Shown here: positions 1-64,000 of the stretch, in pieces
Numbering within the stretch: the stretch's first letter is position 1
How the letters are laid out: every line of letters starts with the position of its first letter
Assembly: GCA_016872775.1 (NCBI GenBank)
Contig: VGZA01000008.1
Location: 1-64,000, forward strand
Source: Planctomycetota bacterium
GTDB lineage: Bacteria; Planctomycetota; Planctomycetia; Pirellulales; Pirellulaceae
DNA length: 64,000 nt
Direction of reading: 5' to 3'
The notes under the pieces: model-generated
Seen by the model: only the letters and a program-made list of their open reading frames with translations
Databases searched by the model: none
What the model was told of the DNA's origin: nothing
Made by a program: the position numbers and the translations under genes

Positions 1-343
1 GAAGTGCGTCCAGGTCGGTGCGCACCATTACCGTCGGTCCCGTTCCGTTTTTCAAAACTCCAACCACGCCGTGGCCCCCTACGTTGGTCGAGACCTCGAG
101 CCCCGCCGATTTCAGCTCCGCGGCGAACCGTTCGGCGGTCTCTTTTTCTTTCAGTGACAGCTCGGGATGGCTGTGCAAGTGGCGATAAAGGCCAAGCAAG
201 TCCGGCAGATTGCTGCGTGCCCAGTCGCGGATCGGCCCGACTCTCGGTTCGGCCGCGTGGGCCGCGGGCAATCCGACCGCGCGGGTCAGTGCGGTTTGTG
301 GCACGGTCGGCAACAGCAAAAGCAGCAGCAGCCGGCTCGCCAT
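1..343 (-). CDS. M20-family amidohydrolase/peptidase, N-terminal part (runs off left edge)
   Basis: Only the first ~114 codons are inside the window; the gene continues past base 1. Residues 2-31 are a signal-peptide-like stretch (MASRLLLLLLLP, ending near AHAAEP), so export is predicted. The mature part begins with the family's opening: LHSHPELS around residues 56-63 and RTDLDAL at 108-114, matching the conserved RADMDALP segment of M20D amidohydrolases (amino-acid amidase or carboxypeptidase type). The metal ligands lie beyond the edge. An alternative ATG at 424, with GGAG six bases upstream, is in frame and would add 27 residues before the hydrophobic core. Planctomycete signal peptides can be long, so the start is not settled. 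The substrate cannot be told from this fragment. Confidence 0.8.
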   Translation of the reverse strand, partial: MASRLLLLLLLPTVPQTALTRAVGLPAAHAAEPRVGPIRDWARSNLPDLLGLYRHLHSHPELSLKEKETAERFAAELKSAGLEVSTNVGGHGVVGVLKNGTGPTVMVRTDLDAL

Positions 344-445
344 TTTCCTGGCGAAACCAACCCGCGGGGAATTGAAAAATTGGCTTGTCAAAATGGGCGA
401 TTGCTGCTCTAATCCGCGCATCATTTGGTTCTCCATTTTCATGCG

Positions 446-484
446 GCCGGTGAGCGACATTTGTCGCTCACCGGCTGTTTTTTT
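446..484 (+). terminator. Strong intrinsic terminator facing right, with no visible plus-strand gene
   Basis: A perfect 14-bp stem (arms 446-459 and 462-475, GCCGGTGAGCGACA and its complement) is followed by a run of seven T at 78-84 of that block (478-484). This is the classic rho-independent form in the plus direction. Both flanking genes are on the minus strand, and the minus-strand side of the hairpin has no T run. The structure sits just upstream of the M20 gene's possible starts. Confidence 0.65.
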
Positions 485-561
485 GCGACCATTTTTCGAC
501 TTTCGCCGGGAGCCGCGGCTGGCGGATCCCTGCATCTGCGAGGCAAACCGGCAACGCCTGG

Positions 562-1236
562 TTACGTTCCGGTGGAAACCGAATGCGCTGGCGGCGTGGA
601 GAACGACGTGGAAACCGGCCAACCGCCGGTCGCCACCAGTTGCACCAGCGCCGGCACAAACAACCGCACCGCTCGACTGCGGTGGCTGATCACACCCTTC
701 ACCGCCGAACTCAATTCTCCAAACGTCTGGTGGTATTCCAGCAGATCAAACAGCGGATCGTAACCGAAACCACCCTGGCCGCCAGGTTCGAACCGGATGC
801 GACCGTGGCATTCTCCCTGGCACCGGATGCGCACGACACCCTGCGGATCGGAAAGGCACATATGGCAAACGTAATGGGCATTGCGTTTTTCCCAAGGCAC
901 GTCGGCGAGCGCTTCCAGTAACTTCTGATTGTTCGATGCGTCGGTGGCGGCAGGCCCCGAATATCGGGCGGAATGGACCCCCGGGGCGCCGTCGAGCGCG
1001 TCAACCAGCAGGCCGCTGTCCTCGCCCAACACCCAGGCGTGCAGGCGACGAGCCTGCTCGCAGGCCTTCAACGCCGCGTTTTCGGTGAACGTCGAGCCCG
1101 ATTCCTCCACCACGATCGCGTCGGGGTATTCCGATACCGATCGCAATCGAAACTCGTGGGGCTCCAGCAACTCGACCAGTTCGGCCAGCTTTTTCCGATT
1201 ATGCGTTCCAAGGACCAGAGTGCGTTGATCTCTCAT
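562..1236 (-). CDS. rdgB: XTP/dITP diphosphatase (non-canonical purine NTP pyrophosphatase, RdgB/HAM1)
   Basis: This cytosolic house-cleaning enzyme hydrolyses ITP, dITP and XTP to the monophosphate, keeping deaminated purines out of DNA and RNA. The N-terminus TLVLGTHNRKKLAEL (residues 6-20) is the nucleotide-binding start of the family. It is followed by ESGSTFTENAALKA near 46-59, GEDSGLLVDAL near 71-81 with the catalytic acidic residues, and FGYDPLF in the C-terminal half. SHRSRA near the end is the usual C-terminal base-recognition motif. The protein has 224 residues against about 200 for the family; the extra residues form a low-complexity C-terminal tail. It is divergent from the pdxA-type gene across a 98-bp gap. 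No clear ribosome-binding site precedes the ATG. Confidence 0.93.
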   Translation of the reverse strand: MRDQRTLVLGTHNRKKLAELVELLEPHEFRLRSVSEYPDAIVVEESGSTFTENAALKACEQARRLHAWVLGEDSGLLVDALDGAPGVHSARYSGPAATDASNNQKLLEALADVPWEKRNAHYVCHMCLSDPQGVVRIRCQGECHGRIRFEPGGQGGFGYDPLFDLLEYHQTFGELSSAVKGVISHRSRAVRLFVPALVQLVATGGWPVSTSFSTPPAHSVSTGT

Positions 1237-1334
1237 GGCACCAATGTAGTGCCCGCTCCGAGCGGATAAAAGGCAGCGGTACCGGCCATTGCAATTTATC
1301 CGCCCTGGCTCTTAAATGCGGCGGAGGGGAAATC

Positions 1335-2399
1335 ATGCACGATCTGCCACGCGTCGCCGTCACGATGGGGGATCCAGCCGGAATCGGGCCGGAGGTTTGC
1401 CTGCATATGCTGTCCCATCCCACGGTCAACGCCGAATGCGTGCCGATCGTGTTCGGCGATGCCGACGTGATGCGTCGCGTCGCAGCTACCTGCAACCTTC
1501 CGTTGTCCGCCCAGGTGATGACATCCCATCAATGGCAGATGCATCGTGCCGGGATTCAGGGGCCGACGATTCTGGATCTGGCGGCGATCGACGGAACGAC
1601 CGTTGTACCGGGGCGAATCACCGCGGAGACAGGGCGAGCCAGTTTCAGGTACGTCGAGGAATCGATCCGTGCCGCGCTGGCCGGCGAAGTGGATGCCGTT
1701 TCCACCGGACCGATCAACAAAGAAGCGTTACACATGGCCGGCTACAGATACCCGGGCCATACCGAGATTTTCGCGGAGAAGACCGGCGCGGCGCGTTCCT
1801 GCATGATGTTGACCTCCGCCGAGATCACGTGCAGTTTCGTGACGACGCACATTGCCTACCGCGACGTTCCGCAACGGCTCAGCACTGCCCGGATCCTGGA
1901 GGCGATCGAACTGACGGATGACGCCCTGCGTCGCTTGCACGGCCGCCCACCGCGCCTGACCGTCTGTGGACTCAATCCGCACGCGGGCGAAAATGGAATC
2001 TTCGGCGACGAAGAGCCCCGCGTGATCGTCCCGGCGATCGAGCTGGCACGGGCCAAAGGTATCACTCTCACCGGACCGCTGCCACCCGATACCGCGTTCC
2101 TACCGGCACGACGTCGGGAAACGGACGCCTATATCTGCATGTACCACGACCAGGGCCACATCCCACTGAAAATGCTGGCATTCGACACAGCCATCAATAC
2201 GACCTTAGGCCTGCCGATCATCCGCACCTCGGTCGATCATGGCACGGCACTCGATATTGCCTGGCAGGGCAAGGCAAATCCCCAGAGCCTGTTTGAGGCG
2301 GTGACGCTGGCGGCCCGCCTGGCGCCAGTCGGGCACCGATCCCGTGCCGGACAGATGCCGGACCAATACACGATACCGCCGCAACCAGAGATTTCATGA
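1335..2399 (+). CDS. pdxA: PdxA-family 4-phospho-acid dehydrogenase, likely the threonate/erythronate-4-phosphate type
   Basis: This is an NAD-dependent, metal-dependent oxidative decarboxylase of the PdxA family with 354 residues, a normal length. TMGDPAGIGPE (10-20) and TGPINKEALH (124-133) are family signatures. The three metal-binding histidines fall at H172 (TTHIAYRDV), H216 (LNPHAGE) and H271 (YHDQGHIPLK), as in E. coli PdxA. A strong GGAGGGG lies upstream of the ATG. The stop overlaps the start of a DUF1537 kinase gene by four bases (ATGA). PdxA2 enzymes paired with DUF1537 kinases are known to act on D-threonate or D-erythronate 4-phosphate, giving dihydroxyacetone phosphate, so sugar-acid catabolism is favoured by context over pyridoxal-phosphate synthesis. 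The pyridoxine role cannot be excluded from sequence. Confidence 0.88.
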   Translation: MHDLPRVAVTMGDPAGIGPEVCLHMLSHPTVNAECVPIVFGDADVMRRVAATCNLPLSAQVMTSHQWQMHRAGIQGPTILDLAAIDGTTVVPGRITAETGRASFRYVEESIRAALAGEVDAVSTGPINKEALHMAGYRYPGHTEIFAEKTGAARSCMMLTSAEITCSFVTTHIAYRDVPQRLSTARILEAIELTDDALRRLHGRPPRLTVCGLNPHAGENGIFGDEEPRVIVPAIELARAKGITLTGPLPPDTAFLPARRRETDAYICMYHDQGHIPLKMLAFDTAINTTLGLPIIRTSVDHGTALDIAWQGKANPQSLFEAVTLAARLAPVGHRSRAGQMPDQYTIPPQPEIS

Positions 2400-3655
2400 T
2401 CGTCGTGATCGCGGATGATCTGTCGGGCGCAGCAGAGCTCGCGAATATCGCTCGCCAATCCGGTTTGACCGCCGAGGTACGCTGGCGTGGCCAGCCACCG
2501 CGCAAGGTCGACCTCTGCGCCATCGACCTGAATACACGGTCACTTCCGGCCGAAATGGCCGGCCAACGCATGGCCGACACCTACCGTACCGTGCTGACCT
2601 GGCAGCCGGAGTGGGTCTACAGGAAAGTCGATTCCGTACTGCGTGGTCAGGTGGGGTTCGAGATCGAAGCGATGCTGGCCGCGGCGGGACAACGTCGCGC
2701 ATTGCTGGTTCCCGCGAATCCTCGTCGTCAGCGGACCATCGTCGGCTCGCGTTACTTTGTCCAGGGAGCCCCACTGGATCAGTCTCCACTCGCACGCGAC
2801 CCCGACCATCCGCGCCGATCGTGCCACCTGCGCGATCTGGTGCCCGTGCTGCGAATTCCGCTGCACGCCGGTGCGACGCCTGGCCCCACTCCCTGCGAAG
2901 GCATTGCGATTCCCGACGTCACTTGCGACGACGATTTGACGCGGTTGGCCAACCTGGCGAGTGGCTACGAAGTTGTTGCGGGAGCGGCGGAGTTCTTCGA
3001 GGCCCTGTTGCGGGTTCGCGGCGCAGCGGCTCTGCCCTGTGCTCCGCCCAATGCAGTGCCCCATGACCTGCCGCGTGCCCTGCCCCATGGCCCCGCTCCG
3101 GTCCTGGGCGGCAAGCGGGGGCTTGCCGGCGGTGCGGAGCTGCTCGTGTGCGGAAGCCGCGTTGCCTGGCCCGAACGGCTGGCGCTGGCGACGGCGTGCG
3201 GTCAAAAACTTTTCGCATTGCCCCCGACCTGGTGGGGTGACCTATCGTTGGGCGCGGACGAATCCGACCCGACAGCCCTCCTGCCGTACTCGGAATGGCT
3301 CGACGACGTCGTCGCCACCCTGCGCCATACTGGACGAGCCGGAATCGGTATCGGCGAATTGGGTGCGGAATCGAACGGCAACAATCCGCCGATCCGTACC
3401 GATCTGCTGCTGCAGGGACTGGCGGCCGCGGCCGAACACGTTGCGCAGCGCGTGCCGGTAAATCGGTGGCTGCTGGAGGGAGGTGCAACCGCATCGGCCG
3501 TCCTGCGTCGCCTGAACGTCGACAGTTGTGCGCTTGGCGACGCGCAGGAAGCGGGAATCGGTGAATTGCGGCATCCCGGCATCGACCAGGTTCGGTATTA
3601 CGTCAAGCCAGGAAGTTATGCCTGGCCGACAGGGCTTTGGCCTGGCATCGATTGA
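2396..3655 (+). CDS. Four-carbon acid sugar kinase family protein (DUF1537: threonate/erythronate kinase type)
   Basis: DUF1537 proteins are ATP-dependent kinases of four-carbon sugar acids. The N-terminal domain opens with VIADDLSGA (residues 4-12), the family's substrate-domain start, and contains KVDSVLRGQ, the equivalent of the KxDSTLRG motif. A VPANPRRQRT segment leads into GSRYFVQGAPL. The C-terminal nucleotide-binding domain carries WLLEGGATASAVL, matching the GGDT-type glycine loop. Length 419 is typical. A proline-rich insertion at about residues 215-245 separates the domains and looks unlike the rest. Translation is probably coupled to the upstream pdxA-type gene through the ATGA overlap. 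Kinase and dehydrogenase would act in sequence: threonate to 4-phosphothreonate, then oxidation. The exact stereochemistry of the substrate is inference. Confidence 0.85.
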   Translation: MIVVIADDLSGAAELANIARQSGLTAEVRWRGQPPRKVDLCAIDLNTRSLPAEMAGQRMADTYRTVLTWQPEWVYRKVDSVLRGQVGFEIEAMLAAAGQRRALLVPANPRRQRTIVGSRYFVQGAPLDQSPLARDPDHPRRSCHLRDLVPVLRIPLHAGATPGPTPCEGIAIPDVTCDDDLTRLANLASGYEVVAGAAEFFEALLRVRGAAALPCAPPNAVPHDLPRALPHGPAPVLGGKRGLAGGAELLVCGSRVAWPERLALATACGQKLFALPPTWWGDLSLGADESDPTALLPYSEWLDDVVATLRHTGRAGIGIGELGAESNGNNPPIRTDLLLQGLAAAAEHVAQRVPVNRWLLEGGATASAVLRRLNVDSCALGDAQEAGIGELRHPGIDQVRYYVKPGSYAWPTGLWPGID

Positions 3656-3675
3656 AGCATTTGCCCTTCGCAAAG

Positions 3676-4464
3676 CTATACGTACCGTAGGGGATCCGCC
3701 TCGTCGCGACTCGCCCAAACCACGGTTTGAGAAAACTGGGCCGCGAGTAGCTCCGCGAGTTTCACGACGGCAAATCGTTCACTCGCAAAATGGCCGGTCA
3801 GAATCATCGCCATCCCGTTCGCTTTTGCTTCCAGGCAGGTATGGAAACTGGCCTCGCCGGTCACCAGCAATTCGCAGCCGGCCCGTCGCGCACTTTCCAG
3901 TAACGACCCGCCACTGCCGCAACCGACCGCCACCGTCTGAATCGCCATCGATGGCTGTCCGACGGCCTGAAGCTGGTCGATCGCCAGGAATTTTTTGATC
4001 TCCTGAACCAGAGACGATACGGTCGAATTTGGCGCGGTCGTTCCTATCCGTCCCGTACCAAGCCCCGGCAACACCGTCGATTCCGATAACGGCCGGACCT
4101 TCGTCAGCCCGATTCCCACCGCCAACTGCTGGTTGATTCCCTGACCTGCCGAGTCAAACGCCGTATGCGGACTGAAGATCGAAATCCCGTCGCGCACTGC
4201 CCGGAGGATCAAGGTGCCGGTTGTCGAATCCGTGGTAATCTTCTGCAAAGGACGGAATGGCAACGGATGATGGGTAACGATCAGGTTGGCCTGGCGGTTT
4301 CGTGCTTCGTCGAGCGATTCCGGAGTGATCGTAAGGCAGGTCATCACCCGCTCGACCTGCTGCTGGTCGCTCCCCACGAGCAGCCCGACATTGTCCCAGG
4401 TTTCGGCAAGTGGCAAGGGGGCGAAAGCTTCGAGGTATCGGCGGAAATCCTCAACGGTTGGCAT
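3676..4464 (-). CDS. Nif3-like dinuclear metal centre hexameric protein (YbgI/DUF34)
   Basis: The protein has 262 residues and shows the conserved Nif3/YbgI landmarks: ETWDNVGLLVGS (21-32), VTHHPLPF (63-70) with the metal-binding histidine pair H65-H66, SPHTAFDSA near 98-106, and the C-terminal GHFASERFAV segment that supplies the second metal-binding histidine and glutamate. Family members form toroidal hexamers with two metals per subunit. Annotation pipelines often call them GTP cyclohydrolase I type 2, but the physiological reaction is not settled. It is convergent with the acid-sugar kinase gene (20 bp between stops) and divergent from the MFS gene. There is no operon partner that suggests a role. 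Confidence 0.88.
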   Translation of the reverse strand: MPTVEDFRRYLEAFAPLPLAETWDNVGLLVGSDQQQVERVMTCLTITPESLDEARNRQANLIVTHHPLPFRPLQKITTDSTTGTLILRAVRDGISIFSPHTAFDSAGQGINQQLAVGIGLTKVRPLSESTVLPGLGTGRIGTTAPNSTVSSLVQEIKKFLAIDQLQAVGQPSMAIQTVAVGCGSGGSLLESARRAGCELLVTGEASFHTCLEAKANGMAMILTGHFASERFAVVKLAELLAAQFSQTVVWASRDEADPLRYV

Positions 4465-4579
4465 CGATCGTTTCCCGGGAAGCGGCTGCTTGGTTGCTTT
4501 TCACGACGAGCGTCCATAAACTCCTGGAGCCAAGCTCGGTGCACTATATGCGATTTCGGCGGAACTCACGAGTCCAACC

Positions 4580-6013
4580 ATGGCATCCGGCGCAACCAAT
4601 CCCTACCTGCCATCGCAGGCCGAATTCTCCCCGGGGCCGATCGATGCGCCGCACGAACAACCGACGCGCGTGCGCTACTTCGTGCTGGTCTACTCGTTCG
4701 GCATGTCGGTACTGCTCTATCTCGATCGTTTCGCAATGACGGTCGCTCTGCCGGAAATTCGCGGCGAACTTCAACTCGATAACCAGGATATGGGGCATGT
4801 CACCAGCGCTTTTTTCTATGTCTACGCACTGGCGCAAGTGCCGACCGGCTGGATGTCCGATCGCTGGGGCGCCCGCATTACCCTGCCGCTGTATGTGTTC
4901 CTCTGGTCGCTGGCTTTGATCGGTATGAGCACGGCGACGGGCCTGGCGTCATTGATCCTCTTCCGTTCCTTGCTCGGGCTGGCTCAGGCCGGTGCCTACC
5001 CATGTGCTGCGTCCAACAACAAGAACTGGTTTCCTATTTCACGCCGCGGATTCGCCAACAGCCTGGTTGCCATGGGCGGTCGCGCGGGAAACCTGATGGC
5101 GGTGACTCTGACGCCCTATTTGATGCTGCTGGTCGGACTGTTGTTCGGATGGACTACCGGCCAATGGCGCCCCGTGTTCTGCCTGTACGGATTGCTGGGC
5201 CTGTTCTGGTCGATTGGTTTCCGGCTCCAGTGCCGCGATCGCCCCCGGCAGCATCCAGGTTGCAATGCAGCGGAACGCCAACTGATCGAGGGAACATTGA
5301 CCGCGCCCACCGACCCTGCATCGTTCGGCGACAAACTTCCATCACACCAGCGATCAGGGGCAGGAGGTGTTTTACGCGAGTTTGGTGAAATTTTGATGCA
5401 GATCATCATCAGCCCCACCATGTGGCTGATGTGCATTATCAGCGTGCTCGTCAACGTCGGCTGGATTTTTCTGGTGACATTCCTGCCGACCTATTTCCGC
5501 GAAGTGCACGGTATTCCACTAAGCACGATCGGTTTTCTGGCGGCCATCCCAACGATCGCCAGCATGATGGGCGGACTGAGTGGCGGCGTGGCGGCCGATC
5601 GATTCGTTCGCAGGTATGGACTGGTCTGGGGTCGCCGCTTGACGGGTGCGATTGCCAGCGGAGCGGCGGCGGCTGTTTATTGTGTCGCTCTCGCGGCCGA
5701 CCACTGGCTGCTGCTGATCGCCCTGTTCGCTGCCATCGGCTTCCTGATCGATTTCGGGTTGGGTGCGCTCTGGGCAGTGTACCAGGATATCGCGGGACCT
5801 CGCGTTGCCGCCGTACTCGGCTTCGCTAATATGTGCGGCAATCTCTCGGCAGCCTATTTCTCCGGTGCGATCGGCGGCTTCGCCAAAGCCGGACAATGGC
5901 GTGTCATATTCCTGATCGCCGCCGCGAGCCTCGCTTGCAATCTGCTGCTCTGGATGTTCGTCAGCCCCAATCGAAAAATGAACTTCGGCGAGGAGCGAAC
6001 GGAAGTGAAGTGA
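4580..6013 (+). CDS. MFS transporter, anion:cation symporter (ACS)-like, 12 TM segments
   Basis: This 477-residue inner-membrane carrier has a soluble N-terminal lead of about 30 residues, then the first membrane helix (YFVLVYSFGMSVLLYLDRF). The loop between helices 2 and 3 carries the MFS motif-A sequence GWMSDRWGAR. A second half-repeat with GGVAADRFVRR follows after a hydrophilic central loop (about residues 225-270). Helices 1 with LDRFAMTVALPEI and the FLPTYFREVHG segment resemble the hexuronate/phthalate/organic-anion branch of the ACS family. The substrate is unknown. Since the neighbouring pdxA/DUF1537 pair handles acid sugars, uptake of a sugar acid is a reasonable guess, but nif3 lies between and the genes are not in one operon. 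Confidence 0.85.
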   Translation: MASGATNPYLPSQAEFSPGPIDAPHEQPTRVRYFVLVYSFGMSVLLYLDRFAMTVALPEIRGELQLDNQDMGHVTSAFFYVYALAQVPTGWMSDRWGARITLPLYVFLWSLALIGMSTATGLASLILFRSLLGLAQAGAYPCAASNNKNWFPISRRGFANSLVAMGGRAGNLMAVTLTPYLMLLVGLLFGWTTGQWRPVFCLYGLLGLFWSIGFRLQCRDRPRQHPGCNAAERQLIEGTLTAPTDPASFGDKLPSHQRSGAGGVLREFGEILMQIIISPTMWLMCIISVLVNVGWIFLVTFLPTYFREVHGIPLSTIGFLAAIPTIASMMGGLSGGVAADRFVRRYGLVWGRRLTGAIASGAAAAVYCVALAADHWLLLIALFAAIGFLIDFGLGALWAVYQDIAGPRVAAVLGFANMCGNLSAAYFSGAIGGFAKAGQWRVIFLIAAASLACNLLLWMFVSPNRKMNFGEERTEVK

Positions 6014-6068
6014 AGTGAGGTGAAAAGTCGGAACCGGCTCGCGACAGCCAACGACTGACAACTTCGTC

Positions 6069-6521
6069 TCACCTGCTTGGCAGCGCAGTGAACAGCGTAT
6101 CGAGGTGCTCTCGAATCTTGTGCGGCACCACGCGATAGTAATTGTGTTTCCCGGCGCGGCGCATGTCGATCAGCCCGGCGCCTTTGAGCAGTGCCAGATG
6201 ATGGCTGACCGCTGGCTGACTCTGACCCAACAGCCGGCAGATCGCGCCGACGTTCAGTTCCTGGCACTGCGTCAGATAGTACAACACGTGCAACCGGGTC
6301 TCGTCCGCCAGCAGCTTGAACAACGACACAAGTTCCAACGTGTCCTGCTCCGAAAGACTTTTCAGTTCCGCCGACGAATCGTCGTCGCGACCAACGGTCG
6401 AACTCGCTCTCCGCGGCGAACTGGGATTCGAGGATGTCATGGAGCGGTCGGTGGCAGCGGGGAACGAGGCGTCCGAAGTGCTTCCTGATAGAGTCGTCAT
6501 CAAATAGGCTTCTCGCGGCAT
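6069..6521 (-). CDS. ArsR/SmtB-family winged-helix transcriptional regulator
   Basis: A 150-residue protein whose last ~95 residues form an ArsR-type winged helix. LFKLLADETRLHVLYYL (68-84) is the characteristic N-terminal helix. The HTH spans about 91-117 (VGAICRLLGQSQPAVSHHL), and the wing contains AGKHNYYRV. The classic ELCVCDL metal site is absent: the position reads ELNVGAI, so it need not sense arsenic or other soft metals. The first ~55 residues are Ser/Thr-rich and disordered-looking, and several internal Met codons could be the true start; no ribosome-binding site picks one. It is convergent with the MFS gene (55 bp). The target is unknown. Confidence 0.85.
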   Translation of the reverse strand: MPREAYLMTTLSGSTSDASFPAATDRSMTSSNPSSPRRASSTVGRDDDSSAELKSLSEQDTLELVSLFKLLADETRLHVLYYLTQCQELNVGAICRLLGQSQPAVSHHLALLKGAGLIDMRRAGKHNYYRVVPHKIREHLDTLFTALPSR

Positions 6522-6886
6522 GCCGCAACTGCCCGTTCGAAACGCAGCGAACGAACCGCGGAAATGCCGCCTTCATGCACGGGAATCAAGTCGAAAAGGA
6601 TCCGCCAACTTTGCCGGCAACCGCTCAGCCTTCGTACCACAGAACGTGGCGATCGATCGAAACCTGAGCAGGCCCAGCGCGGATACTATCATAATCCAAG
6701 GGGGACAAATTAGGGAAGCAGGTTTCCAAGGGGGGAAGGATTCGCCCGACTCACGACGCCCGACGCACGATTCCTGACGCCCCGGCGCCGGGCGCCTACC
6801 TCCCGGACGAATGGCCTTTTCGCTGCCAGACAGCATGCTATCCTGGTGGAGGGGGCATTAGAAAGTTATCCCAAGGGTATCGATCG
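6522..6886. other. Gene-free stretch between arsR-like and zinc-ribbon genes
   Basis: Divergent promoter region of 365 bp. No convincing reading frame was found on either strand. A GC-rich patch near 6780-6800 (ccccggcgccgggcgcc) is self-complementary and could form a hairpin. The plus-strand gene's ATG is preceded by an AAGGG about 10 bases upstream. Confidence 0.4.
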
Positions 6887-7426
6887 ATGGAAATCGCTTG
6901 CCCAAACTGTGGCCAAATGCTGCACATCCGCGAAGGGTTGGTGAACCCGCGTTGCCGCTGCCCGGCCTGCCGTTACGAGTTTCGGGCCTCGGAGCTCGGC
7001 CCAACGCCATTGTCCCCGGGCCGCGATGCGGCGCCGCCTTCACGATCGTTACCGAGCGCCACCGTACCGCCGGCCCCCACCGTCCCCGCGGTACCGCCGC
7101 TGCGGGAACTTCCGTCCAGCCTGGAACAGCAACCGTGGGGCAGTGAACGCGATCGGCCGCCCCCGACCATGGCCCGCCCGCCGGTGATCGTGCCGAAACC
7201 GGTCAAGCCATCAAACAAGGCCGGATGGGGTACGCTTATTTTTGTGGGCTTGATTGTTGCCAAGGTCGTCTTCCGCCTGGTGAATCAACATTGGCATCGG
7301 CAACCGCAACCGCCCCGCAATGAAATCCGGGCGCCCATTCCCGCGGGTGCAATCTGGCATCTGCCCGGTACGCAAGCCAGAAGCTCGGCGGCGTCTGTTG
7401 AAAGCGGCCGGCAACGCCCGAGTTAA
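6887..7426 (+). CDS. Zinc-ribbon, proline-rich, single-TM membrane protein of unknown function
   Basis: Three parts are visible in 179 residues. An N-terminal zinc ribbon has CPNCG at 5-9 and CRCPAC at 23-28, a CxxC...CxCxxC pattern resembling MJ0042-type zinc fingers. A long Pro/Ser/Ala-rich linker (about 45-105) carries repeated PPAPTVPAVPP-like text. One membrane segment lies near 115-133 (TLIFVGLIVAKVVFRLV), followed by a short basic tail. Such zinc-ribbon plus proline linker plus TM proteins are frequent in planctomycetes, but their job is not known. The topology that keeps the zinc ribbon in the cytosol is inference. It is convergent with cutC, nine bases away. Confidence 0.8.
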   Translation: MEIACPNCGQMLHIREGLVNPRCRCPACRYEFRASELGPTPLSPGRDAAPPSRSLPSATVPPAPTVPAVPPLRELPSSLEQQPWGSERDRPPPTMARPPVIVPKPVKPSNKAGWGTLIFVGLIVAKVVFRLVNQHWHRQPQPPRNEIRAPIPAGAIWHLPGTQARSSAASVESGRQRPS

Positions 7427-7435
7427 AGCCAGGCT

Positions 7436-8203
7436 CTATTGGCGTCCGCCCGGCTGCGCAAGGGAATCGAGTTGAGCAACGCATTGCCGGATACGTTGAC
7501 TGTTCTCGCCGGCCGTGCGGTACTCGTCGCCGATGGTCTCCAACCCGAAACACAATCCGTCGCGGCGAAATCGCATCGGACTGCGGCGCGTGGCGCCGCC
7601 GTTGACATGGACTTCCCGCACGCCGGTTTCTCGGACCAGGTCGCCAACATGCTCGGGGCGCACTCCGCCACCCGCCATGATTTTAATTCGGCCGGCCGCT
7701 CGGTCGACAAGCCGCCGCAGACACTCGCGGCCCGCAATGGCCGTCGCCTGCTGGCCGGAACTGAGCAGGCGCGTAACCCCCGACGCGATCAATTGTTCCA
7801 CGGCGGCGAGCGGATCAACGGCGAGATCGAACGCGCGATGGAATGTGCAGTCCAACGGTTGGGCAAGCTCGACCATCCGTTGCGTGCGTGGTAAATCGAC
7901 TTCGCCGTCGAGCGTCAGCAGGCCGAACACGGCACCGTCAGCGCCATGCTCGCGCGCCTGCCGCAGGTCGGTTTCCATGACGAGGAACTCGTCGTCGGAA
8001 TAGCAAAAATCGCCGCCTCGCGGACGGATCATGACCATCACTGGAATCACCACGCGCTGGAGCACGACGTCGAGCAGTCCCAGGCTGGGCGTACAACCCC
8101 CTTCCGCGAGATTGCCGCAAAGTTCCAGGCGGTGCGCACCGGCCGACTCGGCCGCCATCGCCGATTCCACACTGTCCACACAGGCTTCAATCAATGTCGA
8201 CAT
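7436..8203 (-). CDS. cutC: CutC family protein (copper homeostasis-associated TIM barrel)
   Basis: The protein has 255 residues and the CutC signature: EACVDSVESAMAAESAGAHR in the first strand and helix, RLELCGNLAEGGCTPS (25-40), MIRPRGGDFCYSDDE (58-72), HGADGAVFGLL, and CTFHRAFD with RLLSSGQ in the second half. CutC folds as a TIM barrel and was linked genetically to copper tolerance in E. coli. Biochemical evidence for direct copper handling is weak, so the name describes the family rather than a proven role. No copper genes are nearby. No ribosome-binding site is obvious before the ATG. Confidence 0.92.
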   Translation of the reverse strand: MSTLIEACVDSVESAMAAESAGAHRLELCGNLAEGGCTPSLGLLDVVLQRVVIPVMVMIRPRGGDFCYSDDEFLVMETDLRQAREHGADGAVFGLLTLDGEVDLPRTQRMVELAQPLDCTFHRAFDLAVDPLAAVEQLIASGVTRLLSSGQQATAIAGRECLRRLVDRAAGRIKIMAGGGVRPEHVGDLVRETGVREVHVNGGATRRSPMRFRRDGLCFGLETIGDEYRTAGENSQRIRQCVAQLDSLAQPGGRQ

Positions 8204-8320
8204 CGATCAGGCGGGCTCCCGGTTCGCATCGGAACAGCCGCGGCCACGTGCCCGCCCGACGAGCAAATCGACTATAACTACGGCTGCCATGAGTTTACTT
8301 CGCCGGAGTTAATAGCACCA

Positions 8321-9628
8321 ATGCGGTTCCTTCGCTTGGCCACTTTTCTGTTTGCAACCACGATCGGGACATTGACGCGAGCCCCCGCGGCGGGCAACGA
8401 TTGGCCGCAATGGCGCGGGCCGCGTCGGGATGGCACCTGGACCGAATCGGGAATCGTCGAGTCGTTTTCCAGCCCCAAAATCCCCTGGAAATGGTCGGTG
8501 CCAGTCGGCCCCGGCTATAGCGGTCCCTCCGTGGCGGCCGGGCGGGTCGTCATTACCGATCGGCCCAAGGATACCGATCCGTCCGTGGAACGCGTGCTGT
8601 GCTTCGATGCGGAAACCGGAAAAGAACTCTGGAACTTCGCCTACCCCTGCGAGTACCAGAAGATCGGCTACACCGCGGGGCCTCGCGCGAATGCCACGCT
8701 CGACGGCGGATTCGTTTTTGCGCTTGGCGCGATGGGGCATATGCACTGCCTCGAACTGCAAAGCGGGCGCGTCGTCTGGCAGCGCGACCTGAATCGCGAC
8801 TACCAGATCGAAATGCCGATCTGGGGGATCGCCGCCGCGCCGCTCATCGTCGATTCGACGGTGATTCTGCATATCGGCGGCTCGCAAGGCGCCTGCGTCG
8901 TCGGACTCGACAGGCATAACGGAAAGGAAAAATGGCGTTCTCTGAACGATCGCGGTCAATATTCGTCGCCGATCGTCGTCGAACAGGCAGGTGAGAACGT
9001 CGTGGTTTGCTGGACCGGGGATTCGGTTGCCGGACTGCGCGCCGCCGACGGCAGCCCGCTGTGGCGATACGAATTCAAGCCGCGTAAAATGCCGATCGGC
9101 GTCGCAACGCCGATCGTCGATAAAGGGCGCCTGTTCGTCACATCCTTCTATGACGGCTCTCTGCTGCTGAACCTGAATCGGAACAGCGCCGCCGTGGAAC
9201 GGGCCTGGCAACGCTGTGGAGCCAGCGAAACCCAGACCGACGCGCTGCAATCGATCATCTCGACGCCGCTGTTCATCGACGATCATATTTACGGTGTCGA
9301 CAGCTATGGCGAATTACGTTGCCTCGACGCTCGCACCGGCGAACGCGTCTGGGAGGACCTGCGAGCGACCCCCAAGGCGCGCTGGAGTACCATTCACTTC
9401 GTCCGCAATGCCGACAACGTTTGGATGTTCAACGAGCGAGGGGAACTGATTATCAGCCGACTCAGCCCCAAAGGATTCCAGGAAATCAGCCGCGCGCAGC
9501 TGATCGCTCCCACCCGTGAACAACTCAACCAGCGCAACGGCGTCTGCTGGTCCCACCCGGCCTTCGCTGGCCGCCATATCTTCATCCGCAACGACGAAAC
9601 AATGGTTTGCGCAAGCCTGGCGAAGTAG
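8321..9628 (+). CDS. Secreted PQQ-like (WD40-like) beta-propeller protein
   Basis: Starting at the ATG behind GGAG gives 435 residues with a clear signal peptide (RFLRLATFLFATTIGTL, cleavage near APAAG). The mature protein opens with DWPQWRGPRRDGTW, a hallmark of planctomycete secreted PQQ-like proteins. Several propeller blades follow with the PQQ-repeat core: LCFDAETGKELW, HCLELQSGRVVWQRDL, GLDRHNGKEKWRSL, AGLRAADGSPLWRYE, and RCLDARTGERVWEDL. It is expected in the periplasm. PQQ-type repeats here do not prove PQQ binding or dehydrogenase activity, because no calcium or PQQ active-site pattern could be identified. Many homologs are structural or scaffold proteins. The start upstream in the same frame would remove the signal peptide and was rejected. 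Confidence 0.85.
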   Translation: MRFLRLATFLFATTIGTLTRAPAAGNDWPQWRGPRRDGTWTESGIVESFSSPKIPWKWSVPVGPGYSGPSVAAGRVVITDRPKDTDPSVERVLCFDAETGKELWNFAYPCEYQKIGYTAGPRANATLDGGFVFALGAMGHMHCLELQSGRVVWQRDLNRDYQIEMPIWGIAAAPLIVDSTVILHIGGSQGACVVGLDRHNGKEKWRSLNDRGQYSSPIVVEQAGENVVVCWTGDSVAGLRAADGSPLWRYEFKPRKMPIGVATPIVDKGRLFVTSFYDGSLLLNLNRNSAAVERAWQRCGASETQTDALQSIISTPLFIDDHIYGVDSYGELRCLDARTGERVWEDLRATPKARWSTIHFVRNADNVWMFNERGELIISRLSPKGFQEISRAQLIAPTREQLNQRNGVCWSHPAFAGRHIFIRNDETMVCASLAK

Positions 9629-9672
9629 GGAACGGGGAACGGGGAACTCGTGGTTGGGGCTTCCAGCCCCAA
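9628..9672. repeat. Composite repeat: (GGGGAAC)3 plus 19-bp palindrome
   Basis: Directly after the stop codon lie three GGGGAAC heptamers (9628-9647, the first lacking one G). A 6-base TCGTGG spacer follows, then the palindrome TTGGGGCTTCCAGCCCCAA (9654-9672; 8-bp arms). The same design, inverted and longer, occurs at 47139-47254. Confidence 0.75.
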
Positions 9673-9740
9673 CGGAATCTTGGAACAACGACCCGTTGAA
9701 GGCACTCGGGTTTTCCATCAGCGGCACAGCCCTGCGCCGA

Positions 9741-10613
9741 TCAGTCCAGGGCGACGATCGTCAATTTCAAGTCGTCGGCGCGGCGAAGACATTCCTGCTG
9801 ATCCACAAGGATTGTCTTTCCGGCTTCGACCGCCAGAACCTTGGCGCCGGCGGTGGCCAGCGAATCGAGCGTGTGCATTCCGACCGTCGGTACGTCGAAC
9901 CGCATGTCTTGCTGTGGTTTGGCGACCTTGACGACAGTGAAACCGCCGGACGTACAAAGTTCGCCCGCGCGACGAATACAGGCGTCTGTTCCTTCAATCG
10001 CCTCGACGGCCAGCACCGTCTGCCCTTTGACAGCGACGGTCTGGCCGATATCGAGCCGCCCCAGGTCTTTGGCGATCCGCCAGCCGAATTGAATGTCCGC
10101 CTGCTGTGATTCGCTCAAAGCGGGTCCGGCAAGGTGTCCCAGTTTCACGAGTAACTCCGGCGCAAAGTCGGTTGCGGGCGCGAACGTGATCCCGTCGGCG
10201 GCGTAAGCCTCGACAATCGCCGTCAACAAGGTATCGTCTCGGCGGTCACGCGTTCCGCGGATGAAATGAGGATAAAACGTCGTCAGGCATTTCCAGTCGG
10301 GGATATGCTTCAACCACGCGAAACGTTGGAACAGTCGCACCTTGTGGATCTTGCCCGCCATCGTCGCCTGCGTGATCCCGCGCCCACGAAAGTAACGGAT
10401 GGCGGCACCCAGTCGGGCCAGTCCGATTTCCCGATAATCGCGGCAAATCACCCGCAGCGCCTCGCCGTCCGCATGGTCGCGAATTCCCAGGCAGAAGACG
10501 TCGAAGCCGCGTCGCACGGCTGCTTCCGCCACCGCGACAGGGAATCGTCCCCAGCCCGCCAGTAATCCAAGTCGCGGGGCCGATGGCAGGGAGCCGATAC
10601 CATTCATCGTCAC
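9741..10613 (-). CDS. lpxI: UDP-2,3-diacylglucosamine pyrophosphatase LpxI
   Basis: LpxI hydrolyses UDP-2,3-diacyl-glucosamine to lipid X in lipid A synthesis, the alternative to LpxH. The 290-residue product shows LGLLAGWGRFPVAVA at the N-terminus (family LIAGxGxLP), the ATMAGKIHKVRLF segment (MxGKV-type), and the C-terminal catalytic region with VAVKGQTVLAVEAIEGTD and DVPTVGMHTLDSLATAG. The first codon is GTG at 10613; its GTGA overlaps the TGA of lpxD, implying translational coupling. An ATG two codons later (10607) is an alternative. With lpxD immediately upstream, this shows the organism builds a lipid A-type outer membrane anchor. Confidence 0.92.
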   Translation of the reverse strand: MTMNGIGSLPSAPRLGLLAGWGRFPVAVAEAAVRRGFDVFCLGIRDHADGEALRVICRDYREIGLARLGAAIRYFRGRGITQATMAGKIHKVRLFQRFAWLKHIPDWKCLTTFYPHFIRGTRDRRDDTLLTAIVEAYAADGITFAPATDFAPELLVKLGHLAGPALSESQQADIQFGWRIAKDLGRLDIGQTVAVKGQTVLAVEAIEGTDACIRRAGELCTSGGFTVVKVAKPQQDMRFDVPTVGMHTLDSLATAGAKVLAVEAGKTILVDQQECLRRADDLKLTIVALD

Positions 10614-11665
10614 GCCGCATCATGACGCGAAGGAGCGGACGGTGTGGACGCCAGACTTTCCACCATACGCTGGAGTGCCTTCAACTGCTTTCGCATCTCC
10701 GGCAACCGCGCCTCCGCGGCAAAGATATGCATCTGTTCACGCTCCGGCATCGCTGGTGAACCGAGGTAATGCGAGCCGGCAGGGATGTCGCACATCACCC
10801 CGGCCTGCGCTCCCACCACCGCCCGATCGCCGATCCGCACATGATCGCGAATGCCGACCTGTCCCGCCAACACCACGTAGTCACCCGTCGTGCAGCTGCC
10901 GGCAATTCCCACCTGGGAACAAATGATGTTGTGCCGCCCGATGCGGCAATTGTGGGCGATCATCACATGATTGTCGATTTTTGTACCTTCGCCGACCGTC
11001 GTCGGCCCGTACGTCCCGCGGTCGATCGTCGAACAGGCTCCGACTTCCACATCGTCGCCCAATTCGGCGTGCCCCAGTTGTGCGGAAAGCTGGTGCCGGC
11101 CCTGGATGGTCTCGTAGCCGAATCCATAAGCGCCAATCACAACTCCCGCATGCAACAGACAACGCGCGCCGACCACGCAGTTCTCATAGACGACCACATT
11201 GGGAAACAACGTCGTTCGCGCGCCGATCCGACAACGCGACATGATCCGTACGCCAGAGTGAATCGTCGCCCCCTCGCCGACCTCGACTTCCTCGCCGATC
11301 CAGGCGCCCGCCTGGATCTCGCAGTCATCACCAATTCGCGCCGTAGGATGCACGTTCGCCTGAGGGCTAACGCCCGACCGCGAGGTTGCCTGCGGCGGAT
11401 GAAATCGAGCGACAATCCGAGCGAAAGAACGGTGCACGTCCGTCACGCGAATGTAAGGCACACCCGACGCTTCCATGCCGGGTCCCACCACCACGGCCGA
11501 TGCCCGCGATTCGGACAATTGCGCCAGTGTCTTCGGCTTGTCCGCAAGTGTAATTTGCCCCGGAATCGCGTCGCGAATGATCGCAGCGCCCGAAATCACC
11601 TGGGCGGGATCGCCAACCAACTGACCATCGACAAGCGCGGCAAGCTCAGCCAGCGTGAGCACCAT
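10610..11665 (-). CDS. lpxD: UDP-3-O-acylglucosamine N-acyltransferase LpxD
   Basis: LpxD adds the second acyl chain to UDP-3-O-acyl-GlcN in the lipid A pathway at the cytosolic face of the inner membrane. An N-terminal uridine-binding domain (LTLAELAALVDGQLVGD...) is followed by a left-handed beta-helix built from hexapeptide repeats. IGAYGFGYE and IAHNCRIGRHN with SQVGIAGS match the family's conserved catalytic-histidine region. The C-terminus is a helical, charged segment (RLPEMRKQLKALQRM). The start chosen at 11665 follows GGGAAGGA by eight bases. An upstream in-frame GTG at 11683 is inside that ribosome-binding site and less likely. About 351 residues, normal length. Confidence 0.93.
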   Translation of the reverse strand: MVLTLAELAALVDGQLVGDPAQVISGAAIIRDAIPGQITLADKPKTLAQLSESRASAVVVGPGMEASGVPYIRVTDVHRSFARIVARFHPPQATSRSGVSPQANVHPTARIGDDCEIQAGAWIGEEVEVGEGATIHSGVRIMSRCRIGARTTLFPNVVVYENCVVGARCLLHAGVVIGAYGFGYETIQGRHQLSAQLGHAELGDDVEVGACSTIDRGTYGPTTVGEGTKIDNHVMIAHNCRIGRHNIICSQVGIAGSCTTGDYVVLAGQVGIRDHVRIGDRAVVGAQAGVMCDIPAGSHYLGSPAMPEREQMHIFAAEARLPEMRKQLKALQRMVESLASTPSAPSRHDAA

Positions 11666-11790
11666 CGTCGGAATCCTTCCCACAGTACGTTCCCCCGGTC
11701 ACGTGCTTTGGGGGCGACGTATCCTAACTCTCCGGCTGGATTGTAACAATATCGATTGCCGGTCTACCGGCGCCCCGGCGCTTCGGCAGG

Positions 11791-11868
11791 GCCCGTCCGA
11801 AATCAAGACGTAAGATGGACATCTTGTCCGCCTGATCCCACTCGGACGGACAAGGTGTCCGTCCTACA
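11791..11868 (+). repeat. Dispersed ~75-bp element, copy 1
   Basis: Begins GCCCGTCCGAAATCAA and ends GTGTCCGTCCTACA. It aligns with the reverse complement of 24188-24261 over nearly its whole length. Both copies contain internal inverted repeats of a GGACGGACA-type word (here GGACATCTTGTCCG and GGACGGACAAGGTGTCCGTC), so it could fold into paired hairpins. It has no coding capacity. Confidence 0.75.
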
Positions 11869-12079
11869 CCCTGGCCGGTCCGTTTATGACGGTGGCGCAA
11901 ACTTTGCGCGTCGGGCAAAGACTGTCGCTCGCCACGATGCAAACGGGCAACTTGTTGTCGGCACAGTTGCAAAAAAACTTCAGAAATTTTTCTTTCATCC
12001 TAAGGCGTTGCTGGCTCAATGTTTCGCGGCGATGCTAGCAGCGACGCGCCCCGATTTCCGTTTGCGTACATCTTGATCG

Positions 12080-12101
12080 TCCTACAGACTCCATTGTAGG
12101 A
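12080..12101. promoter_or_regulatory. Inverted repeat TCCTACA-N8-TGTAGGA
   Basis: A perfect 7-bp inverted repeat with 8-bp spacing lies about 65 bp before the start of the secreted repeat protein gene. It could be an operator or a short mRNA hairpin. It also echoes the GTCCTACA end of the dispersed element, so it may be a remnant of that. Confidence 0.3.
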
Positions 12102-12164
12102 AGCATTACTGAATGCGGCGCGCCGTAGCGTGCCGCGCGCTTTGGGGTAAGGGTGAGAAAAGCA

Positions 12165-13736
12165 ATGAACCGTCCACTTCTGCATGCGCCGTCCCTTCTC
12201 GCAACCGGTGTCTCCGCCGTTGTAGCCTGGATCGCCGGCACGATCCAGTTCGCGGGTACGGTCAACGCCCAGGACTGTGTCGATCACTATCGCCTCGAAT
12301 ACCGAACGGTCGTCGAAGAGCGTCCCACAACGGTCTACCGTTGGGAGACCCGGCAGATCTTCGAGGAACGGCAGGTGCGCGTGGAAAGACCTGTCTGGAC
12401 CACGGAGGAGCACGTGCGCCGGTACACGGTTGCGCGGCCCGTGATCGAAACTTCGTCGCGCCAGGAGCGGGTGATCGTTCGCAAACCGGTCATGGAAACC
12501 GAATTGCGGGAACGGACGACGTACGTTCCCGAAACGGAAATGCGGACCGAACGATATACCACGCTGCGGCCCGTCTGGACGGACGAGGTTCGTGAGCAGA
12601 GTTACGTCGTGCAGCGCCCGCATACGCAGACCATGGTCCAGGACCAGCAGTACCTCACGTACGAGCCACAGACGACGCTGCACACCCAGTATGTCGACCA
12701 GGGGCAGTACGTTCAGAATCAAGTTTTCCAGCCAGGGCCGGTCCGCAATCGATTGAAATGGGTACCTGGCGCCTACTACCCCGAACCGGCGACCGGTGCT
12801 CCCGTATGGCATCGAAGCGGTTTGCATTGGGTACCGACACAATTGCCTGGAACCTATGCGGTCCAACAGCAGTACGTACCCAACATCGTTGCCCAGCAGG
12901 TGCCGGTGACGCAGTATGTCGGAAAAGTCGTGACGCAGCGCGTTCCGTACGAAGTGACAACCTACCAACAGGAAGTCGTGAAGGAGCAGATCCCGGTCAA
13001 AGTCTTGAAGTACGAACAGGTGATTGAGGAGCGCGAAGTGCCCGTGACAGTTCGTCGGACGGTGGTGGAAAAATACGAAGTTCCTGTGCAGCGTTGGGTC
13101 GAACACGAAGAGGTCCGCGAGATCCCGATCGAAACGCGACGAATTCGATACGAGGAAGTCGAAGAACCGGTGAAGGTCAAGGTTCTGCGGACTCAGATGG
13201 AAACGAAAACCGTCCGCGAACCGAAGAGGGTCGGTGAGTGGGTCCGCTATGAGTCGACGGAACGCGTTCCGCGTACCGTGGTGTCGAAGATTCCCGTGGA
13301 TGCCTATGGTCGTGATCTTGTCCCGAGCACCAGCCGTCGCGGCGAGGTGAGGGTCAAGAAAGCGGAGACGCCCGAAAAGAACGGGAAGCCCGAGAGCGCG
13401 AGTGGCAAGAAGGAAGAGCCGACCAAAGGGGACGGCGATTCCGCTTCGAGCGGAGCCGACGGCGACTCGAAATCAGACGCTGGAAAACCTGCTCCGGGCG
13501 CTTCGGGGGATGCGGGAAAGCAAGATTCAGGGAAGCCGGATGCGGGGAAACCGGCCGGTTCCGCGGCGGACGGCGACAAATCACCGAAGGACTCCGACCC
13601 AACCGGCAAGCCAAAGATTGAACCGGAATTGCAGGGTCCGCAGCTGGACGGAGAGAAGTCAAACGAATCGGCCACTGGCTCAACAAGCAAGACCGGTTTC
13701 ACGCCGTCGCTGATTCGCCGCAACAAAACGACTTGA
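12165..13736 (+). CDS. Secreted tyrosine/valine-repeat (YTV-like) protein, probable cell-envelope component
   Basis: A 523-residue exported protein with a signal peptide (hydrophobic core LLATGVSAVVAWIAGTI, cleavage near VNA/QD). The body, to about residue 400, is a long series of 15-20-residue units alternating Tyr/Val with Glu/Arg: YRTVVEERPTTVYRWETR, RYTVARPVIETSSR, RYTTLRPVWTDEVREQSYVV, YEVTTYQQEVVKEQIPVKVL and so on. This resembles the YTV repeats described in planctomycete cell-wall proteins, though few cysteines are present. The last ~120 residues are Lys/Gly/Ser/Asp-rich and disordered (GKPESASGKKEE...). ATG 12165 was preferred over an in-frame GTG at 12153. An envelope-structural role is inference. 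Confidence 0.8.
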   Translation: MNRPLLHAPSLLATGVSAVVAWIAGTIQFAGTVNAQDCVDHYRLEYRTVVEERPTTVYRWETRQIFEERQVRVERPVWTTEEHVRRYTVARPVIETSSRQERVIVRKPVMETELRERTTYVPETEMRTERYTTLRPVWTDEVREQSYVVQRPHTQTMVQDQQYLTYEPQTTLHTQYVDQGQYVQNQVFQPGPVRNRLKWVPGAYYPEPATGAPVWHRSGLHWVPTQLPGTYAVQQQYVPNIVAQQVPVTQYVGKVVTQRVPYEVTTYQQEVVKEQIPVKVLKYEQVIEEREVPVTVRRTVVEKYEVPVQRWVEHEEVREIPIETRRIRYEEVEEPVKVKVLRTQMETKTVREPKRVGEWVRYESTERVPRTVVSKIPVDAYGRDLVPSTSRRGEVRVKKAETPEKNGKPESASGKKEEPTKGDGDSASSGADGDSKSDAGKPAPGASGDAGKQDSGKPDAGKPAGSAADGDKSPKDSDPTGKPKIEPELQGPQLDGEKSNESATGSTSKTGFTPSLIRRNKTT

Positions 13737-13749
13737 GGCGGTTCCGCCG

Positions 13750-15009
13750 ATGTCGGACGATTCCAGTACGGCTTGGTCACTGCGGGGAATTCACGTAGCG
13801 TTTCTTGGTCGACTGGGCGGTTGGACTCGGCGAGAGATCCCGGCCTGGGTGCGGGAGCATGGCGGCGTTCTCTGTGATCCGCACGACGCACGAACCCAAC
13901 TGGTCGTCATCGGCGCGGACGAAATCCCTGTGGGGCGAGGGGCGTTGCTGGACGCACAGCTCGAAGAGCGCGCAGCGCGGGGCGAATTGGAGATCGTCAG
14001 CGAGACGGAACTCTGGCAGCGGTTGGGAATGATCGACGAGTCGCACGATGTGCGGCGTCTGTACACACCGGCGATGCTGGCGCAGTGGTTCGGGGTGAAA
14101 CTGTCGACGATCCGCCGCTGGTGGCGCCGCGGGCTGATCGTGCCCGCCCGGGAAGTTCACCGTCTGCCCTATTTCGATTTCCAGGAAGTCGCCACGGCAC
14201 GTCGGCTGGCGGAACTTGTCGCGGCAGGCGTCTCGCCGGCGGAGATTGAACGGCAATTGCGAGAATTGGCTCGTTGGGTACCGGGTGTGCAGCGGCCGCT
14301 CGCCCAGCTCTCCGTGATCGTCGAGGGGCGCGATCTGCTCGTGCGCCACGAGGAAGGCCTACTCGAACCGGGAGGCCAGCGCCGATTTGATTTCGCGGCC
14401 GGCGAACGGCAATCGCATCGAGCCGACTTCTCGCGGGAGCCCCCCCGCGGTGTGGAAGTCGAACGGACGCCGGGCGACGGCGGATCGGCTGGCCGATCCG
14501 CAGATCAAGCTGCCTCCGACGGGTCGATCGGTATCGCGCGCGACGGGCCACCGTCGCCAGCGAAACTGGTCGACCTTGCGCACCTCCTGGAAGATCGTGG
14601 CGAATTGCCGGAAGCAGCCGAAATGCTGCGTGCCGCAATGGCCGCCGGCGGTCCACGGGCCGAACTCTGTTTCCAGTTGGCGGAAATCCTCTATCGGCTG
14701 GGCGACCTGTCCGGGGCGCGGGAACGCTACTTTGTCGCCTTGGAACTCGACGAGGACTACGTTGAAGCGCGAGCCAATCTGGGGTGCCTGCTGCTGGAAC
14801 TTGGAGATACGGAGCACGCTCTGGCCGCCTTCCAGGGTGCTCTAGACAGCCATCCCGATTTTCCTGACGTCCATTACCATCTGGCGAGACTGCTGGACGA
14901 TCGACGCGAAACGGCCGCCGCGGAGGCCCATTGGCGGTCGTTTCTGCGTCTGGCACCGGAGAGTCCCTGGGGGCATGAGGCCCGCCGGCGACTCGGGCTG
15001 AGCGAGTAG
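13750..15009 (+). CDS. BRCT-like / MerR-type HTH / TPR fusion protein
   Basis: Three regions are seen in 419 residues. Residues ~10-90 look like a BRCT domain (IHVAFLGRLGGWTRREI, HGGVLCDPHDARTQLVVIG), the phosphopeptide- or DNA-end-binding fold of DNA ligase and repair proteins. Residues ~100-165 contain a MerR-like helix-turn-helix (LYTPAMLAQWFGVKLSTIR, then RRGLIVPAREVHRLPYFDF). After a low-complexity linker, ~275-415 hold TPR repeats (AEMLRAAMAAGGPRAELCFQ, RERYFVALELDEDYVEARAN and AHWRSFLRLAPES-type units). DNA binding combined with protein scaffolding is likely; regulator or repair-linked function is not known. It starts 13 bp after the previous stop, so the two may be co-transcribed. Confidence 0.75.
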   Translation: MSDDSSTAWSLRGIHVAFLGRLGGWTRREIPAWVREHGGVLCDPHDARTQLVVIGADEIPVGRGALLDAQLEERAARGELEIVSETELWQRLGMIDESHDVRRLYTPAMLAQWFGVKLSTIRRWWRRGLIVPAREVHRLPYFDFQEVATARRLAELVAAGVSPAEIERQLRELARWVPGVQRPLAQLSVIVEGRDLLVRHEEGLLEPGGQRRFDFAAGERQSHRADFSREPPRGVEVERTPGDGGSAGRSADQAASDGSIGIARDGPPSPAKLVDLAHLLEDRGELPEAAEMLRAAMAAGGPRAELCFQLAEILYRLGDLSGARERYFVALELDEDYVEARANLGCLLLELGDTEHALAAFQGALDSHPDFPDVHYHLARLLDDRRETAAAEAHWRSFLRLAPESPWGHEARRRLGLSE

Positions 15010-15139
15010 TGAGCGGTAATCTGGGAAATTTCCACTTCCCGTGGTAATCTACAACGCCCCAGCGCCATCGGGTAACGCCGCATGCGGTCACATTCCGAGG
15101 TTAAGTTACATTTGGCATTGCCAGGGAGGCAGTTCAAGC

Positions 15140-15397
15140 ATGACCAATTACACGCGGCATCAAGAGAAGATTATCAAGCGGTATTATGATCAGCGCTCGG
15201 AAATCGCCGTCCAGCGCCTTCAGGAACTGGTGGGTGATCTCTATCTCGCCCAGGGAAAAAAACGCCAACAGCATTGGAAAAATATCGTATTGCACCTGCA
15301 GAGTCTGAAGGTCGCGCAGCCCACGATCGATCATCTTGTGACGCAGGATAATCCGGAGTTGGTCGCCACGCTGCTGCAGAAATTGATGGGCAAGTAA
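15140..15397 (+). CDS. Small conserved hypothetical protein, 85 aa
   Basis: The ATG at 15140 follows GGGAGG by about ten bases, and the frame ends six bases before the alcohol dehydrogenase gene. The product is basic at the start (RHQEKIIKRYYDQRSEI) and predicted all-helical, with QRLQELVGDLYLAQGKKR and NIVLHLQSLKVAQPTIDHLV. There are no membrane segments or cysteines. The strong ribosome-binding site and tight spacing argue that it is a real gene. I do not recognise a named family; a planctomycete-restricted small protein is my best description. Confidence 0.7.
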   Translation: MTNYTRHQEKIIKRYYDQRSEIAVQRLQELVGDLYLAQGKKRQQHWKNIVLHLQSLKVAQPTIDHLVTQDNPELVATLLQKLMGK

Positions 15398-15402
15398 GCT
15401 GC

Positions 15403-16608
15403 ATGCGGACGACATGGAATTTCCATTCCGCCGGACAGTTGTTGTTCGGGTTCGACGCCGTCGATCAACTTCCGCCGCTGCTGCGCCGGCGAAACTGGCA
15501 ATCGCTGTTCGTTGTTACGGACCGGCGGCTGATCGACGCGGGCGTCGTGGATCGCGTGCTGAGCACGTTGCCGAAAGGCGAATTCCGCCTGGACCTGTTT
15601 GAGGACGGCGAAGCGGAGCCGTCGTTGTCGGTGGCGGAACAGGCCGTTTCCCGCGCGCGAGCCCAGCCCCCCGATCTGATCCTCGCGATCGGAGGCGGCA
15701 GCAATATCGATCTGGCCAAGGTAACCGCTGTGGCGGTGACGCATGGCGGGCACCCGCGCGATTATTTCGGTTGGGATCGCGTCCCCGGTCCCGTCTTGCC
15801 GCTGGTCTGCATTCCCACAACGGCGGGCACCGGCAGCGAAGTTTCCCACGCCGCGGTGGTCACCGACGCCGCCAACCAGATCAAGGTCAGTACGTTGAGC
15901 CAGTACCTGCGACCGGCGATCGCGATTGTCGATCCCGGGCTGACGATGACTTGCCCACGATCGGTGACGGCCGACAGCGGTATCGACGCATTGACCCATG
16001 CGATCGAAGCCTATACCGCGATCGACTACCGGCAACTCGATCCGGCTCTGGGCGATTTCAAGGCGTACGAGGGCAAATTTCCTCTGGCCGATTGCCTGGC
16101 GGAGCGTGCGATCGAACTGATCGGGCGGCATCTGGAGTGTGCCGTGAACGAGCCAGGAAACCGAGCGGCGCGGGAGGGGATGGCGCTGGCAGCCACCCTG
16201 GCCGGCCTGGCATTTTCAAATGCCGCGGTGGCCCTGGTCCATGCGCTCGAATATCCCCTGGGCGGCTCGCTGCATTGTTCCCACGGCGCGGGAAACGGCC
16301 TGCTGCTGCCTTACGTGATGCGATTTAACTTGCCCCAATGTGCGCCGGAGATGGCCCAAATCGCGCGGCGGCTCGGCGTGGCGGGCGACGGGCAAAGCGA
16401 ACTCGAATTGGCCGAGTCCGGCATCGCCGCCATCGAGCAATTGCGCGCCCGGATCGGCATCCCCACCCGCATTCGCGATCTCGGCGGAACACGCGACCAG
16501 TTACCCGGCTTCGCAGCCAAAGCATTCGCCATCGGACGCCTCCGGCAAGTCAACCGCCGAGCTACCACCGAATCGGACCTGCTGGAAATCCTCCACTCCG
16601 CCTGGTGA
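15403..16608 (+). CDS. Iron-containing alcohol dehydrogenase (group III)
   Basis: The 401-residue product shows every group III landmark: the NAD(P)-binding AIGGGSNIDLAK (about 95-106), IPTTAGTGSEV (about 139-149), and the metal-binding region with DALTHAIEAY, HALEYPLGGSLHCSHG and NGLLLPYVMRFN, whose Asp and three His residues bind Fe2+ or Zn2+. It will reduce an aldehyde or ketone, or oxidise an alcohol, in the cytosol; the substrate is not deducible. It starts six bases after the 85-aa protein gene and is probably co-transcribed with it. A GC-rich 185-bp spacer separates it from thyA. Confidence 0.9.
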   Translation: MRTTWNFHSAGQLLFGFDAVDQLPPLLRRRNWQSLFVVTDRRLIDAGVVDRVLSTLPKGEFRLDLFEDGEAEPSLSVAEQAVSRARAQPPDLILAIGGGSNIDLAKVTAVAVTHGGHPRDYFGWDRVPGPVLPLVCIPTTAGTGSEVSHAAVVTDAANQIKVSTLSQYLRPAIAIVDPGLTMTCPRSVTADSGIDALTHAIEAYTAIDYRQLDPALGDFKAYEGKFPLADCLAERAIELIGRHLECAVNEPGNRAAREGMALAATLAGLAFSNAAVALVHALEYPLGGSLHCSHGAGNGLLLPYVMRFNLPQCAPEMAQIARRLGVAGDGQSELELAESGIAAIEQLRARIGIPTRIRDLGGTRDQLPGFAAKAFAIGRLRQVNRRATTESDLLEILHSAW

Positions 16609-16794
16609 ACGCCGATTGACGATCACGCGCTGCGAGATCAGGCCGCTGGCCTTGCCGCCTTTGCGAGAACCCTCTTCCCCATCGCCCTCCCCGCCTCGGC
16701 CGGAGGGTGGTCCGCCTTCGATCAACGGGGAACCCAAGGAAGTGGACCTCGCTGGGACTTGCCGGACGGGGCATCAAGCATTAAAAGACATCGC

Positions 16795-17589
16795 ATGCGC
16801 CAATACCTGGATTTGTTGCGGCATATCATCGAGCACGGAAATGCCAAGTCCGACCGGACCGGGACGGGGACATTGAGCATTTTCGGGTACCAGATGCGGT
16901 TTGACCTGCAAGCCGGTTTTCCGCTCTTGACCACCAAGAAGCTCCACCTTCGTTCGATTATTCACGAACTGCTCTGGTTCCTGCGGGGAGAAACGAATGT
17001 GCGCTACCTGCGGGAAAACAAAGTGCGGATATGGGACGAGTGGGCCGATGAGCAGGGAGAATTGGGTCCTGTCTATGGGCACCAGTGGCGCTCGTGGTCC
17101 GGCGCGGGCGGTGAGTCGATCGACCAGATCCAGGAGGTACTCGATCAGATTCGTCAGAATCCCGATTCGCGGCGATTGATCGTCAGTGCCTGGAACGTCT
17201 CCGATCTGCCGCGGATGGCTTTACCGCCTTGCCATTTGCTGTTTCAGTTTTACGTGGCCGACGGGCGATTATCCTGCCAGCTCTACCAACGCAGTGCAGA
17301 TGTATTCCTGGGTGTTCCATTTAACATCGCCTCGTATGCACTGCTGACGCTGATGGTCGCGCAGGTAAGCGGTCTGCAGCCGGGCGAGTTCGTGCACACC
17401 TTCGGTGATGCCCACCTTTATTCGAACCATCTGGATCAGGCCCGTATCCAGCTCACGCGCGAGCCTCGCCCGCTGCCAATCATGCGTTTGAACCCCGCCG
17501 TCGATTCGTTGTTCCAGTTCCGCTTCGAGGACTTCGAATTGTGTGATTATGACCCTCACCCGCACATTCCAGCCCCGGTTTCGGTTTAG
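16795..17589 (+). CDS. thyA: Thymidylate synthase ThyA
   Basis: Methylates dUMP to dTMP using 5,10-methylene-tetrahydrofolate, releasing dihydrofolate. The product has 264 residues, the same length as E. coli ThyA. RTGTG (21-25) and the active-site [14 protein letters not shown] place the nucleophile at C146, as in E. coli. [20 protein letters not shown] and HLYSNHLDQ are the folate- and dUMP-contacting segments. An upstream in-frame ATG at 16759 would add 12 unrelated residues, so 16795 is preferred. folA follows 68 bp downstream and recycles the dihydrofolate made here. Confidence 0.97.
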
Positions 17590-17657
17590 CGTTTCGCCCG
17601 GTCGTTGGCACTTTCGGTTATTCTTGATTCCTTCCATCCGCTGGACTGGGGGTTCCG

Positions 17658-18155
17658 ATGCGTTTGTCGATGATTGTGGCAATGGACCGGGGACGGTTGA
17701 TTGGCAGAGAGGGCGGATTGCCCTGGCGTTTGTCGGCCGATCTGCGTCGATTCAAGCAGCTGACCATGGGCCACCACCTGATCATGGGTCGGGCCACTTT
17801 TGAGTCGATCGGACGAGTTCTCCCCGGTCGAACAACGATCGTGCTCAGCCGCAGTCCTGACTACCGGTCGGCGGGCGTGCTGATCGCACCAGGCCTGGAT
17901 CAGGCCCTGCGGTTGTGCCAGGGCGATTCGGAAGTTTTCGTGGTGGGGGGCGGCCAGATCTATGCCGAAGCGATGTCGCGGGTCGATCGTATTTACCTGA
18001 CGATTGTCGACGCCGAACTGGCAGGCGATACCTGGTTCCCGACGCTCGAATGCGCTCGCTGGCAAATGGTGCTTGACGAACGCCACGCCGCCGACGAAAA
18101 AAATGAGTACCCACACACGTTTCGGATACTGGATCGAATCCTCGAGACCGTTTGA
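17658..18155 (+). CDS. folA: Dihydrofolate reductase
   Basis: NADPH-dependent reduction of dihydrofolate to tetrahydrofolate. The 165-residue product has SMIVAMDRGRLIGREGGLPW (4-23) with the substrate-binding loop, LSADLRRFKQLTMG carrying the family's conserved acidic position, MGRATFESIGRVLPGR (NADPH-binding GRxTxxSIG...LPGR), and FVVGGGQIYAEAM near 95-107. It lies just after thyA, a classic functional pairing. Its stop codon is followed within 12 bases by the start of an NTF2-like gene. Confidence 0.95.
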   Translation: MRLSMIVAMDRGRLIGREGGLPWRLSADLRRFKQLTMGHHLIMGRATFESIGRVLPGRTTIVLSRSPDYRSAGVLIAPGLDQALRLCQGDSEVFVVGGGQIYAEAMSRVDRIYLTIVDAELAGDTWFPTLECARWQMVLDERHAADEKNEYPHTFRILDRILETV

Positions 18156-18166
18156 GGCGCGTAACT

Positions 18167-18562
18167 ATGGCGGATGATTCGCGGATCGTAAATGAACTAC
18201 TGGCGCTCACGCAGCGATTGCTGAATGCGATCGTTACCGGCGACTGGCCAACCTACGCGGCGTTTTGTGATCCATCGTTGACCTGTTTCGAGCCTGAGGC
18301 GCGGGGACAGCTGGTGGAAGGAATGTCGTTTCATCAGTTCTATTTCGATCTGGCGTCGCCCGGCCGGCGACAGATTACCGTCACCCAACCCCATGTTCGC
18401 CTGCTGGGGCCAGACGCGGCGGTGGTAAGTTACGTGCGTTTGACGCAATCGGTCGACGCACAAGGGACTCCGCACACGTCCCGTTATGAGGAATCCCGGG
18501 TCTGGCATCGCCGCAATGGCGAATGGAAACATGTGCACTTCCATCGCTCGGCGAACGAGTAG
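18167..18562 (+). CDS. NTF2-like / SnoaL-like protein (CaMKII-association-domain type)
   Basis: The 131-residue product is a single NTF2-fold domain. RIVNELLALTQRLLNAIVTGDW forms the first helices. Conserved cone-lining segments follow: DPSLTCFEPEARG, LVEGMSFHQFYFDL, and VSYVRLTQS, with the final strands RYEESRVWHRRNGEWKHVHFHRS typical of the calcium/calmodulin kinase II association-domain family. Bacterial members are cytosolic, often dimers or oligomers, with no agreed reaction. An ATG nine bases after GAGG was chosen over a TTG overlapping the folA stop. It is likely co-transcribed with thyA-folA, but nothing links it chemically to folate. Confidence 0.8.
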   Translation: MADDSRIVNELLALTQRLLNAIVTGDWPTYAAFCDPSLTCFEPEARGQLVEGMSFHQFYFDLASPGRRQITVTQPHVRLLGPDAAVVSYVRLTQSVDAQGTPHTSRYEESRVWHRRNGEWKHVHFHRSANE

Positions 18563-19056
18563 CAGTTTTTGCTGCCCCGAAGTGGGCCTTCTTTGCAAAT
18601 CAACCGCTCACGGCGGACTGCCACGCGTACAGCACACGAACGCCGGTTCGATCGCCATGATTCCTCGCCGTTTCAGTTTCGGTCTCGGCGACGTCGGTTA
18701 GTGCCGATGGGACGATGCGCTCGACCGAGGAACTCGGATCGGTACCCGTTGTAGCCAGGGTAGCCGGAATACCGGCAACCGTCGGCTACGCTCCAAAACA
18801 TCCCCTAGGGGGAACGGGGCACTTCTTCGCGGACCGGCGCGGCTGGTGACTCGACGGGCTGGGCTGGTTTGTCGCGCCCGTCCAGGCAATTCGGGACGGA
18901 AAACGGATCGGAACGTGCGACAGGATGAACGCGCACGTCAAATGGCGATCGCAAAATGGCGATCTGAGAAGTCCGTTGTACGGAGTGAGAGGGCTGGGGC
19001 AAGATGCCCCAGACACTTGAGATGCGGTGACTCCGCTCGTTCGTCAGGCCCTTTCG
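18563..19056. other. Gene-free stretch between NTF2-like and epmA genes
   Basis: A 494-bp convergent intergenic region. It contains the 19-bp palindrome at 18994-19012. A minus-strand 42-codon frame (18673-18801) encodes a short Gly/Tyr/Pro-rich patch (YSGYPGYNGY) that could be a gene remnant. No other support for coding. Confidence 0.4.
18994..19012. repeat. 19-bp palindrome CTGGGGCAAGATGCCCCAG, copy 1
   Basis: 7-bp perfect arms around AAGAT. An identical 19-mer is found at 23329-23347, and a diverged form at 23384-23403. It is intergenic, REP-like, and may act as a weak hairpin at transcript ends. Confidence 0.7.
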
Positions 19057-20085
19057 TCAGGCGCGGTCGATCGGAAAGGCGAGTACCTCGTGAATGGACG
19101 ACGCGCCGCACGCGACCATCGCCAGACGATCAAAGCCCAGGGCCACGCCGACGCATGGTGGCAATCCCGACCGCATGGCGTCGAGCATCCGGCTGCATTC
19201 CGGAAGTGCAGGCTTGCCTGAATTCTCTCGTATTTGATTGTTACTCCGGTTCCGTTCTTCCAGGACACTTGGATCGAGCAGTTCGTGGTAGCCGTTGGCC
19301 AGCTCGATCCCGCGATAATAAAGTTCAAACCGCTCGGCGACGCGTACCGCGTCATCGGTCAAAGATCGGACGCGCGCCAAGGCGGCCTGGGATGCGGGAA
19401 AATCGTAGAGGATCTCCGGCACATCGCGCCCCAGATGGGACTCGACATATTGGGCGAGCAGATAGTTAAGCCATTGATCACGATCGATGACGGTCGCGCC
19501 GGCCAGTTGAACGGTCTGGTCTTGCGCGGCAAATGCCGCGAGTTCCTCCACCGTCGCCTGATGGGGGTCGAGCCCAACATGATCGAGAAACGCTTGACGG
19601 TAGCTGCGACGTTCGACCTGTGGAACGCCGAGCAGGTTGCGGGCGAGTTCCGCCAGCAGCTCCATTCCGGATTCGTAGTCGTCGCCGATGCGGTACCATT
19701 CGACGATCGTGAATTCCGGGTTGTGCAGCGGGCCCCGTTCCGCACCGCGGAATGCCTTGCAGACCTGATAAATCGCCGGAGGGCTGCCGGCGGCCAGCAA
19801 CCTCTTCATACAGAATTCGGGAGAGGTCTGCAGCCAGTACCGAGATCCCTGTTCGGGCGTGCAAGGGTCCTCAAACAGGACAACCTTCAGCGGATCGAGG
19901 TGCAGATCGACGACGGTGTCGGCGGAGAGCAACGGCGTATCCACTTCCAGGAAGCCGCGCGCTTCGAAGAAAGCTCGCAAGCGGGCCAGCAACTGGGCCC
20001 GCTCGCGCAACCGATCCCACGGCGCGGAAGGTCCGAAGCGGTTTCCTGCGTCACGTTGTGGCTGGTCGGCCGCCGAATCGGTCAT
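19057..20085 (-). CDS. epmA: EF-P--(R)-beta-lysine ligase EpmA (GenX/PoxA type)
   Basis: A class II lysyl-tRNA-synthetase paralogue without the anticodon-binding domain; it activates (R)-beta-lysine with ATP and joins it to the conserved lysine of EF-P. The 342 residues contain motif 2 (FRGAERGPLHNPEFTIVEWY), the substrate-pocket ELANGYHEL, and motif 3 (GVALGFDRLAMVACG). The start at 20085 gives MTDSAADQ and a normal length (E. coli EpmA is 325). A longer upstream frame overlaps efp and is rejected. It lies directly downstream of efp on the same strand (44 bp), and epmB is divergent beyond efp, so all three parts of the pathway are together. Confidence 0.93.
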   Translation of the reverse strand: MTDSAADQPQRDAGNRFGPSAPWDRLRERAQLLARLRAFFEARGFLEVDTPLLSADTVVDLHLDPLKVVLFEDPCTPEQGSRYWLQTSPEFCMKRLLAAGSPPAIYQVCKAFRGAERGPLHNPEFTIVEWYRIGDDYESGMELLAELARNLLGVPQVERRSYRQAFLDHVGLDPHQATVEELAAFAAQDQTVQLAGATVIDRDQWLNYLLAQYVESHLGRDVPEILYDFPASQAALARVRSLTDDAVRVAERFELYYRGIELANGYHELLDPSVLEERNRSNNQIRENSGKPALPECSRMLDAMRSGLPPCVGVALGFDRLAMVACGASSIHEVLAFPIDRA

Positions 20086-20129
20086 GGGAAGCCGTGGTAC
20101 ATTCCCCGATCTATGGGCTTGAGCGGGCT

Positions 20130-20699
20130 CTAACTGCGGACCCGTTCGACGTATTCGCCTGTCCGCGTATCGATGCGCAGGATATCGCCAATATTGATGA
20201 ACAGGGGCGCAAGCACTTCGCCGCCCGTTTCCAGCTTGATCTGCTTGGTGACGTTGGTGGCCGTATCGCCGCGGGCGCCAGGTTCGCAGTACTCGACTTT
20301 CAAATTGACGTGGGGCGGAGGTTCCATGGTGATCGGATTGCCGTTGTACAGCAGCATCTTGCAGACGGTTCCCTCTTTGATCCATTTCCAACCGTCGTCG
20401 ACCTGTTCCGCGGACAACTCGTACTGGTCATACGTCTCCTGATTCATGAACACGAAGGTGTCGACCTGCTTGTACAGGAACTGGGCATCGACTTCCTCGA
20501 CATCCGCCGAGTCGAGAGTGTCGCCCCCTTTGTAGACCCGGTCGAGGGTCGTGCCGCGGATCAGATTTTTCAGGCGGCACTTGTACAACGCGTTGCCTTT
20601 GCCTGGCTTCACGAAGTTCATTTCCACCATCAAATAGGGCTCGCCATCGATCTGTACCTTGAGCCCTTTGCGAAAATCACTGGTCTTGTACGTACTCAC
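20130..20699 (-). CDS. efp: Translation elongation factor P
   Basis: EF-P enters the ribosomal E site and relieves stalling at consecutive prolines. The 189-residue product has the three beta-barrel domains: an N-terminal KOW-like domain (to ~65), then two OB-like domains ending with IDTRTGEYVERVRS. The modification loop reads PGKGNA with lysine at position 34, the residue that receives beta-lysine from EpmA. The gene starts with GTG, five bases after GGGAG. Transcription likely runs efp-epmA. Confidence 0.97.
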   Translation of the reverse strand: MSTYKTSDFRKGLKVQIDGEPYLMVEMNFVKPGKGNALYKCRLKNLIRGTTLDRVYKGGDTLDSADVEEVDAQFLYKQVDTFVFMNQETYDQYELSAEQVDDGWKWIKEGTVCKMLLYNGNPITMEPPPHVNLKVEYCEPGARGDTATNVTKQIKLETGGEVLAPLFINIGDILRIDTRTGEYVERVRS

Positions 20700-20803
20700 T
20701 TGTACTCCCTACCTCGCTATCTTCTCGTCAACAGGTATGTTACCAAGGGGGTGATTATAAGCGGCGGGTTGCTTTTTGGAGAAGGCTGGACAGGGCTGCG
20801 GGG

Positions 20804-21868
20804 ATGCTGGAAATAGCCGGGAAACGGTCGAAAAACGAGATAATCGCCGAGTCGACGGACGGCTTGTGGAGCGAATCGTGGCGGGAAATTCTCAAAACGG
20901 CGGTGCGCGACGTCGCCGAATTGTGCCGACGGCTCGCACTGCCCGCGGGAATTGCTTCGACGGTTTCCGCTGCGGGCGTCGATTTTCCGCTGCTGGTGCC
21001 AGCCCCCTATCTCTCCCGGATTCGCCCCGGTGACCCGAACGACCCGTTGCTGCTTCAGATTCTGCCCCGACTGGACGAACTCGAACCGCGTTCAGGTTTT
21101 TCCCTCGACCCCGTCGGCGATCTGGCGGCGCAGCGTGAGCCAGGAATGCTCTGCAAGTACCAGCGCCGCGCATTGCTGGTACTGACCGGTGCCTGCGCGG
21201 TGCATTGCCGCTATTGTTTCCGCCGTCATTTTCCCTACAGCGATGCACCGCGCGGGCTGGATGCCTGGGAAGGGGCGCTCGACGAACTGCAGCGATCGAC
21301 GACGATCGACGAAGTGATCCTCAGCGGTGGCGACCCCTGGATGTGGGTCGACGATCAGTTCACGGAGTTCGTTCGCCGACTGAACCGACTGGACCATCTG
21401 CGTCGGCTGCGCGTTCATACGCGCCTGCCGATCATGATCCCCCAACGCGTCACGGCCTCGCTGCTCGCTACGCTTACCAACACCCGGCTCACTCCCTTTG
21501 TCGTCGTGCATATCAACCATCCCCGCGAAATCGACGACGATGTGTCACGCGCTTTACGGCTGCTGGTCGACGCCGGTATTGTTGTGCTCAACCAGGCCGT
21601 TCTGTTGCGCGGTGTGAACGACGCGGTCGATCCTCTGGAAGAACTCTGCCTGCGTCTGGTGCAGCTTCGCGTTCTGCCGTACTACCTGCACCAGTTGGAT
21701 CGCGTGCAGGGAAGCGCGCATTTCGAAGTTCCTCGGGAGACGGGTCAACGGATCGTCGCCGAACTGCTGGCCCGGCTGCCTGGATACGCGGTACCGCGGT
21801 ATGTCGTCGAGTTGCCTGGCGCCGTTTCTAAGATTCCGTTGCCGTTGCAGGTGGAGTTTCCCGAGTAG
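20804..21868 (+). CDS. epmB: EF-P beta-lysylation protein EpmB (lysine 2,3-aminomutase family)
   Basis: A radical-SAM, PLP-dependent aminomutase that converts (S)-alpha-lysine to (R)-beta-lysine for EpmA. Among 354 residues, the CxxxCxxC cluster ligands are C131, C135 and C138 (CAVHCRYCFRRHF). LSGGDPW follows as the glycine-rich SAM-binding motif, and the C-terminal LPGAVSKIP places the PLP lysine at about K343. Length and the short N-terminal extension fit EpmB rather than catabolic KamA, which is longer and has extra C-terminal oligomerisation sequence. It is divergent from efp (104 bp). No epmC hydroxylase is visible. Confidence 0.92.
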   Translation: MLEIAGKRSKNEIIAESTDGLWSESWREILKTAVRDVAELCRRLALPAGIASTVSAAGVDFPLLVPAPYLSRIRPGDPNDPLLLQILPRLDELEPRSGFSLDPVGDLAAQREPGMLCKYQRRALLVLTGACAVHCRYCFRRHFPYSDAPRGLDAWEGALDELQRSTTIDEVILSGGDPWMWVDDQFTEFVRRLNRLDHLRRLRVHTRLPIMIPQRVTASLLATLTNTRLTPFVVVHINHPREIDDDVSRALRLLVDAGIVVLNQAVLLRGVNDAVDPLEELCLRLVQLRVLPYYLHQLDRVQGSAHFEVPRETGQRIVAELLARLPGYAVPRYVVELPGAVSKIPLPLQVEFPE

Positions 21869-21991
21869 GCGTCCGAGAGTCCAAAGTTGCCGGTTATTCC
21901 GCGCCGAGGACACCCGGCCGCACTGGGAGCACCCGCTGTTCGCATTGCGGACGTTCTACGAGGCAATTAGCGTGGACGGAATGAGGTCCGA

Positions 21992-22843
21992 ATGACGCTA
22001 CTGCCGCACGTCGCATTGTTCTTTATTCCATTCCTGGCGATTCTACTGGTATATCCGTTGCTGCTGAAGCGATCGTTGCGTGCGATTCCTGTGGTCGAGC
22101 CCTCGTTGCGCCGACAACTCGATCAACTTGCCGCAAATCGCAATCTGTCAATCGACGATTTCGTGATCTGGAACACGCGGGGCAAACTGGCCAATGCCAT
22201 GCTCGTCGGCGCCATTCCCTGGCGTCGATTTATTGTGCTCACGGATGAACTGCTGCGACGATTGGACGGGCCCGGTGTCATGGCGATGGTCGGTCATGAG
22301 CTTGCCCATGTCCGCCGAGGACATCCCTTGGCGCGGGTCGTACTGGTTGCGCTGCCGCTCTGGTCCTGGCTGTGGATACAACCGACCGTTCCGGAATTCG
22401 GCACTGCCGTGATCGACTTTCTGCGGTCGCGGATGCCGACCGACGCCCGCCCCGAACTGTTGGTATTTTTTCTGGTTCCGATGGCGCTGGCGTTGGGGCT
22501 GCACCTCGCACTTGGTCTGTTTTCCAGACTGCTGGAACATGATGCCGACCTGTGCGCGTGCGGCTTTTACGAGCCGACCACCACCGATGAGCAGCGGCAA
22601 CGGGAGGTTGCCGAATTGCGGGCAGCGCTGGGGAAACTCGTTCCCCGCGACCAGATCGACCGGCAGACCTGGCTGCATCCCAGCCCTCGCGCTCGCATCG
22701 AATTGCTCCGCGATGCGCTGGGCCACACCGAAGCCGCGTTGCGCGTGCGACGTACCGTTGCTCACACCACGCGAACCATGGCGTTTGTGTTTGCCGCCGT
22801 GCCGCTACTGGCTTTGCTCGTGCATGCGACGTCGGGGACCTGA
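21992..22843 (+). CDS. M48-type membrane zinc metallopeptidase (HtpX/BlaR-like)
   Basis: The 283-residue integral membrane protease has an N-terminal membrane helix (ALFFIPFLAILLVYPLLL), a soluble substrate domain, and the zinc motif GHELAHVRRGH with H102, E103 and H106. Two hydrophobic hairpins follow (LVALPLWSWLWI and FFLVPMALALGLHLALGLF), then LEHDADLCA, whose glutamate is the expected third ligand. The end is another membrane helix. The layout resembles Peptidase M48/M56-like quality-control or signalling proteases. There is no neighbouring repressor to suggest a BlaR-type sensor. The ATG follows GAGG by five bases. Confidence 0.85.
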   Translation: MTLLPHVALFFIPFLAILLVYPLLLKRSLRAIPVVEPSLRRQLDQLAANRNLSIDDFVIWNTRGKLANAMLVGAIPWRRFIVLTDELLRRLDGPGVMAMVGHELAHVRRGHPLARVVLVALPLWSWLWIQPTVPEFGTAVIDFLRSRMPTDARPELLVFFLVPMALALGLHLALGLFSRLLEHDADLCACGFYEPTTTDEQRQREVAELRAALGKLVPRDQIDRQTWLHPSPRARIELLRDALGHTEAALRVRRTVAHTTRTMAFVFAAVPLLALLVHATSGT

Positions 22844-23069
22844 GCGCCCCAACGAGCACCTCACTGAGCGCCCCAACGAGCGCGCGGCACCGGCCTCGCG
22901 AAGTCGTGCCGCGACAATCGCTGCGATCGTTACGATGCGTCAGCGCGGAGAAGTTTTTCTCGATGATCCAGCTTTCGCGATTGGCAAACTCTCGACTCGC
23001 GACCTCAGCGGGACCGATACAGATTACCAGTCAACTCCCCCCCTCAGGTCGCCGACGGAGAGAATCGCA

Positions 23070-23321
23070 ATGATCACGACAGAATCCGCTCTGGTCGATC
23101 GAATCGACGCCGCCATTCAAACCAGCCCGTACTTTCAAGGAAAGAAGCTGCGAATCGAAGCTGCCGACGGTCGGATTGTGCTCAAAGGAAATGTCAGCAG
23201 CTACTTCCAAAAGCAGATGGCCCAGGAGGCGGTTCGACGCGTTCAAGGCGTGCACCAGATCGAGAACGATCTGCAGGTCGAATGGCCGCTGGCCGAAGCT
23301 GCGGTCCGCGAAACGGCCTGA
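23070..23321 (+). CDS. Single BON-domain protein, 83 aa
   Basis: The ATG follows GGAG by ten bases. The whole product is one BON domain: a helix (ESALVDRIDAAIQTSPYFQG), a strand KKLRIEAADGRIVLKGNVSS, helix KQMAQEAVRRVQGVHQIEND, and final strand LQVEW. BON domains bind phospholipids or scaffold envelope proteins. There is no signal peptide or second domain, so this copy is cytosolic or relies on another partner. It is followed by two dispersed palindromes and a convergent STAS gene. Confidence 0.82.
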   Translation: MITTESALVDRIDAAIQTSPYFQGKKLRIEAADGRIVLKGNVSSYFQKQMAQEAVRRVQGVHQIENDLQVEWPLAEAAVRETA

Positions 23322-23328
23322 GAACTTG

Positions 23329-23403
23329 CTGGGGCAAGATGCCCCAGCCACGGAAGAAATCGACACTTGCTCCAGATTGGTTTGCTGGGGCTGAATGCCC
23401 AAG
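23329..23403. repeat. 19-bp palindrome copy 2 plus diverged copy 3
   Basis: 23329-23347 is CTGGGGCAAGATGCCCCAG, identical to 18994-19012. At 23384-23403, GCTGGGGCTGAATGCCCAAG is a degenerate copy in the same orientation. Both lie between the stop of the BON gene and the convergent STAS gene. Confidence 0.65.
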
Positions 23404-23466
23404 CCGCGGCGAAGACCCCAAGACGATTGACTTCGCTCCGGCGCGACGATCTTTGTTCGATCGATG

Positions 23467-23847
23467 CTAGCGCGGTAGCTGCCGATGTGCCGACAACACG
23501 GCCGCTTCGCGCGATTCGTATTCCGCAAGACGCTCTCCCAACCGCGATCGCCGCAGCACCTCGCGATTGTTCTCGGACAGTCCCGTCAGTCGCAGGATTC
23601 CGCCCTGGGATTGCACAAGGTTGTTGAGACGCAGCATCTGCGACAACAACTCACTCTTGAAGACCGGAACATCCTCAAGATCCAAAACCATGCGTCGCGT
23701 CAGATGGCTCTGCATCATCTGGAAAAGATTGTCCGCGATCTGACCGCAGTGAGCGACGTCCGCCGCGGGGGATCGTAGTTTCACAAACAACCATCCTGGT
23801 CCACGTTCGATTTCGGTCCGCCATTCCCGTTCGACGTCGGTCTGCAT
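23467..23847 (-). CDS. STAS-domain protein (anti-sigma factor antagonist-like)
   Basis: 126 residues from an ATG placed six bases after AAGGAG. The product is a single STAS fold: GWLFVKLRSPAADVAHCGQI, HLTRRMVLDLEDVPVFKSEL (central strand-helix), MLRLNNLVQSQGGILRLTGL, and a final helix ending near RLAEYES. In classic SpoIIAA/RsbV proteins the central motif is DSSG with a phosphorylated Ser; here it reads VFKSELL, keeping one Ser but not the Asp or Gly. Regulation by partner switching is therefore possible but not assured, and no anti-sigma kinase is next to it. Confidence 0.78.
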   Translation of the reverse strand: MQTDVEREWRTEIERGPGWLFVKLRSPAADVAHCGQIADNLFQMMQSHLTRRMVLDLEDVPVFKSELLSQMLRLNNLVQSQGGILRLTGLSENNREVLRRSRLGERLAEYESREAAVLSAHRQLPR

Positions 23848-24187
23848 GATTCGCTCCTTCACAACTCGCCAAGAACATGGCCCAAGAGTACCGCCTTGCG
23901 ACCCAGATGATATGACACCGGTCGATTTGAACAAATACCCAAATCAGGTCATGGTAAGATTTCCGTGGCTTCACCCTGACGACTGCCGGCCTTCAACCGT
24001 TCGGACCGCTCTCCGGTTCGTCGTGTCGAACTAAATCAGCGCCCCCTTGTAGGCCGGAATCGAGCCCGGGATACTATCGGGTCCCTGAGACGTGTCCCTG
24101 AGGGATGGGCCGGCTTAAGATACGCAACTTGCCGGCCGATTGGGTTCGCCGCCCGCTTGGTACCCGTCCAGAAACAAAACCGTGATT

Positions 24188-24261
24188 TGTAGGACGAACA
24201 TCTTGTGCGTCCGAGTTAGACGGACAGGATGTCCGTCCTACAGGTTTGATTTCGGACGGGC
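24188..24261 (-). repeat. Dispersed ~75-bp element, copy 2 (inverted)
   Basis: Read on the minus strand it begins GCCCGTCCGAAATCAA and ends GATGTTCGTCCTACA, matching 11791-11868 with small indels and scattered substitutions. The GGACGGACATCCTGTCCGTC core is close to palindromic. Confidence 0.75.
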
Positions 24262-24305
24262 ACTTAGGACGGAGGCGTGACACAAGTGGCACAATACACC
24301 TGTTT

Positions 24306-24322
24306 GTTACTTGGTTTGTAAC
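24306..24322. promoter_or_regulatory. Inverted repeat GTTAC-N7-GTAAC upstream of tpx
   Basis: A 5-bp inverted repeat about 58 bp upstream of the tpx ATG. Short, but well placed for an operator. No known box matches closely enough to name a regulator. Confidence 0.25.
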
Positions 24323-24379
24323 GCGGATTTCCAAGGCGGGAATGGTCCCGCTCCATCATTTATCTGGAGGATTTCGATT

Positions 24380-24898
24380 ATGGCTCGTTCCGGCGCAGTT
24401 ACGTTCAAAGGTGCACCGCTCACGCTGGCCGGTGAGGCGGTCAAGGTGGGCCAGCAAGCTCCCGACTTCACGCTGCACTATTTCGAAGGGGGACTGAAGA
24501 CCATTACCCCGGCCGACCTGCGTGGCAAGCCGACGATCATCAGCGTTGTGCCGTCGCTTGACACCCCGGTATGCCAGATTCAAACCAAGAAATTCAACGA
24601 GGCGTTGGGGGCGCTGGGTGATCGTATTAACGCCCTGACGGTGAGCCTCGACCTGCCGTTTGCCATGAACCGATTCTGCGGTGCCGAGAGCATCAAGAAT
24701 CTTCGTAGCGGCAGCGACTACCAGGATCGTACGTTCGGCAAGAACTGGGGAATGTTAATCGATGAGTTGAAGATTCTGGCCCGCGGTACGTTTGTGCTCG
24801 ACAAGGACGGCAAGGTCGTCTACGCCGAAACGGTCGGCGAGGTTGCCAGCGAGCCCAACTACGATGCCTGCCTGGCGGCGCTCAAGTCGCAGCTGTAA
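24380..24898 (+). CDS. tpx: Thiol peroxidase Tpx (atypical 2-Cys peroxiredoxin)
   Basis: Reduces H2O2 and alkyl hydroperoxides with electrons from thioredoxin. The 172 residues include VKVGQQAPDFTL at the start of the thioredoxin fold, the peroxidatic C65 in SLDTPVCQIQTKKFN, and the resolving C100 in FAMNRFCGAES, the spacing typical of Tpx. ARGTFVLDKDGKVVYAE is the last conserved strand pair. The ATG follows TGGAGG by nine bases; a longer in-frame start at 24311 has no such site. Likely cytosolic, since no signal peptide is present. Confidence 0.95.
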   Translation: MARSGAVTFKGAPLTLAGEAVKVGQQAPDFTLHYFEGGLKTITPADLRGKPTIISVVPSLDTPVCQIQTKKFNEALGALGDRINALTVSLDLPFAMNRFCGAESIKNLRSGSDYQDRTFGKNWGMLIDELKILARGTFVLDKDGKVVYAETVGEVASEPNYDACLAALKSQL

Positions 24899-24932
24899 GC
24901 GTTGTTGTATCGCGGTTCAAGTTACAGTTACA

Positions 24933-24957
24933 GGCCGGTGGTATTCCGCTACCGGCC
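24933..24957. terminator. Hairpin between convergent tpx and ABC-2 permease genes
   Basis: GGCCGGT (24933-24939) pairs with ACCGGCC (24951-24957) across an 11-base loop. It lies 35 bp after the tpx stop and 12 bp from the convergent permease stop. There is no T run, so a bidirectional weak terminator or a transcript-end stabiliser is the most that can be said. Confidence 0.35.
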
Positions 24958-24969
24958 GCTCGGCGTTAA

Positions 24970-25815
24970 TCAACTGCTGGCGCTGCGGTAGCGCTGCAAT
25001 GCCAGCTGGAAGATCCATCGCGAAGTGCCCAGTGCGGCGGCAGTCGCGAGCAGCGTGAAGAGCGCCAACCAGAAATTCTCACCCCGTAATGGCTGCACCA
25101 GCAGTCGGGCGGGGACATTGATCACGACCAGCACCGGGATGATGAATGTGAATCCGATCCGCAGGGGCGTTCCCCAACGTCCGGAGTAGATTTCCATCGG
25201 ATACCGCGAGAAATTCGTGATGTAGAACCAGAAGTCGTAGAGCGACTGATTGCGGCCCATCCAGATGCTCATCGCCGACAGCGCGATCATCAAGCTGTAG
25301 AGAATCATGACGCCGCACAGCACGTAAATCGGGTAAGCGATGGTGGTCCAGAGCGGAATTTCGATCGGATCGGACGCACGGGTCCGCAGCGTGTAGACGC
25401 TTACCGCAAGCAGGCCCAGTCCCAGCAGCAGGTTGGTGAGCGACGACCAGGAAACGCGTTGCAGGCTCACCAGAAACTGCGTGTCGATCGGCTTGAGCAA
25501 GGCGAAATCGAGTCCACCCGTGCGGATCATCTCGCTGAATTCCTCACAGTTCGGCATGAAGAACGCCTGCACCATGCTGTTGACGATCATCGTGGTGGAG
25601 AGGAATGCGTAGAATTCAAACTCACCCCAGCCGGTATTCGCGCCGATTTCCCGGGTGTAAAGGAAGATCAGTTTGTAGAAGCCGAGGTTCATCAGCGGCC
25701 AGGAGAGTGCCGCGATCGATTCGATGATGAAATGCGATCGGAACGTCATTTCGCGGACGAGACTGTTCCGCATGAAGGTCGAGAAAACCGCAAGATATTT
25801 CGCCCATTCCGACAT
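24970..25815 (-). CDS. ABC-2 family transporter permease (DUF990 type)
   Basis: The 281-residue protein has about six membrane segments: near 30-55 (IESIAALSWPLMNLGFYKLIF), 65-90, a hairpin near 118-145 (LLLGLGLLAVSVYTL), 152-180 (YPIYVLCGVMILYSLMIALS), 222-240 (FTFIIPVLVVINVPARLL) and 250-268. The MIRTGGLDFALLKPIDTQF loop is characteristic of the DUF990/ABC-2 permeases, which work as a pair with an ATPase. No ATPase adjoins it. The ATPase at 46035-47024 belongs to the matching subfamily but is 20 kb away. The substrate is unknown. The gene is divergent from the first TIM-barrel gene. Confidence 0.82.
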   Translation of the reverse strand: MSEWAKYLAVFSTFMRNSLVREMTFRSHFIIESIAALSWPLMNLGFYKLIFLYTREIGANTGWGEFEFYAFLSTTMIVNSMVQAFFMPNCEEFSEMIRTGGLDFALLKPIDTQFLVSLQRVSWSSLTNLLLGLGLLAVSVYTLRTRASDPIEIPLWTTIAYPIYVLCGVMILYSLMIALSAMSIWMGRNQSLYDFWFYITNFSRYPMEIYSGRWGTPLRIGFTFIIPVLVVINVPARLLVQPLRGENFWLALFTLLATAAALGTSRWIFQLALQRYRSASS

Positions 25816-25981
25816 GCCTTACCCCGTTGCCGAATTGTCAGTCTAACGAAGCGGCGCGAATTGCCAATGCTGCTTGGGGGTTGAGCATCCCTGAGTGGCG
25901 GGCTACGCTAAACACTAACGGGTTCGTTCCCGTCTTCGAGTCGCTTGCCATCCATCGCCTACCCCATCGCGAACCAACCCC

Positions 25982-26842
25982 ATGAAACTCGCTTTCAGCA
26001 GCAATGCCTACATGCATTTTTCGATCGAGGATACGATCAACAAAATTGCCGACTTGGGGTATTCCGGGATCGAGATCCTCGCCGACGTGCCCCACGCCTG
26101 GCCTGCCGGCTTGCTGGAGGAGCGCAAGCAGTCGATCCGCGAATCCCTGGCGCGACGCAATTTGCAAATCGCGAACATCAATGCGTTCATGATGAATGCG
26201 GTCGCCGACCCTCGCCAACCGTATTGGCATCCGGGCTGGACCGACCCCGACCCGCACTACCGGGCGATTCGCCGCGAGCACACCAAGCGCGCGCTGCATC
26301 TGGCGAAAGAGATCGGCGCACCCAATATCACCACGGAACCTGGGGGCCACCTGGCGCCCGGGCAGACCTGGGAATCGGCCGCGGCGATCTTCTACGAGGA
26401 ACTGATGCCATGCATCGAAGTCGCGGAGAAACTGCAGGTGCTGCTGTTGATCGAACCGGAGCCGGAACTGTTGATCGAGCGGTTCGGCGAGTACCTGCGA
26501 TTCATGGAACGGATCAAATCCCCCTGGGCGGGACTCAATTTTGATATCGGCCACGCCTACTGCGTGAGCGAAGATCCTCAGGACTGGGTGCAGCAGATGG
26601 CGCCCTACACGCGTCATTACCATTTCGAGGATATCGCGGCGACCCGCGTTCATCGGCACCTGATTCCGGGGCACGGCGCGATCGATTTTCGAGCGACCCT
26701 GCAGGCGATTCAGCGTACCGGCTACGATGGTTGGGTCACCGTAGAACTTTACCCCTATATCAACAACCCCGACGACGCGGCACACGAGGCGCGCGAGTAC
26801 CTTACTCGACTGATGCGGGAGTTGCGGATCGACGTGGAATAA
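25982..26842 (+). CDS. Sugar phosphate isomerase/epimerase-like TIM barrel (AP endonuclease family 2 fold)
   Basis: The 286-residue product is a xylose-isomerase-like barrel. MKLAFSSNAYMHFSIEDTI begins the first strand, GYSGIEILADVPHAWP the second, and metal-binding residues are expected in LLIEPEPELLIERF (Glu), NFDIGHAYCVSED (Asp, His), HYHFEDIAATRVHRHLIPGHG (His, Asp) and VTVELYPY (Glu). It precedes a UbiA-type prenyltransferase gene by 22 bp, and a second barrel of the same superfamily follows that, so the three probably form one unit. The substrate is unknown. The EbdD/EboE-like label is by neighbourhood only. Confidence 0.82.
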   Translation: MKLAFSSNAYMHFSIEDTINKIADLGYSGIEILADVPHAWPAGLLEERKQSIRESLARRNLQIANINAFMMNAVADPRQPYWHPGWTDPDPHYRAIRREHTKRALHLAKEIGAPNITTEPGGHLAPGQTWESAAAIFYEELMPCIEVAEKLQVLLLIEPEPELLIERFGEYLRFMERIKSPWAGLNFDIGHAYCVSEDPQDWVQQMAPYTRHYHFEDIAATRVHRHLIPGHGAIDFRATLQAIQRTGYDGWVTVELYPYINNPDDAAHEAREYLTRLMRELRIDVE

Positions 26843-26864
26843 CCGCCGGAATCCGGAGCCGACC

Positions 26865-27842
26865 ATGTCCACGGAGACGGTGCCGTCCAAATTCCTTTCG
26901 TACTTGCGGCTGTTCCGACTGCCGAATGTCTTCACGGCGTTTGCCGATATTGCGATGGGGTATTGCTTCGTCCGCGGCGCGGAACCACCCGACGGATCCC
27001 TGGCGGGACTGCTGATTGCCTCGGGCGCGATCTATGTCGCCGGAATGGTGTTGAACGACGTCTACGACGTGGAAGTCGATCGCATCGAGCGTCCACGGCG
27101 GCCGCTGCCTTCCGGCGCGATTGAACTCGGCTGGGCTCGTCAATTGGGCTACGCACTCCTCCTGATCGGCATCGCTGCCGCCTGGCTGGCGCCCTGGCTC
27201 GCCAGCCGGTTGCCCGCCGGATCGGGCCTTTGGCGCAGCGGAGTGGTCGGCAGCCTGCTGGCTGGCTGCGTTGTGCTTTATGATCGGCTGGCCAAGCAGA
27301 CTCCCCTGGGCCCGCTGGTGATGGGAAGTTGCCGGCTGCTGAACGTACTCTTGGGCATGAGCGCAGCGGTCGATCCGCATGCGGCCGAATCGGCCCTCTT
27401 CTGGGGATACACCGCGCCGCAGTTGGCCGTGGCAGCGGGGATCGGCACCTACATCACCGGGGTGACGATTTTCGCACGCGGGGAAGCGGCAATGAGTCAT
27501 CGTGTTTTGCTCGCCCTGGGACTGCTGGTGATGGCGGGTGGATTTGTGCTGCTGGCGAAATTCCCCGATCTCGGCATGACGCGCCGTTTGGCGATGTCGC
27601 AGCCCAAGTGGTGGCCACTGTTGATCACAGTACTCGCCGTATTCATCGTTCGACCGGCACTGCGCTCGCTCGTAAATCCCAGGCCGGCGGTCGTCCAGGC
27701 GGCGGTCAAACACCTGATTATCTCGCTCATCACTCTGGACGCGGTCTTGACCTTCGCCGCCGCGGGGATGGGACCATCGTTGATCGTGCTGGCGCTGCTG
27801 GCCCCGATGCTGCTGCTCGGTCGCTGGGTTTACTCCACATGA
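26865..27842 (+). CDS. UbiA-type prenyltransferase, EboC-like
   Basis: A 325-residue membrane protein with about eight or nine helices. LFRLPNVFTAFADIAMGYCF (16-35) is the usual first helix. The first Asp-rich motif, NDVYDVEVDRIERPRRPLPS (64-83 region), binds prenyl diphosphate via Mg2+. The second Asp-rich motif is degenerate: YDRLAKQTPLGPLVMGSCR keeps one Asp. UbiA enzymes transfer a prenyl group to an aromatic or other acceptor in the membrane. The DVYDVEVDRIERP text is the form I associate with EboC of the eustigmatophyte/bacterial ebo clusters, but eboA, eboB, eboD and eboF are not here. It follows GGAG by six bases and its stop overlaps the next start (ATGA). Confidence 0.82.
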   Translation: MSTETVPSKFLSYLRLFRLPNVFTAFADIAMGYCFVRGAEPPDGSLAGLLIASGAIYVAGMVLNDVYDVEVDRIERPRRPLPSGAIELGWARQLGYALLLIGIAAAWLAPWLASRLPAGSGLWRSGVVGSLLAGCVVLYDRLAKQTPLGPLVMGSCRLLNVLLGMSAAVDPHAAESALFWGYTAPQLAVAAGIGTYITGVTIFARGEAAMSHRVLLALGLLVMAGGFVLLAKFPDLGMTRRLAMSQPKWWPLLITVLAVFIVRPALRSLVNPRPAVVQAAVKHLIISLITLDAVLTFAAAGMGPSLIVLALLAPMLLLGRWVYST

Positions 27843-28672
27843 TGCGACTCGGGTACAACACCAATGGCCTGTCGCATCACGAGCCGTTTCGAGCACTCGA
27901 ACTCCTGGCAGAGATCGGCTACCAGAGCGTGGCATGGACGCTCGACCGTGGCTGGCTGGACCCATTCGACCTGAGTCTACCGCGACAATGCGAGCGACTG
28001 CGACGGCGGCTGGAACAACTCGGCATGCACTCGGTCCTGGAGACTGGTGCCCGGTTCCTGCTCGATCAGGAACGCAAACATGAACCGACGCTCGTTTCAG
28101 ACGATCCGGCCGATCGAAACCGCCGCGTTCAGTTTCTGCGCCGCGCGATCGACATCGCGACCGATCTGGGCAGTGACTGCCTGTCGCTCTGGTCTGGAAC
28201 CGTCAATCACCACGCCGATAACGCTTTGGCGATGGACCGACTTCGCAGCGGGCTCGAACGAGTGGTTCGTCATGCCGAGCACCGCGGGGTGACGATCGGG
28301 TTCGAACCGGAACCTGGAATGTTGATCGACACCATGGCCCAATTTGAACGCCTGATGGCGGAGTTTCCCCAGTCGGTCTTCCAGCTGACGCTGGATGTCG
28401 GTCATCTGCACTGTCTGGGTGAGGTCCCGATCCCACCCGTCATCGATCGGTATGGGGCCCGAATCGTCAATATCCACCTGGAAGATATGCGTCGTGGCGT
28501 CCACGACCACCTGATGTTTGGCGAAGGGGAAATCGAGTTTTCACCGATCTTCGCCGCCTTGCGACGCGTCGGTTACCAGGGAGGCGTGCATGTGGAACTG
28601 AGTCGTCACGGCCATGTCGCGCCGCTGGCCGCTCGCCAGGCCTATGAATTTCTCGCACCGTTGTTATCCTGA
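27839..28672 (+). CDS. Second sugar phosphate isomerase/epimerase-like TIM barrel
   Basis: 277 residues, starting with an ATG that overlaps the prenyltransferase stop by four bases. Opening MRLGYNTNGLSHHEPFRALE and GYQSVAWTLDRGWLDPF are typical first strands. Predicted metal ligands lie in IGFEPEPGMLIDTM (Glu), LTLDVGHLHCLGEV (Asp/His), VNIHLEDMRRGVHDHLMFGEG (His, Asp) and GVHVELSRHGH (Glu). It resembles the barrel at 25982-26842 in plan but differs in detail, so it is a paralogous family member rather than a recent duplicate. The tight overlap with the UbiA gene supports a shared pathway. Confidence 0.82.
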   Translation: MMRLGYNTNGLSHHEPFRALELLAEIGYQSVAWTLDRGWLDPFDLSLPRQCERLRRRLEQLGMHSVLETGARFLLDQERKHEPTLVSDDPADRNRRVQFLRRAIDIATDLGSDCLSLWSGTVNHHADNALAMDRLRSGLERVVRHAEHRGVTIGFEPEPGMLIDTMAQFERLMAEFPQSVFQLTLDVGHLHCLGEVPIPPVIDRYGARIVNIHLEDMRRGVHDHLMFGEGEIEFSPIFAALRRVGYQGGVHVELSRHGHVAPLAARQAYEFLAPLLS

Positions 28673-28726
28673 CGTCGCTCTGAAACCCGTTCCGATCGCC
28701 TCTTGAAAGCCGATGAAAGGACCCGC

Positions 28727-29338
28727 ATGTCGACCGAACAGCTTTCACCGCTGCAGCAACGCAAGAAGGAAATCCGTGAAAAAGCGCATGCTGCCCGGAA
28801 TGCGCAGGAAAATAAGGACGAATTGAGCCGTCGGATCGTCGACCGATTCGTGAAGCTGCCGGAGTACCATCGGGCCGGCACCGTGATGTTCTACGTCGAT
28901 GTGCGAAGCGAAGTCCGCACGCGTCAGCATTTTCCCCAGGCACTGTCGAGCGGCAAAAGAATTGTTATTCCGTATTGTGTGGACGGTGAACTGGAACTGT
29001 TCCACCTGGAATCGATGGACGAATTGGAATTGGGGATGTACCGCATCCTCGAACCGAAGCCCGAGCTGCGGTCGGTCCCGCACAAGAAAGTGCGGATCGA
29101 AAGCCTCGACTTGATCATGGTCCCGGGCGTGGCATTTGATCGTCAGGGCGGACGATCCGGGCACGGCAAAGGGTACTACGACAAATTGCTGGAGCACGCG
29201 CGCCAGGACGCGCCGCTGGTGGCGCTGGCGTTCGAATGCCAGATCTTTGACGACATTCCCACCCAGGAGCACGACGTCTATATGGACATGGTGATCACGG
29301 AATCGACGATTTATCGCGGCCGTGGCCGCCGGCAATAA
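28727..29338 (+). CDS. 5-formyltetrahydrofolate cyclo-ligase
   Basis: Converts 5-formyl-THF to 5,10-methenyl-THF using ATP. The 203-residue product ends with the family signature MVPGVAFDRQGGRSGHGKGY, then YDKLLE. Earlier elements include QRKKEIREKAHAARNAQ in the N-terminal helix and FYVDVRSEVRT plus KRIVIPYCVDGELELF near the substrate pocket. The ATG follows AAAGGA by five bases; an upstream in-frame ATG at 28703 has no site. It starts 54 bp after the second TIM barrel and may share its transcript. Functionally it belongs with thyA-folA elsewhere in the window. Confidence 0.93.
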   Translation: MSTEQLSPLQQRKKEIREKAHAARNAQENKDELSRRIVDRFVKLPEYHRAGTVMFYVDVRSEVRTRQHFPQALSSGKRIVIPYCVDGELELFHLESMDELELGMYRILEPKPELRSVPHKKVRIESLDLIMVPGVAFDRQGGRSGHGKGYYDKLLEHARQDAPLVALAFECQIFDDIPTQEHDVYMDMVITESTIYRGRGRRQ

Positions 29339-29412
29339 GACGACGGACCGGGAGGCATGGATCCTTGGAGGGTTTTAGGCGAGCGTTTCATTGATCCACG
29401 TGTATCGACACC

Positions 29413-30909
29413 ATGAGTCACCGACAAGCAATCGTTCTGGGCATAGATATCACGACCAGTGAACTGGCGCTGGCGGTGCGCGACGCCGACGGTAACGAGG
29501 GGTTCGCCGCCACGAAGATGCGCGGAGTGGTCCATTGGCGCGACGATCCGCGGTTTCCCGGATTCGACCTCGCGGAACTTCCCGGCATGATCGGCGAACT
29601 GCTCGACCGGCTGGAATCCGAAGGCTGGACTTTTTCCAGCGAGGGACCAGTGCCCCGCATGATGTCCGTTTCCTGCCGCCAGCACGACATGGTGCTGTTG
29701 GACCATAGCGGTGCGCTGCTGATGCCGGCCCTGAGCTGGCAGTGCAACGCGGCCTCGGCAGAAGTCGGCTGGCTGCGCGAACGGGGCGTGGAGCAGACGG
29801 TTGGTCCGATTGCCGAGCGGTTCGTGTTGCCGAAACTCCGCTGCGTCTTGAACCAAGAACCGGCGTTGCGCGATCGATTATCGACCGTGTTCATGACCGG
29901 CGACTGGCTGGCAATGGTTTTGACCGGCGAGCGAACCATCAGTGCATCGGATGCGTTAAGCAACGGATTGCTTGCCCAGTCGACTCGCCAGAAGGACGAT
30001 GGGGTGTTCGAGTCTGCCGGGTTCTCGCCCGCCTGGTTCCCGGTTGTTGTGCGCAGCCGCGATCGGATCGGACCTGTGGTGGAGCGGTCGCAGACGCCGG
30101 CAGCCTGGAGCCGTATTGCGTCGCGACTCGAGGGTTGGCAATTTGCAGCCGGTTTGGGAGACAACCATGCTTCGGCGGTCGGCTGCGGGATGACCGACGA
30201 TTATCGGACCTTAGTCGTTTCGGCTGGCACCAGTGGTACGATCAACTACGCTTGCCCACGCCATGTATCGGATGCGTTTCATGGCGACGCGATGCGATTT
30301 GAATTCTACGACCAGGGGACGTTGCTGTTGTCGATGCTGGCGGATTGCGCCGCCTGGTACAATCGATTTCTCGAGACGTTTTCGCCGGGCCCGCCGGACC
30401 ACCAGCGGTGGAACGAGCTGGCCGCCGCCAGCGACTGGAAGCGCCTGCGCCGCATCGCGCATGACGACCGAACGCACGTTGAGGTCTATCCGGACGACTT
30501 TCGGCAATGGGCTGTTGGAGAACAGGTTGCATCAACTCAGTTTTCCATCGTCGTCGAGCTGCTGGTGCGAATGCGGGAGATGGTCCAGGCATTGCCGCCT
30601 GCCAGTGTGCGCACGATTGTGTTGACGGGCGGACTCAGCCAATCGACGTTCTTTCAACAGGTATTTCGAACCAGTGTCGAGTTTCTGGTGCCCGGCGCGG
30701 CGGTTCGGGTAAGTGCGCGAAGTGGGCCATTGCGCTATAAAACGTCGGCCTATGGCGCGATGATCAATGCCGAATTGCCATTACATCCTCGCCGGCTCGC
30801 CGCAATCCACGATCAACCGAATCTGTTTCCGCAACGCGAATGCGCCGCGGTTGCCGACCAGGGCCAGGCCGAAACGTTGCGTTCTTTGCTGCGGGCGAAC
30901 GGTTTGTAA
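29413..30909 (+). CDS. FGGY-family carbohydrate kinase
   Basis: The 498-residue sugar kinase has two actin-like domains. VLGIDITTSELALAV (8-22) is phosphate 1; MSVSCRQHDMVLLD and ALSWQCNAASAEV follow. TGDWLAMVLTGERTISASDA and GLGDNHASAVGCGM are substrate and hinge segments, VVSAGTSGTI is phosphate 2, and TIVLTGGLSQSTFFQQV the adenosine motif. FGGY kinases phosphorylate pentoses, pentitols, glycerol and others; the pattern is closest to xylulokinase-like members, but the usual GTxD-type signature is altered, so the substrate is left open. It is convergent with the ABC exporter gene, which starts about 110 bp beyond its stop. Confidence 0.87.
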   Translation: MSHRQAIVLGIDITTSELALAVRDADGNEGFAATKMRGVVHWRDDPRFPGFDLAELPGMIGELLDRLESEGWTFSSEGPVPRMMSVSCRQHDMVLLDHSGALLMPALSWQCNAASAEVGWLRERGVEQTVGPIAERFVLPKLRCVLNQEPALRDRLSTVFMTGDWLAMVLTGERTISASDALSNGLLAQSTRQKDDGVFESAGFSPAWFPVVVRSRDRIGPVVERSQTPAAWSRIASRLEGWQFAAGLGDNHASAVGCGMTDDYRTLVVSAGTSGTINYACPRHVSDAFHGDAMRFEFYDQGTLLLSMLADCAAWYNRFLETFSPGPPDHQRWNELAAASDWKRLRRIAHDDRTHVEVYPDDFRQWAVGEQVASTQFSIVVELLVRMREMVQALPPASVRTIVLTGGLSQSTFFQQVFRTSVEFLVPGAAVRVSARSGPLRYKTSAYGAMINAELPLHPRRLAAIHDQPNLFPQRECAAVADQGQAETLRSLLRANGL

Positions 30910-31018
30910 CTCGCAACTTTTTTCGAGCTGGGATCCGCCCGCGTCTCGTAACCCGCCGTTGACGCCTGACTCCGCCCCGCGATCGGCCGATGCCCGCGAC
31001 GACTTGCGGGTGGCCTGG

Positions 31019-32992
31019 TCAGGCCGACTGCCGGAATTGAATCTCGTGCAGGCGGCGGTAGAGTTCGCAGCGCTCCAGGAGTTCGTCGTGCCGGCCGATA
31101 TCGACGATTTCACCAGCGTCCATTACGAGCACTCGATCGGCGAGCGCCAGAGTGGAAAGCCGATGGGTGATCATGATCGCCGTCCGCCCGCGGACAAACT
31201 CTTCCAGCACTTTGTGGATCAGTTGTTCACTCTCCAGATCGACCTGGCTGGTCGCCTCGTCCAGAATCAATATCGCCGGGTCTCTGAGGATCGCTCGCGC
31301 CAGGGCAATCCGCTGCCGTTGGCCGCCGGACAACTTGCAGCCGCCCTGCCCCACGCGCGTCGCATAGCCTGCCTCAAGCTTTTCGCCGATGAATTGGTGG
31401 GCGTGCGCTTTTCGCGCCGCCTCGATCACCTCGTCGTCGCTGGCATGCGGTGAACCGTAGCGAATGTTATTCATCACGGTGTCGTCGAAAAGCTGCGTAT
31501 GTTGTGTCACCAGCCCGATCCGGGACCGCAGCTCGCGTACGCGAAATTCGCGAATATCGACGCCATCCATCAGCACCGCGCCGACTACCGGATCGAAGAA
31601 CCGCGGCACCATGTTCACCAGCGTTGTCTTACCACATCCATTCGAGCCGACAATCGCGATCGTTTCGCCCGCTTTCAGTTCCAAATCGATGCCACGCAAC
31701 ACCGGCCGTTCCGGAGTGTAGTGGTAATGAACCTGCTTGAATTGCAGACGCAGGAAATGGTCCGGCATCGGGCGAGGGTTCTTCGGATCGACGATCGACG
31801 GTTGGGAATCGACCAGGCCGAAAACTCGTTCCGAAGCCGCCACTGCGCCTTGGATCGCCGAGTAAATCTCGGAGAGCTTCCGCACTGGATCGCTGATCCC
31901 GGCCAGTAATCCGTAAAAAACCAGCAGCAACTTCGGGTCCAGCGGCCGGTCGGTCATGCGGATACCGAAAATGTACATTTCCTGTGTCAGAGCAAGGTAC
32001 GCCCCGGTCACGAGCGCCAACGAGATCACACTGATTCCGAGCACTTCCGTGATCGGCTTCGTTAGCGCGTTGTAGAACGTCAATTTCATCGAGTTCGCCA
32101 GGAACTGCTTGGCCGAACGATGGAATCGCCGTCGCTCGTGCCGCTCCATCGTGAACGCCTTGACGGTCTGAATCCCGTTGAACGACTCGCTCACGACGCC
32201 GTACATTCGCGAGATTTCCTCCATCCCCCGTCGGCTGGCTCGCTTGATCGACTGCGAGAGCCGCTTGATCAGAAACAAGGCCAACGGAGCGAGGATCAGC
32301 GAGAACAACAGGAGTTGCCAGCAGATCAGCGACGCCAGCACGAGGCAGCAGAGCATCTTTAGCGGCTCGCGGATCGCGCTGCCGAAAAGCTGGTTCAGGC
32401 CGCCCGCAACATTGCCCGTGTCATGCATGAGTCGGCTGAGCAGCGCGCTCGTCCCCTTGTCGCCGAATTCCCTTACGTCCAGTCGCAGCACCTTGCGAAA
32501 ACAGTGTTTGCGCAGGTCGAACATCATGCGGTGGACGAGCCGCTCCACGAGCATCATATTCGCCATCAGGAACCCGTCTTTTACGAGCGTTCCGACGACC
32601 AGCGCCATGACAATGACCACCAGCGTTGGAAACGGCGACGACGGCAAATAGCCGTGGATCCAAGGCTGGAGCCGCTCCAGGAACCCCACCACCTGCAGTT
32701 CGGCCTGAAGGTGAACTTCGTTCAGTTGACGTGCCTTCGGATCGTCGGATTCGCCACGAGCGGCTGCCGCCAGATCTTGCTCCAATTCATCGATTCTTCC
32801 GCGGCTTGTTTCCAGCTTGCGGTCGACCCAGTCGTGCAGTGATTTCCGTTCGAAGACGACTTCCATGAACGGGTAGACAATGCCGATATTACCGCCCCAG
32901 AAAGCGGCAACGGCCAGCGAGGAGACAACGATGCCGAGCACCATCCAGCGATAGCGCCCTGCCAATCGTAAGACTCGAAAGAAGTTCGTCAT
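31019..32992 (-). CDS. ABC exporter, MsbA/multidrug type (fused membrane and ATPase domains)
   Basis: A 657-residue half-transporter that should work as a homodimer in the inner membrane. Six membrane helices occupy ~1-385, with an unusually long, charged loop after helix 1 (about 46-115; SRGRIDELEQDLAAAARGES looks coiled coil). The nucleotide-binding domain has Walker A GSNGCGKTT (449-457), Q-loop LVTQHTQLF, signature LSGGQRQR (554-561), Walker B AILILDEATS, and the switch His in MITHRLSTL. Lipid flippases such as MsbA have this design. With lpxD/lpxI in the genome, a lipid A or lipid-linked substrate is plausible, but drug export is equally possible. No ribosome-binding site is obvious. Confidence 0.88.
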   Translation of the reverse strand: MTNFFRVLRLAGRYRWMVLGIVVSSLAVAAFWGGNIGIVYPFMEVVFERKSLHDWVDRKLETSRGRIDELEQDLAAAARGESDDPKARQLNEVHLQAELQVVGFLERLQPWIHGYLPSSPFPTLVVIVMALVVGTLVKDGFLMANMMLVERLVHRMMFDLRKHCFRKVLRLDVREFGDKGTSALLSRLMHDTGNVAGGLNQLFGSAIREPLKMLCCLVLASLICWQLLLFSLILAPLALFLIKRLSQSIKRASRRGMEEISRMYGVVSESFNGIQTVKAFTMERHERRRFHRSAKQFLANSMKLTFYNALTKPITEVLGISVISLALVTGAYLALTQEMYIFGIRMTDRPLDPKLLLVFYGLLAGISDPVRKLSEIYSAIQGAVAASERVFGLVDSQPSIVDPKNPRPMPDHFLRLQFKQVHYHYTPERPVLRGIDLELKAGETIAIVGSNGCGKTTLVNMVPRFFDPVVGAVLMDGVDIREFRVRELRSRIGLVTQHTQLFDDTVMNNIRYGSPHASDDEVIEAARKAHAHQFIGEKLEAGYATRVGQGGCKLSGGQRQRIALARAILRDPAILILDEATSQVDLESEQLIHKVLEEFVRGRTAIMITHRLSTLALADRVLVMDAGEIVDIGRHDELLERCELYRRLHEIQFRQSA

Positions 32993-33335
32993 CGCCGCAG
33001 ACCATCCTTGGTGTGACAGCGTTTTATCAGAGCAGTGCTATTTGGCCAATACGAACCGGACAGGAGGCGATGTAGCGAGGGTCGGTGGGTCGACACTCCG
33101 ACGCCCGCCGAGACCGCAACCGCAGGCATCTTGTGGCTTCTTCGGGGTAAAGAAACGGCGACTCCCGCGAACACTTGGAAGAAAACTCATCAAAAACTGA
33201 CGAACGTCAATTTTGATCTTGACTCGCCATTTCTTTGCGGTTCAATCCGCCTTGATACGGACGGCACGTACTTCCGGGCACTGTTCCATCCGTTTTTCCG
33301 CGGCATTGGTGGGTTTCGGAGAACCTCGTCTCCTC
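32993..33335. other. Gene-free stretch between rnr and ABC exporter genes
   Basis: About 340 bp between the stop of rnr and the ABC exporter start, both on the minus strand. No repeat, hairpin with T run, or credible reading frame was seen. It should contain the exporter promoter. Confidence 0.4.
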
Positions 33336-35954
33336 CTACGGTGCGCGGCGTTTACCTCGCCCCTGTTTCTTACGCGCCCGATCGGGCTTGGCCACGCGTC
33401 GTGACGCCCCGGCGCGTTTAACCAGGCGCAAGTCGAGCTCGCGGCGGTCGATATCGACCCGACGGATCTCGACGGTGATCCGGTCGCCCAACCGATAGGC
33501 ATGTCCGGCTCGATGCCCAACCAGGCTATGGGTCCGGGAATCAAAGCGATAATAGTCGTCTTGCATCGATTGAATCGCGATCAGTCCTTCGGCCGGAATA
33601 TCGACGCCTTGGGCAAAGATCCCGAACGATTCGACGCCGGTAATCACCGCCTCGATTTGCTCGCCGACCTTCTCACTGAGATACGCCAGCAGTTTGACTT
33701 TGACCAGTTCGCGTTCGGCTTTCGCCGCACGCTGCTCGCGCTGCGAGCAATGATCGCCCAATCCTATCAAACGATCGAACGTATCGTGGGGGCGCCGGCC
33801 GTGGGCGAGCGTTTCCAGCAGTCGATGCACGACCAGATCGGGATAACGGCGAATCGGCGAAGTGAAATGGCAGTAGTTGCGGCTGTTCAGCGCATAGTGT
33901 CCTTCGTCTTGTGGACCGTACACCGCTTTCTGCATACTGCGCAGGATCGCGTAGTTGATGCCCTGCTGTTCGGGTCGCCCTTTCACCGTCTCAATCACGC
34001 GTTTGATCTCAAAACGGCTTTCCAGGCTGTCGCAGTGGATTCCCATTTCGCGGACAAACTCCGTGAGCAACCGCAGCTTATTCGGATCGGGCGCGCCGTG
34101 CACGCGGCGCAAGAATGGCAGTTCCAGGCTGGCGAGGTGTTCGGCGACTGCCTCGTTGGCGGCCAGCATGAACTCCTCGATGATCTGGTGACTGGTCGTA
34201 TTTTCGACGACATGCGCGCCGCAGACCTTTCCCTGCCGGTCAAGGTCGATCTTTACTTCGGGCAGTGTCAACTCGATAGCGCCCGCTTTTAGCCGCCTTT
34301 CGCGCAGAATCATCGCCAGTTCGTGCATGCGTGTGACGAGCCGATGGACCTCAGGTGTCAACTTTTCGGTCCAGCCGCGCGGATCGGCAAGAAATTCGTC
34401 GATCTCCTCGTAGGTAAAGCGGCGGCGGCTCTTGATCGCGGCTCGGTGAATTTGCGTCGATACCGGCACGCCTTCGGCCGTGAATTCGATGATCACAGTA
34501 TGGCAGTAACGGACTTTTCCGGGCTGCAGGCTGGCCAGGTTATTGGAAATGATCTCGGGCAGCATCGGTATGACCCTGTCGGGCAGGTAGACGCTGGTCC
34601 CGCGTTCGCGCGCTTCACGGTCGAGTGCCGAGCGGGCCGGGACGAAATGGCCAACGTCGGCGATATGAACACCAAGCTGCCAGTGGTCGTTTTCCAGTCG
34701 GTCCAGCGAAATCGCATCGTCGAAGTCGCGGGCATCGACCGGATCAATGGTAATCACAGTTTCCGCGGTATAGTCATGCCGGCCACGCAGATTCGTTTCA
34801 TCGAAGTTCTCGGCCTGCTGGCGTGCCGCGGCGAGCACATCCTCGGGGAACTCCTCGGGCAGATTGAATTCGCGGATGATCGAAAGCGTATCGACGCCGG
34901 GTTGCCCGCGCGCGCCAAGATTCTCGACGACCACCGCCTCGCCAGGGAAGTAGTGCGTGGGGAATCGCACCATTTCGATGACGACTTTGTCACCGGGCGC
35001 GACATCTTTCGCGCCGGGATCGCCGACCGAGATCGGTTGATTGAAGACTTTGCCGTCCACCTGGACGAACGCCTCCCCTGCCTCTTCGCTGTAAAGACCG
35101 ACGAAGCGATTCGAGGCCCGTTCGACGATCGCCACAATCTCGCCGGCGATTCGCGACTCCCGACCGCGTCGCCGTCGGCCGCTCAGCCGGACCGTGACAT
35201 GATCTCCGTCGGACGCATCTTTCGCCACATTGCCCGGAATGTAGATATCATCGCTGCGGTCGGTAGCCGTTGTGCCGACCGGTCGTACAAATCCATCGCC
35301 AGCCGAGGTGCGGCGAAAGGTCCCGCGGACGAAGGCGCGCGACGCGTCGCCAGCGCTGGCCTCTCTGGCCCCGTTGGCCTCGTCGCGCGCACCGCGATCG
35401 GCTCTGGCATTTTCCCTCGCATCGCCAACCTCGGCCGTGCGTGTTGGGCGGCGTCCAGCCGGCGATCGCTCGCGCTTTTTCTTGCCCGATTTCCACTCCT
35501 GCGTGTCGGCCGGCCTGTCGCCTGGTTTGTCGCCTGGTTTGTCGCCTGGTTTGTCGCCTGGTTTGTCGCCTGGTTTGTCGACCGGCTTACCGCTCGGCCT
35601 GTCGCTGGACTGATTGCCTCGAATTTGCGATGTCTCGGGGCCCGGTTTGCGACGGCCTTGGGGGCGCTCGGCGCGGTTCGAAGCGTGCGTCGAGCCGGCG
35701 GCCTTGCCGCTTGTGGAGCCATCGGTGGACGCAGGATGCGACCGTTGCGTCGGCGCATCGATCAGGCAGACCGCGTGCCGTGGTCCCCAAAGCAGTTTGC
35801 CTCGCTGTACAAGTCGCTTGACGCTGACCCGCACCTGGGCCGAATCGTCCGCGTTCAATTTCATCTGCCGGGCGATCACACGCGGCTTGACCGGCTGGTA
35901 GCCTGGCCGCGATACGTGGGCCAGGATTCTCTCTTCGAGTTCTCGATTTCTCAT
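33336..35954 (-). CDS. rnr: Ribonuclease R (RNase II/RNB family) with low-complexity N-terminal insert
   Basis: A 3'-5' exoribonuclease that degrades structured RNA. The 872 residues are, in order: an N-terminal winged-helix-like domain (ERILAHVSRPGYQPVKPRVI), a ~150-residue disordered Lys/Pro/Arg/Asp-rich insert that includes five DKPG repeats at ~125-145, cold-shock domains (GTFRRTSAGDGFVRP and GEAFVQVDGKVFNQPI), the RNB core with TIDPVDARDFDDAISL near 400-415 carrying the Mg2+-binding Asp residues, and a C-terminal S1 domain plus basic tail (KKQGRGKRRAP). The ATG at 35954 follows AAGGT by six bases. In-frame sequence further upstream runs through intergenic palindromes and is rejected as coding. 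Confidence 0.93.
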   Translation of the reverse strand: MRNRELEERILAHVSRPGYQPVKPRVIARQMKLNADDSAQVRVSVKRLVQRGKLLWGPRHAVCLIDAPTQRSHPASTDGSTSGKAAGSTHASNRAERPQGRRKPGPETSQIRGNQSSDRPSGKPVDKPGDKPGDKPGDKPGDKPGDRPADTQEWKSGKKKRERSPAGRRPTRTAEVGDARENARADRGARDEANGAREASAGDASRAFVRGTFRRTSAGDGFVRPVGTTATDRSDDIYIPGNVAKDASDGDHVTVRLSGRRRRGRESRIAGEIVAIVERASNRFVGLYSEEAGEAFVQVDGKVFNQPISVGDPGAKDVAPGDKVVIEMVRFPTHYFPGEAVVVENLGARGQPGVDTLSIIREFNLPEEFPEDVLAAARQQAENFDETNLRGRHDYTAETVITIDPVDARDFDDAISLDRLENDHWQLGVHIADVGHFVPARSALDREARERGTSVYLPDRVIPMLPEIISNNLASLQPGKVRYCHTVIIEFTAEGVPVSTQIHRAAIKSRRRFTYEEIDEFLADPRGWTEKLTPEVHRLVTRMHELAMILRERRLKAGAIELTLPEVKIDLDRQGKVCGAHVVENTTSHQIIEEFMLAANEAVAEHLASLELPFLRRVHGAPDPNKLRLLTEFVREMGIHCDSLESRFEIKRVIETVKGRPEQQGINYAILRSMQKAVYGPQDEGHYALNSRNYCHFTSPIRRYPDLVVHRLLETLAHGRRPHDTFDRLIGLGDHCSQREQRAAKAERELVKVKLLAYLSEKVGEQIEAVITGVESFGIFAQGVDIPAEGLIAIQSMQDDYYRFDSRTHSLVGHRAGHAYRLGDRITVEIRRVDIDRRELDLRLVKRAGASRRVAKPDRARKKQGRGKRRAP
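35521..35580 (-). repeat. Five perfect 12-bp tandem repeats inside rnr (encode DKPG)
   Basis: CCTGGTTTGTCG on the plus strand is repeated exactly five times (60 bp). Read on the coding strand it gives an in-frame GDKP-type tetrapeptide. Flanking sequence has diverged copies (KPVD before, RPAD after). Perfect identity suggests recent slippage, so copy number may differ between strains. Confidence 0.9.
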
Positions 35955-35981
35955 TCGTTTACCTTGTTTGTTGTCGGGATG

Positions 35982-36150
35982 CTCGAAACTTGTTTCGAGT
36001 GTGGGGGTTCGTGCCCCGAGAACCTGCTTCGCTCCGATCGGTTCGTAACTCGACAATCGTTTCGTGTTAACTCCAAGACCTCTTGAAACAAGTTTTGAGC
36101 TACGTAGACCTCTCGAAACATGTTTCGAGCTACGGCTCGCCACAAGTTTC
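35982..36150. repeat. Cluster of CTCGAAAC..GTTTCGAG palindromes upstream of rnr
   Basis: CTCGAAACTTGTTTCGAG occurs at 35982-35999, a diverged copy near 36081-36100 (cttgaaacaagttttgag), a perfect 18-bp palindrome CTCGAAACATGTTTCGAG at 36112-36129, and a half-copy (acaagtttcgagctacg) near 36142. Several are followed by GAGCTACG. They fill most of the 294-bp spacer between rnr and the YhaM-like gene. Confidence 0.75.
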
Positions 36151-36248
36151 GAGCTACGTGGGCTGAGCGTTGCCTTCCGCGCGATGGGGCTACCATCGGC
36201 AGATAGAATCGCGGAGGCGGGGCGAGGTCGCCCTGAGGGTTGTTCGTA

Positions 36249-37229
36249 CTACGACTTGGTTTCGTGGGATTGCTTCTTATACAGTTTCCGGCCGATGCTG
36301 GCGTGGAACGGCGTCCAGCGGCTTTCCGAGTTCAAATCCTCGCGCAACAGCTGGCCGAAGCTGTGCATTTTGGCGTCGAGGTTATCGAGAAAATGCAGGG
36401 CGGTTGCCTCCAGGGTCATCGGGACCTTGGGACTTCCGAATTCCAGTTCCCCATGGTGGCTGACGATCAGATGTTCGATCTGCAGCCGCAAGTCGGCTGG
36501 AAACGGTTCACCCGACAGCCGTTCGACTTCCACGATCTTTTCCTGCACGATTCGCAGGCCGATCACGAGATGTCCGAGCAGTTGCCCTTCGTCGCTATAG
36601 GCAAGTTCCCGGTCGTACGTCAGTTCGTCGATCTTGCCGACATCGTGCAGGAAGGCGCCGATCCGCATCAGGTCGGGATCCAATTCCGGATAGAGCGGGC
36701 TGACCGCTTCGACCACGCGCAACAGTTGCAGGACATGCTCCAGGAGTCCACCACGGTACGCATGGTGGTTTTTCACGCCCGCGGGCGCCGCGGTGAACTT
36801 GGTCATGAACGCTTCATCCATCAGGAAGCACTCGGCCAGGTTCCGCAACGGCACGCAGTGGATGGCGCGCAACCGTTCGGCCAATGCTGTCGCCATGCCG
36901 TCCACGTTGGCTCGGTCCAGCGTTTCGAATTCCGTTCGATCGACCAGATCGCTCGGTACCCGTTCGATACGGCTGACGATCATCTGCAGCGAACCGTTAT
37001 GGATATGCGTGGCGGCGCGAACCTGCACGTAGTCGCCCGACTCGAAAGTCTGCGCCAGGTTTTCCGAGACGTTCCAAAGCAGCGCGGTTATGCTTCCCGA
37101 TCGGTCGGCCAACCGCATCTGCAGATAGAGGTTTCCCTGCCGGTTCGCGCGGAGCTGTTTATCGGCGACCAGGAAGACCTGCTCGACGTTTTCATGTTCC
37201 GTGAATTCAGAAATGTATCGGCGCGGCAT
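36249..37229 (-). CDS. YhaM-like 3'-5' exoribonuclease (OB fold + HD domain)
   Basis: The 326-residue product combines an N-terminal OB-fold nucleic-acid-binding domain (about 15-95, VFLVADKQLRANRQGNLYLQ and LLWNVSENLAQTFESGDYVQ) with a C-terminal HD phosphohydrolase. The HD ligands are H165 in GGLLEHVLQLL, H195-D196 in GAFLHDVGKIDEL, the HLVIGL histidine, and the SHHGELEFGSP pair. This is the architecture of B. subtilis YhaM, a Mn2+-dependent RNA and DNA exonuclease. The ATG follows AGGGA by seven bases. Together with rnr downstream on the same strand it makes an RNA-decay pair, though the repeat-filled spacer may separate the transcripts. Confidence 0.88.
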   Translation of the reverse strand: MPRRYISEFTEHENVEQVFLVADKQLRANRQGNLYLQMRLADRSGSITALLWNVSENLAQTFESGDYVQVRAATHIHNGSLQMIVSRIERVPSDLVDRTEFETLDRANVDGMATALAERLRAIHCVPLRNLAECFLMDEAFMTKFTAAPAGVKNHHAYRGGLLEHVLQLLRVVEAVSPLYPELDPDLMRIGAFLHDVGKIDELTYDRELAYSDEGQLLGHLVIGLRIVQEKIVEVERLSGEPFPADLRLQIEHLIVSHHGELEFGSPKVPMTLEATALHFLDNLDAKMHSFGQLLREDLNSESRWTPFHASIGRKLYKKQSHETKS

Positions 37230-37592
37230 GAAATTTCCCTATTCGTCAACAATCTCACGGCTCACTACGATCCTGGCCGTACGGCAGCAAGCGATCGGTT
37301 GAACAGCTGTCCGTTGGGTCCGAGTGCGCCTTCCGGGCGGCGCCGAGCCTGCCAAAGAAGGAACTCCGTTTCCAAGAGACCACGCACGACGTGGACAACA
37401 TGACGCGGACAACTTGAGCGGCTTAATGTGCCTTTGAGAATTCTCAAGGGTTGTAAAATTGTACGTCATTTCCGCCAACTCGCAAGTGGTAGTTTCGGCG
37501 GGGCCGGAGAGCGTGAGCTTGTCATCGCCGCATGCCTTTACCTAAAATGCCCCCGCGGAGTCGGGAACCGCGGTGGACCAAGGAGTTTCGGA
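37230..37592. other. Divergent promoter region of the YhaM-like gene and proS
   Basis: A 363-bp stretch without a convincing gene. It holds the palindrome at 37431-37450. In-frame sequence upstream of the proS ATG is open but has no family similarity, so it is taken as leader. Confidence 0.4.
37431..37450. promoter_or_regulatory. Near-perfect 20-bp palindrome upstream of proS
   Basis: CCTTTGAGAATTCTCAAGGG reads almost the same on both strands (one mismatch pair, which would be G-U in RNA). Centred about 150 bp before the proS start. It could be a dimeric repressor site or a leader hairpin. Confidence 0.3.
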
Positions 37593-39107
37593 ATGTCGAA
37601 CAAACCTAAGAATGCGATCAGTCCAACCCGGGAGGAAGACTATCCCGAATGGTACCAGCAGGTCATCAAGGCCGCGGATCTGGCCGAGGTATCGCCGGTG
37701 CGGGGCTGCATGGTGATCAAGCCCTGGGGCTATTCGATCTGGGAGAACATGCAGCAGGTGCTCGACCGGATGTTCAAGGCCACGGGGCACGAGAATGCGT
37801 ATTTCCCGCTTTTCATCCCGCTGAGTTTTCTGCAGAAGGAAGCCGACCACGTCGAAGGTTTCGCCAAGGAATGTGCCGTGGTCACACACCACCGGCTGGA
37901 GCCGGGTCCGGATGGAAAACTGGTTCCCGCGGGCGAATTGGACGAACCGCTGATCGTGCGACCGACGAGCGAGACGATTATCGGCTCGATGTTTGCGCGC
38001 TGGGTCGAATCGTACCGGGATCTGCCGATCCTGATCAATCAGTGGGCGAACGTCGTCCGTTGGGAGTTGCGGACTCGGTTGTTTCTGCGCACGGCGGAGT
38101 TTCTCTGGCAGGAAGGTCATACGGCCCATGCGACGGAAGTGGAAGCGCGGGAGGAGACGCGGCGGATGCTGGAGGTCTACGCCGATTTTGCCGAGAACTG
38201 GCTGGCCGTGCCGGTGATCCAGGGGGAGAAGACGGCGGCCGAGCGGTTCCCTGGCGCAGTGGTGACCTACGCGATTGAAGCGATGATGCAGGACCGCAAG
38301 GCGCTGCAGGCCGGCACGTCGCATTTCCTGGGTCAGAATTTTTCCCAAGCGCAGAACATCAAGTTTCAGGATGCGCAAGGCGGCGAGTCGTTCGCCTGGA
38401 CGACCTCCTGGGGCGTGTCGACGCGACTGGTCGGCGCGCTCGTCATGGCGCATAGCGACGACGACGGACTGATCGTCCCGCCGCGCTTGGCGCCTCGTCA
38501 GATGGTCATCCTGCCGATCTATCGCGGCCCGGACGACCGCGCCAGCGTACTGCCTTACTGCGAGTCGCTGAAGAAAGATCTCGAACAGATCGACTTCGCC
38601 GGAGGCAAGATTCGCGTCCAGATCGACGACCGCGACATCCGAGGCGGCGAGAAGAACTGGCAGCATATCAAACGAGGCGTGCCGCTACGGCTGGAGGTCG
38701 GCCCGAAAGATCTCGCCAAGGACAGCATCTTTGTCGGCCGACGGGACACAGGCGAGAAGTCGTCGGTACCTCGCGCGGAACTGCTCGCCACCGCGGTACA
38801 GCGGTTGGACGAGATACAGCGGCATCTGTTTGACCGGGCATTGCAGCTTCGCGAATCCCACAGCCGTCGCGTCGACTCGCTGGACGAACTCCAGGCATGG
38901 TTCGCGCCGCGCAACGAAGACAAGCCCGAAATCCACGGTGGATTCGCTTACTGCCACTTCATCGACGATCCCCTCGTCAACGACTGGCTGCGGGAACGCA
39001 AGTTGACCGTCCGCTGCATTCCTTTGTCCGGCGAGGAAGAGCCGGGGGCATGCCTGTTGACGGGTCGACCGAGTTCCAAACGGTGTATCGTGGCAAAAGC
39101 CTATTAG
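37593..39107 (+). CDS. proS: Prolyl-tRNA synthetase, short archaeal/eukaryotic-type
   Basis: Charges tRNA-Pro with proline. The 504-residue protein lacks the ~180-residue editing insertion between motifs 2 and 3 found in most bacterial ProRS. Its text follows the archaeal/eukaryotic form: REEDYPEWYQQVIKAADLAE, PVRGCMVIKPWGYSIWENMQ, RPTSETIIGSMFARWVESYR, NQWANVVRWELRTRLFLRT, EFLWQEGHTAHAT (motif 2 region) and AHSDDDGLIVPPRLAP (motif 3 to anticodon domain). The C-terminus ends in Tyr (KRCIVAKAY), as in that class. The ATG follows AAGGAG by seven bases. This form also occurs in some bacterial lineages. DUF4416 follows eight bases downstream. Confidence 0.95.
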   Translation: MSNKPKNAISPTREEDYPEWYQQVIKAADLAEVSPVRGCMVIKPWGYSIWENMQQVLDRMFKATGHENAYFPLFIPLSFLQKEADHVEGFAKECAVVTHHRLEPGPDGKLVPAGELDEPLIVRPTSETIIGSMFARWVESYRDLPILINQWANVVRWELRTRLFLRTAEFLWQEGHTAHATEVEAREETRRMLEVYADFAENWLAVPVIQGEKTAAERFPGAVVTYAIEAMMQDRKALQAGTSHFLGQNFSQAQNIKFQDAQGGESFAWTTSWGVSTRLVGALVMAHSDDDGLIVPPRLAPRQMVILPIYRGPDDRASVLPYCESLKKDLEQIDFAGGKIRVQIDDRDIRGGEKNWQHIKRGVPLRLEVGPKDLAKDSIFVGRRDTGEKSSVPRAELLATAVQRLDEIQRHLFDRALQLRESHSRRVDSLDELQAWFAPRNEDKPEIHGGFAYCHFIDDPLVNDWLRERKLTVRCIPLSGEEEPGACLLTGRPSSKRCIVAKAY

Positions 39108-39115
39108 GGCGGGCC

Positions 39116-39658
39116 ATGGGAGAACGAAAAACTCATCGTCCCGTCCTATTGCTGATCGGGGCTTTCAGCCGGTATCCCGCGGCACTCGACTGGGCCCGAC
39201 GCCAGGCCGAACAGCTGCTGGGGCCGATTGCGCTGGAGAGTCCGTTATTCGATTTCCACGAAACGGCTTTCTATGAGCGAACGATGGGCGGGAACATCCG
39301 TAAGCAGTTCTGGGCCTTCGAGCGGTTGATCGACCCGGGGACGCTTGCGAGCCTGAAGCGGACCACCAACGACTGGGAGGCACAATATCGCGGGGAATTT
39401 TCCACGCCCGAACCACGCCCGTTGAACCTCGATCCCGGATACTTGACGGAGGCAAAACTGGTACTAGCCACGACCAAAGATCGCGACCACCGACTCTATC
39501 TGGACCAGGGAATATTCGCCGAAGGGACGCTCTATTTCCAAGGGGGAAAGTGGTGCCCCAGGGAATGGACCTATCCCGATTATCGGCGGTCAGATTATCA
39601 TCAATTCTTTCTGCTTTGCCGCCAGTATCTGCGGGACCGGTATCAGGCCGGGACCTGA
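39116..39658 (+). CDS. DUF4416 family protein
   Basis: The 180-residue product has the layout of DUF4416, a small family of unknown function. VLLLIGAFSRYPAALDWARRQAEQLLGPI opens it in two short pieces around residues 10-38. SPLFDFHETAFYERTMGG is the most conserved segment, followed by RQFWAFERLIDPGTL-like text (here KQFWAFERLIDPGTLASLK). LNLDPGYLTEAKLVLATTKD and HRLYLDQGIFAEGTLYFQGG are also family landmarks, as is the terminal YPDYRRSDY. It is predicted cytosolic. It starts eight bases after proS and is probably on the same transcript; nothing else points to a role. Confidence 0.85.
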   Translation: MGERKTHRPVLLLIGAFSRYPAALDWARRQAEQLLGPIALESPLFDFHETAFYERTMGGNIRKQFWAFERLIDPGTLASLKRTTNDWEAQYRGEFSTPEPRPLNLDPGYLTEAKLVLATTKDRDHRLYLDQGIFAEGTLYFQGGKWCPREWTYPDYRRSDYHQFFLLCRQYLRDRYQAGT

Positions 39659-39669
39659 TCGGTTAACCG

Positions 39670-40803
39670 ATGAATGCAACATCGACCATCCTGTTTGCCT
39701 TGGGAGCCATTCTGCCGGCCGGCCTGATTTCCTGGATGGTGGCCCATCTGATGCGGCGGTTCGCGATCCGATTGGGTTTGCTCGACCACCCCAGCGCCCG
39801 CAAGGTCCACAGTTCCCCCACACCTCTCGGCGGCGGCGTCGCGATCTGGGCCGGAGTCGTCGGCCCGTTTCTGGCGGGACACCTGGGATTGCTGCTCCTC
39901 GGTTGGAATGTCATTCCCGAGTCCGTCGTGCCCGACTTTGTCGCTCCGCACCTCCAAGGTCTCGCGTCGCGACTACCCAGTCTGTGGGCACTGCTTGGTC
40001 TCGGTACGGTGCTGATGGTCCTGGGATTGACCGACGACCGACGCGGACTGGACTGGCGGCCACGACTTGCGATCGAGTTTCTCGTGGCCGCACTAGCGCT
40101 GACCGTACCCCAGGTTCGACTCACGGCGTTTATCGCGGTTCCCTGGCTGACCTGGGCACTTTCCGTTTTGTGGATCGTCGCATTGATCAATTCGTTCAAC
40201 ATGCTCGACAACATGGACGGGTTATCCTCGGGGGTGGCGGCGATTACGAGCAGCATGCTGGCCGGCTTTCTGATCATTGCTCCCATGGATTCGGATCAGC
40301 AGCCGCAGTTGTTCGTGGCCGGATTTCTGTTGGTATTGGTCGGAGGGCTACTCGGTTTTTTAATTCACAATCGACCTCCCGCCAGGATTTTCATGGGGGA
40401 CGCGGGGAGTTATTTCATCGGCTTTTGTGTTGCAATCACCACGCTGCTAGCCACCTACACCGGGTACAACTCGACGCAACAACATGCGATCCTTGCGCCG
40501 CTGTGCGTCATGGCGGTGCCGCTGTATGACATGACGACGGTCATCTGGATCCGCTTGCGGTCCGGCCGCAGCCCCTTCCAGGCCGACAAGTGCCACTTTT
40601 CGCACCGGCTGGTGGAACTGGGGATGACCAAGGTGCAGGCCGTTCTCACGATCTACCTCACTACAGCAACTTGCGGGATTGGGGCGATTCTGCTGCGGCG
40701 AGTCGACACGATGGGCGCGATTCTGGTGGTGCTGCTGATCCTCTGCGTTCTGGCGCTGATCGCGATCCTGGAAGCCTCTGCCCTTCGGAAGCCGAAGTCA
40801 TGA
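39670..40803 (+). CDS. WecA/MraY-family polyprenyl-phosphate sugar-1-phosphate transferase
   Basis: A 377-residue, roughly 11-helix membrane enzyme that starts a glycan by moving a HexNAc-1-phosphate from a UDP-sugar to undecaprenyl phosphate. Motifs: RKVHSSPTPLGGGVAIW (44-60), LGLTDDRRGLDWR with the Mg2+-binding DD pair, NSFNMLDNMDGLSSG (family NMxDGxDGL), RIFMGDAGSYFIGF with catalytic Asp, and KCHFSHRLVELG, the HxxHR-type loop of WecA. It is not MraY itself, because it lacks that enzyme's muramyl-peptide-specific loop and sits with surface polymer genes. The stop overlaps the start of the O-antigen ligase gene (ATGA). Confidence 0.88.
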   Translation: MNATSTILFALGAILPAGLISWMVAHLMRRFAIRLGLLDHPSARKVHSSPTPLGGGVAIWAGVVGPFLAGHLGLLLLGWNVIPESVVPDFVAPHLQGLASRLPSLWALLGLGTVLMVLGLTDDRRGLDWRPRLAIEFLVAALALTVPQVRLTAFIAVPWLTWALSVLWIVALINSFNMLDNMDGLSSGVAAITSSMLAGFLIIAPMDSDQQPQLFVAGFLLVLVGGLLGFLIHNRPPARIFMGDAGSYFIGFCVAITTLLATYTGYNSTQQHAILAPLCVMAVPLYDMTTVIWIRLRSGRSPFQADKCHFSHRLVELGMTKVQAVLTIYLTTATCGIGAILLRRVDTMGAILVVLLILCVLALIAILEASALRKPKS

Positions 40804-43103
40804 AGCGTGATCGCGCGGAAACGGCCGGTCCAGCCCGATGGGATTCCCTGCCGGGGATCGGCCTGGGCCTGGTCGTCGCCTCGATTGCCGCGACGCCGCT
40901 CATTCCCTCCGACGCGACGTCGTCGCGAAGTGGAACGGGCCTGTTCCTGATCATGCTGCAATTGATCCTGCTCGTCGGCTGCTGTTTCACCTTGCTGCGC
41001 CACGGCGAATTCCGAATCCGAATCTGCCGTACCGACTGGGCCGTGTTGCTATTTGTCGTTTGGCAGGCGGCAGCGACGCTGGCGACCCTGAACCAGGGAA
41101 ATGCTCGACAAACACTGAACGTACTCTGGCAGTTCGTCGCTTCCGGCGCGGTTTATTGGATGTTACGTCAATGGTGCCTGTCACCGCGCCAGCAGAAAGG
41201 ACTGATCGTCATCATGCTGGCGGTGGTCCTGACGCTCTGCGCCATGGCGTTCGAACAGTACTTTTATTCGTTGCCGCGCGACCGCGCGGCGTTCGAACGT
41301 GATCCCGAAGGCGTACTGGCCCGCGCGGGCATCGACGCTCCCCAAGGCAGTCCCCAATGGCAGTTGTTCAAAAACCGAATCGAAAGCAAGGAGCCGTTCG
41401 CTACGTTCGCTCTTACCAACTCCCTGGCAGGGTTGCTCGCGCCCTGGCTTGTCGCGACGTTGGCTGTGGCGTGGTGGAACGGCCGGACCGCGCGCCCATC
41501 CTGGCGTACGATCCTGGCGTTCGGCCTGATCGGCCTGGTGATCGCCGCTTGCCTTTTGTTGACGAAAAGCCGCAGCGCCATTCTTGGCGCCGCCGCCGGC
41601 ATCGCGTTGATCGGTCTCCTCGGACTGCGGCAGCGATGGCGCCAGGTGCTCTGGGCAGGCGCCGCGCTGGCGGTCATTGGTGCCGTACTCTTCACCGCAG
41701 CCTGGTCGGTCGGCGCTGTCGATCGCGAACTATTCACCGAGGCCACAAAGTCCTTGGGGTATCGCTTGGAATACTGGCAGGCCACGACCATGATGATCCG
41801 GGAACATCCATGGTTCGGTGTCGGGCTGGGGAATTTTCAGGAATGCTACGCTCGGTACAAACTGCCGCAATCGAGCGAAATGGTGCTGGATCCCCATAAC
41901 TTCCTGCTCGAACTGGCGGCAACCGGCGGGATTCCGTCGTTCCTGGCCGCGTTCGCCCTTGGCGTGGCGGCTGCGGCTGCGGGGAGACGGCGCCAGCCAC
42001 AAACGGCGGAAAGGCATGGGGCGGAAGCGCAGTCTGCGGGAAAGCAGCAAGTGGCGAGTCGGGTCAAGCCGGAATCGCTTCGGCGATTGGATGTTGGCCC
42101 CGTGTTGATCGGCGGGGCGGCCGCCGGGTTTTTGGCGATCCTCGTCGGACTCGACGCCCCCTTAGGGCTGGAGTGGGCGATTCTGCTTAGCCTGCTGGTA
42201 TTGGCCTTCGGACGCGTGCTGCTGCGGCCCTGGATCGAGGCGGCAGAAACACCACAATACCTGCCGTCGCTCGTCCTGGCCGTGACGCTGATCAACCTGT
42301 TGGCAGCGGGCGCAGTATCGTTTTCTGGCGTCGCCATTTCCCTTTGGGTCGCCGTGGCTCTCCTCATCAACCAGACGACCGTTGGTCAAACGGAATACCG
42401 CGGACAATCGGCCGCCGGATGGTGCTTGCTGGGTGGCTCGCTACTGGTCCTGGGGGTCTTCTGGCTGACCGCCTACGGACCCCGGATCGCCGGGGAAGTG
42501 GCCGCCGCCAGACTGGGGCTGGCGATGCAGCTTGGCCAGCCCGAGGAGGCCAAGAAACAGGCTCGGCAATGGGTCGCCGTCGACCCCTGGTCGCCCGACG
42601 CACGTTACCAGTTGGCCGCGGTTTATCTCAAAATCTGGCAGGAGACAGCCGACCAATCGGCTTACCAGACATTCACCAAAGAACTTCGGGCGGCAATCGA
42701 CCGGGACCCGAAATCTCACCTCCGGCACCGGTTGGCTGGCGACCTGTACCTGCGAGCCTGGCGGTTATCGGGCGAACCCGAGTCCCTGGCTGCGGCGATC
42801 CAGATGTACGACGCCGCGGCACGACTTTATCCCAACGGGGCGGAAAATCAGGCACAACTCGCCTGGGCCCTGCACCTGTCCGGGCAGCGTCAACAGGCCC
42901 GCGAAGCCGCCGAAAAGTCGCTGGAACTCGATCGGCTTAATCCGCACCGGGATCGAAAATTGGCCCGTCAGACCATTTTCGACATCCCGCCGGCCGAGTC
43001 GCTGAGGAGCAAAATGCCCCAATATATCGCCGGAGATGACCCTGAACTGCGGATGGCAGGATTACGTAATGGCCATTACGATGGGAGAATAACGCCTGAA
43101 TAG
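40800..43103 (+). CDS. O-antigen ligase/polymerase-like membrane protein with TPR C-terminus
   Basis: The 767-residue protein begins with ~11-12 membrane helices to about residue 560. The periplasmic loop of the Wzy_C/WaaL superfamily is recognisable in EATKSLGYRLEYWQATTMMI, REHPWFGVGLGNFQECYARY and LDPHNFLLELAATGG, which contain the family's conserved His. A low-complexity cytosolic loop (~395-425) interrupts the helices. Residues ~590-750 are TPR repeats (AARLGLAMQLGQPEEAKKQA, YDAAARLYPNGAENQAQLAW and EAAEKSLELDRLNP). It should polymerise or ligate undecaprenyl-linked glycan, with the TPR part recruiting partners. Coupled to the WecA-like gene. Confidence 0.87.
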   Translation: MKRDRAETAGPARWDSLPGIGLGLVVASIAATPLIPSDATSSRSGTGLFLIMLQLILLVGCCFTLLRHGEFRIRICRTDWAVLLFVVWQAAATLATLNQGNARQTLNVLWQFVASGAVYWMLRQWCLSPRQQKGLIVIMLAVVLTLCAMAFEQYFYSLPRDRAAFERDPEGVLARAGIDAPQGSPQWQLFKNRIESKEPFATFALTNSLAGLLAPWLVATLAVAWWNGRTARPSWRTILAFGLIGLVIAACLLLTKSRSAILGAAAGIALIGLLGLRQRWRQVLWAGAALAVIGAVLFTAAWSVGAVDRELFTEATKSLGYRLEYWQATTMMIREHPWFGVGLGNFQECYARYKLPQSSEMVLDPHNFLLELAATGGIPSFLAAFALGVAAAAAGRRRQPQTAERHGAEAQSAGKQQVASRVKPESLRRLDVGPVLIGGAAAGFLAILVGLDAPLGLEWAILLSLLVLAFGRVLLRPWIEAAETPQYLPSLVLAVTLINLLAAGAVSFSGVAISLWVAVALLINQTTVGQTEYRGQSAAGWCLLGGSLLVLGVFWLTAYGPRIAGEVAAARLGLAMQLGQPEEAKKQARQWVAVDPWSPDARYQLAAVYLKIWQETADQSAYQTFTKELRAAIDRDPKSHLRHRLAGDLYLRAWRLSGEPESLAAAIQMYDAAARLYPNGAENQAQLAWALHLSGQRQQAREAAEKSLELDRLNPHRDRKLARQTIFDIPPAESLRSKMPQYIAGDDPELRMAGLRNGHYDGRITPE

Positions 43104-43148
43104 GCCACAGTCCTCGGTTCCCTGGAATTCGCCCCGGAGCGTCGTGCA

Positions 43149-44366
43149 ATGAAGTACCTGGTCCTGGCTTTGATCCCCTTACTGGCCGGCGTCTCGGTCG
43201 GTGTCGCACGAACGATTCGAGAATTCGATGGGATCGTCGAGTGGTTTTCCCCTTACGCGGACGGAAGTGAATCGGCGGGGATCGTCACCGGCGTGAAGAA
43301 AGACCCGTCCAAGATGCCCCGCTATCTCGACGCCATCAACGGCAGTAGAGTCGTGGTGGAAAACGGGGAGAAACACAACTTCGGACAGATGTACTTACAA
43401 GGCAAGATGTCGCACAAGTTTGTGTTTCGTAATACCGGAACCGCGGATCTGAAACTGAAGCAGAACGGCACCTCCTGCATGATGTGCACCTTTTCCAGTT
43501 TCGATCAGGCGACCGTTAAACCGGGGGAGTCGGTCGACATCGAGATCCGTTGGGAAGCCAAGCACCGTGACGCGGAGTTTCGTAAGGAAGCGTACGTCGC
43601 CACCAGTGATCCGGACCGTCCCACGGTGGCATTGACGATCGAAGGCGCGGTCGTGATGTCGATTTTTATCATGCCCAATGATCTGGTGCTTAATAACGTT
43701 CCTGTGGGCGGGGTCACTCGTGGCCAGGTCCAAGTGATGAACTTCAAAGATGACACGATGAAACTGATTGATTTTCGCTTCGTCAATGAGGAAATCGCCG
43801 AGTTCTTCGAATTGTCCGAGGCTCCGCTCCAGGAAAAGTACCTGTCGGGGCCGAGCACGAGCCGGCCCAAGACGGGCCGAACAATCGTGGTCACCATCAA
43901 ACCGGGAATGCCACTTGGTTCATTCACTCAAACCGTACGCTTCAACCTCGACGTCCCCGGGGGATCGGAGCAGTTGTTCAATATTCGCGGATTTGTCACC
44001 AGCGACATTTCGTTCGCCGGCCAAGGGTACACGGCAAAGAACAACGATGTCAGCTGGGGCACGGTGGCGAGGGGAGCGAAGTACAACCTGATTGCGTTGG
44101 TTCGCGGCGAGCACCGCGAGCAGACCCGGTTCAAGATACTGAACGTCACGCCCAGTTCCAGCCTGCGAGCGACCGTCAGTGATCCGGAGCCATTCGGCGA
44201 AGCGGCGATGAAATCTGTATTAACTATCGAGATTCCAGACGATGCGATCCCGGTTTCGCTGCTGGGAGGCCCCGAGCAGGAGAATTATGGCCATATCGTG
44301 CTGGAAACAACGCATCCGGATGTTAAGCGACTGACAATTCTAGTACGATTTGCCGTCGACGAGTGA
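43149..44366 (+). CDS. DUF1573 domain secreted protein
   Basis: 405 residues. A short hydrophobic N-terminus (MKYLVLALIPLLAGVSVGVA) acts as signal peptide or anchor. The next domain is DUF1573, an immunoglobulin-like beta sandwich: VVVENGEKHNFGQMYLQGKM, HKFVFRNTGTADLKLKQNGT, then SCMMCTFSS and VKPGESVDIEIRWEAKHRDA. A second repeat of about 200 residues with similar Ig-like strands follows. DUF1573 is abundant in planctomycetes and Bacteroidetes surface or periplasmic proteins; function is unknown. The CxxC pair could form a disulfide. GGAG sits nine bases before the ATG. Confidence 0.82.
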   Translation: MKYLVLALIPLLAGVSVGVARTIREFDGIVEWFSPYADGSESAGIVTGVKKDPSKMPRYLDAINGSRVVVENGEKHNFGQMYLQGKMSHKFVFRNTGTADLKLKQNGTSCMMCTFSSFDQATVKPGESVDIEIRWEAKHRDAEFRKEAYVATSDPDRPTVALTIEGAVVMSIFIMPNDLVLNNVPVGGVTRGQVQVMNFKDDTMKLIDFRFVNEEIAEFFELSEAPLQEKYLSGPSTSRPKTGRTIVVTIKPGMPLGSFTQTVRFNLDVPGGSEQLFNIRGFVTSDISFAGQGYTAKNNDVSWGTVARGAKYNLIALVRGEHREQTRFKILNVTPSSSLRATVSDPEPFGEAAMKSVLTIEIPDDAIPVSLLGGPEQENYGHIVLETTHPDVKRLTILVRFAVDE

Positions 44367-44460
44367 TCGTCGGACGAGCAATCGTCCCGGGAAGAGCGGA
44401 ACGGCGATCCAAGTCGGTTCCGCTCGTTGTAGACCAGCCCAGCCAAGGTCAGGAAGTGCC

Positions 44461-46038
44461 ATGCGAGTACGCCAGGAGGTTGCGACAGGGATGGTTGCCG
44501 CGCTATTGTTCGTCTTCATTGTCGGATGCGGCGCCGGCCCCTTGATCGAGACGCGGCTCGACGACGCGCTCGCGCCTTTGGGGCTGCTCGCCTCGACCAA
44601 CGTCACTGCAAACAAGGCAAACGATGGAACGCATCTGGTTGCCCAGGCCGGCGTACAGCAACCTTTGTTCGAGGGTTGGGGTCAGCCGCAACTGGTTTTG
44701 ATGCTGAGCGGCCGGCAAAACGGTTACTTGGAGCCCTGCGGTTGCACGGGGCTGGTCAATCAGAAAGGCGGACTTGCCCGGCGAATGGCCTTGTATCAGG
44801 ACCTGGTTAATACTCGTAAATGGCCCGTTGTTCCGCTCGATGTCGGCAATTACATAAAACGATATGGTCGGCAGTCGGAGATCAAGTTCCAACGGATCGT
44901 GAATGGGCTGAGCCGCATGGGCTATCGAGCGATGGGCCTTGGTCCCGACGATCTGCGATTGCCGAGTGAAGAGTTGATCGCAGCGATGGCCGCCGACGAG
45001 AACTCGTTTGTCTGCGCGAACGTGGTGGTGATCGACGAGCAGTTCACGCCACGATCGAGGATTGTGAAGGCGGGTGGCAAAACGATCGGGATCACGGCGA
45101 TCCTCGGCGGCGAGGAACACAAGAAGATCGGCGACAATGACGAGGTGCAATTCGTACCCGCGAAGAAGGCCTTACCGGCTGTAATCGCGGAATTGAAGCG
45201 TGCGAAGTGCGACCTGATGATCCTGCTGGCTCACGCCGGGCTCGTGGAATCGCGTGCTTTGGCGAAGGAGTTTCCCGAATTTCAATGGATCGTGTCGGCG
45301 GGCGGCGCGGACGAGCCGCCTTTTGAAATCGAACAGGTGACCGGAACAAAAACGCAGCTGGTGCAGGTCGGCGCCAAGGGGATGTATGTCGGCGTCTTAG
45401 GGATGTTCGCCGGCGACAAGCCGTTCCGGTATCAGCGCGTGCCGCTGGACAGTCGCTTTGAGGATGCCCCCGAAATGCTGCGACTGCTGGAAGCGTATCA
45501 GGACCAATTGCGCAACGAAGGGTTTGACGCACTTGGTCTGAAACCGATTGTCAAGGATGCGGGCCGGAAATTCGTTGGTTCCAAGGCCTGCGCCGATTGT
45601 CACGCCTCCGCCTGGGACGTTTTTCAAAACACGACGCATGCGCACGCCACCGACTCGCTCGTGAATCCCCCGGAACGTGGCGGCATTCCCCGCCATTTCG
45701 ACCCGGAATGTGTCTGTTGCCACGTGACCGGCTGGGAACCGCAACTTGTGATCCCGTTCAAATCGGGATTCAGCGGCCTCAAGGAAACGCCGCAGCTGGT
45801 GGGGAACGGCTGCGAGAACTGCCACGGTCCCGGTTCGGCGCATGTCGCGGCCGAGGACGGCAGCCGGGAGGTCACGGATCGTGAGCGGATGTCACTGCGC
45901 AAGGCGATGCGGTTGCCGATGTCCAAAGCGGAGCAGAAGTGTCTCGAATGCCACGACATCGATAACAGCCCCGCTTTTCACCAGGAAGGTGCCTTCAAGG
46001 AATACTGGAAAAAAGTGGAACACAAGGGGAGAGATTGA
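44461..46038 (+). CDS. Lipoprotein: 5'-nucleotidase-like phosphoesterase fused to tetraheme cytochrome c
   Basis: 525 residues. The N-terminus has a lipobox-like VGCGAG after a hydrophobic stretch, so lipidation is predicted. Residues ~75-350 look like the N-terminal domain of UshA/5'-nucleotidase-type metallophosphoesterases (LMLSGRQNGYLEPCGCTG, then LDVGNYIKRYGRQSEIKFQR, GYRAMGLGPDDLRLPSEEL, LMILLAHAGLVESRAL), but several expected metal ligands are changed, so catalysis is doubtful. The C-terminal part has four c-type heme motifs: CADCH (C377), CVCCH (C417), CENCH (C451) and CLECH (C494), as in cytochrome c554-like multiheme proteins. An envelope electron-transfer role is likely. TTGA overlap couples it to the ABC ATPase gene. 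Confidence 0.85.
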   Translation: MRVRQEVATGMVAALLFVFIVGCGAGPLIETRLDDALAPLGLLASTNVTANKANDGTHLVAQAGVQQPLFEGWGQPQLVLMLSGRQNGYLEPCGCTGLVNQKGGLARRMALYQDLVNTRKWPVVPLDVGNYIKRYGRQSEIKFQRIVNGLSRMGYRAMGLGPDDLRLPSEELIAAMAADENSFVCANVVVIDEQFTPRSRIVKAGGKTIGITAILGGEEHKKIGDNDEVQFVPAKKALPAVIAELKRAKCDLMILLAHAGLVESRALAKEFPEFQWIVSAGGADEPPFEIEQVTGTKTQLVQVGAKGMYVGVLGMFAGDKPFRYQRVPLDSRFEDAPEMLRLLEAYQDQLRNEGFDALGLKPIVKDAGRKFVGSKACADCHASAWDVFQNTTHAHATDSLVNPPERGGIPRHFDPECVCCHVTGWEPQLVIPFKSGFSGLKETPQLVGNGCENCHGPGSAHVAAEDGSREVTDRERMSLRKAMRLPMSKAEQKCLECHDIDNSPAFHQEGAFKEYWKKVEHKGRD

Positions 46039-47024
46039 CGGCGGTTATCGAAATCAACGACCTGGCGAAGTCGTATCGGGTCTATCAGAAAAAAGAGGGC
46101 CTCTGGGGTTCGGTACGTGGTTTGTTCCACCGCGAGTTCCGCGAGGTTCACGCCGTGCGCGGCATCGATCTGCGGGTGGACCAGGGTGAATTCGTGGCCT
46201 TCCTGGGGCCCAATGGCGCCGGTAAGACCACCACCCTGAAGTTGCTCTCCGGGGTCATTAATCCGTCGCGAGGCTCGGCGCGGGTCATGGGATTCGTCCC
46301 GTGGAAGCGCGAGAATGCCTATCGCCGGCGGTTCGCGCTGATCATGGGCCAAAAGAACCAGTTGTGGTGGGACCTGCCCGCGCGGGAATCGTTTCGACTG
46401 CACCAGCGCATCTATCGCATTTCCAAGGAGAACTTCGAGCGTACGATCGGCGAACTGAGCGAACTGCTGGCGATCGGCGGATTGCTCGACCAACCGGTGC
46501 GGGAATTGTCGCTGGGCGAGCGGATGAAGATGGAATTGACCGCCGCGCTGCTGCACTCGCCGGATGTGCTGTTCCTGGACGAACCGACGATCGGACTCGA
46601 TGTCGTCGCGCAACACAAGGTCCAGGAATTCCTGCGCTATTACCAGAAGGAACGCCGGATCACGATCCTGCTGACCAGCCACTACATGAAAGACGTCGCG
46701 GCGCTCTGCCAGCGCGTTGTGATCATCGCGCAAGGATTGATCAAGTACGACGGCTCGCTCGCAGGCATCATCGACCAGTTCAGCAGCTACAAGATCGTCA
46801 CGCTCCAAATGGACGAGAACGCGATTCCCGGGAGTTTCCAGCCCTTCGAGGCCTACGGACGGTTGCTCGATGTCCAGCCGCCGAAAGTACGTCTGCGGAT
46901 TCCGCGCGTTCAGGTCCCTCGCGCACTGGCCGACATCCTCGCGCGCTGGGCCGTCGCCGATGTGGCCGTCGAGGATCCGCCGCTGGAAGAAGTAATCGCC
47001 GATCTGTTCGAACGCGTCAAGTAA
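46035..47024 (+). CDS. ABC transporter ATP-binding protein (ABC-2/DUF990 partner type)
   Basis: The 329-residue ATPase starts with TTG, preceded by AAGGGGAGAGA, and overlaps the previous stop (TTGA). Walker A is GPNGAGKTT (59-67), Q-loop MGQKNQLWWDLP, signature LSLGERMK (159-166), Walker B LFLDEPTIGLD, and the switch His in LTSHYMKD. The N-terminal YRVYQKKEGLWGSVRGLFHR insert is typical of ATPases that pair with DUF990-type permeases. The only such permease in the window is at 24970-25815, on the other strand. A second permease is normally needed, so the full transporter is not in this window. Substrate unknown. Confidence 0.88.
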   Translation: MTAVIEINDLAKSYRVYQKKEGLWGSVRGLFHREFREVHAVRGIDLRVDQGEFVAFLGPNGAGKTTTLKLLSGVINPSRGSARVMGFVPWKRENAYRRRFALIMGQKNQLWWDLPARESFRLHQRIYRISKENFERTIGELSELLAIGGLLDQPVRELSLGERMKMELTAALLHSPDVLFLDEPTIGLDVVAQHKVQEFLRYYQKERRITILLTSHYMKDVAALCQRVVIIAQGLIKYDGSLAGIIDQFSSYKIVTLQMDENAIPGSFQPFEAYGRLLDVQPPKVRLRIPRVQVPRALADILARWAVADVAVEDPPLEEVIADLFERVK

Positions 47025-47138
47025 GCGATGCGAGCGTGGCTGGGGCTGGCAGCGCTTGCAGCGCCAACTGGATCTTGGCTCAGCGTGCAACGATACGAAA
47101 TCCATCCCCGGCCCACAAGAAAGCGAGTCCCCGACTCA

Positions 47139-47254
47139 GCAGGGGCTGGAAGCCCCTGCCACGGCGTTCCCCGTTCCCCGTTCCCCGTTCCCCGTTCCCC
47201 GTTCCCCGTTCCCCGTTCCCCGTTCCCCATTCCCCATTCCCCATTCCCCATTCC
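47139..47254. repeat. Composite repeat: 21-bp palindrome plus heptamer array (GTTCCCC)9(ATTCCCC)3
   Basis: GCAGGGGCTGGAAGCCCCTGC (47139-47159) has 9-bp arms. After a 6-base spacer (CACGGC), nine perfect GTTCCCC units run 47166-47228, then three ATTCCCC and a partial unit to 47254. Reverse-complemented, the layout equals that at 9628-9672. It occupies most of the gap between the ABC ATPase gene and the AtuA-like gene. Confidence 0.9.
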
Positions 47255-47291
47255 ATGCAATACAATCGCGAGGAACAAGGAGAGTGGGCGG

Positions 47292-47633
47292 ATGAGCGCG
47301 GCACCCAAAGTACGGCTTGGAGAGATCGCCACGGCCCGGAGCGGCGACAAGGGGAACCACGCGAATATCGGCGTGGTTGCGAAGACGGCTGCCGATTTCA
47401 GATTGTTGCAGCGCGCGTTGACCGCGGAGGTTGTGGCGCGGTACTTCGAGTGTCTGGGGGCCCGCGATGTCGTACGTTACGAGTTGCCGAACGTGCACGC
47501 CTTGAACTTCATGCTCTTCGACGCGCTTGAGGGCGGTGCCAGTCAGTCTTTGCGGATCGATACCCAGGGAAAGCTGCTCGGCTCGGCGCTGCTGGAGTTG
47601 GAATTGCAGTTCGACTCGGTCTATAATCATTGA
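47292..47633 (+). CDS. AtuA C-terminal-like domain protein, 113 aa
   Basis: The product matches the small C-terminal domain of AtuA-type (acyclic terpene utilisation, DUF1446-linked) proteins. LGEIATARSGDKGNHANIGV (9-28) is the conserved motif, followed by FRLLQRALTAEVVARYFECL, PNVHALNFMLFDALEGG and LRIDTQGKLLGSALLELEL. In most bacteria this domain is fused to, or adjacent to, the larger DUF1446 domain; that is not present here. Biochemical role unknown. It ends three bases before lutA, so co-transcription with the lut genes is likely. The heptamer array lies just upstream and would be part of the leader. Confidence 0.82.
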   Translation: MSAAPKVRLGEIATARSGDKGNHANIGVVAKTAADFRLLQRALTAEVVARYFECLGARDVVRYELPNVHALNFMLFDALEGGASQSLRIDTQGKLLGSALLELELQFDSVYNH

Positions 47634-47636
47634 ACG

Positions 47637-48386
47637 ATGCCTCGAGTCGCCCTGTTCGTTCCCTGTTACATCGACCAGTTTTACCCTGACGTTGCCTGGG
47701 CGACTTTGGAAGTCCTGGAACGGCATGGTGTGCGCGCGAAAGTGCCGGAGATGCCGACTTGCTGCGGGCAGCCGATGGCCAATACCGGCTGCGTCAACGA
47801 GGCCCGGCCGTTGGCCGAGCAGTTTGTCGAGGTGCTCGGCCGCTTCGATCATGTGGTCTGTCCGTCGGGCAGCTGCACGGCGATGGTACGGCAGCATTAC
47901 GAGCATCTGCTGCATGGCCGAACCGATTACGTCGCCTTGCGGAACAAGACCTGGGAATTGACGGAATACCTGCTGGATGTGTTGCGGATCGATCCGCCGC
48001 GCAGTCCATTTCCGTATCGGGTCGGCCTGCATCAAAGTTGCCACGGTTTGCGCGAGTTGCGTTTGGGCAGTTCCAGCGAGACGGTCGGCCCCCGTTTCAG
48101 CAAAGCACAAAAGTTGCTGGAGTCGATGCAGGGAATTCAGTTGGTGAAGCTGACGCGGCCGGACGAGTGCTGCGGGTTTGGCGGAACCTTCGCCGTGCAG
48201 GAGGAGGCGATCTCCTGCCGGATGGGCTTGGACCGGATTCACGATCATGAGCAGGCCGGCACGGAAGTGCTGACCGCCAACGACATGTCGTGCCTGATGC
48301 ACCTCGATGGTCTGCTACGGCGCGATCGACGACCGATCCGCGTGCTGCACATCGCACAGATCCTCGCCGGACGAACACCGAACTGA
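47637..48386 (+). CDS. lutA: LutA-type Fe-S oxidoreductase (lactate utilisation), CCG domains
   Basis: A 249-residue protein with two CCG (DUF224-type) domains that ligate an iron-sulfur cluster: PTCCGQPMANTG near 41-52 and DECCGFGGTFAVQ near 178-190, with CPSGSCTAM and HQSCHGLREL supplying further cysteines. LutA, LutB and LutC together oxidise L-lactate to pyruvate in B. subtilis and others. Gap to the preceding AtuA-like gene is three bases; lutB follows after 29 bases. Cytosolic, membrane-associated as part of the complex. Confidence 0.92.
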   Translation: MPRVALFVPCYIDQFYPDVAWATLEVLERHGVRAKVPEMPTCCGQPMANTGCVNEARPLAEQFVEVLGRFDHVVCPSGSCTAMVRQHYEHLLHGRTDYVALRNKTWELTEYLLDVLRIDPPRSPFPYRVGLHQSCHGLRELRLGSSSETVGPRFSKAQKLLESMQGIQLVKLTRPDECCGFGGTFAVQEEAISCRMGLDRIHDHEQAGTEVLTANDMSCLMHLDGLLRRDRRPIRVLHIAQILAGRTPN

Positions 48387-48415
48387 TTTCCAATTCGGGA
48401 ACACCTGGACTGCCG

Positions 48416-49816
48416 ATGACTGAATCTCTGCCGATCATCGATCATCCCGCCGCGGCCGCGCGATTTGTCGACGACGGAGCTCGGACTGGCTGGCACGATC
48501 AGGCTCTATGGTTCGTGCGGGTCAAACGGGATCGGCAGGCACATGGCCTGCCGGAGTGGGAAGCGTTGCGCGAGCAGGCGGCGGCGATCAAGTCGCACAC
48601 GATCTCGCGACTGGCCGACTATCTCGAACAGTTCGAACGCGAAGCGACGCGGCGCGGTGCCGTGGTGCATTGGGCGCGGGATGCCGAGCAGCATAATGCG
48701 ATCGTGTTGGAGATCCTGCGGCGGCACGGCGCCCGCAAGGTCGCCAAGAGCAAGTCGATGCTGACCGAAGAATGCCATCTGAACCCTTTCCTGCAGCGGC
48801 ACGGAATTGAAGTGGTGGATACGGACCTAGGAGAGTGGATTGTCCAGCTGCGCAACGAACCGCCCAGTCACATCGTGCTTCCCGCGATCCATATCAAGAA
48901 AGAGGAAGTCGGGGAACTGTTCCATCGTGTGCTGGGGACGGAGGCCGGCGCGACCGATCCGAAGTATCTCGTCGAGGCGGCGCGGACCCGGTTGCGCGAA
49001 GTTTTCCTCGCCGCCGACGCGGGAATCACGGGTGTGAATTTCGGCGTTGCCGAGTCGGGTGGGATCGTTGTCTGCACCAACGAGGGCAATGCCGATCTGG
49101 GCGTGTCGCTGGGAAAACTGCATATCGCCTGCATGGGCATCGAGAAACTGATCCCGCGCTGCGGCGACCTGGGTGTCTTCCTGCGGCTGTTGGGAAGGTC
49201 GGCGACCGGCCAGCCGATCACGTCGTACTCGTCCCACTTTCATGGTCCGATTCGCGATGGCGAGCTGCATATTGTGCTGTTGGACAACGGGCGCAGCGAG
49301 ATCCTTGCCAGCGACGACTTTCGCCGGGCCCTGCATTGCATCCGTTGCGGCGCCTGCATGAACACCTGCCCTGTCTACCGCCGCAGCGGCGGGCACAGCT
49401 ACGGCGCAACGGTCCCTGGACCGATTGGATCGATCCTCAACCCTGCTCGGGATGCCGAAAAATACTCAACACTGCCGTTTGCATGCAGCCTTTGTGCGTC
49501 CTGCAGCGACGTATGCCCTGTCGGGATCAACCTGCACGAACAGCTGCTCATCTGGCGGGAACGGATCGCGGCACGCGGGATCCTCAGTGGTACCAAGCGG
49601 CTGGCAATGAAGTTCGCCAGCCATTTGCTACGTCGTCCGGCACTGTTCGCTTTCGCCGGCGCGCTCGCGCGCTGGGGACTCCGCCACCTGCCCCGCTTCG
49701 CTTTCTACCATGCACTCAATCCCTGGGGTCGCCAGCGCGAGCTGCCGATCCCGCCTCGTCGATCTTTCCGGCAGGAATACCGAAAACGCCATGAGCGCCA
49801 GCCTCCCCGCGGATAA
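48416..49816 (+). CDS. lutB: LutB-type Fe-S protein of lactate oxidation
   Basis: 466 residues. The LUD domain lies in the first ~290 residues (RLADYLEQFEREATRRGAVV, GARKVAKSKSMLTEE, INLxGI-type VNFGVAESGGIVVCTNEGN). Two 4Fe-4S ferredoxin motifs follow: CIRCGACMNTCPVYR and CSLCASCSDVCPVGINL. The remaining tail is a basic helical region characteristic of LutB. The start at 48416 gives MTESLPII; a longer frame upstream overlaps lutA and is rejected. lutC starts inside the last 26 bases. Confidence 0.93.
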   Translation: MTESLPIIDHPAAAARFVDDGARTGWHDQALWFVRVKRDRQAHGLPEWEALREQAAAIKSHTISRLADYLEQFEREATRRGAVVHWARDAEQHNAIVLEILRRHGARKVAKSKSMLTEECHLNPFLQRHGIEVVDTDLGEWIVQLRNEPPSHIVLPAIHIKKEEVGELFHRVLGTEAGATDPKYLVEAARTRLREVFLAADAGITGVNFGVAESGGIVVCTNEGNADLGVSLGKLHIACMGIEKLIPRCGDLGVFLRLLGRSATGQPITSYSSHFHGPIRDGELHIVLLDNGRSEILASDDFRRALHCIRCGACMNTCPVYRRSGGHSYGATVPGPIGSILNPARDAEKYSTLPFACSLCASCSDVCPVGINLHEQLLIWRERIAARGILSGTKRLAMKFASHLLRRPALFAFAGALARWGLRHLPRFAFYHALNPWGRQRELPIPPRRSFRQEYRKRHERQPPRG

Positions 49817-50405
49817 GAACGCACGCCAGTCGATTCTGGAACGGATCCGATCCCGCGAGCTCCCGCCGCGCGAATTACCTCCACTCTTCGATGAGGGCAT
49901 CCGCTACGCTGATCGCTGGGCACAATTCCAGGAAGTGCTGTCTTCGGTCGGCGGACAATTCTTGAGTGTCGCTGACCGGGACGGCGTTGCGGCGACCCTG
50001 GCGAAACTACCGGTTGTCGAGTCATCGCGCTGCCGGGCCTGCACCGTCCCTGATTTGCACTTCGGTAATCTCGACTTGAACGCCGTCGACGATCCACGCG
50101 ATCTGGCCGGACTCGACCTGGCAATTTTCCCGGGCCAGTTCGCCGTTTCCGAAAACGGAGCGGTCTGGGTGACCGACGAGTCGATTCGCCATCGAGCCGC
50201 TCTGTTTATCGCGCAGCATCTGCTGCTCGTGGTACGGCAACCCGACTGCGTCGACAATATGCACCAGGCGTACCAGAGACTGGCGTTCGGCGAACGCGGC
50301 TATGGCCTGTTTATCTCCGGGCCGTCCAAGACCGCCGACATCGAGCAATCGCTGGTCATCGGGGCGCATGGCCCCCGATCGTTGACCGTGGTCGCCGTAC
50401 CATGA
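49791..50405 (+). CDS. lutC: LutC-type LUD-domain protein of lactate oxidation
   Basis: 204 residues forming a single LUD domain. It starts MSASLPAD and overlaps lutB by 26 bases. Landmarks are LAIFPGQFAVSENGAVWVTD (signal of the family's nucleotide/ligand pocket) and FISGPSKTADIEQSLVIGAH near the end, matching the conserved GPSxTADIE motif. The central segment is shorter than many LutC and contains a basic HFGNLDLNAVDDPRDL stretch. Last gene of the lactate set; a 151-bp gap with a candidate promoter precedes the nonulosonic acid genes. Confidence 0.9.
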   Translation: MSASLPADKNARQSILERIRSRELPPRELPPLFDEGIRYADRWAQFQEVLSSVGGQFLSVADRDGVAATLAKLPVVESSRCRACTVPDLHFGNLDLNAVDDPRDLAGLDLAIFPGQFAVSENGAVWVTDESIRHRAALFIAQHLLLVVRQPDCVDNMHQAYQRLAFGERGYGLFISGPSKTADIEQSLVIGAHGPRSLTVVAVP

Positions 50406-50450
50406 TCGCGTTTCCTGCAGCGACCATCGAATGCTAGCATCGAATCGCGA

Positions 50451-50479
50451 TTGTTGCATTTTGCCCATTCTGGTATAAG
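50451..50479 (+). promoter_or_regulatory. Candidate sigma-70-type promoter for the nonulosonic acid operon
   Basis: TTGTTG (50451-50456) and TATAAG (50474-50479) are separated by exactly 17 bases. The -10 differs from consensus in one position; the -35 is weak. It lies 78 bp before the first gene of the twelve-gene run and after the lutC stop. Confidence 0.4.
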
Positions 50480-50556
50480 CATCACCGCCTGGAGACTTCG
50501 GACCCAGACCCACCGCAGGTCTCAGACGGGCATCGCTCAAAGAGAGAGACCTACCG

Positions 50557-51417
50557 TTGTCGGTTCGAGTGATCCCGCGGCTCGACATCAAGGGCCCGAA
50601 CCTCGTCAAGGGCGTACATATGGAGGGCTTGCGCGTACTGGGCAAGCCCGAACAGTTTGCACGCCATTATTACGAGTCGGGTGCTGACGAGCTGCTCTAT
50701 ATGGACGTCGTCGCGAGCTTGTATGGCCGCAATAGTCTGCTCGACCTGATCGAGCGGACCGCGCGCGAGGTCTTCATCCCGCTTACGGTCGGCGGCGGAA
50801 TCCGCTCCGTCGCCGACATTCGTCGCGTGCTGCGCGCCGGCGCGGACAAGGTGGCGATCAACACCGAAGCGGTGCGGCGGCCGGAATTCATCTGCGAGGC
50901 CGCGCACGTCTTTGGATCGTCGACGATCGTCGTATCGATCGAGGCGATCCGACAGTCGGACGGCCGCTACCTTGCTTACACCGATTGCGGGCGCGAATGG
51001 ACCGGCCTGGACGCCGTCGACTGGGCGGTCAAAGCCGCCGAATTGGGTGCCGGCGAGTTGCTGGTCTCCAGCGTCGATCGTGACGGAACCGGCAAGGGAT
51101 TTGACGTTGAGCTGACACGCCAGATAGCGCGGCTGGTATCGGTACCGGTGATTGCCTCGGGAGGCGCCGGTCAGCTGGAACATGTATGCGAAGTCGTCGA
51201 TCGTGGCTCGGCGGACGCCGTCGGCCTGGCGTCCCTGCTGCATTATGATTTTGTCCGCTCCGGCGCGCCCAGCGGCCATGCGACAACGCCAAAGACCCAG
51301 GAAGGAAACCTGGAATTCGTACGGCGGCAGACCGCCTGGTCGGCCATTCGCAGCGTGCCACTCGCAGAAGTCAAACAATGTCTGTGGAACAGCGGCGTGG
51401 ATTGCCGCCTGAATTAG
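50557..51417 (+). CDS. HisF-like ammonia-channel subunit for sugar amidination (not histidine biosynthesis)
   Basis: The 286-residue TIM barrel is homologous to the HisF subunit of imidazole-glycerol-phosphate synthase. RLDIKGPNLVKGV, GGGIRSVADIRRVL and SSVDRDGTGKGFD are conserved, so D10 and the DRD strand correspond to catalytic residues of HisF. However, the position equal to D130 in T. maritima HisF is E129 here (VVSIEAIR), and the tail is about 30 residues longer. Together with HisH and WbpG neighbours this is the HisF2-type partner used to supply ammonia for acetamidino formation. TTG start, with weak AGAGAGAG upstream. Confidence 0.88.
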   Translation: MSVRVIPRLDIKGPNLVKGVHMEGLRVLGKPEQFARHYYESGADELLYMDVVASLYGRNSLLDLIERTAREVFIPLTVGGGIRSVADIRRVLRAGADKVAINTEAVRRPEFICEAAHVFGSSTIVVSIEAIRQSDGRYLAYTDCGREWTGLDAVDWAVKAAELGAGELLVSSVDRDGTGKGFDVELTRQIARLVSVPVIASGGAGQLEHVCEVVDRGSADAVGLASLLHYDFVRSGAPSGHATTPKTQEGNLEFVRRQTAWSAIRSVPLAEVKQCLWNSGVDCRLN

Positions 51418-51493
51418 GAGCCCGTTATTACGTAGGTCAGGTCACCCGACCCGACCGGCCTGGAAACAGGCCAGCATAGCGACCCGAATAGGA

Positions 51494-52246
51494 ATGGATT
51501 CCGAGATGAACGGCAACAACCCGCCCCGGGTGGCGATCGTCGATTACCAGGCCGGCAACCTCTACAGTGTGGAGCACGCCTGCCGTTGCGCCGGCATGGA
51601 ACCTTGGGTCACAAGCGATCCGAAATCGTTATCCGGCGTTGCCGGCGTCATCCTGCCGGGAGTCGGCGCATTCGGTGATGCGATGCGGGCCCTGCGGGAT
51701 TCGGGACTGGCCGATGCGTTGATTGACTTCTCCCATTCCGGCCGGCCGCTGATCGGTATTTGCCTGGGGATGCAACTGCTGCTCGGCGAGAGCCACGAAT
51801 TCGGCCGCCATCGCGGTCTCGAACTGATCGAAGGTGAGGTACGCCGCCTGCAGATCAGCACGACGAACCGCGCGGCGCGCGTGCCGCACGTTGGCTGGAG
51901 CCGCATCTATCCCGCGACACGCGGGAGCCAACTCGTTGACTGGGCTGCGACGCCCCTGAACGGTATTGAACCTGGACAATCGATGTACTTTGTCCATTCG
52001 TACGTGGTATGCCCCGCACAACGCGATCTGGTCGTGGCCGAGTCGGTGCATGGGGACACTGTTTTCTGCTCCGCATTGCGGCGCAAGAACGTCTGGGCCT
52101 TTCAATTTCATCCCGAGAAGAGCGGCCCGCGAGGCATCCAGCTTTATCGAAACATCGCCGGACTATTTCAAGCCGACACATCGATGCCGCTCGCCGGAGA
52201 ATCGCGCGACGGCTCGCCAAGGAGAGAACTACGTCATGCCGCATGA
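51494..52246 (+). CDS. HisH-like class I glutamine amidotransferase for sugar amidination
   Basis: Releases ammonia from glutamine and feeds it through the HisF-like barrel. Of 250 residues, the triad is visible: C90 in IGICLGMQLL, H206 and E208 in QFHPEKSG; the oxyanion region is GVGAFGDAM. The C-terminus is extended by about 25 residues (TSMPLAGESRDGSPRRELRH) relative to HisH. The next gene starts inside its last 11 bases. There is an in-frame ATG at 51506 with slightly better spacing. HisF/HisH pairs in this setting are seen in wbpG, pseA and lag-type clusters. Confidence 0.9.
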   Translation: MDSEMNGNNPPRVAIVDYQAGNLYSVEHACRCAGMEPWVTSDPKSLSGVAGVILPGVGAFGDAMRALRDSGLADALIDFSHSGRPLIGICLGMQLLLGESHEFGRHRGLELIEGEVRRLQISTTNRAARVPHVGWSRIYPATRGSQLVDWAATPLNGIEPGQSMYFVHSYVVCPAQRDLVVAESVHGDTVFCSALRRKNVWAFQFHPEKSGPRGIQLYRNIAGLFQADTSMPLAGESRDGSPRRELRHAA

Positions 52247-53510
52247 ATCGTTGCCAGCCTACTACGGACTACCAGAGCATGTGACGTTTTGTACGCGTTG
52301 CGTGATGTCGAACCAGCGGCCCTGCTCCTATCCAGAGTTCCGACATACCAAAGACCGTCGCACGCCCACGATGCACGTCGACGCCGAAGGAGTCTGCGAC
52401 GCATGCCGGTACGCGGAAACCAAGGAGCGCATCGACTGGGACGATCGGGAACGGCAATTGCGGGCCTTGCTGGACCGCTATCGCAGCAACGACGGCTCGT
52501 ACGATTGCCTGGTTCCGGGAAGCGGCGGCAAAGACAGCATCTACGCGGCGCACCTGCTCAAAACCAGGTACGGCATGCACCCGCTGACCTGTACATGGCC
52601 GCCGATCATGTACACCGACATCGGCCGTCAGAATTACCTCAACTGGTGCGACATCGGCGGCTTCGACAATGTCACGTTCAAGCAGAACGGCCGCGCGATG
52701 AAACTGCTCACGCGATTGTCGATTGAAAACCTGCTGCATCCGTTTCAGACCTTCATCCTCGGCCAGAAAAATCTGGCTCCAAAGCTGGCACTGAAATTCG
52801 GGATCCCGCTGGTGTTCTACGGAGAGAACGAAGCGGAATACGGCAATCCAATCGCTGACAACAATCAATCGCTGCGCGACAAGTCGTACCACACGATGAA
52901 CGACATATCCAAATTGCACCTGGCGGGAGTTCCGGTTCCCGAGTTGATCGAGCGGTACAAGATCCCCCTGGTCGACCTGATGACCTATCTTCCCGCCGAA
53001 CATACCTTGTACGATCGCCAGCAGATCGACGTCCATTATCTCGGATACTACGTGAAATGGACGCCGCAGGAGGCCTACTATTATTCGGTGGAGCATTCGG
53101 GCTTCCAGGCCAACCCGGTGCGCACGGAGGGCACTTACAGCAAGTACAACAGCCTGGATGACAAGATCGACGGATTTCACTACTACACCACCTACATCAA
53201 ATTCGGTCTGGGCCGAGCGAGCTATGACGCGTCCCAGGAAATTCGGAATCGGCACCTGACGCGCGAAGAAGCCGTCGCACTGGTCCGACGCTTCGACGGC
53301 GAATTTCCCGCACGGTACTTTCAGGAGATCATGGACTTCATCGGCATGCAGCCGGACCAGTTTCACGCGCTTTGCGACAAGTTCCGATCACCGCATCTCT
53401 GGGTGTGCGAGGGGGGCGATTGGCGACTGCGACATCCGGTCTGGCAGCAGTTGACGGCGGTCGATTCGGAGCAAATCGCGGAATCGGGCACGAACCGCAA
53501 CGCCGCCTGA
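52236..53510 (+). CDS. N-acetyl sugar amidotransferase (WbpG/PseA/PtmG family)
   Basis: Converts an N-acetyl group on a sugar or nonulosonic acid precursor into an acetimidoyl (acetamidino) group, using ammonia from HisH/HisF. The 424-residue ATP-pyrophosphatase-like enzyme has PP-loop PGSGGKDSIYAAH (94-106). Four cysteines, C19, C22 (CTRCVMS), C54 and C57 (CDACR), form the family's zinc-like site. GENEAEYGNP and YSKYNSLDDKIDGFHYYTTYI are further hallmarks, with FGLGRASYDASQEIR following. In Campylobacter the equivalent PtmG acts on legionaminic acid and PseA on pseudaminic acid. AAGGAGA precedes the ATG by eleven bases. Confidence 0.92.
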   Translation: MPHESLPAYYGLPEHVTFCTRCVMSNQRPCSYPEFRHTKDRRTPTMHVDAEGVCDACRYAETKERIDWDDRERQLRALLDRYRSNDGSYDCLVPGSGGKDSIYAAHLLKTRYGMHPLTCTWPPIMYTDIGRQNYLNWCDIGGFDNVTFKQNGRAMKLLTRLSIENLLHPFQTFILGQKNLAPKLALKFGIPLVFYGENEAEYGNPIADNNQSLRDKSYHTMNDISKLHLAGVPVPELIERYKIPLVDLMTYLPAEHTLYDRQQIDVHYLGYYVKWTPQEAYYYSVEHSGFQANPVRTEGTYSKYNSLDDKIDGFHYYTTYIKFGLGRASYDASQEIRNRHLTREEAVALVRRFDGEFPARYFQEIMDFIGMQPDQFHALCDKFRSPHLWVCEGGDWRLRHPVWQQLTAVDSEQIAESGTNRNAA

Positions 53511-53548
53511 GGCGGGTGAACAGCCAATCGCAGGAAAGGACCTTGGCG

Positions 53549-54325
53549 ATGAGCAGCATGACGGGAGCATGGCAGGTTTGGGATCAAGCGACATCGTATG
53601 GACAAACGCTCTATCGCCGCGCGGTCGGCGAACTGCCGGAAATGGAGAGCGCCAAGAAGATGGCCCGCGAGGCCGGCAGAGTTTTCCGCAACGGGGACTC
53701 GATTCTGGATGTCGGCTGCGGCGCGGGCCATTATCTGCCCAGCCTGCGGCGCCTGATACCGACCCCCTTTGCCTATCACGGCATCGACGCCACGGAAAAC
53801 TATGTCGAGCTGGCGAAAAAAGCATTCGCCGGACAACCCCATGTGGAATTCTCCGTCGGCAGTATTTTCGACCTCGACCTGCCCGACCGCAGCTATGACG
53901 TGGTAATGTGCAATAACGTACTGCTGCACATGCCCTCGATCGCTCGCCCGTTGTCCGAACTCGTCCGCGTCGCACGGCACAAAGTCCTGGTTCGATTCCT
54001 CTGCGGACAACGTTCGTTCATCATCCAGGATGTGCACCCGCAGGCCGACGGTGAGGAATTCGATTCGCAGTTGCGTCCGGTCGGATTCCATTACTACAAC
54101 ATCTACAGTCAGGCGTACGTGCACCGATTGATCTCCGACTTGACGGGGGTGGAGTCGTGGACGATCGCGCCCGACACCGACTATGACCAACAGAAGATCC
54201 TTGACTCGGCCACCGAGCATGATGGGGCGCATGACGCGTCCGGCATCACCGGCGGTTATCAGGTCAATGGCTACATACTGCAGCCCTGGGCCGTGCTGGA
54301 AATCACGCGTACCCCCAGCCAGTAG
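53549..54325 (+). CDS. SAM-dependent methyltransferase, PtmH-like candidate
   Basis: The 258-residue class I methyltransferase has motif I ILDVGCGAGHYL (52-63), motif II GIDATENYVELAKKAF, and motif IV DVVMCNNVLLHMPSI. The N-terminal part (WDQATSYGQTLYRRAVGELP) is a helical cap of the type found in small-molecule methyltransferases. It sits between the amidotransferase and the activated-sugar genes, the same relation as ptmH to ptmG in Campylobacter, where N-methylation of the acetimidoyl group gives the N-methyl-acetimidoyl form. Direct homology to PtmH is inferred from context and length; O-methylation is the alternative. RBS AGGAAAGGA upstream. Confidence 0.72.
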   Translation: MSSMTGAWQVWDQATSYGQTLYRRAVGELPEMESAKKMAREAGRVFRNGDSILDVGCGAGHYLPSLRRLIPTPFAYHGIDATENYVELAKKAFAGQPHVEFSVGSIFDLDLPDRSYDVVMCNNVLLHMPSIARPLSELVRVARHKVLVRFLCGQRSFIIQDVHPQADGEEFDSQLRPVGFHYYNIYSQAYVHRLISDLTGVESWTIAPDTDYDQQKILDSATEHDGAHDASGITGGYQVNGYILQPWAVLEITRTPSQ

Positions 54326-54398
54326 GCTGTCCTGAGACATCAAGTGCCCGCTTTCGCGGAGCGAAAGCCAACATGAACCGATCACGCAAGGATGCGAC

Positions 54399-55463
54399 AT
54401 GTCATTACTCGAAGAGTGCCTGATAGGACGGGAAGATACGATTCGTGAAGCGATGTCTCGAATCAATCGCGGCGCTCGCGGCATCGTGTTGGTGGTCGAC
54501 GCGCAACAACGGCTCGAACATACGGTCACCGACGGCGATATTCGCCGCGCCATCCTGGCCGGTGACGGCCTCGATCAGCCAATCAGCTCGCTCATCGCCC
54601 GTAAACCGTCCGGGCCGATCACGGCTCCGTGCGACCTGCCCGTCGACCAGCAGGTCCGCCGGATGCAGGACCATGGCGTCCGACAGTTGCCGTTGATCGA
54701 TGCACGGGGACGGGTCACCGGAATGACTTTTCTGGAAGACCTGATTCGGGAGCCGGATAGCAGCAGCGTGCAGGCAGTGATCATGGCCGGAGGTTTCGGC
54801 AAACGACTGCGACCACTGACCGATCAGACGCCCAAACCGATGCTGCCGATCCGAGGCAAGCCGCTGATGGAGCGTACGATCAACCGCCTGAAGTCGGCCG
54901 GTATTCGCAACATCAATATCACCACCTGCTATCTGCCGGAAAAAATCAGCGGTTATTTCGGCAACGGCAGCCAACTGGGAGTCGACCTGCACTACGTGGC
55001 GGAGGATCAACCGCTCGGAACCGCCGGCGCACTGGGACTGCTGACGTCGAACCAAGACACCCTGCTGGTTCTGAACGGCGACATCCTGACCAGCGTCGAC
55101 TTCCGCTCGATGATCGAATTTCACCGCCACCATAACGCCGATTTGACTGTGGGAGTCCGCCAGTACGGTGTCGAAGTACCGTTCGGTGTCGTGGAAACGC
55201 AACAAGGCATGGTGCGATCCCTGCGCGAGAAGCCGACCGTCGACTTTCTGGTCAATGCCGGAATTTACCTGGTGGAGCCCTCCGCGAGGTCGCTAATCCC
55301 TCAACAGCGACGTTTCGACATGACCGAATTGATTCAAGCGATGCTTCACGCGGGGCGCAATGTTATGAGCTATCCCATCGTCGAGTATTGGATCGACATC
55401 GGAAAGCTCGACGACTTTCAAAAGGCGCAACAGGAGTCCCAGCAGCTGCGCTGGGCGTCGTGA
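54399..55463 (+). CDS. CBS-domain sugar-1-phosphate nucleotidyltransferase (PtmE-like)
   Basis: 354 residues. A CBS pair occupies 1-125 (LVVDAQQRLEHTVTDGDIRR, then GVRQLPLIDARGRVTGMTF). A nucleotidyltransferase domain follows with MAGGFGKRLRPLTDQTPKPM starting at 129, VLNGDILTSVDF (metal-binding Asp), and LREKPTVDFLVNAGIYL. PtmE of Campylobacter has this order and makes GDP-GlcN-type or GDP-activated glucosamine from GlcN-1-P for the GDP-linked legionaminic route. A UDP- or dTDP-product is also possible on sequence alone. RBS AAGGA seven bases before the ATG. Confidence 0.85.
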   Translation: MSLLEECLIGREDTIREAMSRINRGARGIVLVVDAQQRLEHTVTDGDIRRAILAGDGLDQPISSLIARKPSGPITAPCDLPVDQQVRRMQDHGVRQLPLIDARGRVTGMTFLEDLIREPDSSSVQAVIMAGGFGKRLRPLTDQTPKPMLPIRGKPLMERTINRLKSAGIRNINITTCYLPEKISGYFGNGSQLGVDLHYVAEDQPLGTAGALGLLTSNQDTLLVLNGDILTSVDFRSMIEFHRHHNADLTVGVRQYGVEVPFGVVETQQGMVRSLREKPTVDFLVNAGIYLVEPSARSLIPQQRRFDMTELIQAMLHAGRNVMSYPIVEYWIDIGKLDDFQKAQQESQQLRWAS

Positions 55464-55497
55464 AAAGATCGAGGAGAACCAGGCGGGAATTTGGTCG

Positions 55498-56481
55498 ATG
55501 GATTGGAGCAAGCAACGCGTATTGGTGACGGGCGCCGGTGGTTTCGTCGGCAGCCACCTTACCGAGCGACTGATGGCGCTGGGAGCCACAGTCCGCGCGC
55601 TGGTCCATTATCGCGGATCGGGTTCTGCGGGTTGGCTCGATCAGTTCCCGGAACATGCGAGCCTCGAGAAGATTCCGGGCGATATCTGCGACGCGGGCCT
55701 GGTGCGCGAATCGATGCGTGGCTGCGCGATCGTCTACCACCTTGCAGCCCTGATTGCCATTCCCTATTCCTATCGAGCTCCAGGGTCTTACGTGCGAACG
55801 AATATCGAGGGCACGTTGAACGTACTGGAAGCCGCGCGCGAATTACGGCCGGACCGCGTCGTGCATACTTCGACCAGCGAAGTCTACGGCACTGCCCGTT
55901 ACGTTCCGATCGATGAACAACACCCGCTGCAGGGTCAGTCGCCCTACTCGGCGACCAAAATCGCCGCGGACAAACTGGTCGAGGCCTACCATCGATCTTA
56001 CGCTGTACGCGCAGTCACGATCCGTCCGTTCAATACCTTCGGTCCACGGCAGTCAACCCGGGCCGTGATACCGACCATCATGGCCCAGTGCTTGACCCGT
56101 TCTTCCGTACGGCTGGGCAACCTTTCCGCCACCCGCGATTTGAATTTCGTGGCGAATACGGTGGACGGATTTATCGCCGCGGCCGAATCGGAAGCGGCAC
56201 TTGGCGAAACCATCCAACTGGGGAGCGGTGCGGAAATCACGATCGGTGAACTCGCCGAGCGGATCATCCGCCTGAACGGCAAGAACGTGTCGATCGAGAC
56301 GGATCCACAACGTCTGCGCCCCGACGCCAGCGAAGTGCAGCGGCTGATCGCCGACAATCGCAAGGCCGAGAAGGTTCTGGGCTGGCGTCCTCGTATCGAA
56401 CTGGATGAAGGCCTGCGGGTCACACTGAACTGGGTCCGTGAAAATCTCGAAAGGTGCCAGGCCAATGACTACCACGTCTGA
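55498..56481 (+). CDS. NAD-dependent 4,6-dehydratase, LegB-like (SDR extended family)
   Basis: The 327-residue product has the NAD-binding TGAGGFVGSH (11-20), the active-site TSTSEVYG (124-131) and YSATK with Y150 and K154. PFNTFGPRQSTRAVIPTIM is the substrate-binding segment shared by LegB/PglF-like and GDP/UDP-sugar 4,6-dehydratases. LegB forms the 4-keto-6-deoxy sugar from GDP- or UDP-GlcNAc as the first committed step toward legionaminic acid. The last residues overlap the next gene by 17 bases. An epimerase of UDP-sugars is the alternative name. Confidence 0.87.
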   Translation: MDWSKQRVLVTGAGGFVGSHLTERLMALGATVRALVHYRGSGSAGWLDQFPEHASLEKIPGDICDAGLVRESMRGCAIVYHLAALIAIPYSYRAPGSYVRTNIEGTLNVLEAARELRPDRVVHTSTSEVYGTARYVPIDEQHPLQGQSPYSATKIAADKLVEAYHRSYAVRAVTIRPFNTFGPRQSTRAVIPTIMAQCLTRSSVRLGNLSATRDLNFVANTVDGFIAAAESEAALGETIQLGSGAEITIGELAERIIRLNGKNVSIETDPQRLRPDASEVQRLIADNRKAEKVLGWRPRIELDEGLRVTLNWVRENLERCQANDYHV

Positions 56482-57706
56482 GCCATCCTCCGCGGTGGAA
56501 CGTCGCCCGATTCCGCTCAGCGTACCCTGCCTCGACGGCCGGGAGATGGAATATGTGCGCGAGTGCCTGGAGACGAACTGGATCTCGTCGGCCGGCCCGT
56601 TTGTAACGAAGTTTGAAGCCGAACTCGCCGCGCGAATCGGTGTTCCGCACGCGGTCGCCACCAGTTCAGGAACCGCCGCCCTGCACCTTGCCTTGCTTGC
56701 CGCCGACGTTCAGCGCAATGACGAGGTGATCGTACCGACGCTCACATTCATTGCCACGGCAAACGCGGTGCGGTATGTCGGCGCATGGCCGGTATTCGTC
56801 GACGCCGAATCGAAACACTGGCAGATCGACGTGGAACTGGTGCGCCGCTTTCTGGAGGAGCATTGCGAGATGCGCGACGGCCGGCTGGTCAATTGCCGCA
56901 CCTGGCGGCGCGTGCGCGCCATCCTGCCCGTACATCTGCTGGGACATCCCGCGGATCTCGAACCGCTCTTGGAACTCGCTCGGCGATTCTCCCTGACGGT
57001 CATCGAGGACTGTGCGGAGAGCCTGGGCGCCGAATATCATTCTCGGCCGACGGGCTCCTGGGGCATCGCCGGCTGTTTCAGTTTCAACGGTAACAAGACC
57101 TTTTCCACGGGCGGAGGAGGCATGCTCGTGACGCGCGACGAGTCGCTGGCGCTGCGAGCCAGGCATCTCTCGACGCAGGCCAAGTCGGGAACGGACGAGT
57201 ACATCCATGACGATGTCGGATTCAACTATCGCATGCCGAACATACTCGCGGCAATTGGCTGCGCTCAACTGGAGCGATTCGAAATACTGCTCGATTCCAA
57301 GCGACAGATCGCCGCTCACTACCGACGAGCCCTCGCCGGCGTGCCAGGCCTTACTTTTCCGATCGAAGCGCTCGATGTTCGCTCGTCCAACTGGCTGTCG
57401 ACCGTGCGGATCGACGCCGCAGCGTTCGGCAGCTCAAGTCGGCAATTGCGGGAGATCTTGCGACAGGCGTCCGTCGAATCGCGGCCGCTCTGGCAGCCGA
57501 TGCACCTGAGTCCCGCCCATCGCGGCGCACCTCATCTTCTGTCAGGAGTTGCCGAACAGCTTTACGAAGACTGCCTGAGTCTTCCATCCTCGGCGGACCT
57601 TGCGGATTCATCGTTGCGGTACGTCGTCGATACCATCCGTGGCGCGGCGCGGGAAGACTCGCGCGACGGACGATCCCCGCCTGCCCAGCTGCGCGGCGCC
57701 GCTTAG
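56465..57706 (+). CDS. PLP-dependent 4-aminotransferase, LegC-like
   Basis: The 413-residue DegT/DnrJ/EryC1-type enzyme adds the 4-amino group to the keto sugar made by LegB. It has TSSGTAALHLALLAA (67-81), HLLGHPADLEPL, IEDCAESLGAEY with D182, the PLP-binding NGNKTFSTGGGG with Lys211, and NYRMPNILAAIGCAQLER. LegC, unlike PseC, delivers the equatorial amino group of the bacillosamine-like precursor; stereochemistry cannot be read from sequence. An upstream in-frame start at 56438 is inside legB and less likely. No LegH acetyltransferase gene follows, although one is needed next. Confidence 0.87.
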   Translation: MTTTSEPSSAVERRPIPLSVPCLDGREMEYVRECLETNWISSAGPFVTKFEAELAARIGVPHAVATSSGTAALHLALLAADVQRNDEVIVPTLTFIATANAVRYVGAWPVFVDAESKHWQIDVELVRRFLEEHCEMRDGRLVNCRTWRRVRAILPVHLLGHPADLEPLLELARRFSLTVIEDCAESLGAEYHSRPTGSWGIAGCFSFNGNKTFSTGGGGMLVTRDESLALRARHLSTQAKSGTDEYIHDDVGFNYRMPNILAAIGCAQLERFEILLDSKRQIAAHYRRALAGVPGLTFPIEALDVRSSNWLSTVRIDAAAFGSSSRQLREILRQASVESRPLWQPMHLSPAHRGAPHLLSGVAEQLYEDCLSLPSSADLADSSLRYVVDTIRGAAREDSRDGRSPPAQLRGAA

Positions 57707-57718
57707 GAGAACTGCAGA

Positions 57719-59242
57719 GTGTCGTTGGACCAACCATTCCCACCCATGGCATGCAACCGGGCGATCTTCCTGCCCTCCGCGGAATCCTCGTTGAAGGAGA
57801 TGCTCTATATCGCGCAGTGCCTGGAACGGCGCGGGACGCTGGTGCCGTCGTTCGTCATCCGCACGCCGATGCGCGAGCATTGGCTCGACGAGATCCGAAA
57901 GGCTGGTCATGAACTAATCGTCACTCCCGCGGCCCAGCGGGCCATCGTGGATCCCGAATTGCCGGCACAGGGCGACTCGGCAAAACCGGTCGACCCGACT
58001 CTAGACGCGGTGGGGCCGGCGATCGTTGCCCGGCTGCTGGCGGCGCCACGTCGGGTACTTCGGTGGGTCGGAAACCGGCTGATGCTCGATTCCCTCAGTC
58101 GGTATGCACGGGCCATGCGCCGGTTCCGGACGGACTGCAGGCAGGCCAGTCGACTGCTCGATCAACTCGTACCCGCACTGCTGGTTACACCCAGCGATCG
58201 CACGATCGGATTGGAGACCGCTTTGCTTGCGGAGGGTCGTCGGCGCGGTATTCCGTCGCTGGTGATCCCCTGGTGTCTCTGGACACCACGGTCCGAGGTT
58301 TACGCAAGAATGGAGCGATCAAACATCGAGCAAGCGGTGAACCTGGCGCGGCTCTTGAATCGGCGCGTGGCCCACCGTTTCCCGGGCCAGGTACTGGAAC
58401 AAGACGAACATCGATTGCTGTTTGCCCCCGGGGAGACGATCCTGGCGGCGAATCGGATGGGCATACTGCCGCCACGGCCTTTCGCTTTTTTTGGCGGCGG
58501 CGGCCTGGCCGACCGCGTGGCGGTCGAGAGCCCCGCCTTGCGCGCCGTCTGCCTCCAGCGGGGCGTGCCTGCGACGAACGTGCGATTGACCGGTCGAGCA
58601 TCGGCCGATCAGGTTGCAGCGCGATTGCGGCAGGGGCCGAGGTACCGCGCGCAACTGCAGATGGAGTTCGGCCTGCGCCCGCATCTCAAGACCATTCTCT
58701 GCGCCGTTCCGAACACGGCGGAACAGAATCTATGCAGCTGGACCCAGCATGAACAGGACACGCATCGGCTCTTTCAGGCGATGCGTTCCGCGGGCGCCTG
58801 CAACGTACTGCTGAACCTGCATCCCAAAAGCAACCCAGGGACCTACCGGGCGATTGCCGAACAGTACCGATTTACGATCGCCGAAGGGCGGGCGATCGAA
58901 GAACTGCTGCCAGCCTGCGATCTGTTTGTCAGCACGTTTTCGTCGACCATTGTCACCGCGATCGGGTGTCATAAACCGGTGTTGAATCTGGATATCTATG
59001 GGGCTCGCGACGATATGTTTGGGCGATGCCAGGGTGTCGTCACCGTACGTGACTGGGATGCGGCGGCGGTGGAGCTTCGTTCCCTGATCAGGGACGAAGT
59101 GCGATTCCAGCGACTGCTCGAAGCCCAGCAGGTAGATGCCTCACATTGGGGCATGTTCGACGGACATTGCGGGGCTCGACTGATGGTCGAAATGGAGAAC
59201 CTGGTACGCAATCGACTCGCGGCACGAAGAGAGGCGGCGTAA
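57719..59242 (+). CDS. GT-B-like surface-carbohydrate protein (candidate glycosyltransferase)
   Basis: 507 residues from a GTG nine bases after AGGAGA. I do not recognise a named family. The C-terminal half resembles GT-B or UDP-GlcNAc 2-epimerase-type folds: ILCAVPNTAEQNLCSWTQ, NVLLNLHPKSNPGTYRAIAE, and CDLFVSTFSSTIVTAIGCHK, where an H...P...K and the STFSST loop mimic nucleotide-sugar sites of CDP-glycerol glycerophosphotransferase-like and capsule transferases. The N-terminal half has no clear signature; one region (165-200) is Arg-rich. Inside the nonulosonic acid run, it is a candidate for transferring the sugar to its acceptor. It is not an acetyltransferase by any motif seen. Confidence 0.62.
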   Translation: MSLDQPFPPMACNRAIFLPSAESSLKEMLYIAQCLERRGTLVPSFVIRTPMREHWLDEIRKAGHELIVTPAAQRAIVDPELPAQGDSAKPVDPTLDAVGPAIVARLLAAPRRVLRWVGNRLMLDSLSRYARAMRRFRTDCRQASRLLDQLVPALLVTPSDRTIGLETALLAEGRRRGIPSLVIPWCLWTPRSEVYARMERSNIEQAVNLARLLNRRVAHRFPGQVLEQDEHRLLFAPGETILAANRMGILPPRPFAFFGGGGLADRVAVESPALRAVCLQRGVPATNVRLTGRASADQVAARLRQGPRYRAQLQMEFGLRPHLKTILCAVPNTAEQNLCSWTQHEQDTHRLFQAMRSAGACNVLLNLHPKSNPGTYRAIAEQYRFTIAEGRAIEELLPACDLFVSTFSSTIVTAIGCHKPVLNLDIYGARDDMFGRCQGVVTVRDWDAAAVELRSLIRDEVRFQRLLEAQQVDASHWGMFDGHCGARLMVEMENLVRNRLAARREAA

Positions 59243-59247
59243 GAACA

Positions 59248-60300
59248 ATGGATTCCTTCAAGATCGCTCAACATGATATTGGTCGAGGGGCAGGATGTTT
59301 CGTCATCGGCGAAGTCGCCCAGGCCCACGACGGCAGCCTGGGCATGGCCCACGCATTTATCGACGCGATTGCCGCGACCGGCGCGCATGCCGTCAAGTTC
59401 CAAACGCACCTCGCGACCGCGGAAAGTTCGCCCGAGGAACCGTGGCGCGTCAAGTTCAGCCGTCAGGATGCCAGCCGGTATGACTACTGGCGGCGGATGG
59501 AGTTCAGCGCCGATCAATGGCGCGGCTTGCGCGATCACGCGCGGGATGCCGGACTGGTGTTTCTCAGCAGCCCGTTTTCCGTGGAAGCCGTCACCTTGCT
59601 CGACCGCCTGGAAATGCCGGCTTGGAAGGTCGCGTCAGGCGAAGTCAACAATCCACTGCTGCTGGAAGTCATGTCCCGCACCGGCAAACCGGCAATGATC
59701 TCGAGTGGCATGTCGACCTGGGAGGAACTCGACGCCGCCGTGGCGCGTTTTCGCGAACAAAACTGTCCGGTCGCCTTGTTGCAATGCACCACAGCCTATC
59801 CCTGTCCACCCGAACGGATCGGGCTCGATGTGCTCGAACAGCTTCGCCAGCGATACAACGCTCCCGTCGGACTCTCCGACCACTCCGGAACAATCTACGC
59901 GGCGATTGCCGCCGCCACGATGGGCGCGAGTCTGATCGAACTGCACGTGACAATGAGTCGGGAGATGTTCGGCCCGGACGTACCGGCCTCCGTTACTACC
60001 AGCGAACTGCGGCAAGTGGTCGAGGGGGTGCGATTCGTGCATCGGGCCCTGTCCTCTCGAACCAACAAGGACCAGCAAGCCCAGGAAATGCAACCGTTGC
60101 GAGCGGCGTTTGGCAAGAGCCTGGTCGCACGCCACGCCCTGCCCGCCGGGACGATCCTCCGCAAGGAAGATCTGACGGCAAAGAAACCGGGCCGGGGAAT
60201 CCCGGCCTCCGAATTCCAGTCGGTCGTCGGCAAGCGAGTTTGCCGCGCGCTGAGCGCCGACGAATTCCTGCGTCTCGACGATTTTGCGGGCGCGGGTTGA
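59248..60300 (+). CDS. Nonulosonic acid synthase, LegI/NeuB family
   Basis: Condenses the 6-deoxy-2,4-diamido hexose released by LegG with phosphoenolpyruvate to give the nine-carbon legionaminic-type acid. The 350 residues contain an N-terminal TIM barrel: FVIGEVAQAHDGSLGMAHAF, AVKFQTHLATAESSP, FLSSPFSVEAVTLLDRLEMP, WKVASGEVNNPLLLEV, ALLQCTTAYPCPPERIGL and VGLSDHSGTIYAAIAAATMG. A C-terminal SAF/antifreeze-like domain (KSLVARHALPAGTILRKEDL, KPGRGIPASEF) follows at ~285-345. Metal and PEP ligands are expected in these barrel segments. Starts five bases after the previous stop. Confidence 0.93.
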   Translation: MDSFKIAQHDIGRGAGCFVIGEVAQAHDGSLGMAHAFIDAIAATGAHAVKFQTHLATAESSPEEPWRVKFSRQDASRYDYWRRMEFSADQWRGLRDHARDAGLVFLSSPFSVEAVTLLDRLEMPAWKVASGEVNNPLLLEVMSRTGKPAMISSGMSTWEELDAAVARFREQNCPVALLQCTTAYPCPPERIGLDVLEQLRQRYNAPVGLSDHSGTIYAAIAAATMGASLIELHVTMSREMFGPDVPASVTTSELRQVVEGVRFVHRALSSRTNKDQQAQEMQPLRAAFGKSLVARHALPAGTILRKEDLTAKKPGRGIPASEFQSVVGKRVCRALSADEFLRLDDFAGAG

Positions 60301-60331
60301 CTCATCGATCGAACATGGAGAAAGGCCGTCC

Positions 60332-61543
60332 ATGACAACCAGGAAAGTCTGCGTGGCGATCACCGCCCGCGCCAGCTACTCGCGAGTTCGATCCGCATTG
60401 TGCGCCATCCAGAACGATCGGCGCCTTGAGTTGCAGATCGTCGCCGCGGCGTCCTCGGTGCTCGATCGCTATGGCAACGCCGTCAAGTTCATCCAGCAGG
60501 ATGGATTTCCCGTCCACGCACGCATCTTCAATATTGTCGAAGGCGAAAACCTGGTGACCTCGGCCAAGTCGACGGGGTTGGGACTCGTGGAGATGGCGAC
60601 CGTCCTGGCCAACCTTGAGCCCGACATGGTGGTGACGATCGCCGACCGTTACGAGACGATCGCGACATCGATTGCGGCCGCCTACATGAATATCCCGCTG
60701 GTGCATCTGCAAGGCGGTGAAATCACGGGATCGATTGATGAAAAAGTCCGCCACGCCAACACCAAGCTGGCTGACATCCATTTCGTCTGCTCGACGCGCG
60801 CCCGTGACCGCGTCATCCGCATGGGAGAATGCCCCGAACGCGTCTTCGTCACCGGCTGCCCGTCCATCGACCTTGCGGATGAGATTCTGAAGGATCCGAC
60901 GCCCGAAGCCGACCCGTTTCGTCGATTCGGCGGCGTCGGCCCGGAACTGGACCTGAGCAGCGGTTACTTGATCGTGCTGCAACATCCGGTGACGACGGAG
61001 TACGAATCCGCGCGCGGCCAGGCCTGGGAAACGCTGCGCGCCATCGCGGAACTTGACATGCCGACACTCTGGTTCTGGCCGAACGTCGATGCGGGGTCGG
61101 ACGGAACCTCGAATGCCCTCCGATCTTTCCGCGAACTCCACAATCCGCGCAATATTCACTTCTTCAAGCATGTCGACTCGCTGCAGTTTCTGCGACTGGC
61201 CTACCACAGCCGCGCGATTGTCGGCAACTCCAGCGTCGCGATCCGCGAGTGCTCCTACTTGGGTGTCCCAGCCGTCAATATCGGCACACGCCAGCAAGGG
61301 CGCGACCGGGGAAGCAATGTGATCGACGTGGAGCATCACCAATCGGAAATCGTACGGGCAGTCAGATCGCATATCCGCCACGGACGATTTGCCAGCGATC
61401 CACTGTATGGCGACGGCCAGTCGGGACGGCGCATCGCCGATCTATTGGCAACCGTTCCGCTGTCGATCGACAAGACGCTGTACGAAGGCGAAGTGCTTCC
61501 GGAAGCGGCTCGCGGCCGCACCAGTGCACGACAGGCGGCGTAG
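60332..61543 (+). CDS. Hydrolysing NDP-sugar 2-epimerase, LegG/NeuC family
   Basis: Removes the nucleotide from, and 2-epimerises, the activated diamino sugar to give a free hexose for LegI. 403 residues. ITARASYSRVRSALCAI is the substrate-loop form of the family's TGTRAEYG; GGEITGSIDEKVRHANTKLA near 128-147 and VFVTGCPSIDLAD follow, then the hydrolase/epimerase GYLIVLQHPVTTEYESA and HSRAIVGNSSVAIRECSYLG segments with GTRQQGRDRG. NeuC proteins act on UDP-GlcNAc, LegG on GDP- or UDP-linked diacetamido sugars; the neighbours suggest the latter. RBS AAAGG seven bases upstream. Confidence 0.92.
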   Translation: MTTRKVCVAITARASYSRVRSALCAIQNDRRLELQIVAAASSVLDRYGNAVKFIQQDGFPVHARIFNIVEGENLVTSAKSTGLGLVEMATVLANLEPDMVVTIADRYETIATSIAAAYMNIPLVHLQGGEITGSIDEKVRHANTKLADIHFVCSTRARDRVIRMGECPERVFVTGCPSIDLADEILKDPTPEADPFRRFGGVGPELDLSSGYLIVLQHPVTTEYESARGQAWETLRAIAELDMPTLWFWPNVDAGSDGTSNALRSFRELHNPRNIHFFKHVDSLQFLRLAYHSRAIVGNSSVAIRECSYLGVPAVNIGTRQQGRDRGSNVIDVEHHQSEIVRAVRSHIRHGRFASDPLYGDGQSGRRIADLLATVPLSIDKTLYEGEVLPEAARGRTSARQAA

Positions 61544-61573
61544 AGGCATGCATCGCGGAAAGGAGTCGCTGGC

Positions 61574-62305
61574 ATGGCGGAACGGACGGAAATCCTGGCT
61601 CTGATCCCGGCGCGCGGCGGATCGAAGGGAATTCCCGGCAAGAATATCCGGCTGCTGGGTGGGCGGCCGTTGATCGATTATGCCTGGGCCGCCGCGTCGG
61701 GCTGTCCCAGCGTCACGCGCATCATCGTCGATACGGACTCCGACGCCATAGCGGCGGTGGCGCGACAACGCGGAGCAGAGGTACCTTACCTGCGCCCCGC
61801 GGACCTTGCGCAGGACGCGACGCCCACCATCGATGTTGTGATCCATGCGCTCCGTTGGCTGGCGGATCATCAAGACTATCGTCCGGAGATTGTGCTGCTG
61901 CTGCAACCAACCGCTCCGCTGCGAACCAGTGCTCACCTCGCGGAAGCATTGCGGCGACTTCAGAATGAACCTGGCGCCGACGCCATCGTAAGCGTCAGCG
62001 CGGTACCGGCACACTACAACCCGCTATGGCAATATCGGCTGGACGACGGCACGTTGCGTCTGTTCTGTGGCGGCGCACCTGGCGACGTCGTGCGACGCCG
62101 GCAGGATTTGCCGCCGACCTATATTCGCAACGGCGCCATCTACGCCACGCGGACGGAAACCGTGCTCCGCGGCTCGTTGTACGGGGAACGCTGTCTGGCT
62201 TATGAGATGCCCGCGGAGTTGCATCTGAACATCGACACCTGGGAAGACTGGCAGCGGGCGGAAGCTTTGTTGGAACAGAAGGAGATGTGGCGTGCGGCAA
62301 GCTGA
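61574..62305 (+). CDS. CMP-nonulosonate cytidylyltransferase, LegF/NeuA family
   Basis: Activates the nonulosonic acid with CTP to the CMP-sugar. 243 residues with IPARGGSKGIPGKNIRLLGG (11-30) binding CTP phosphates, IIVDTDSDAIAAVARQRGAE, LLLQPTAPLRTSAHLAEAL, YIRNGAIYATRTETVL, and the metal-binding AELHLNIDTWEDWQRAEA near the end. This is the LegF/NeuA order and length. The next gene overlaps its last 14 bases. RBS AAGGAG nine bases before the ATG. Confidence 0.94.
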   Translation: MAERTEILALIPARGGSKGIPGKNIRLLGGRPLIDYAWAAASGCPSVTRIIVDTDSDAIAAVARQRGAEVPYLRPADLAQDATPTIDVVIHALRWLADHQDYRPEIVLLLQPTAPLRTSAHLAEALRRLQNEPGADAIVSVSAVPAHYNPLWQYRLDDGTLRLFCGGAPGDVVRRRQDLPPTYIRNGAIYATRTETVLRGSLYGERCLAYEMPAELHLNIDTWEDWQRAEALLEQKEMWRAAS

Positions 62306-63623
62306 TGTGGTTCTGTTCGTCGAACATGTGTCTCGGGAACTGGATATCGCCTGCGTGATCCGGCATCTTGCCTGGCAGCGTTTCGGCATGGAAGTCGGCG
62401 TGGCGTCGCTGACGCAGGGGTTGGAACAGACATTGCGTGGAACGCCGCCCAGCGTGATTGCAGTTCCCTACTTCTATTCCCGACGCGACATGGGCATTCG
62501 CGAAATTCTCATGCGCTGGCCGGGGGTGCGCGTGGTCAACCTGGCATATGAACAACTGGTATCCCCTGGCAATCAACAATTTAAAGTGCCCCGGGACCCG
62601 ATCGCCCGCGAACATGTGTTACACCTGGCCGTCGGCGATTTTTTCCGCGAATTTCTGGTCCGGCATGGCGTGCCCAGAGATCGGGTACTGATGAGCGGGA
62701 GCCTGGCCTGTTCCTTGTACCTGGCGCCTTACCGCCGCTATTTTGAATCACAGCGCGCGCGGATGGCGACTCAGTACGGACTGGAAATAAATCGTCCCTG
62801 GGTGTTTTTCCCCGAAAACTACGGCGCGGCATTTTTTTCCGATCGGGAAGTGGAGCGGCGCGTTCGCGAAGGCTGCGACCGCCGGGACGTTGAAGAATAC
62901 CGCCGCACCTCCCGCGATTCCCTGACGCAGGTTGCGGACTGGTGCCGACACGCCGCGCTCCACGAAGATGTTGAAATCATCATCCGGCCGCGACCCGCCA
63001 CTTCGGTCGACACCCTGCGCGCATCGTTCCGTGAGGCCGCCGGGGAACTGCCGCCCGACCGGCTGCACTTCATCAAACAGGAGTCCGTCCGCCAATGGAC
63101 GCTGGCCTGCGATACCGTGGTCTCGTCCTTCAGTACAACCCTGGTCGAGGCGGCGGTTGCGGATCGTCCGGCCTATCTGCTGATGCCCTCCCCCCTGCCC
63201 CGCTCAATGCATTGCGAGTGGCACGATCTGGCACCGAAAATCGCGACCGCCGATGAATTCCAGCGTCTGCTGCGCGAAGGCCCGTCGCCGTTTGCCACTT
63301 CGTTGCTCCGCCAATGGGCACAACTCGAACTACTCAGCTACGGCGATCCGATCTCCAAAGTTGCCGCGATTCTCGCCGCGGCTGTGGGACGCGATTGCCA
63401 TCTGCCTCCGGTCCCCTCGGCACCCGTCCTCGACCGGATGCGGCTCCAATGGAAGCGATCCAGGCGGCAATGGAAGCAACGACTATTGACTTCAACCGCA
63501 TCTCCAGCCGCGAATCCCTGCGAATCCCCCGATGCGTTTGATACGCACGATGTCGATGAACGGACCGCCGCATGGGAACAGACGCTCGACCTGCCTTCCC
63601 GGGATCTCCGAGCCTGTGCGTAA
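62292..63623 (+). CDS. Surface carbohydrate biosynthesis protein, GT-B-like
   Basis: The 443-residue product begins with GTG, seven bases after AAGGAGA, overlapping the cytidylyltransferase gene. ADVVLFVEHVSRELDIACVI is a short nucleotide-binding-like first strand; RWPGVRVVNLAYEQLVSPGN and VLMSGSLACSLYL follow. The C-terminal half has EIIIRPRPATSVDTLRASFR and LACDTVVSSFSTTLVEAAVA, similar in layout to the STFSST segment of the gene at 57719 and to polysaccharide/sialyl-type GT-B enzymes. It resembles proteins annotated as surface carbohydrate biosynthesis in Legionella and Leptospira nonulosonic loci. Exact reaction unknown; CMP-sugar transferase is a candidate. The C-terminal ~60 residues are low complexity. 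Confidence 0.65.
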   Translation: MRQADVVLFVEHVSRELDIACVIRHLAWQRFGMEVGVASLTQGLEQTLRGTPPSVIAVPYFYSRRDMGIREILMRWPGVRVVNLAYEQLVSPGNQQFKVPRDPIAREHVLHLAVGDFFREFLVRHGVPRDRVLMSGSLACSLYLAPYRRYFESQRARMATQYGLEINRPWVFFPENYGAAFFSDREVERRVREGCDRRDVEEYRRTSRDSLTQVADWCRHAALHEDVEIIIRPRPATSVDTLRASFREAAGELPPDRLHFIKQESVRQWTLACDTVVSSFSTTLVEAAVADRPAYLLMPSPLPRSMHCEWHDLAPKIATADEFQRLLREGPSPFATSLLRQWAQLELLSYGDPISKVAAILAAAVGRDCHLPPVPSAPVLDRMRLQWKRSRRQWKQRLLTSTASPAANPCESPDAFDTHDVDERTAAWEQTLDLPSRDLRACA

Positions 63624-63747
63624 CGAACGACATAATGCGGCTCCGTGACCCGCATGGGAGAGTTCGATAAAGAGTGTCCCGCTGGACGCAAAGTTCGACG
63701 GGCAGTTATCTTGTCGGTTCCGTCCCAGCCTACTCCGGAGTTCTGCC

Positions 63748-64000
63748 ATGTCCGCGATTCAAGTCAAAGTGCATGCCCCGAGCGGAACAATCATTCTCAA
63801 CCGCCCCGAACGCCGCAATGCCCTGTCGCGGGAGATGCTGCGGCAAATTATTCAGGCGTTCCATGATCTGCACCAGGAAAAGCGCGTACGGGCGGTGATC
63901 CTGACCGGGGCAGGCAGCGCGTTTTGCGCAGGCATGGACCTGGCCGAAATGCAGGCCACCGCGAAGGAGCCCGATGCCCAAGCCCAATGGTATAACGACT
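63748..64000 (+). CDS. Enoyl-CoA hydratase/isomerase family protein, N-terminal part (runs off right edge)
   Basis: About 84 codons are visible. After GGAG-ttctgcc-ATG the product reads MSAIQVKVHAPSGTIILNRP, then ERRNALSREMLRQIIQAFHD, VRAVILTGAGSAFCAGMDLA, which is the crotonase start: NRPERRNAL, the first oxyanion-hole segment, and AFCAGMDL, matching the family's AFCAGADL with the second oxyanion strand. The catalytic Glu residues lie beyond the window. Hydratase, isomerase or related activity cannot be separated. It is not part of the nonulosonic acid run: 124 bp separate it from the last gene. Confidence 0.88.
   Translation, partial: MSAIQVKVHAPSGTIILNRPERRNALSREMLRQIIQAFHDLHQEKRVRAVILTGAGSAFCAGMDLAEMQATAKEPDAQAQWYND

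Follow-up and report, generated by a model that had tools for sequence, protein, structure and literature searches.

A planctomycete gene run that probably joins two nonulosonic acid modules and leaves the other half of a legionaminic acid pathway at a second locus

Introduction

The window considered here, a 64,000-nucleotide stretch from a Planctomycetota bacterium (contig VGZA01000008.1, positions 1 to 64,000), contains a run of genes at 50557-63623 whose names read as a route to an acetimidoyl form of legionaminic acid (Leg), a nonulosonic acid (NulO). The original prediction took this compact run for a complete CMP-Leg pathway. The question is whether the whole pathway lies here, and whether all of the genes serve it.

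PtmE is an enzyme of the Campylobacter jejuni CMP-Leg pathway, which is described as running via GDP-linked precursors. The locus for the legionaminic acid LPS of Legionella pneumophila is reported to include NeuA, NeuB, NeuC and NeuD, an aminotransferase, the PtmG homologue ORF28 and the methyltransferase ORF8 (PMC3766260). Nonulosonic acids are not new for the phylum, having been reported in anammox granular sludge (PMC10483923); among the literature matches listed, titles and the beginnings of abstracts held nothing on legionaminic acid biosynthesis in planctomycetes.

Results

A run of twelve genes

Families were assigned by Pfam and NCBIfam profile scans, comparing bit scores to the cut-off of each model. 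As predicted, the run comprises twelve co-directional ORFs, all on the + strand, with overlaps or short gaps: the 11 junctions range from -17 to +76 bases when starts are adjusted (for the amidotransferase, ATG at 52236, and the methyltransferase, ATG at 53549, the starts used in this count lay one codon 5' of the ATG). The twelve genes form one probable operon, and would then share a transcript. To the left lies a LUD-domain gene, with lactate-utilisation genes recognised by eye; to the right, inspection by eye found an enoyl-CoA-hydratase-like gene, unrelated genes and then ribosomal genes, with no further glycan gene recognised. Neither the ORF list nor the family scan revealed a LegH in the run, and LegH is also missing from the gene list of the original prediction.

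Six genes of a probable legionaminic acid cassette

The run opens with a HisF-like putative ammonia-channel subunit (50557..51417), which scores 272 bits against TIGR00735, below the cut-off of 294.6, and also matches WbuZ. It is a paralogue of the true hisF on contig C7, which exceeds the same cut-off at 388 bits; in alignments it shares a C-terminal insert with five cassette HisFs and has Glu at the position of an Asp in the C7 protein. The HisH-like glutaminase that follows (51494..52246) reaches 183 bits against TIGR01855 (cut-off 105). The next protein (52236..53510) had been called an amidotransferase of the WbpG/PseA/PtmG type, and this proved sound: it is an N-acetyl sugar amidotransferase (NASAT; PtmG/WbpG/WbuX kind) by TIGR03573 (345 bits, cut-off 203) and its match to the Legionella NASAT 8WEX spans 403 residues and scores 528 bits. 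NASATs are defined by a tetracysteine motif, CxxC...GxCxxC, and a PP-loop, SGGxDS (PMC10607449), present here as CTRC, GVCDAC and SGGKDS.

Beyond a methyltransferase gene lie a PtmE-like CBS-domain sugar-1-phosphate nucleotidyltransferase (54399..55463; CBS plus NTP_transferase), 54% identical to the PtmE of a cassette in the same-family genome G032, then the putative 4,6-dehydratase LegB (55498..56481) and the aminotransferase LegC (56465..57706). The latter two are of Leg rather than pseudaminic acid (Pse) type: LegC scores 436 bits against TIGR04181 (cut-off 420) and LegB 421 against TIGR04180, although the LegB score lies below the cut-off of 475. A Pse pathway was rejected on the PseB (51 bits), PseC (257) and PseI (223) scores, all below the cut-offs and below the scores with the Leg/Neu models. 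The HisF, HisH, amidotransferase, PtmE, LegB and LegC genes, hereafter module A, belong to a cassette found in several phyla.

The order LegF-LegI-LegG-LegH-HisF-HisH-amidotransferase-PtmE-LegB-LegC, counted with intervening genes ignored, occurs in L011, L019 (LegB weak), L026 and L027 among 45 amidotransferase loci. All nine non-LegH genes are present in 14 of the 45, and 10 of these 14 also hold LegH. In loci of several phyla the Leg and amidotransferase genes make up a cassette of ten genes, in line with this part of the original prediction. LegC proteins over the cut-off in two further genomes, G406 and G408, were rejected as a sign of Leg: alongside lie a NeuD-like gene and what by eye is a sugar transferase resembling PglC, an arrangement of the bacillosamine type.

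The methyltransferase and the two glycosyltransferase-like proteins

The methyltransferase (53549..54325) is a generic class I SAM enzyme matching Methyltransf_11. Its position between the NASAT and PtmE genes invites the reading that it makes the N-methyl-acetimidoyl form in the manner of PtmH, and at L015 a weakly similar methyltransferase (37% over 86 residues) likewise lies between PtmE and NASAT. We regard this role as possible but doubtful: the TIGR03587 score of 34 bits is far below the cut-off of 112, the G032 loci L150 and L153 hold no match above 45 bits, and a weak match at L121 belongs to G118, a genome without a NASAT match.

GTa (57719..59242) matched no family at E<=1e-3 (Pfam) or 1e-5 (NCBIfam); relaxing the threshold to E<=1 added TIGR04396 at 16.5 bits and NF046086 at 12.9 bits and nothing else. 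Foldseek placed its structure model (pLDDT 61) among GT-B/2-epimerase folds, with TM 0.26-0.42 among the matches listed. An acetyltransferase disguised in the LegH slot was rejected on this GT-B fold, although the model is of moderate quality. Homologues adjoin NulO genes in L121, L124 and L126, and GTa is a candidate transferase associated with such genes. The last gene of the run, GTb (62292..63623), encodes a surface-carbohydrate glycosyltransferase-like protein (TIGR04396 90 bits, below the cut-off of 125); its structure model (pLDDT 42) was set aside as too poor. PDB sequence searches with GTa and GTb returned nothing usable.

A synthase and an epimerase of another type, with a CMP-sugar synthetase

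The three remaining genes had been named LegI, LegG and LegF. The first (59248..60300) encodes a divergent NeuB-family synthase that scores 307 bits against TIGR03569, below the cut-off of 400, as do its counterparts in L116 (288) and L125 (302); the C67 NeuB (454; C67 is a second contig, described below) and the L121 LegI (461) exceed it. In the NeuB tree the window protein falls in a 100/100 clade with L116, L117 and L125, against 19 others, and it is 63.5% identical to the L153 synthase. Arg314 of meningococcal NeuB places the N-acetyl group of the substrate; synthases of the window type have Lys in this column, which holds Arg in 34 of 34 other aligned synthases.

The window LegG (60332..61543) is a NeuC-family hydrolysing 2-epimerase (TIGR03568 355 bits, cut-off 236, also exceeded by the C67 LegG). 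It lies in a 100/100 clade of 12, the C67 copy in the cassette clade (100/99); an AU test against the window LegG joining the canonical clade gave p=2.7e-9, for a clade picked after the tree had been seen. Its best PDB match is 4zht (246 bits), the UDP-GlcNAc 2-epimerase domain of human GNE, versus 183 for Acinetobacter baumannii NeuC 5zlr; for the C67 LegG the order is reversed (5zlr 237, 4zht 171). PDB names were rejected as proof of LegG substrate, since those of 5xvs conflict (title, UDP-GlcNAc 2-epimerase NeuC; molecule name, GDP/UDP-diNAcBac). The CMP-sugar synthetase LegF (61574..62305) reaches 158 bits with the PseF model TIGR03584, below the cut-off of 206; it is 55% identical to its counterpart at L153 and 41% to that of the L150 cassette. 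The LegF tree gave it no firm placement, and the first NeuB tree also left loose or long-branched placements.

This NeuB-NeuC-NeuA triple recurs in three other planctomycetes (L116, L117 and L125), where the stretches covered lack any LegC match and hold neither a LegB nor a PtmE of Leg grade. We refer to the triple with GTb as module B. It is not uniform, L119 and L120 pairing a window-type NeuC with a different, shorter NeuB.

A grouping of LegG and LegI with sialic acid enzymes had been named in advance as counting against the original prediction, and it was found in part: the window LegG is closest to GNE in the PDB, but the NeuC and NeuB of E. coli K1 group with Leg-cassette enzymes. Because of the latter, 'sialic' and 'Leg' are not cleanly separable by these trees.

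The probable missing half of the cassette on contig C67

The genome contains one TIGR03570 NeuD/LegH over the cut-off, on C67 (among control genomes this model matches in 14 of 14 and exceeds its cut-off in 4). The gene order there is glycosyltransferase-LegF-LegI-LegG-LegH, the last four being of cassette type; the LegI and LegG copies group with Leg-cassette enzymes, and the LegH tree was weak, with no firm placement. The cassette therefore appears split between LegH and HisF. Window and C67 together hold LegB, LegC, LegH, LegG, LegI, LegF and a PtmE-like gene, although LegB and both LegF proteins fall below their own model cut-offs.

G032 has the two halves of the cassette at a single locus and the module B genes on another contig. 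Its locus L150 has C67-type LegF, LegI, LegG and LegH (52, 60, 52 and 45% identical) with window-type PtmE, LegC, HisF, HisH and amidotransferase (54, 54, 64, 50 and 48%), and a weak LegB-like gene only 29% identical. L153 has window-type LegI, LegG and LegF (64, 65 and 55%) and, about 6.3 kb from this triple, a GTb homologue (45%).

Discussion

By itself the run is not a complete CMP-Leg pathway: LegH is lacking, and neither LegI nor LegG is of the cassette type. The amidinated Leg reading survives in its Leg-type LegB and LegC, its NASAT and its cassette membership; the claim that the pathway is complete in one run is not supported, cassette-type copies of the other enzymes being on C67. We consider it probable that the run consists of two joined NulO modules and that the other half of the Leg pathway is on C67. 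Gene families, synteny and phylogenetic separation are observed directly; every substrate and product is a prediction, as are the shared transcript, the transfer to a glycan and the target at the cell surface.

Module A would correspond to the latter half of a widespread cassette that makes CMP-5-acetamidino-7-acetamido-legionaminic acid. PtmE would make a GDP-sugar, which LegB would dehydrate and LegC then aminate; C67 would supply LegH for acetylation, LegG for 2-epimerisation/hydrolysis, LegI for the condensation with phosphoenolpyruvate and LegF for activation with CMP. HisH is expected to free ammonia from glutamine and HisF to pass it on, and NASAT, with ATP, to convert an N-acetyl group of Leg to an acetamidino group. 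Module B would be a separate pathway with no need of LegB or LegC, most likely from UDP-GlcNAc via ManNAc to a Neu5Ac-like acid and its CMP form. It seems rather unlikely, though the Lys-type synthase paired with a GNE-like NeuC suggests it, that the module B acid is neither Neu5Ac nor Leg, that through the shared operon the amidotransferase or the methyltransferase may modify it too, and that the surface glycan carries two NulOs, at least one cationic.

The packing of both modules into one run suggests joint use, and the window LegI, LegG and LegF might therefore serve Leg. In its full form this alternative holds that they took over the Leg steps and that C67 is a separate Neu5Ac locus, its NeuD perhaps doubling as LegH. 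The tight junctions of a single co-directional stretch agree with it, as does C67, whose genes by themselves amount to the NeuA/B/C/D set of a sialic acid locus such as that of E. coli K1, with a NeuB that passes the NeuB model; so too does the placement of the K1 enzymes among those of the cassette. We nevertheless judge it unlikely: LegH is absent from the run, window-type LegI, LegG and LegF are found apart from LegB, LegC and PtmE in G032, L116, L117 and L125, and C67-type enzymes adjoin the amidotransferase, PtmE and LegC in G032, L011 and L027.

An improbable alternative is that the NASAT takes the module B acid as its substrate, yielding an acetamidino-neuraminic-type acid instead of or besides amidinated Leg. 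At L023 and L025 (SAR116 and Prochlorococcus) an amidotransferase with HisF/HisH lies near a window-clade NeuC, without good LegB or LegC; the synthase of module B is without the Arg that positions the N-acetyl group; and G032 combines a NASAT (48%) with a NeuC of the window type, the two genes lying on separate contigs. However, among the nine other planctomycete genomes in the sample that have a window-type LegG (G032 lies outside this sample), eight lack a NASAT match and G166 has one of only 30%, and the window NASAT is close to that of Legionella. A flagellin/Maf route was dismissed, PF01973 having no match in this genome, with a weak control (of eight genomes searched only G063 matched, and 4 of 14 controls were positive, all archaea).

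Two joined modules remain the preferred explanation, and several known systems come close. The planctomycete cassette shares with the L. pneumophila locus a sequence-close NASAT of the same family, the NeuB/C/A/D and aminotransferase steps and a methyltransferase gene; it differs in being spread over two loci, in having PtmE-like and dedicated HisF/HisH genes beside NASAT and in being joined to a second NulO module. With C. jejuni it has in common LegB, LegC and a PtmE-like nucleotidyltransferase with CBS domains, but the run has HisF/HisH, the LegI and LegG in the run differ in type from those of the cassette, and the genome has no Maf match. The neuDBAC genes of E. coli K1 (UTI89) include the NeuB, NeuC and NeuA kinds of module B and C67, whereas in the trees the window NeuB and NeuC stand apart from the clades to which the K1 enzymes belong. 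The window LegG resembles the GNE epimerase domain in sequence, but it is bacterial and without a kinase domain.

The enzyme kinds are already known; what is new is the arrangement and the odd synthase. A Legionella-type acetamidino-Leg cassette is placed in environmental bacteria of several phyla, including Planctomycetota, and a free-living planctomycete appears to carry most of an established route to a sialic acid relative with a positive charge, the half missing from the run being elsewhere in the genome. Genes in a compact run may bear the right names and yet make up two fused pathways with missing steps elsewhere, which matters for genome-based prediction of bacterial sialic-acid-like sugars. 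This single genome, with two synthases and two predicted products, lends itself to a clear test.

The twelve-gene run

The window, bases 1–64000 of contig C8 in a genome of 5.85 Mb, carries all twelve of the co-directional genes that had been claimed for 50557–63623 (forward strand). Gene junctions range from -17 to +76 bases, so that the twelve are likely to share one transcript. Family scans concur with the gene kinds named in the original prediction, although LegB, LegI, LegF, the terminal glycosyltransferase-like protein (GTb) and HisF do not reach the curated threshold of the model that each matches best. The legionaminic acid (Leg) pathway requires LegH; family scans found no acetyltransferase among the twelve genes, and the slot between LegC and LegI is occupied by a second glycosyltransferase-like gene, GTa. 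Inspected by eye, the flanks of the run held no further glycan gene that we recognized. At 47165–47254, after an ABC-transporter-like gene, lies a tandem array of the 7-base unit CGTTCCC (12.9 copies, 98% matches).

An apparently divided legionaminic acid cassette

A TIGR03570 search of the same genome (14 of 14 control genomes gave matches, four over cut-off) returned six matches, one of them over cut-off, on contig C67. Here five co-directional genes encode a glycosyltransferase-like protein (EpsD model, 96 bits, under the cut-off of 370), LegF, LegI, LegG and, last, LegH. The NeuB model PF03102 has four matches in the genome: 335 bits on C67, 229 in the window, and two weak matches, which at 33 bits nevertheless exceed the Pfam threshold of 22.

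A scan for the amidotransferase (AmT) led to 45 loci. HisF, HisH, AmT, PtmE, LegB, LegC, LegI, LegG and LegF occur together in at least 14, at least 10 of which also hold LegH; both figures are lower bounds because contig ends cut many loci. Ignoring intervening genes, the order LegF-LegI-LegG-LegH-HisF-HisH-AmT-PtmE-LegB-LegC is common to four loci from different phyla (L011, L019, L026 and L027; LegB is weak in L019). In the window's genome this order is broken after LegH: C67 carries the half up to LegH, and the window the half from HisF onward.

Some of the cassettes showed further features. Between LegG and LegH of the Elusimicrobia locus L019 (6163–8436) are, by eye, formyltransferase-like and PIG-L-like deacetylase genes, a pair that suggests an N-acyl swap. 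In the two Gemmatales genomes whose cassette is without LegH (G060 and G061, loci L075 and L076), a lone NeuD/LegH gene adjoins, by eye, an ABC polysaccharide-exporter permease gene, together with its ATPase gene in L076.

G032, a 99% complete genome of the same family, holds both kinds of gene. Its locus L150 has LegF-LegI-LegG-LegH of the C67 type (52, 60, 52 and 45% identity to C67) as well as window-type PtmE, LegC, HisF, HisH and AmT (54, 54, 64, 50 and 48%); its LegB-like gene reaches only 29%. On another contig, L153 carries window-type LegI-LegG-LegF (64, 65 and 55%), with a GTb homologue some 6.3 kb away (45% over 431 residues). Window LegI is 63.5% identical to L153 and 34% to L150, and C67 LegI 60% to L150 and 33% to L153; for LegF the values are 55 and 41%, and 52 and 46%, respectively. 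Window LegG shares 65% with the G032 copy on contig C64 and 32% with that on C60, the figures for C67 LegG being 31 and 52%. In G026, of the same family, LegF-LegI-LegG-LegH-PtmE lie at a contig end (L151) and an AmT (67%) on another contig. The LegI match of L151 (7037–7288) consists of two short overlapping pieces, perhaps a broken gene or an assembly fault.

Amidination genes

Against the Legionella NASAT structure 8WEX the window amidotransferase scores 528 bits, with 403 residues aligned, and it carries the Cys4 and PP-loop motifs that PMC10607449 defines for NASAT. The genome's true hisF is on contig C7, and window HisF is a paralogue of it. In an 11-row alignment the window protein and the HisFs of L005, L006, L011, L027 and L036 share two features that set them apart from C7 HisF, a C-terminal insert and a Glu in place of its Asp; the L043 cassette HisF shows the Glu without the insert, and L023 HisF has neither. 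PMC3766260 assigns CMP-Leg5Am7Ac to PtmG and the N-methyl form to ORF8/PtmH. Sequence gives no link between PtmH and the window methyltransferase, which is generic by family scans and resembles the methyltransferase of L015, located between PtmE and AmT, over 86 residues only.

A probably distinct NeuB-NeuC-NeuA module

A 35-row NeuC (LegG) tree places the C67 enzyme among the eight rows of the cassette clade (100/99); the window enzyme belongs to a separate clade of 12 rows (100/100). Constraining the window enzyme to the canonical 19-row group, which was defined after tree inspection, carries a penalty of 141 log units (AU p = 2.7e-9). In the NeuB (LegI) tree of 23 rows the window, L116, L117 and L125 form a clade (100/100) that excludes the other 19 rows, C67 and E. 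coli K1 among them. Earlier 34-row trees were concordant for NeuC and left window NeuB on a long unresolved branch. C67 LegF groups with L011 and L027 (99/98); placement of window LegF was unresolved.

Synthase residues are numbered after meningococcal NeuB, with positions mapped by offset from K1. The metal-binding His pair and Asp (215, 236 and 247) are conserved in 39 of 39 aligned synthases. The Arg314 column holds Lys in all five synthases of the window's type (window, L116, L117, L125 and L153) and Arg in the remaining 34, a count that omits L119, L120, L124 and L126 as well as any row no longer than 300 residues; a separate alignment gave Arg in L124 and a gap in L119, L120 and L126. 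According to PMC6795526, Arg314 positions the ManNAc N-acetyl group, and R314K retains activity where R314A does not. The Lys is thus compatible with a working enzyme, but points to an altered pocket.

Among 392 genomes of the planctomycete phylum, with up to four candidates scored per genome (so that misses are possible) and G032 outside the sample, a NeuC-type match was found in at least 72 at E<=1e-40 and in at least 10, the window's own included, at E<=1e-80. Eight of the nine other genomes listed at the stricter threshold have no amidotransferase match; G166 has one, at 30%. LegC exceeds its cut-off in three of the nine: G118, which has a full Leg locus (L121) on another contig than its window-type NeuC, and G406 and G408, where LegC lies beside a NeuD-like and, by eye, a PglC-like gene. 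The NeuB-NeuC-NeuA triple recurs in L116, L117 and L125 (sole LegB- or PtmE-like matches in L116 and L117, 25–31%) and NeuC-NeuA in L122 and L124; L119 and L120 pair NeuC with a different, shorter NeuB, and L118 and L123 have NeuC alone within the fetched stretch.

L136 (G166) holds a second, distant amidotransferase (30%) accompanied by HisF and HisH, and a LegC-like gene (38%) is close by. L023 (SAR116) and L025 (Prochlorococcus) have an amidotransferase and HisF/HisH near a window-clade NeuC, without good LegB or LegC; another amidinated nonulosonic acid (NulO) is possible there.

Transferases

Structure modelling and Foldseek assign GTa a GT-B fold, and matches to it occur in six of the 392 genomes, its own included. 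Each of the three strongest others has NulO genes next to it, those of a Leg locus in L121 and of other NeuB/NeuA kinds in L124 and L126. Roughly 7 kb separate a fifth (G233) from the L119 NeuC, and the sixth is in G107. GTa also follows LegC in L005 and L006, loci fetched via the amidotransferase and so not independent. Given the modelled fold and these neighbors, GTa is a candidate NulO transferase. For GTb the similarity is to TIGR04396, under cut-off; PF01973 (Maf) had no match in the genome, and only archaeal controls gave one. In L124 (G353, 1704–7137) the GTa homologue adjoins a KdsC/HAD-like phosphatase and a synthase that looks NANS-like by eye, from its GYSGH and GSDQ motifs, possibly a 9-phosphate NulO route.

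Reading of the run

The original prediction of amidinated Leg is right for the genome as a whole and for one half of the run; its claim that the run is the pathway is wrong in the LegH step and most likely in the LegG, LegI and LegF steps too. K1 NeuC, a true UDP-GlcNAc enzyme, groups with the Leg enzymes, and sequence alone therefore does not settle the product of the window's LegI-LegG-LegF-GTb genes. As these genes occur elsewhere without LegB and LegC, and their NeuC resembles its best PDB relative, GNE, the simplest inference is that they would make a Neu5Ac-like acid from UDP-GlcNAc.
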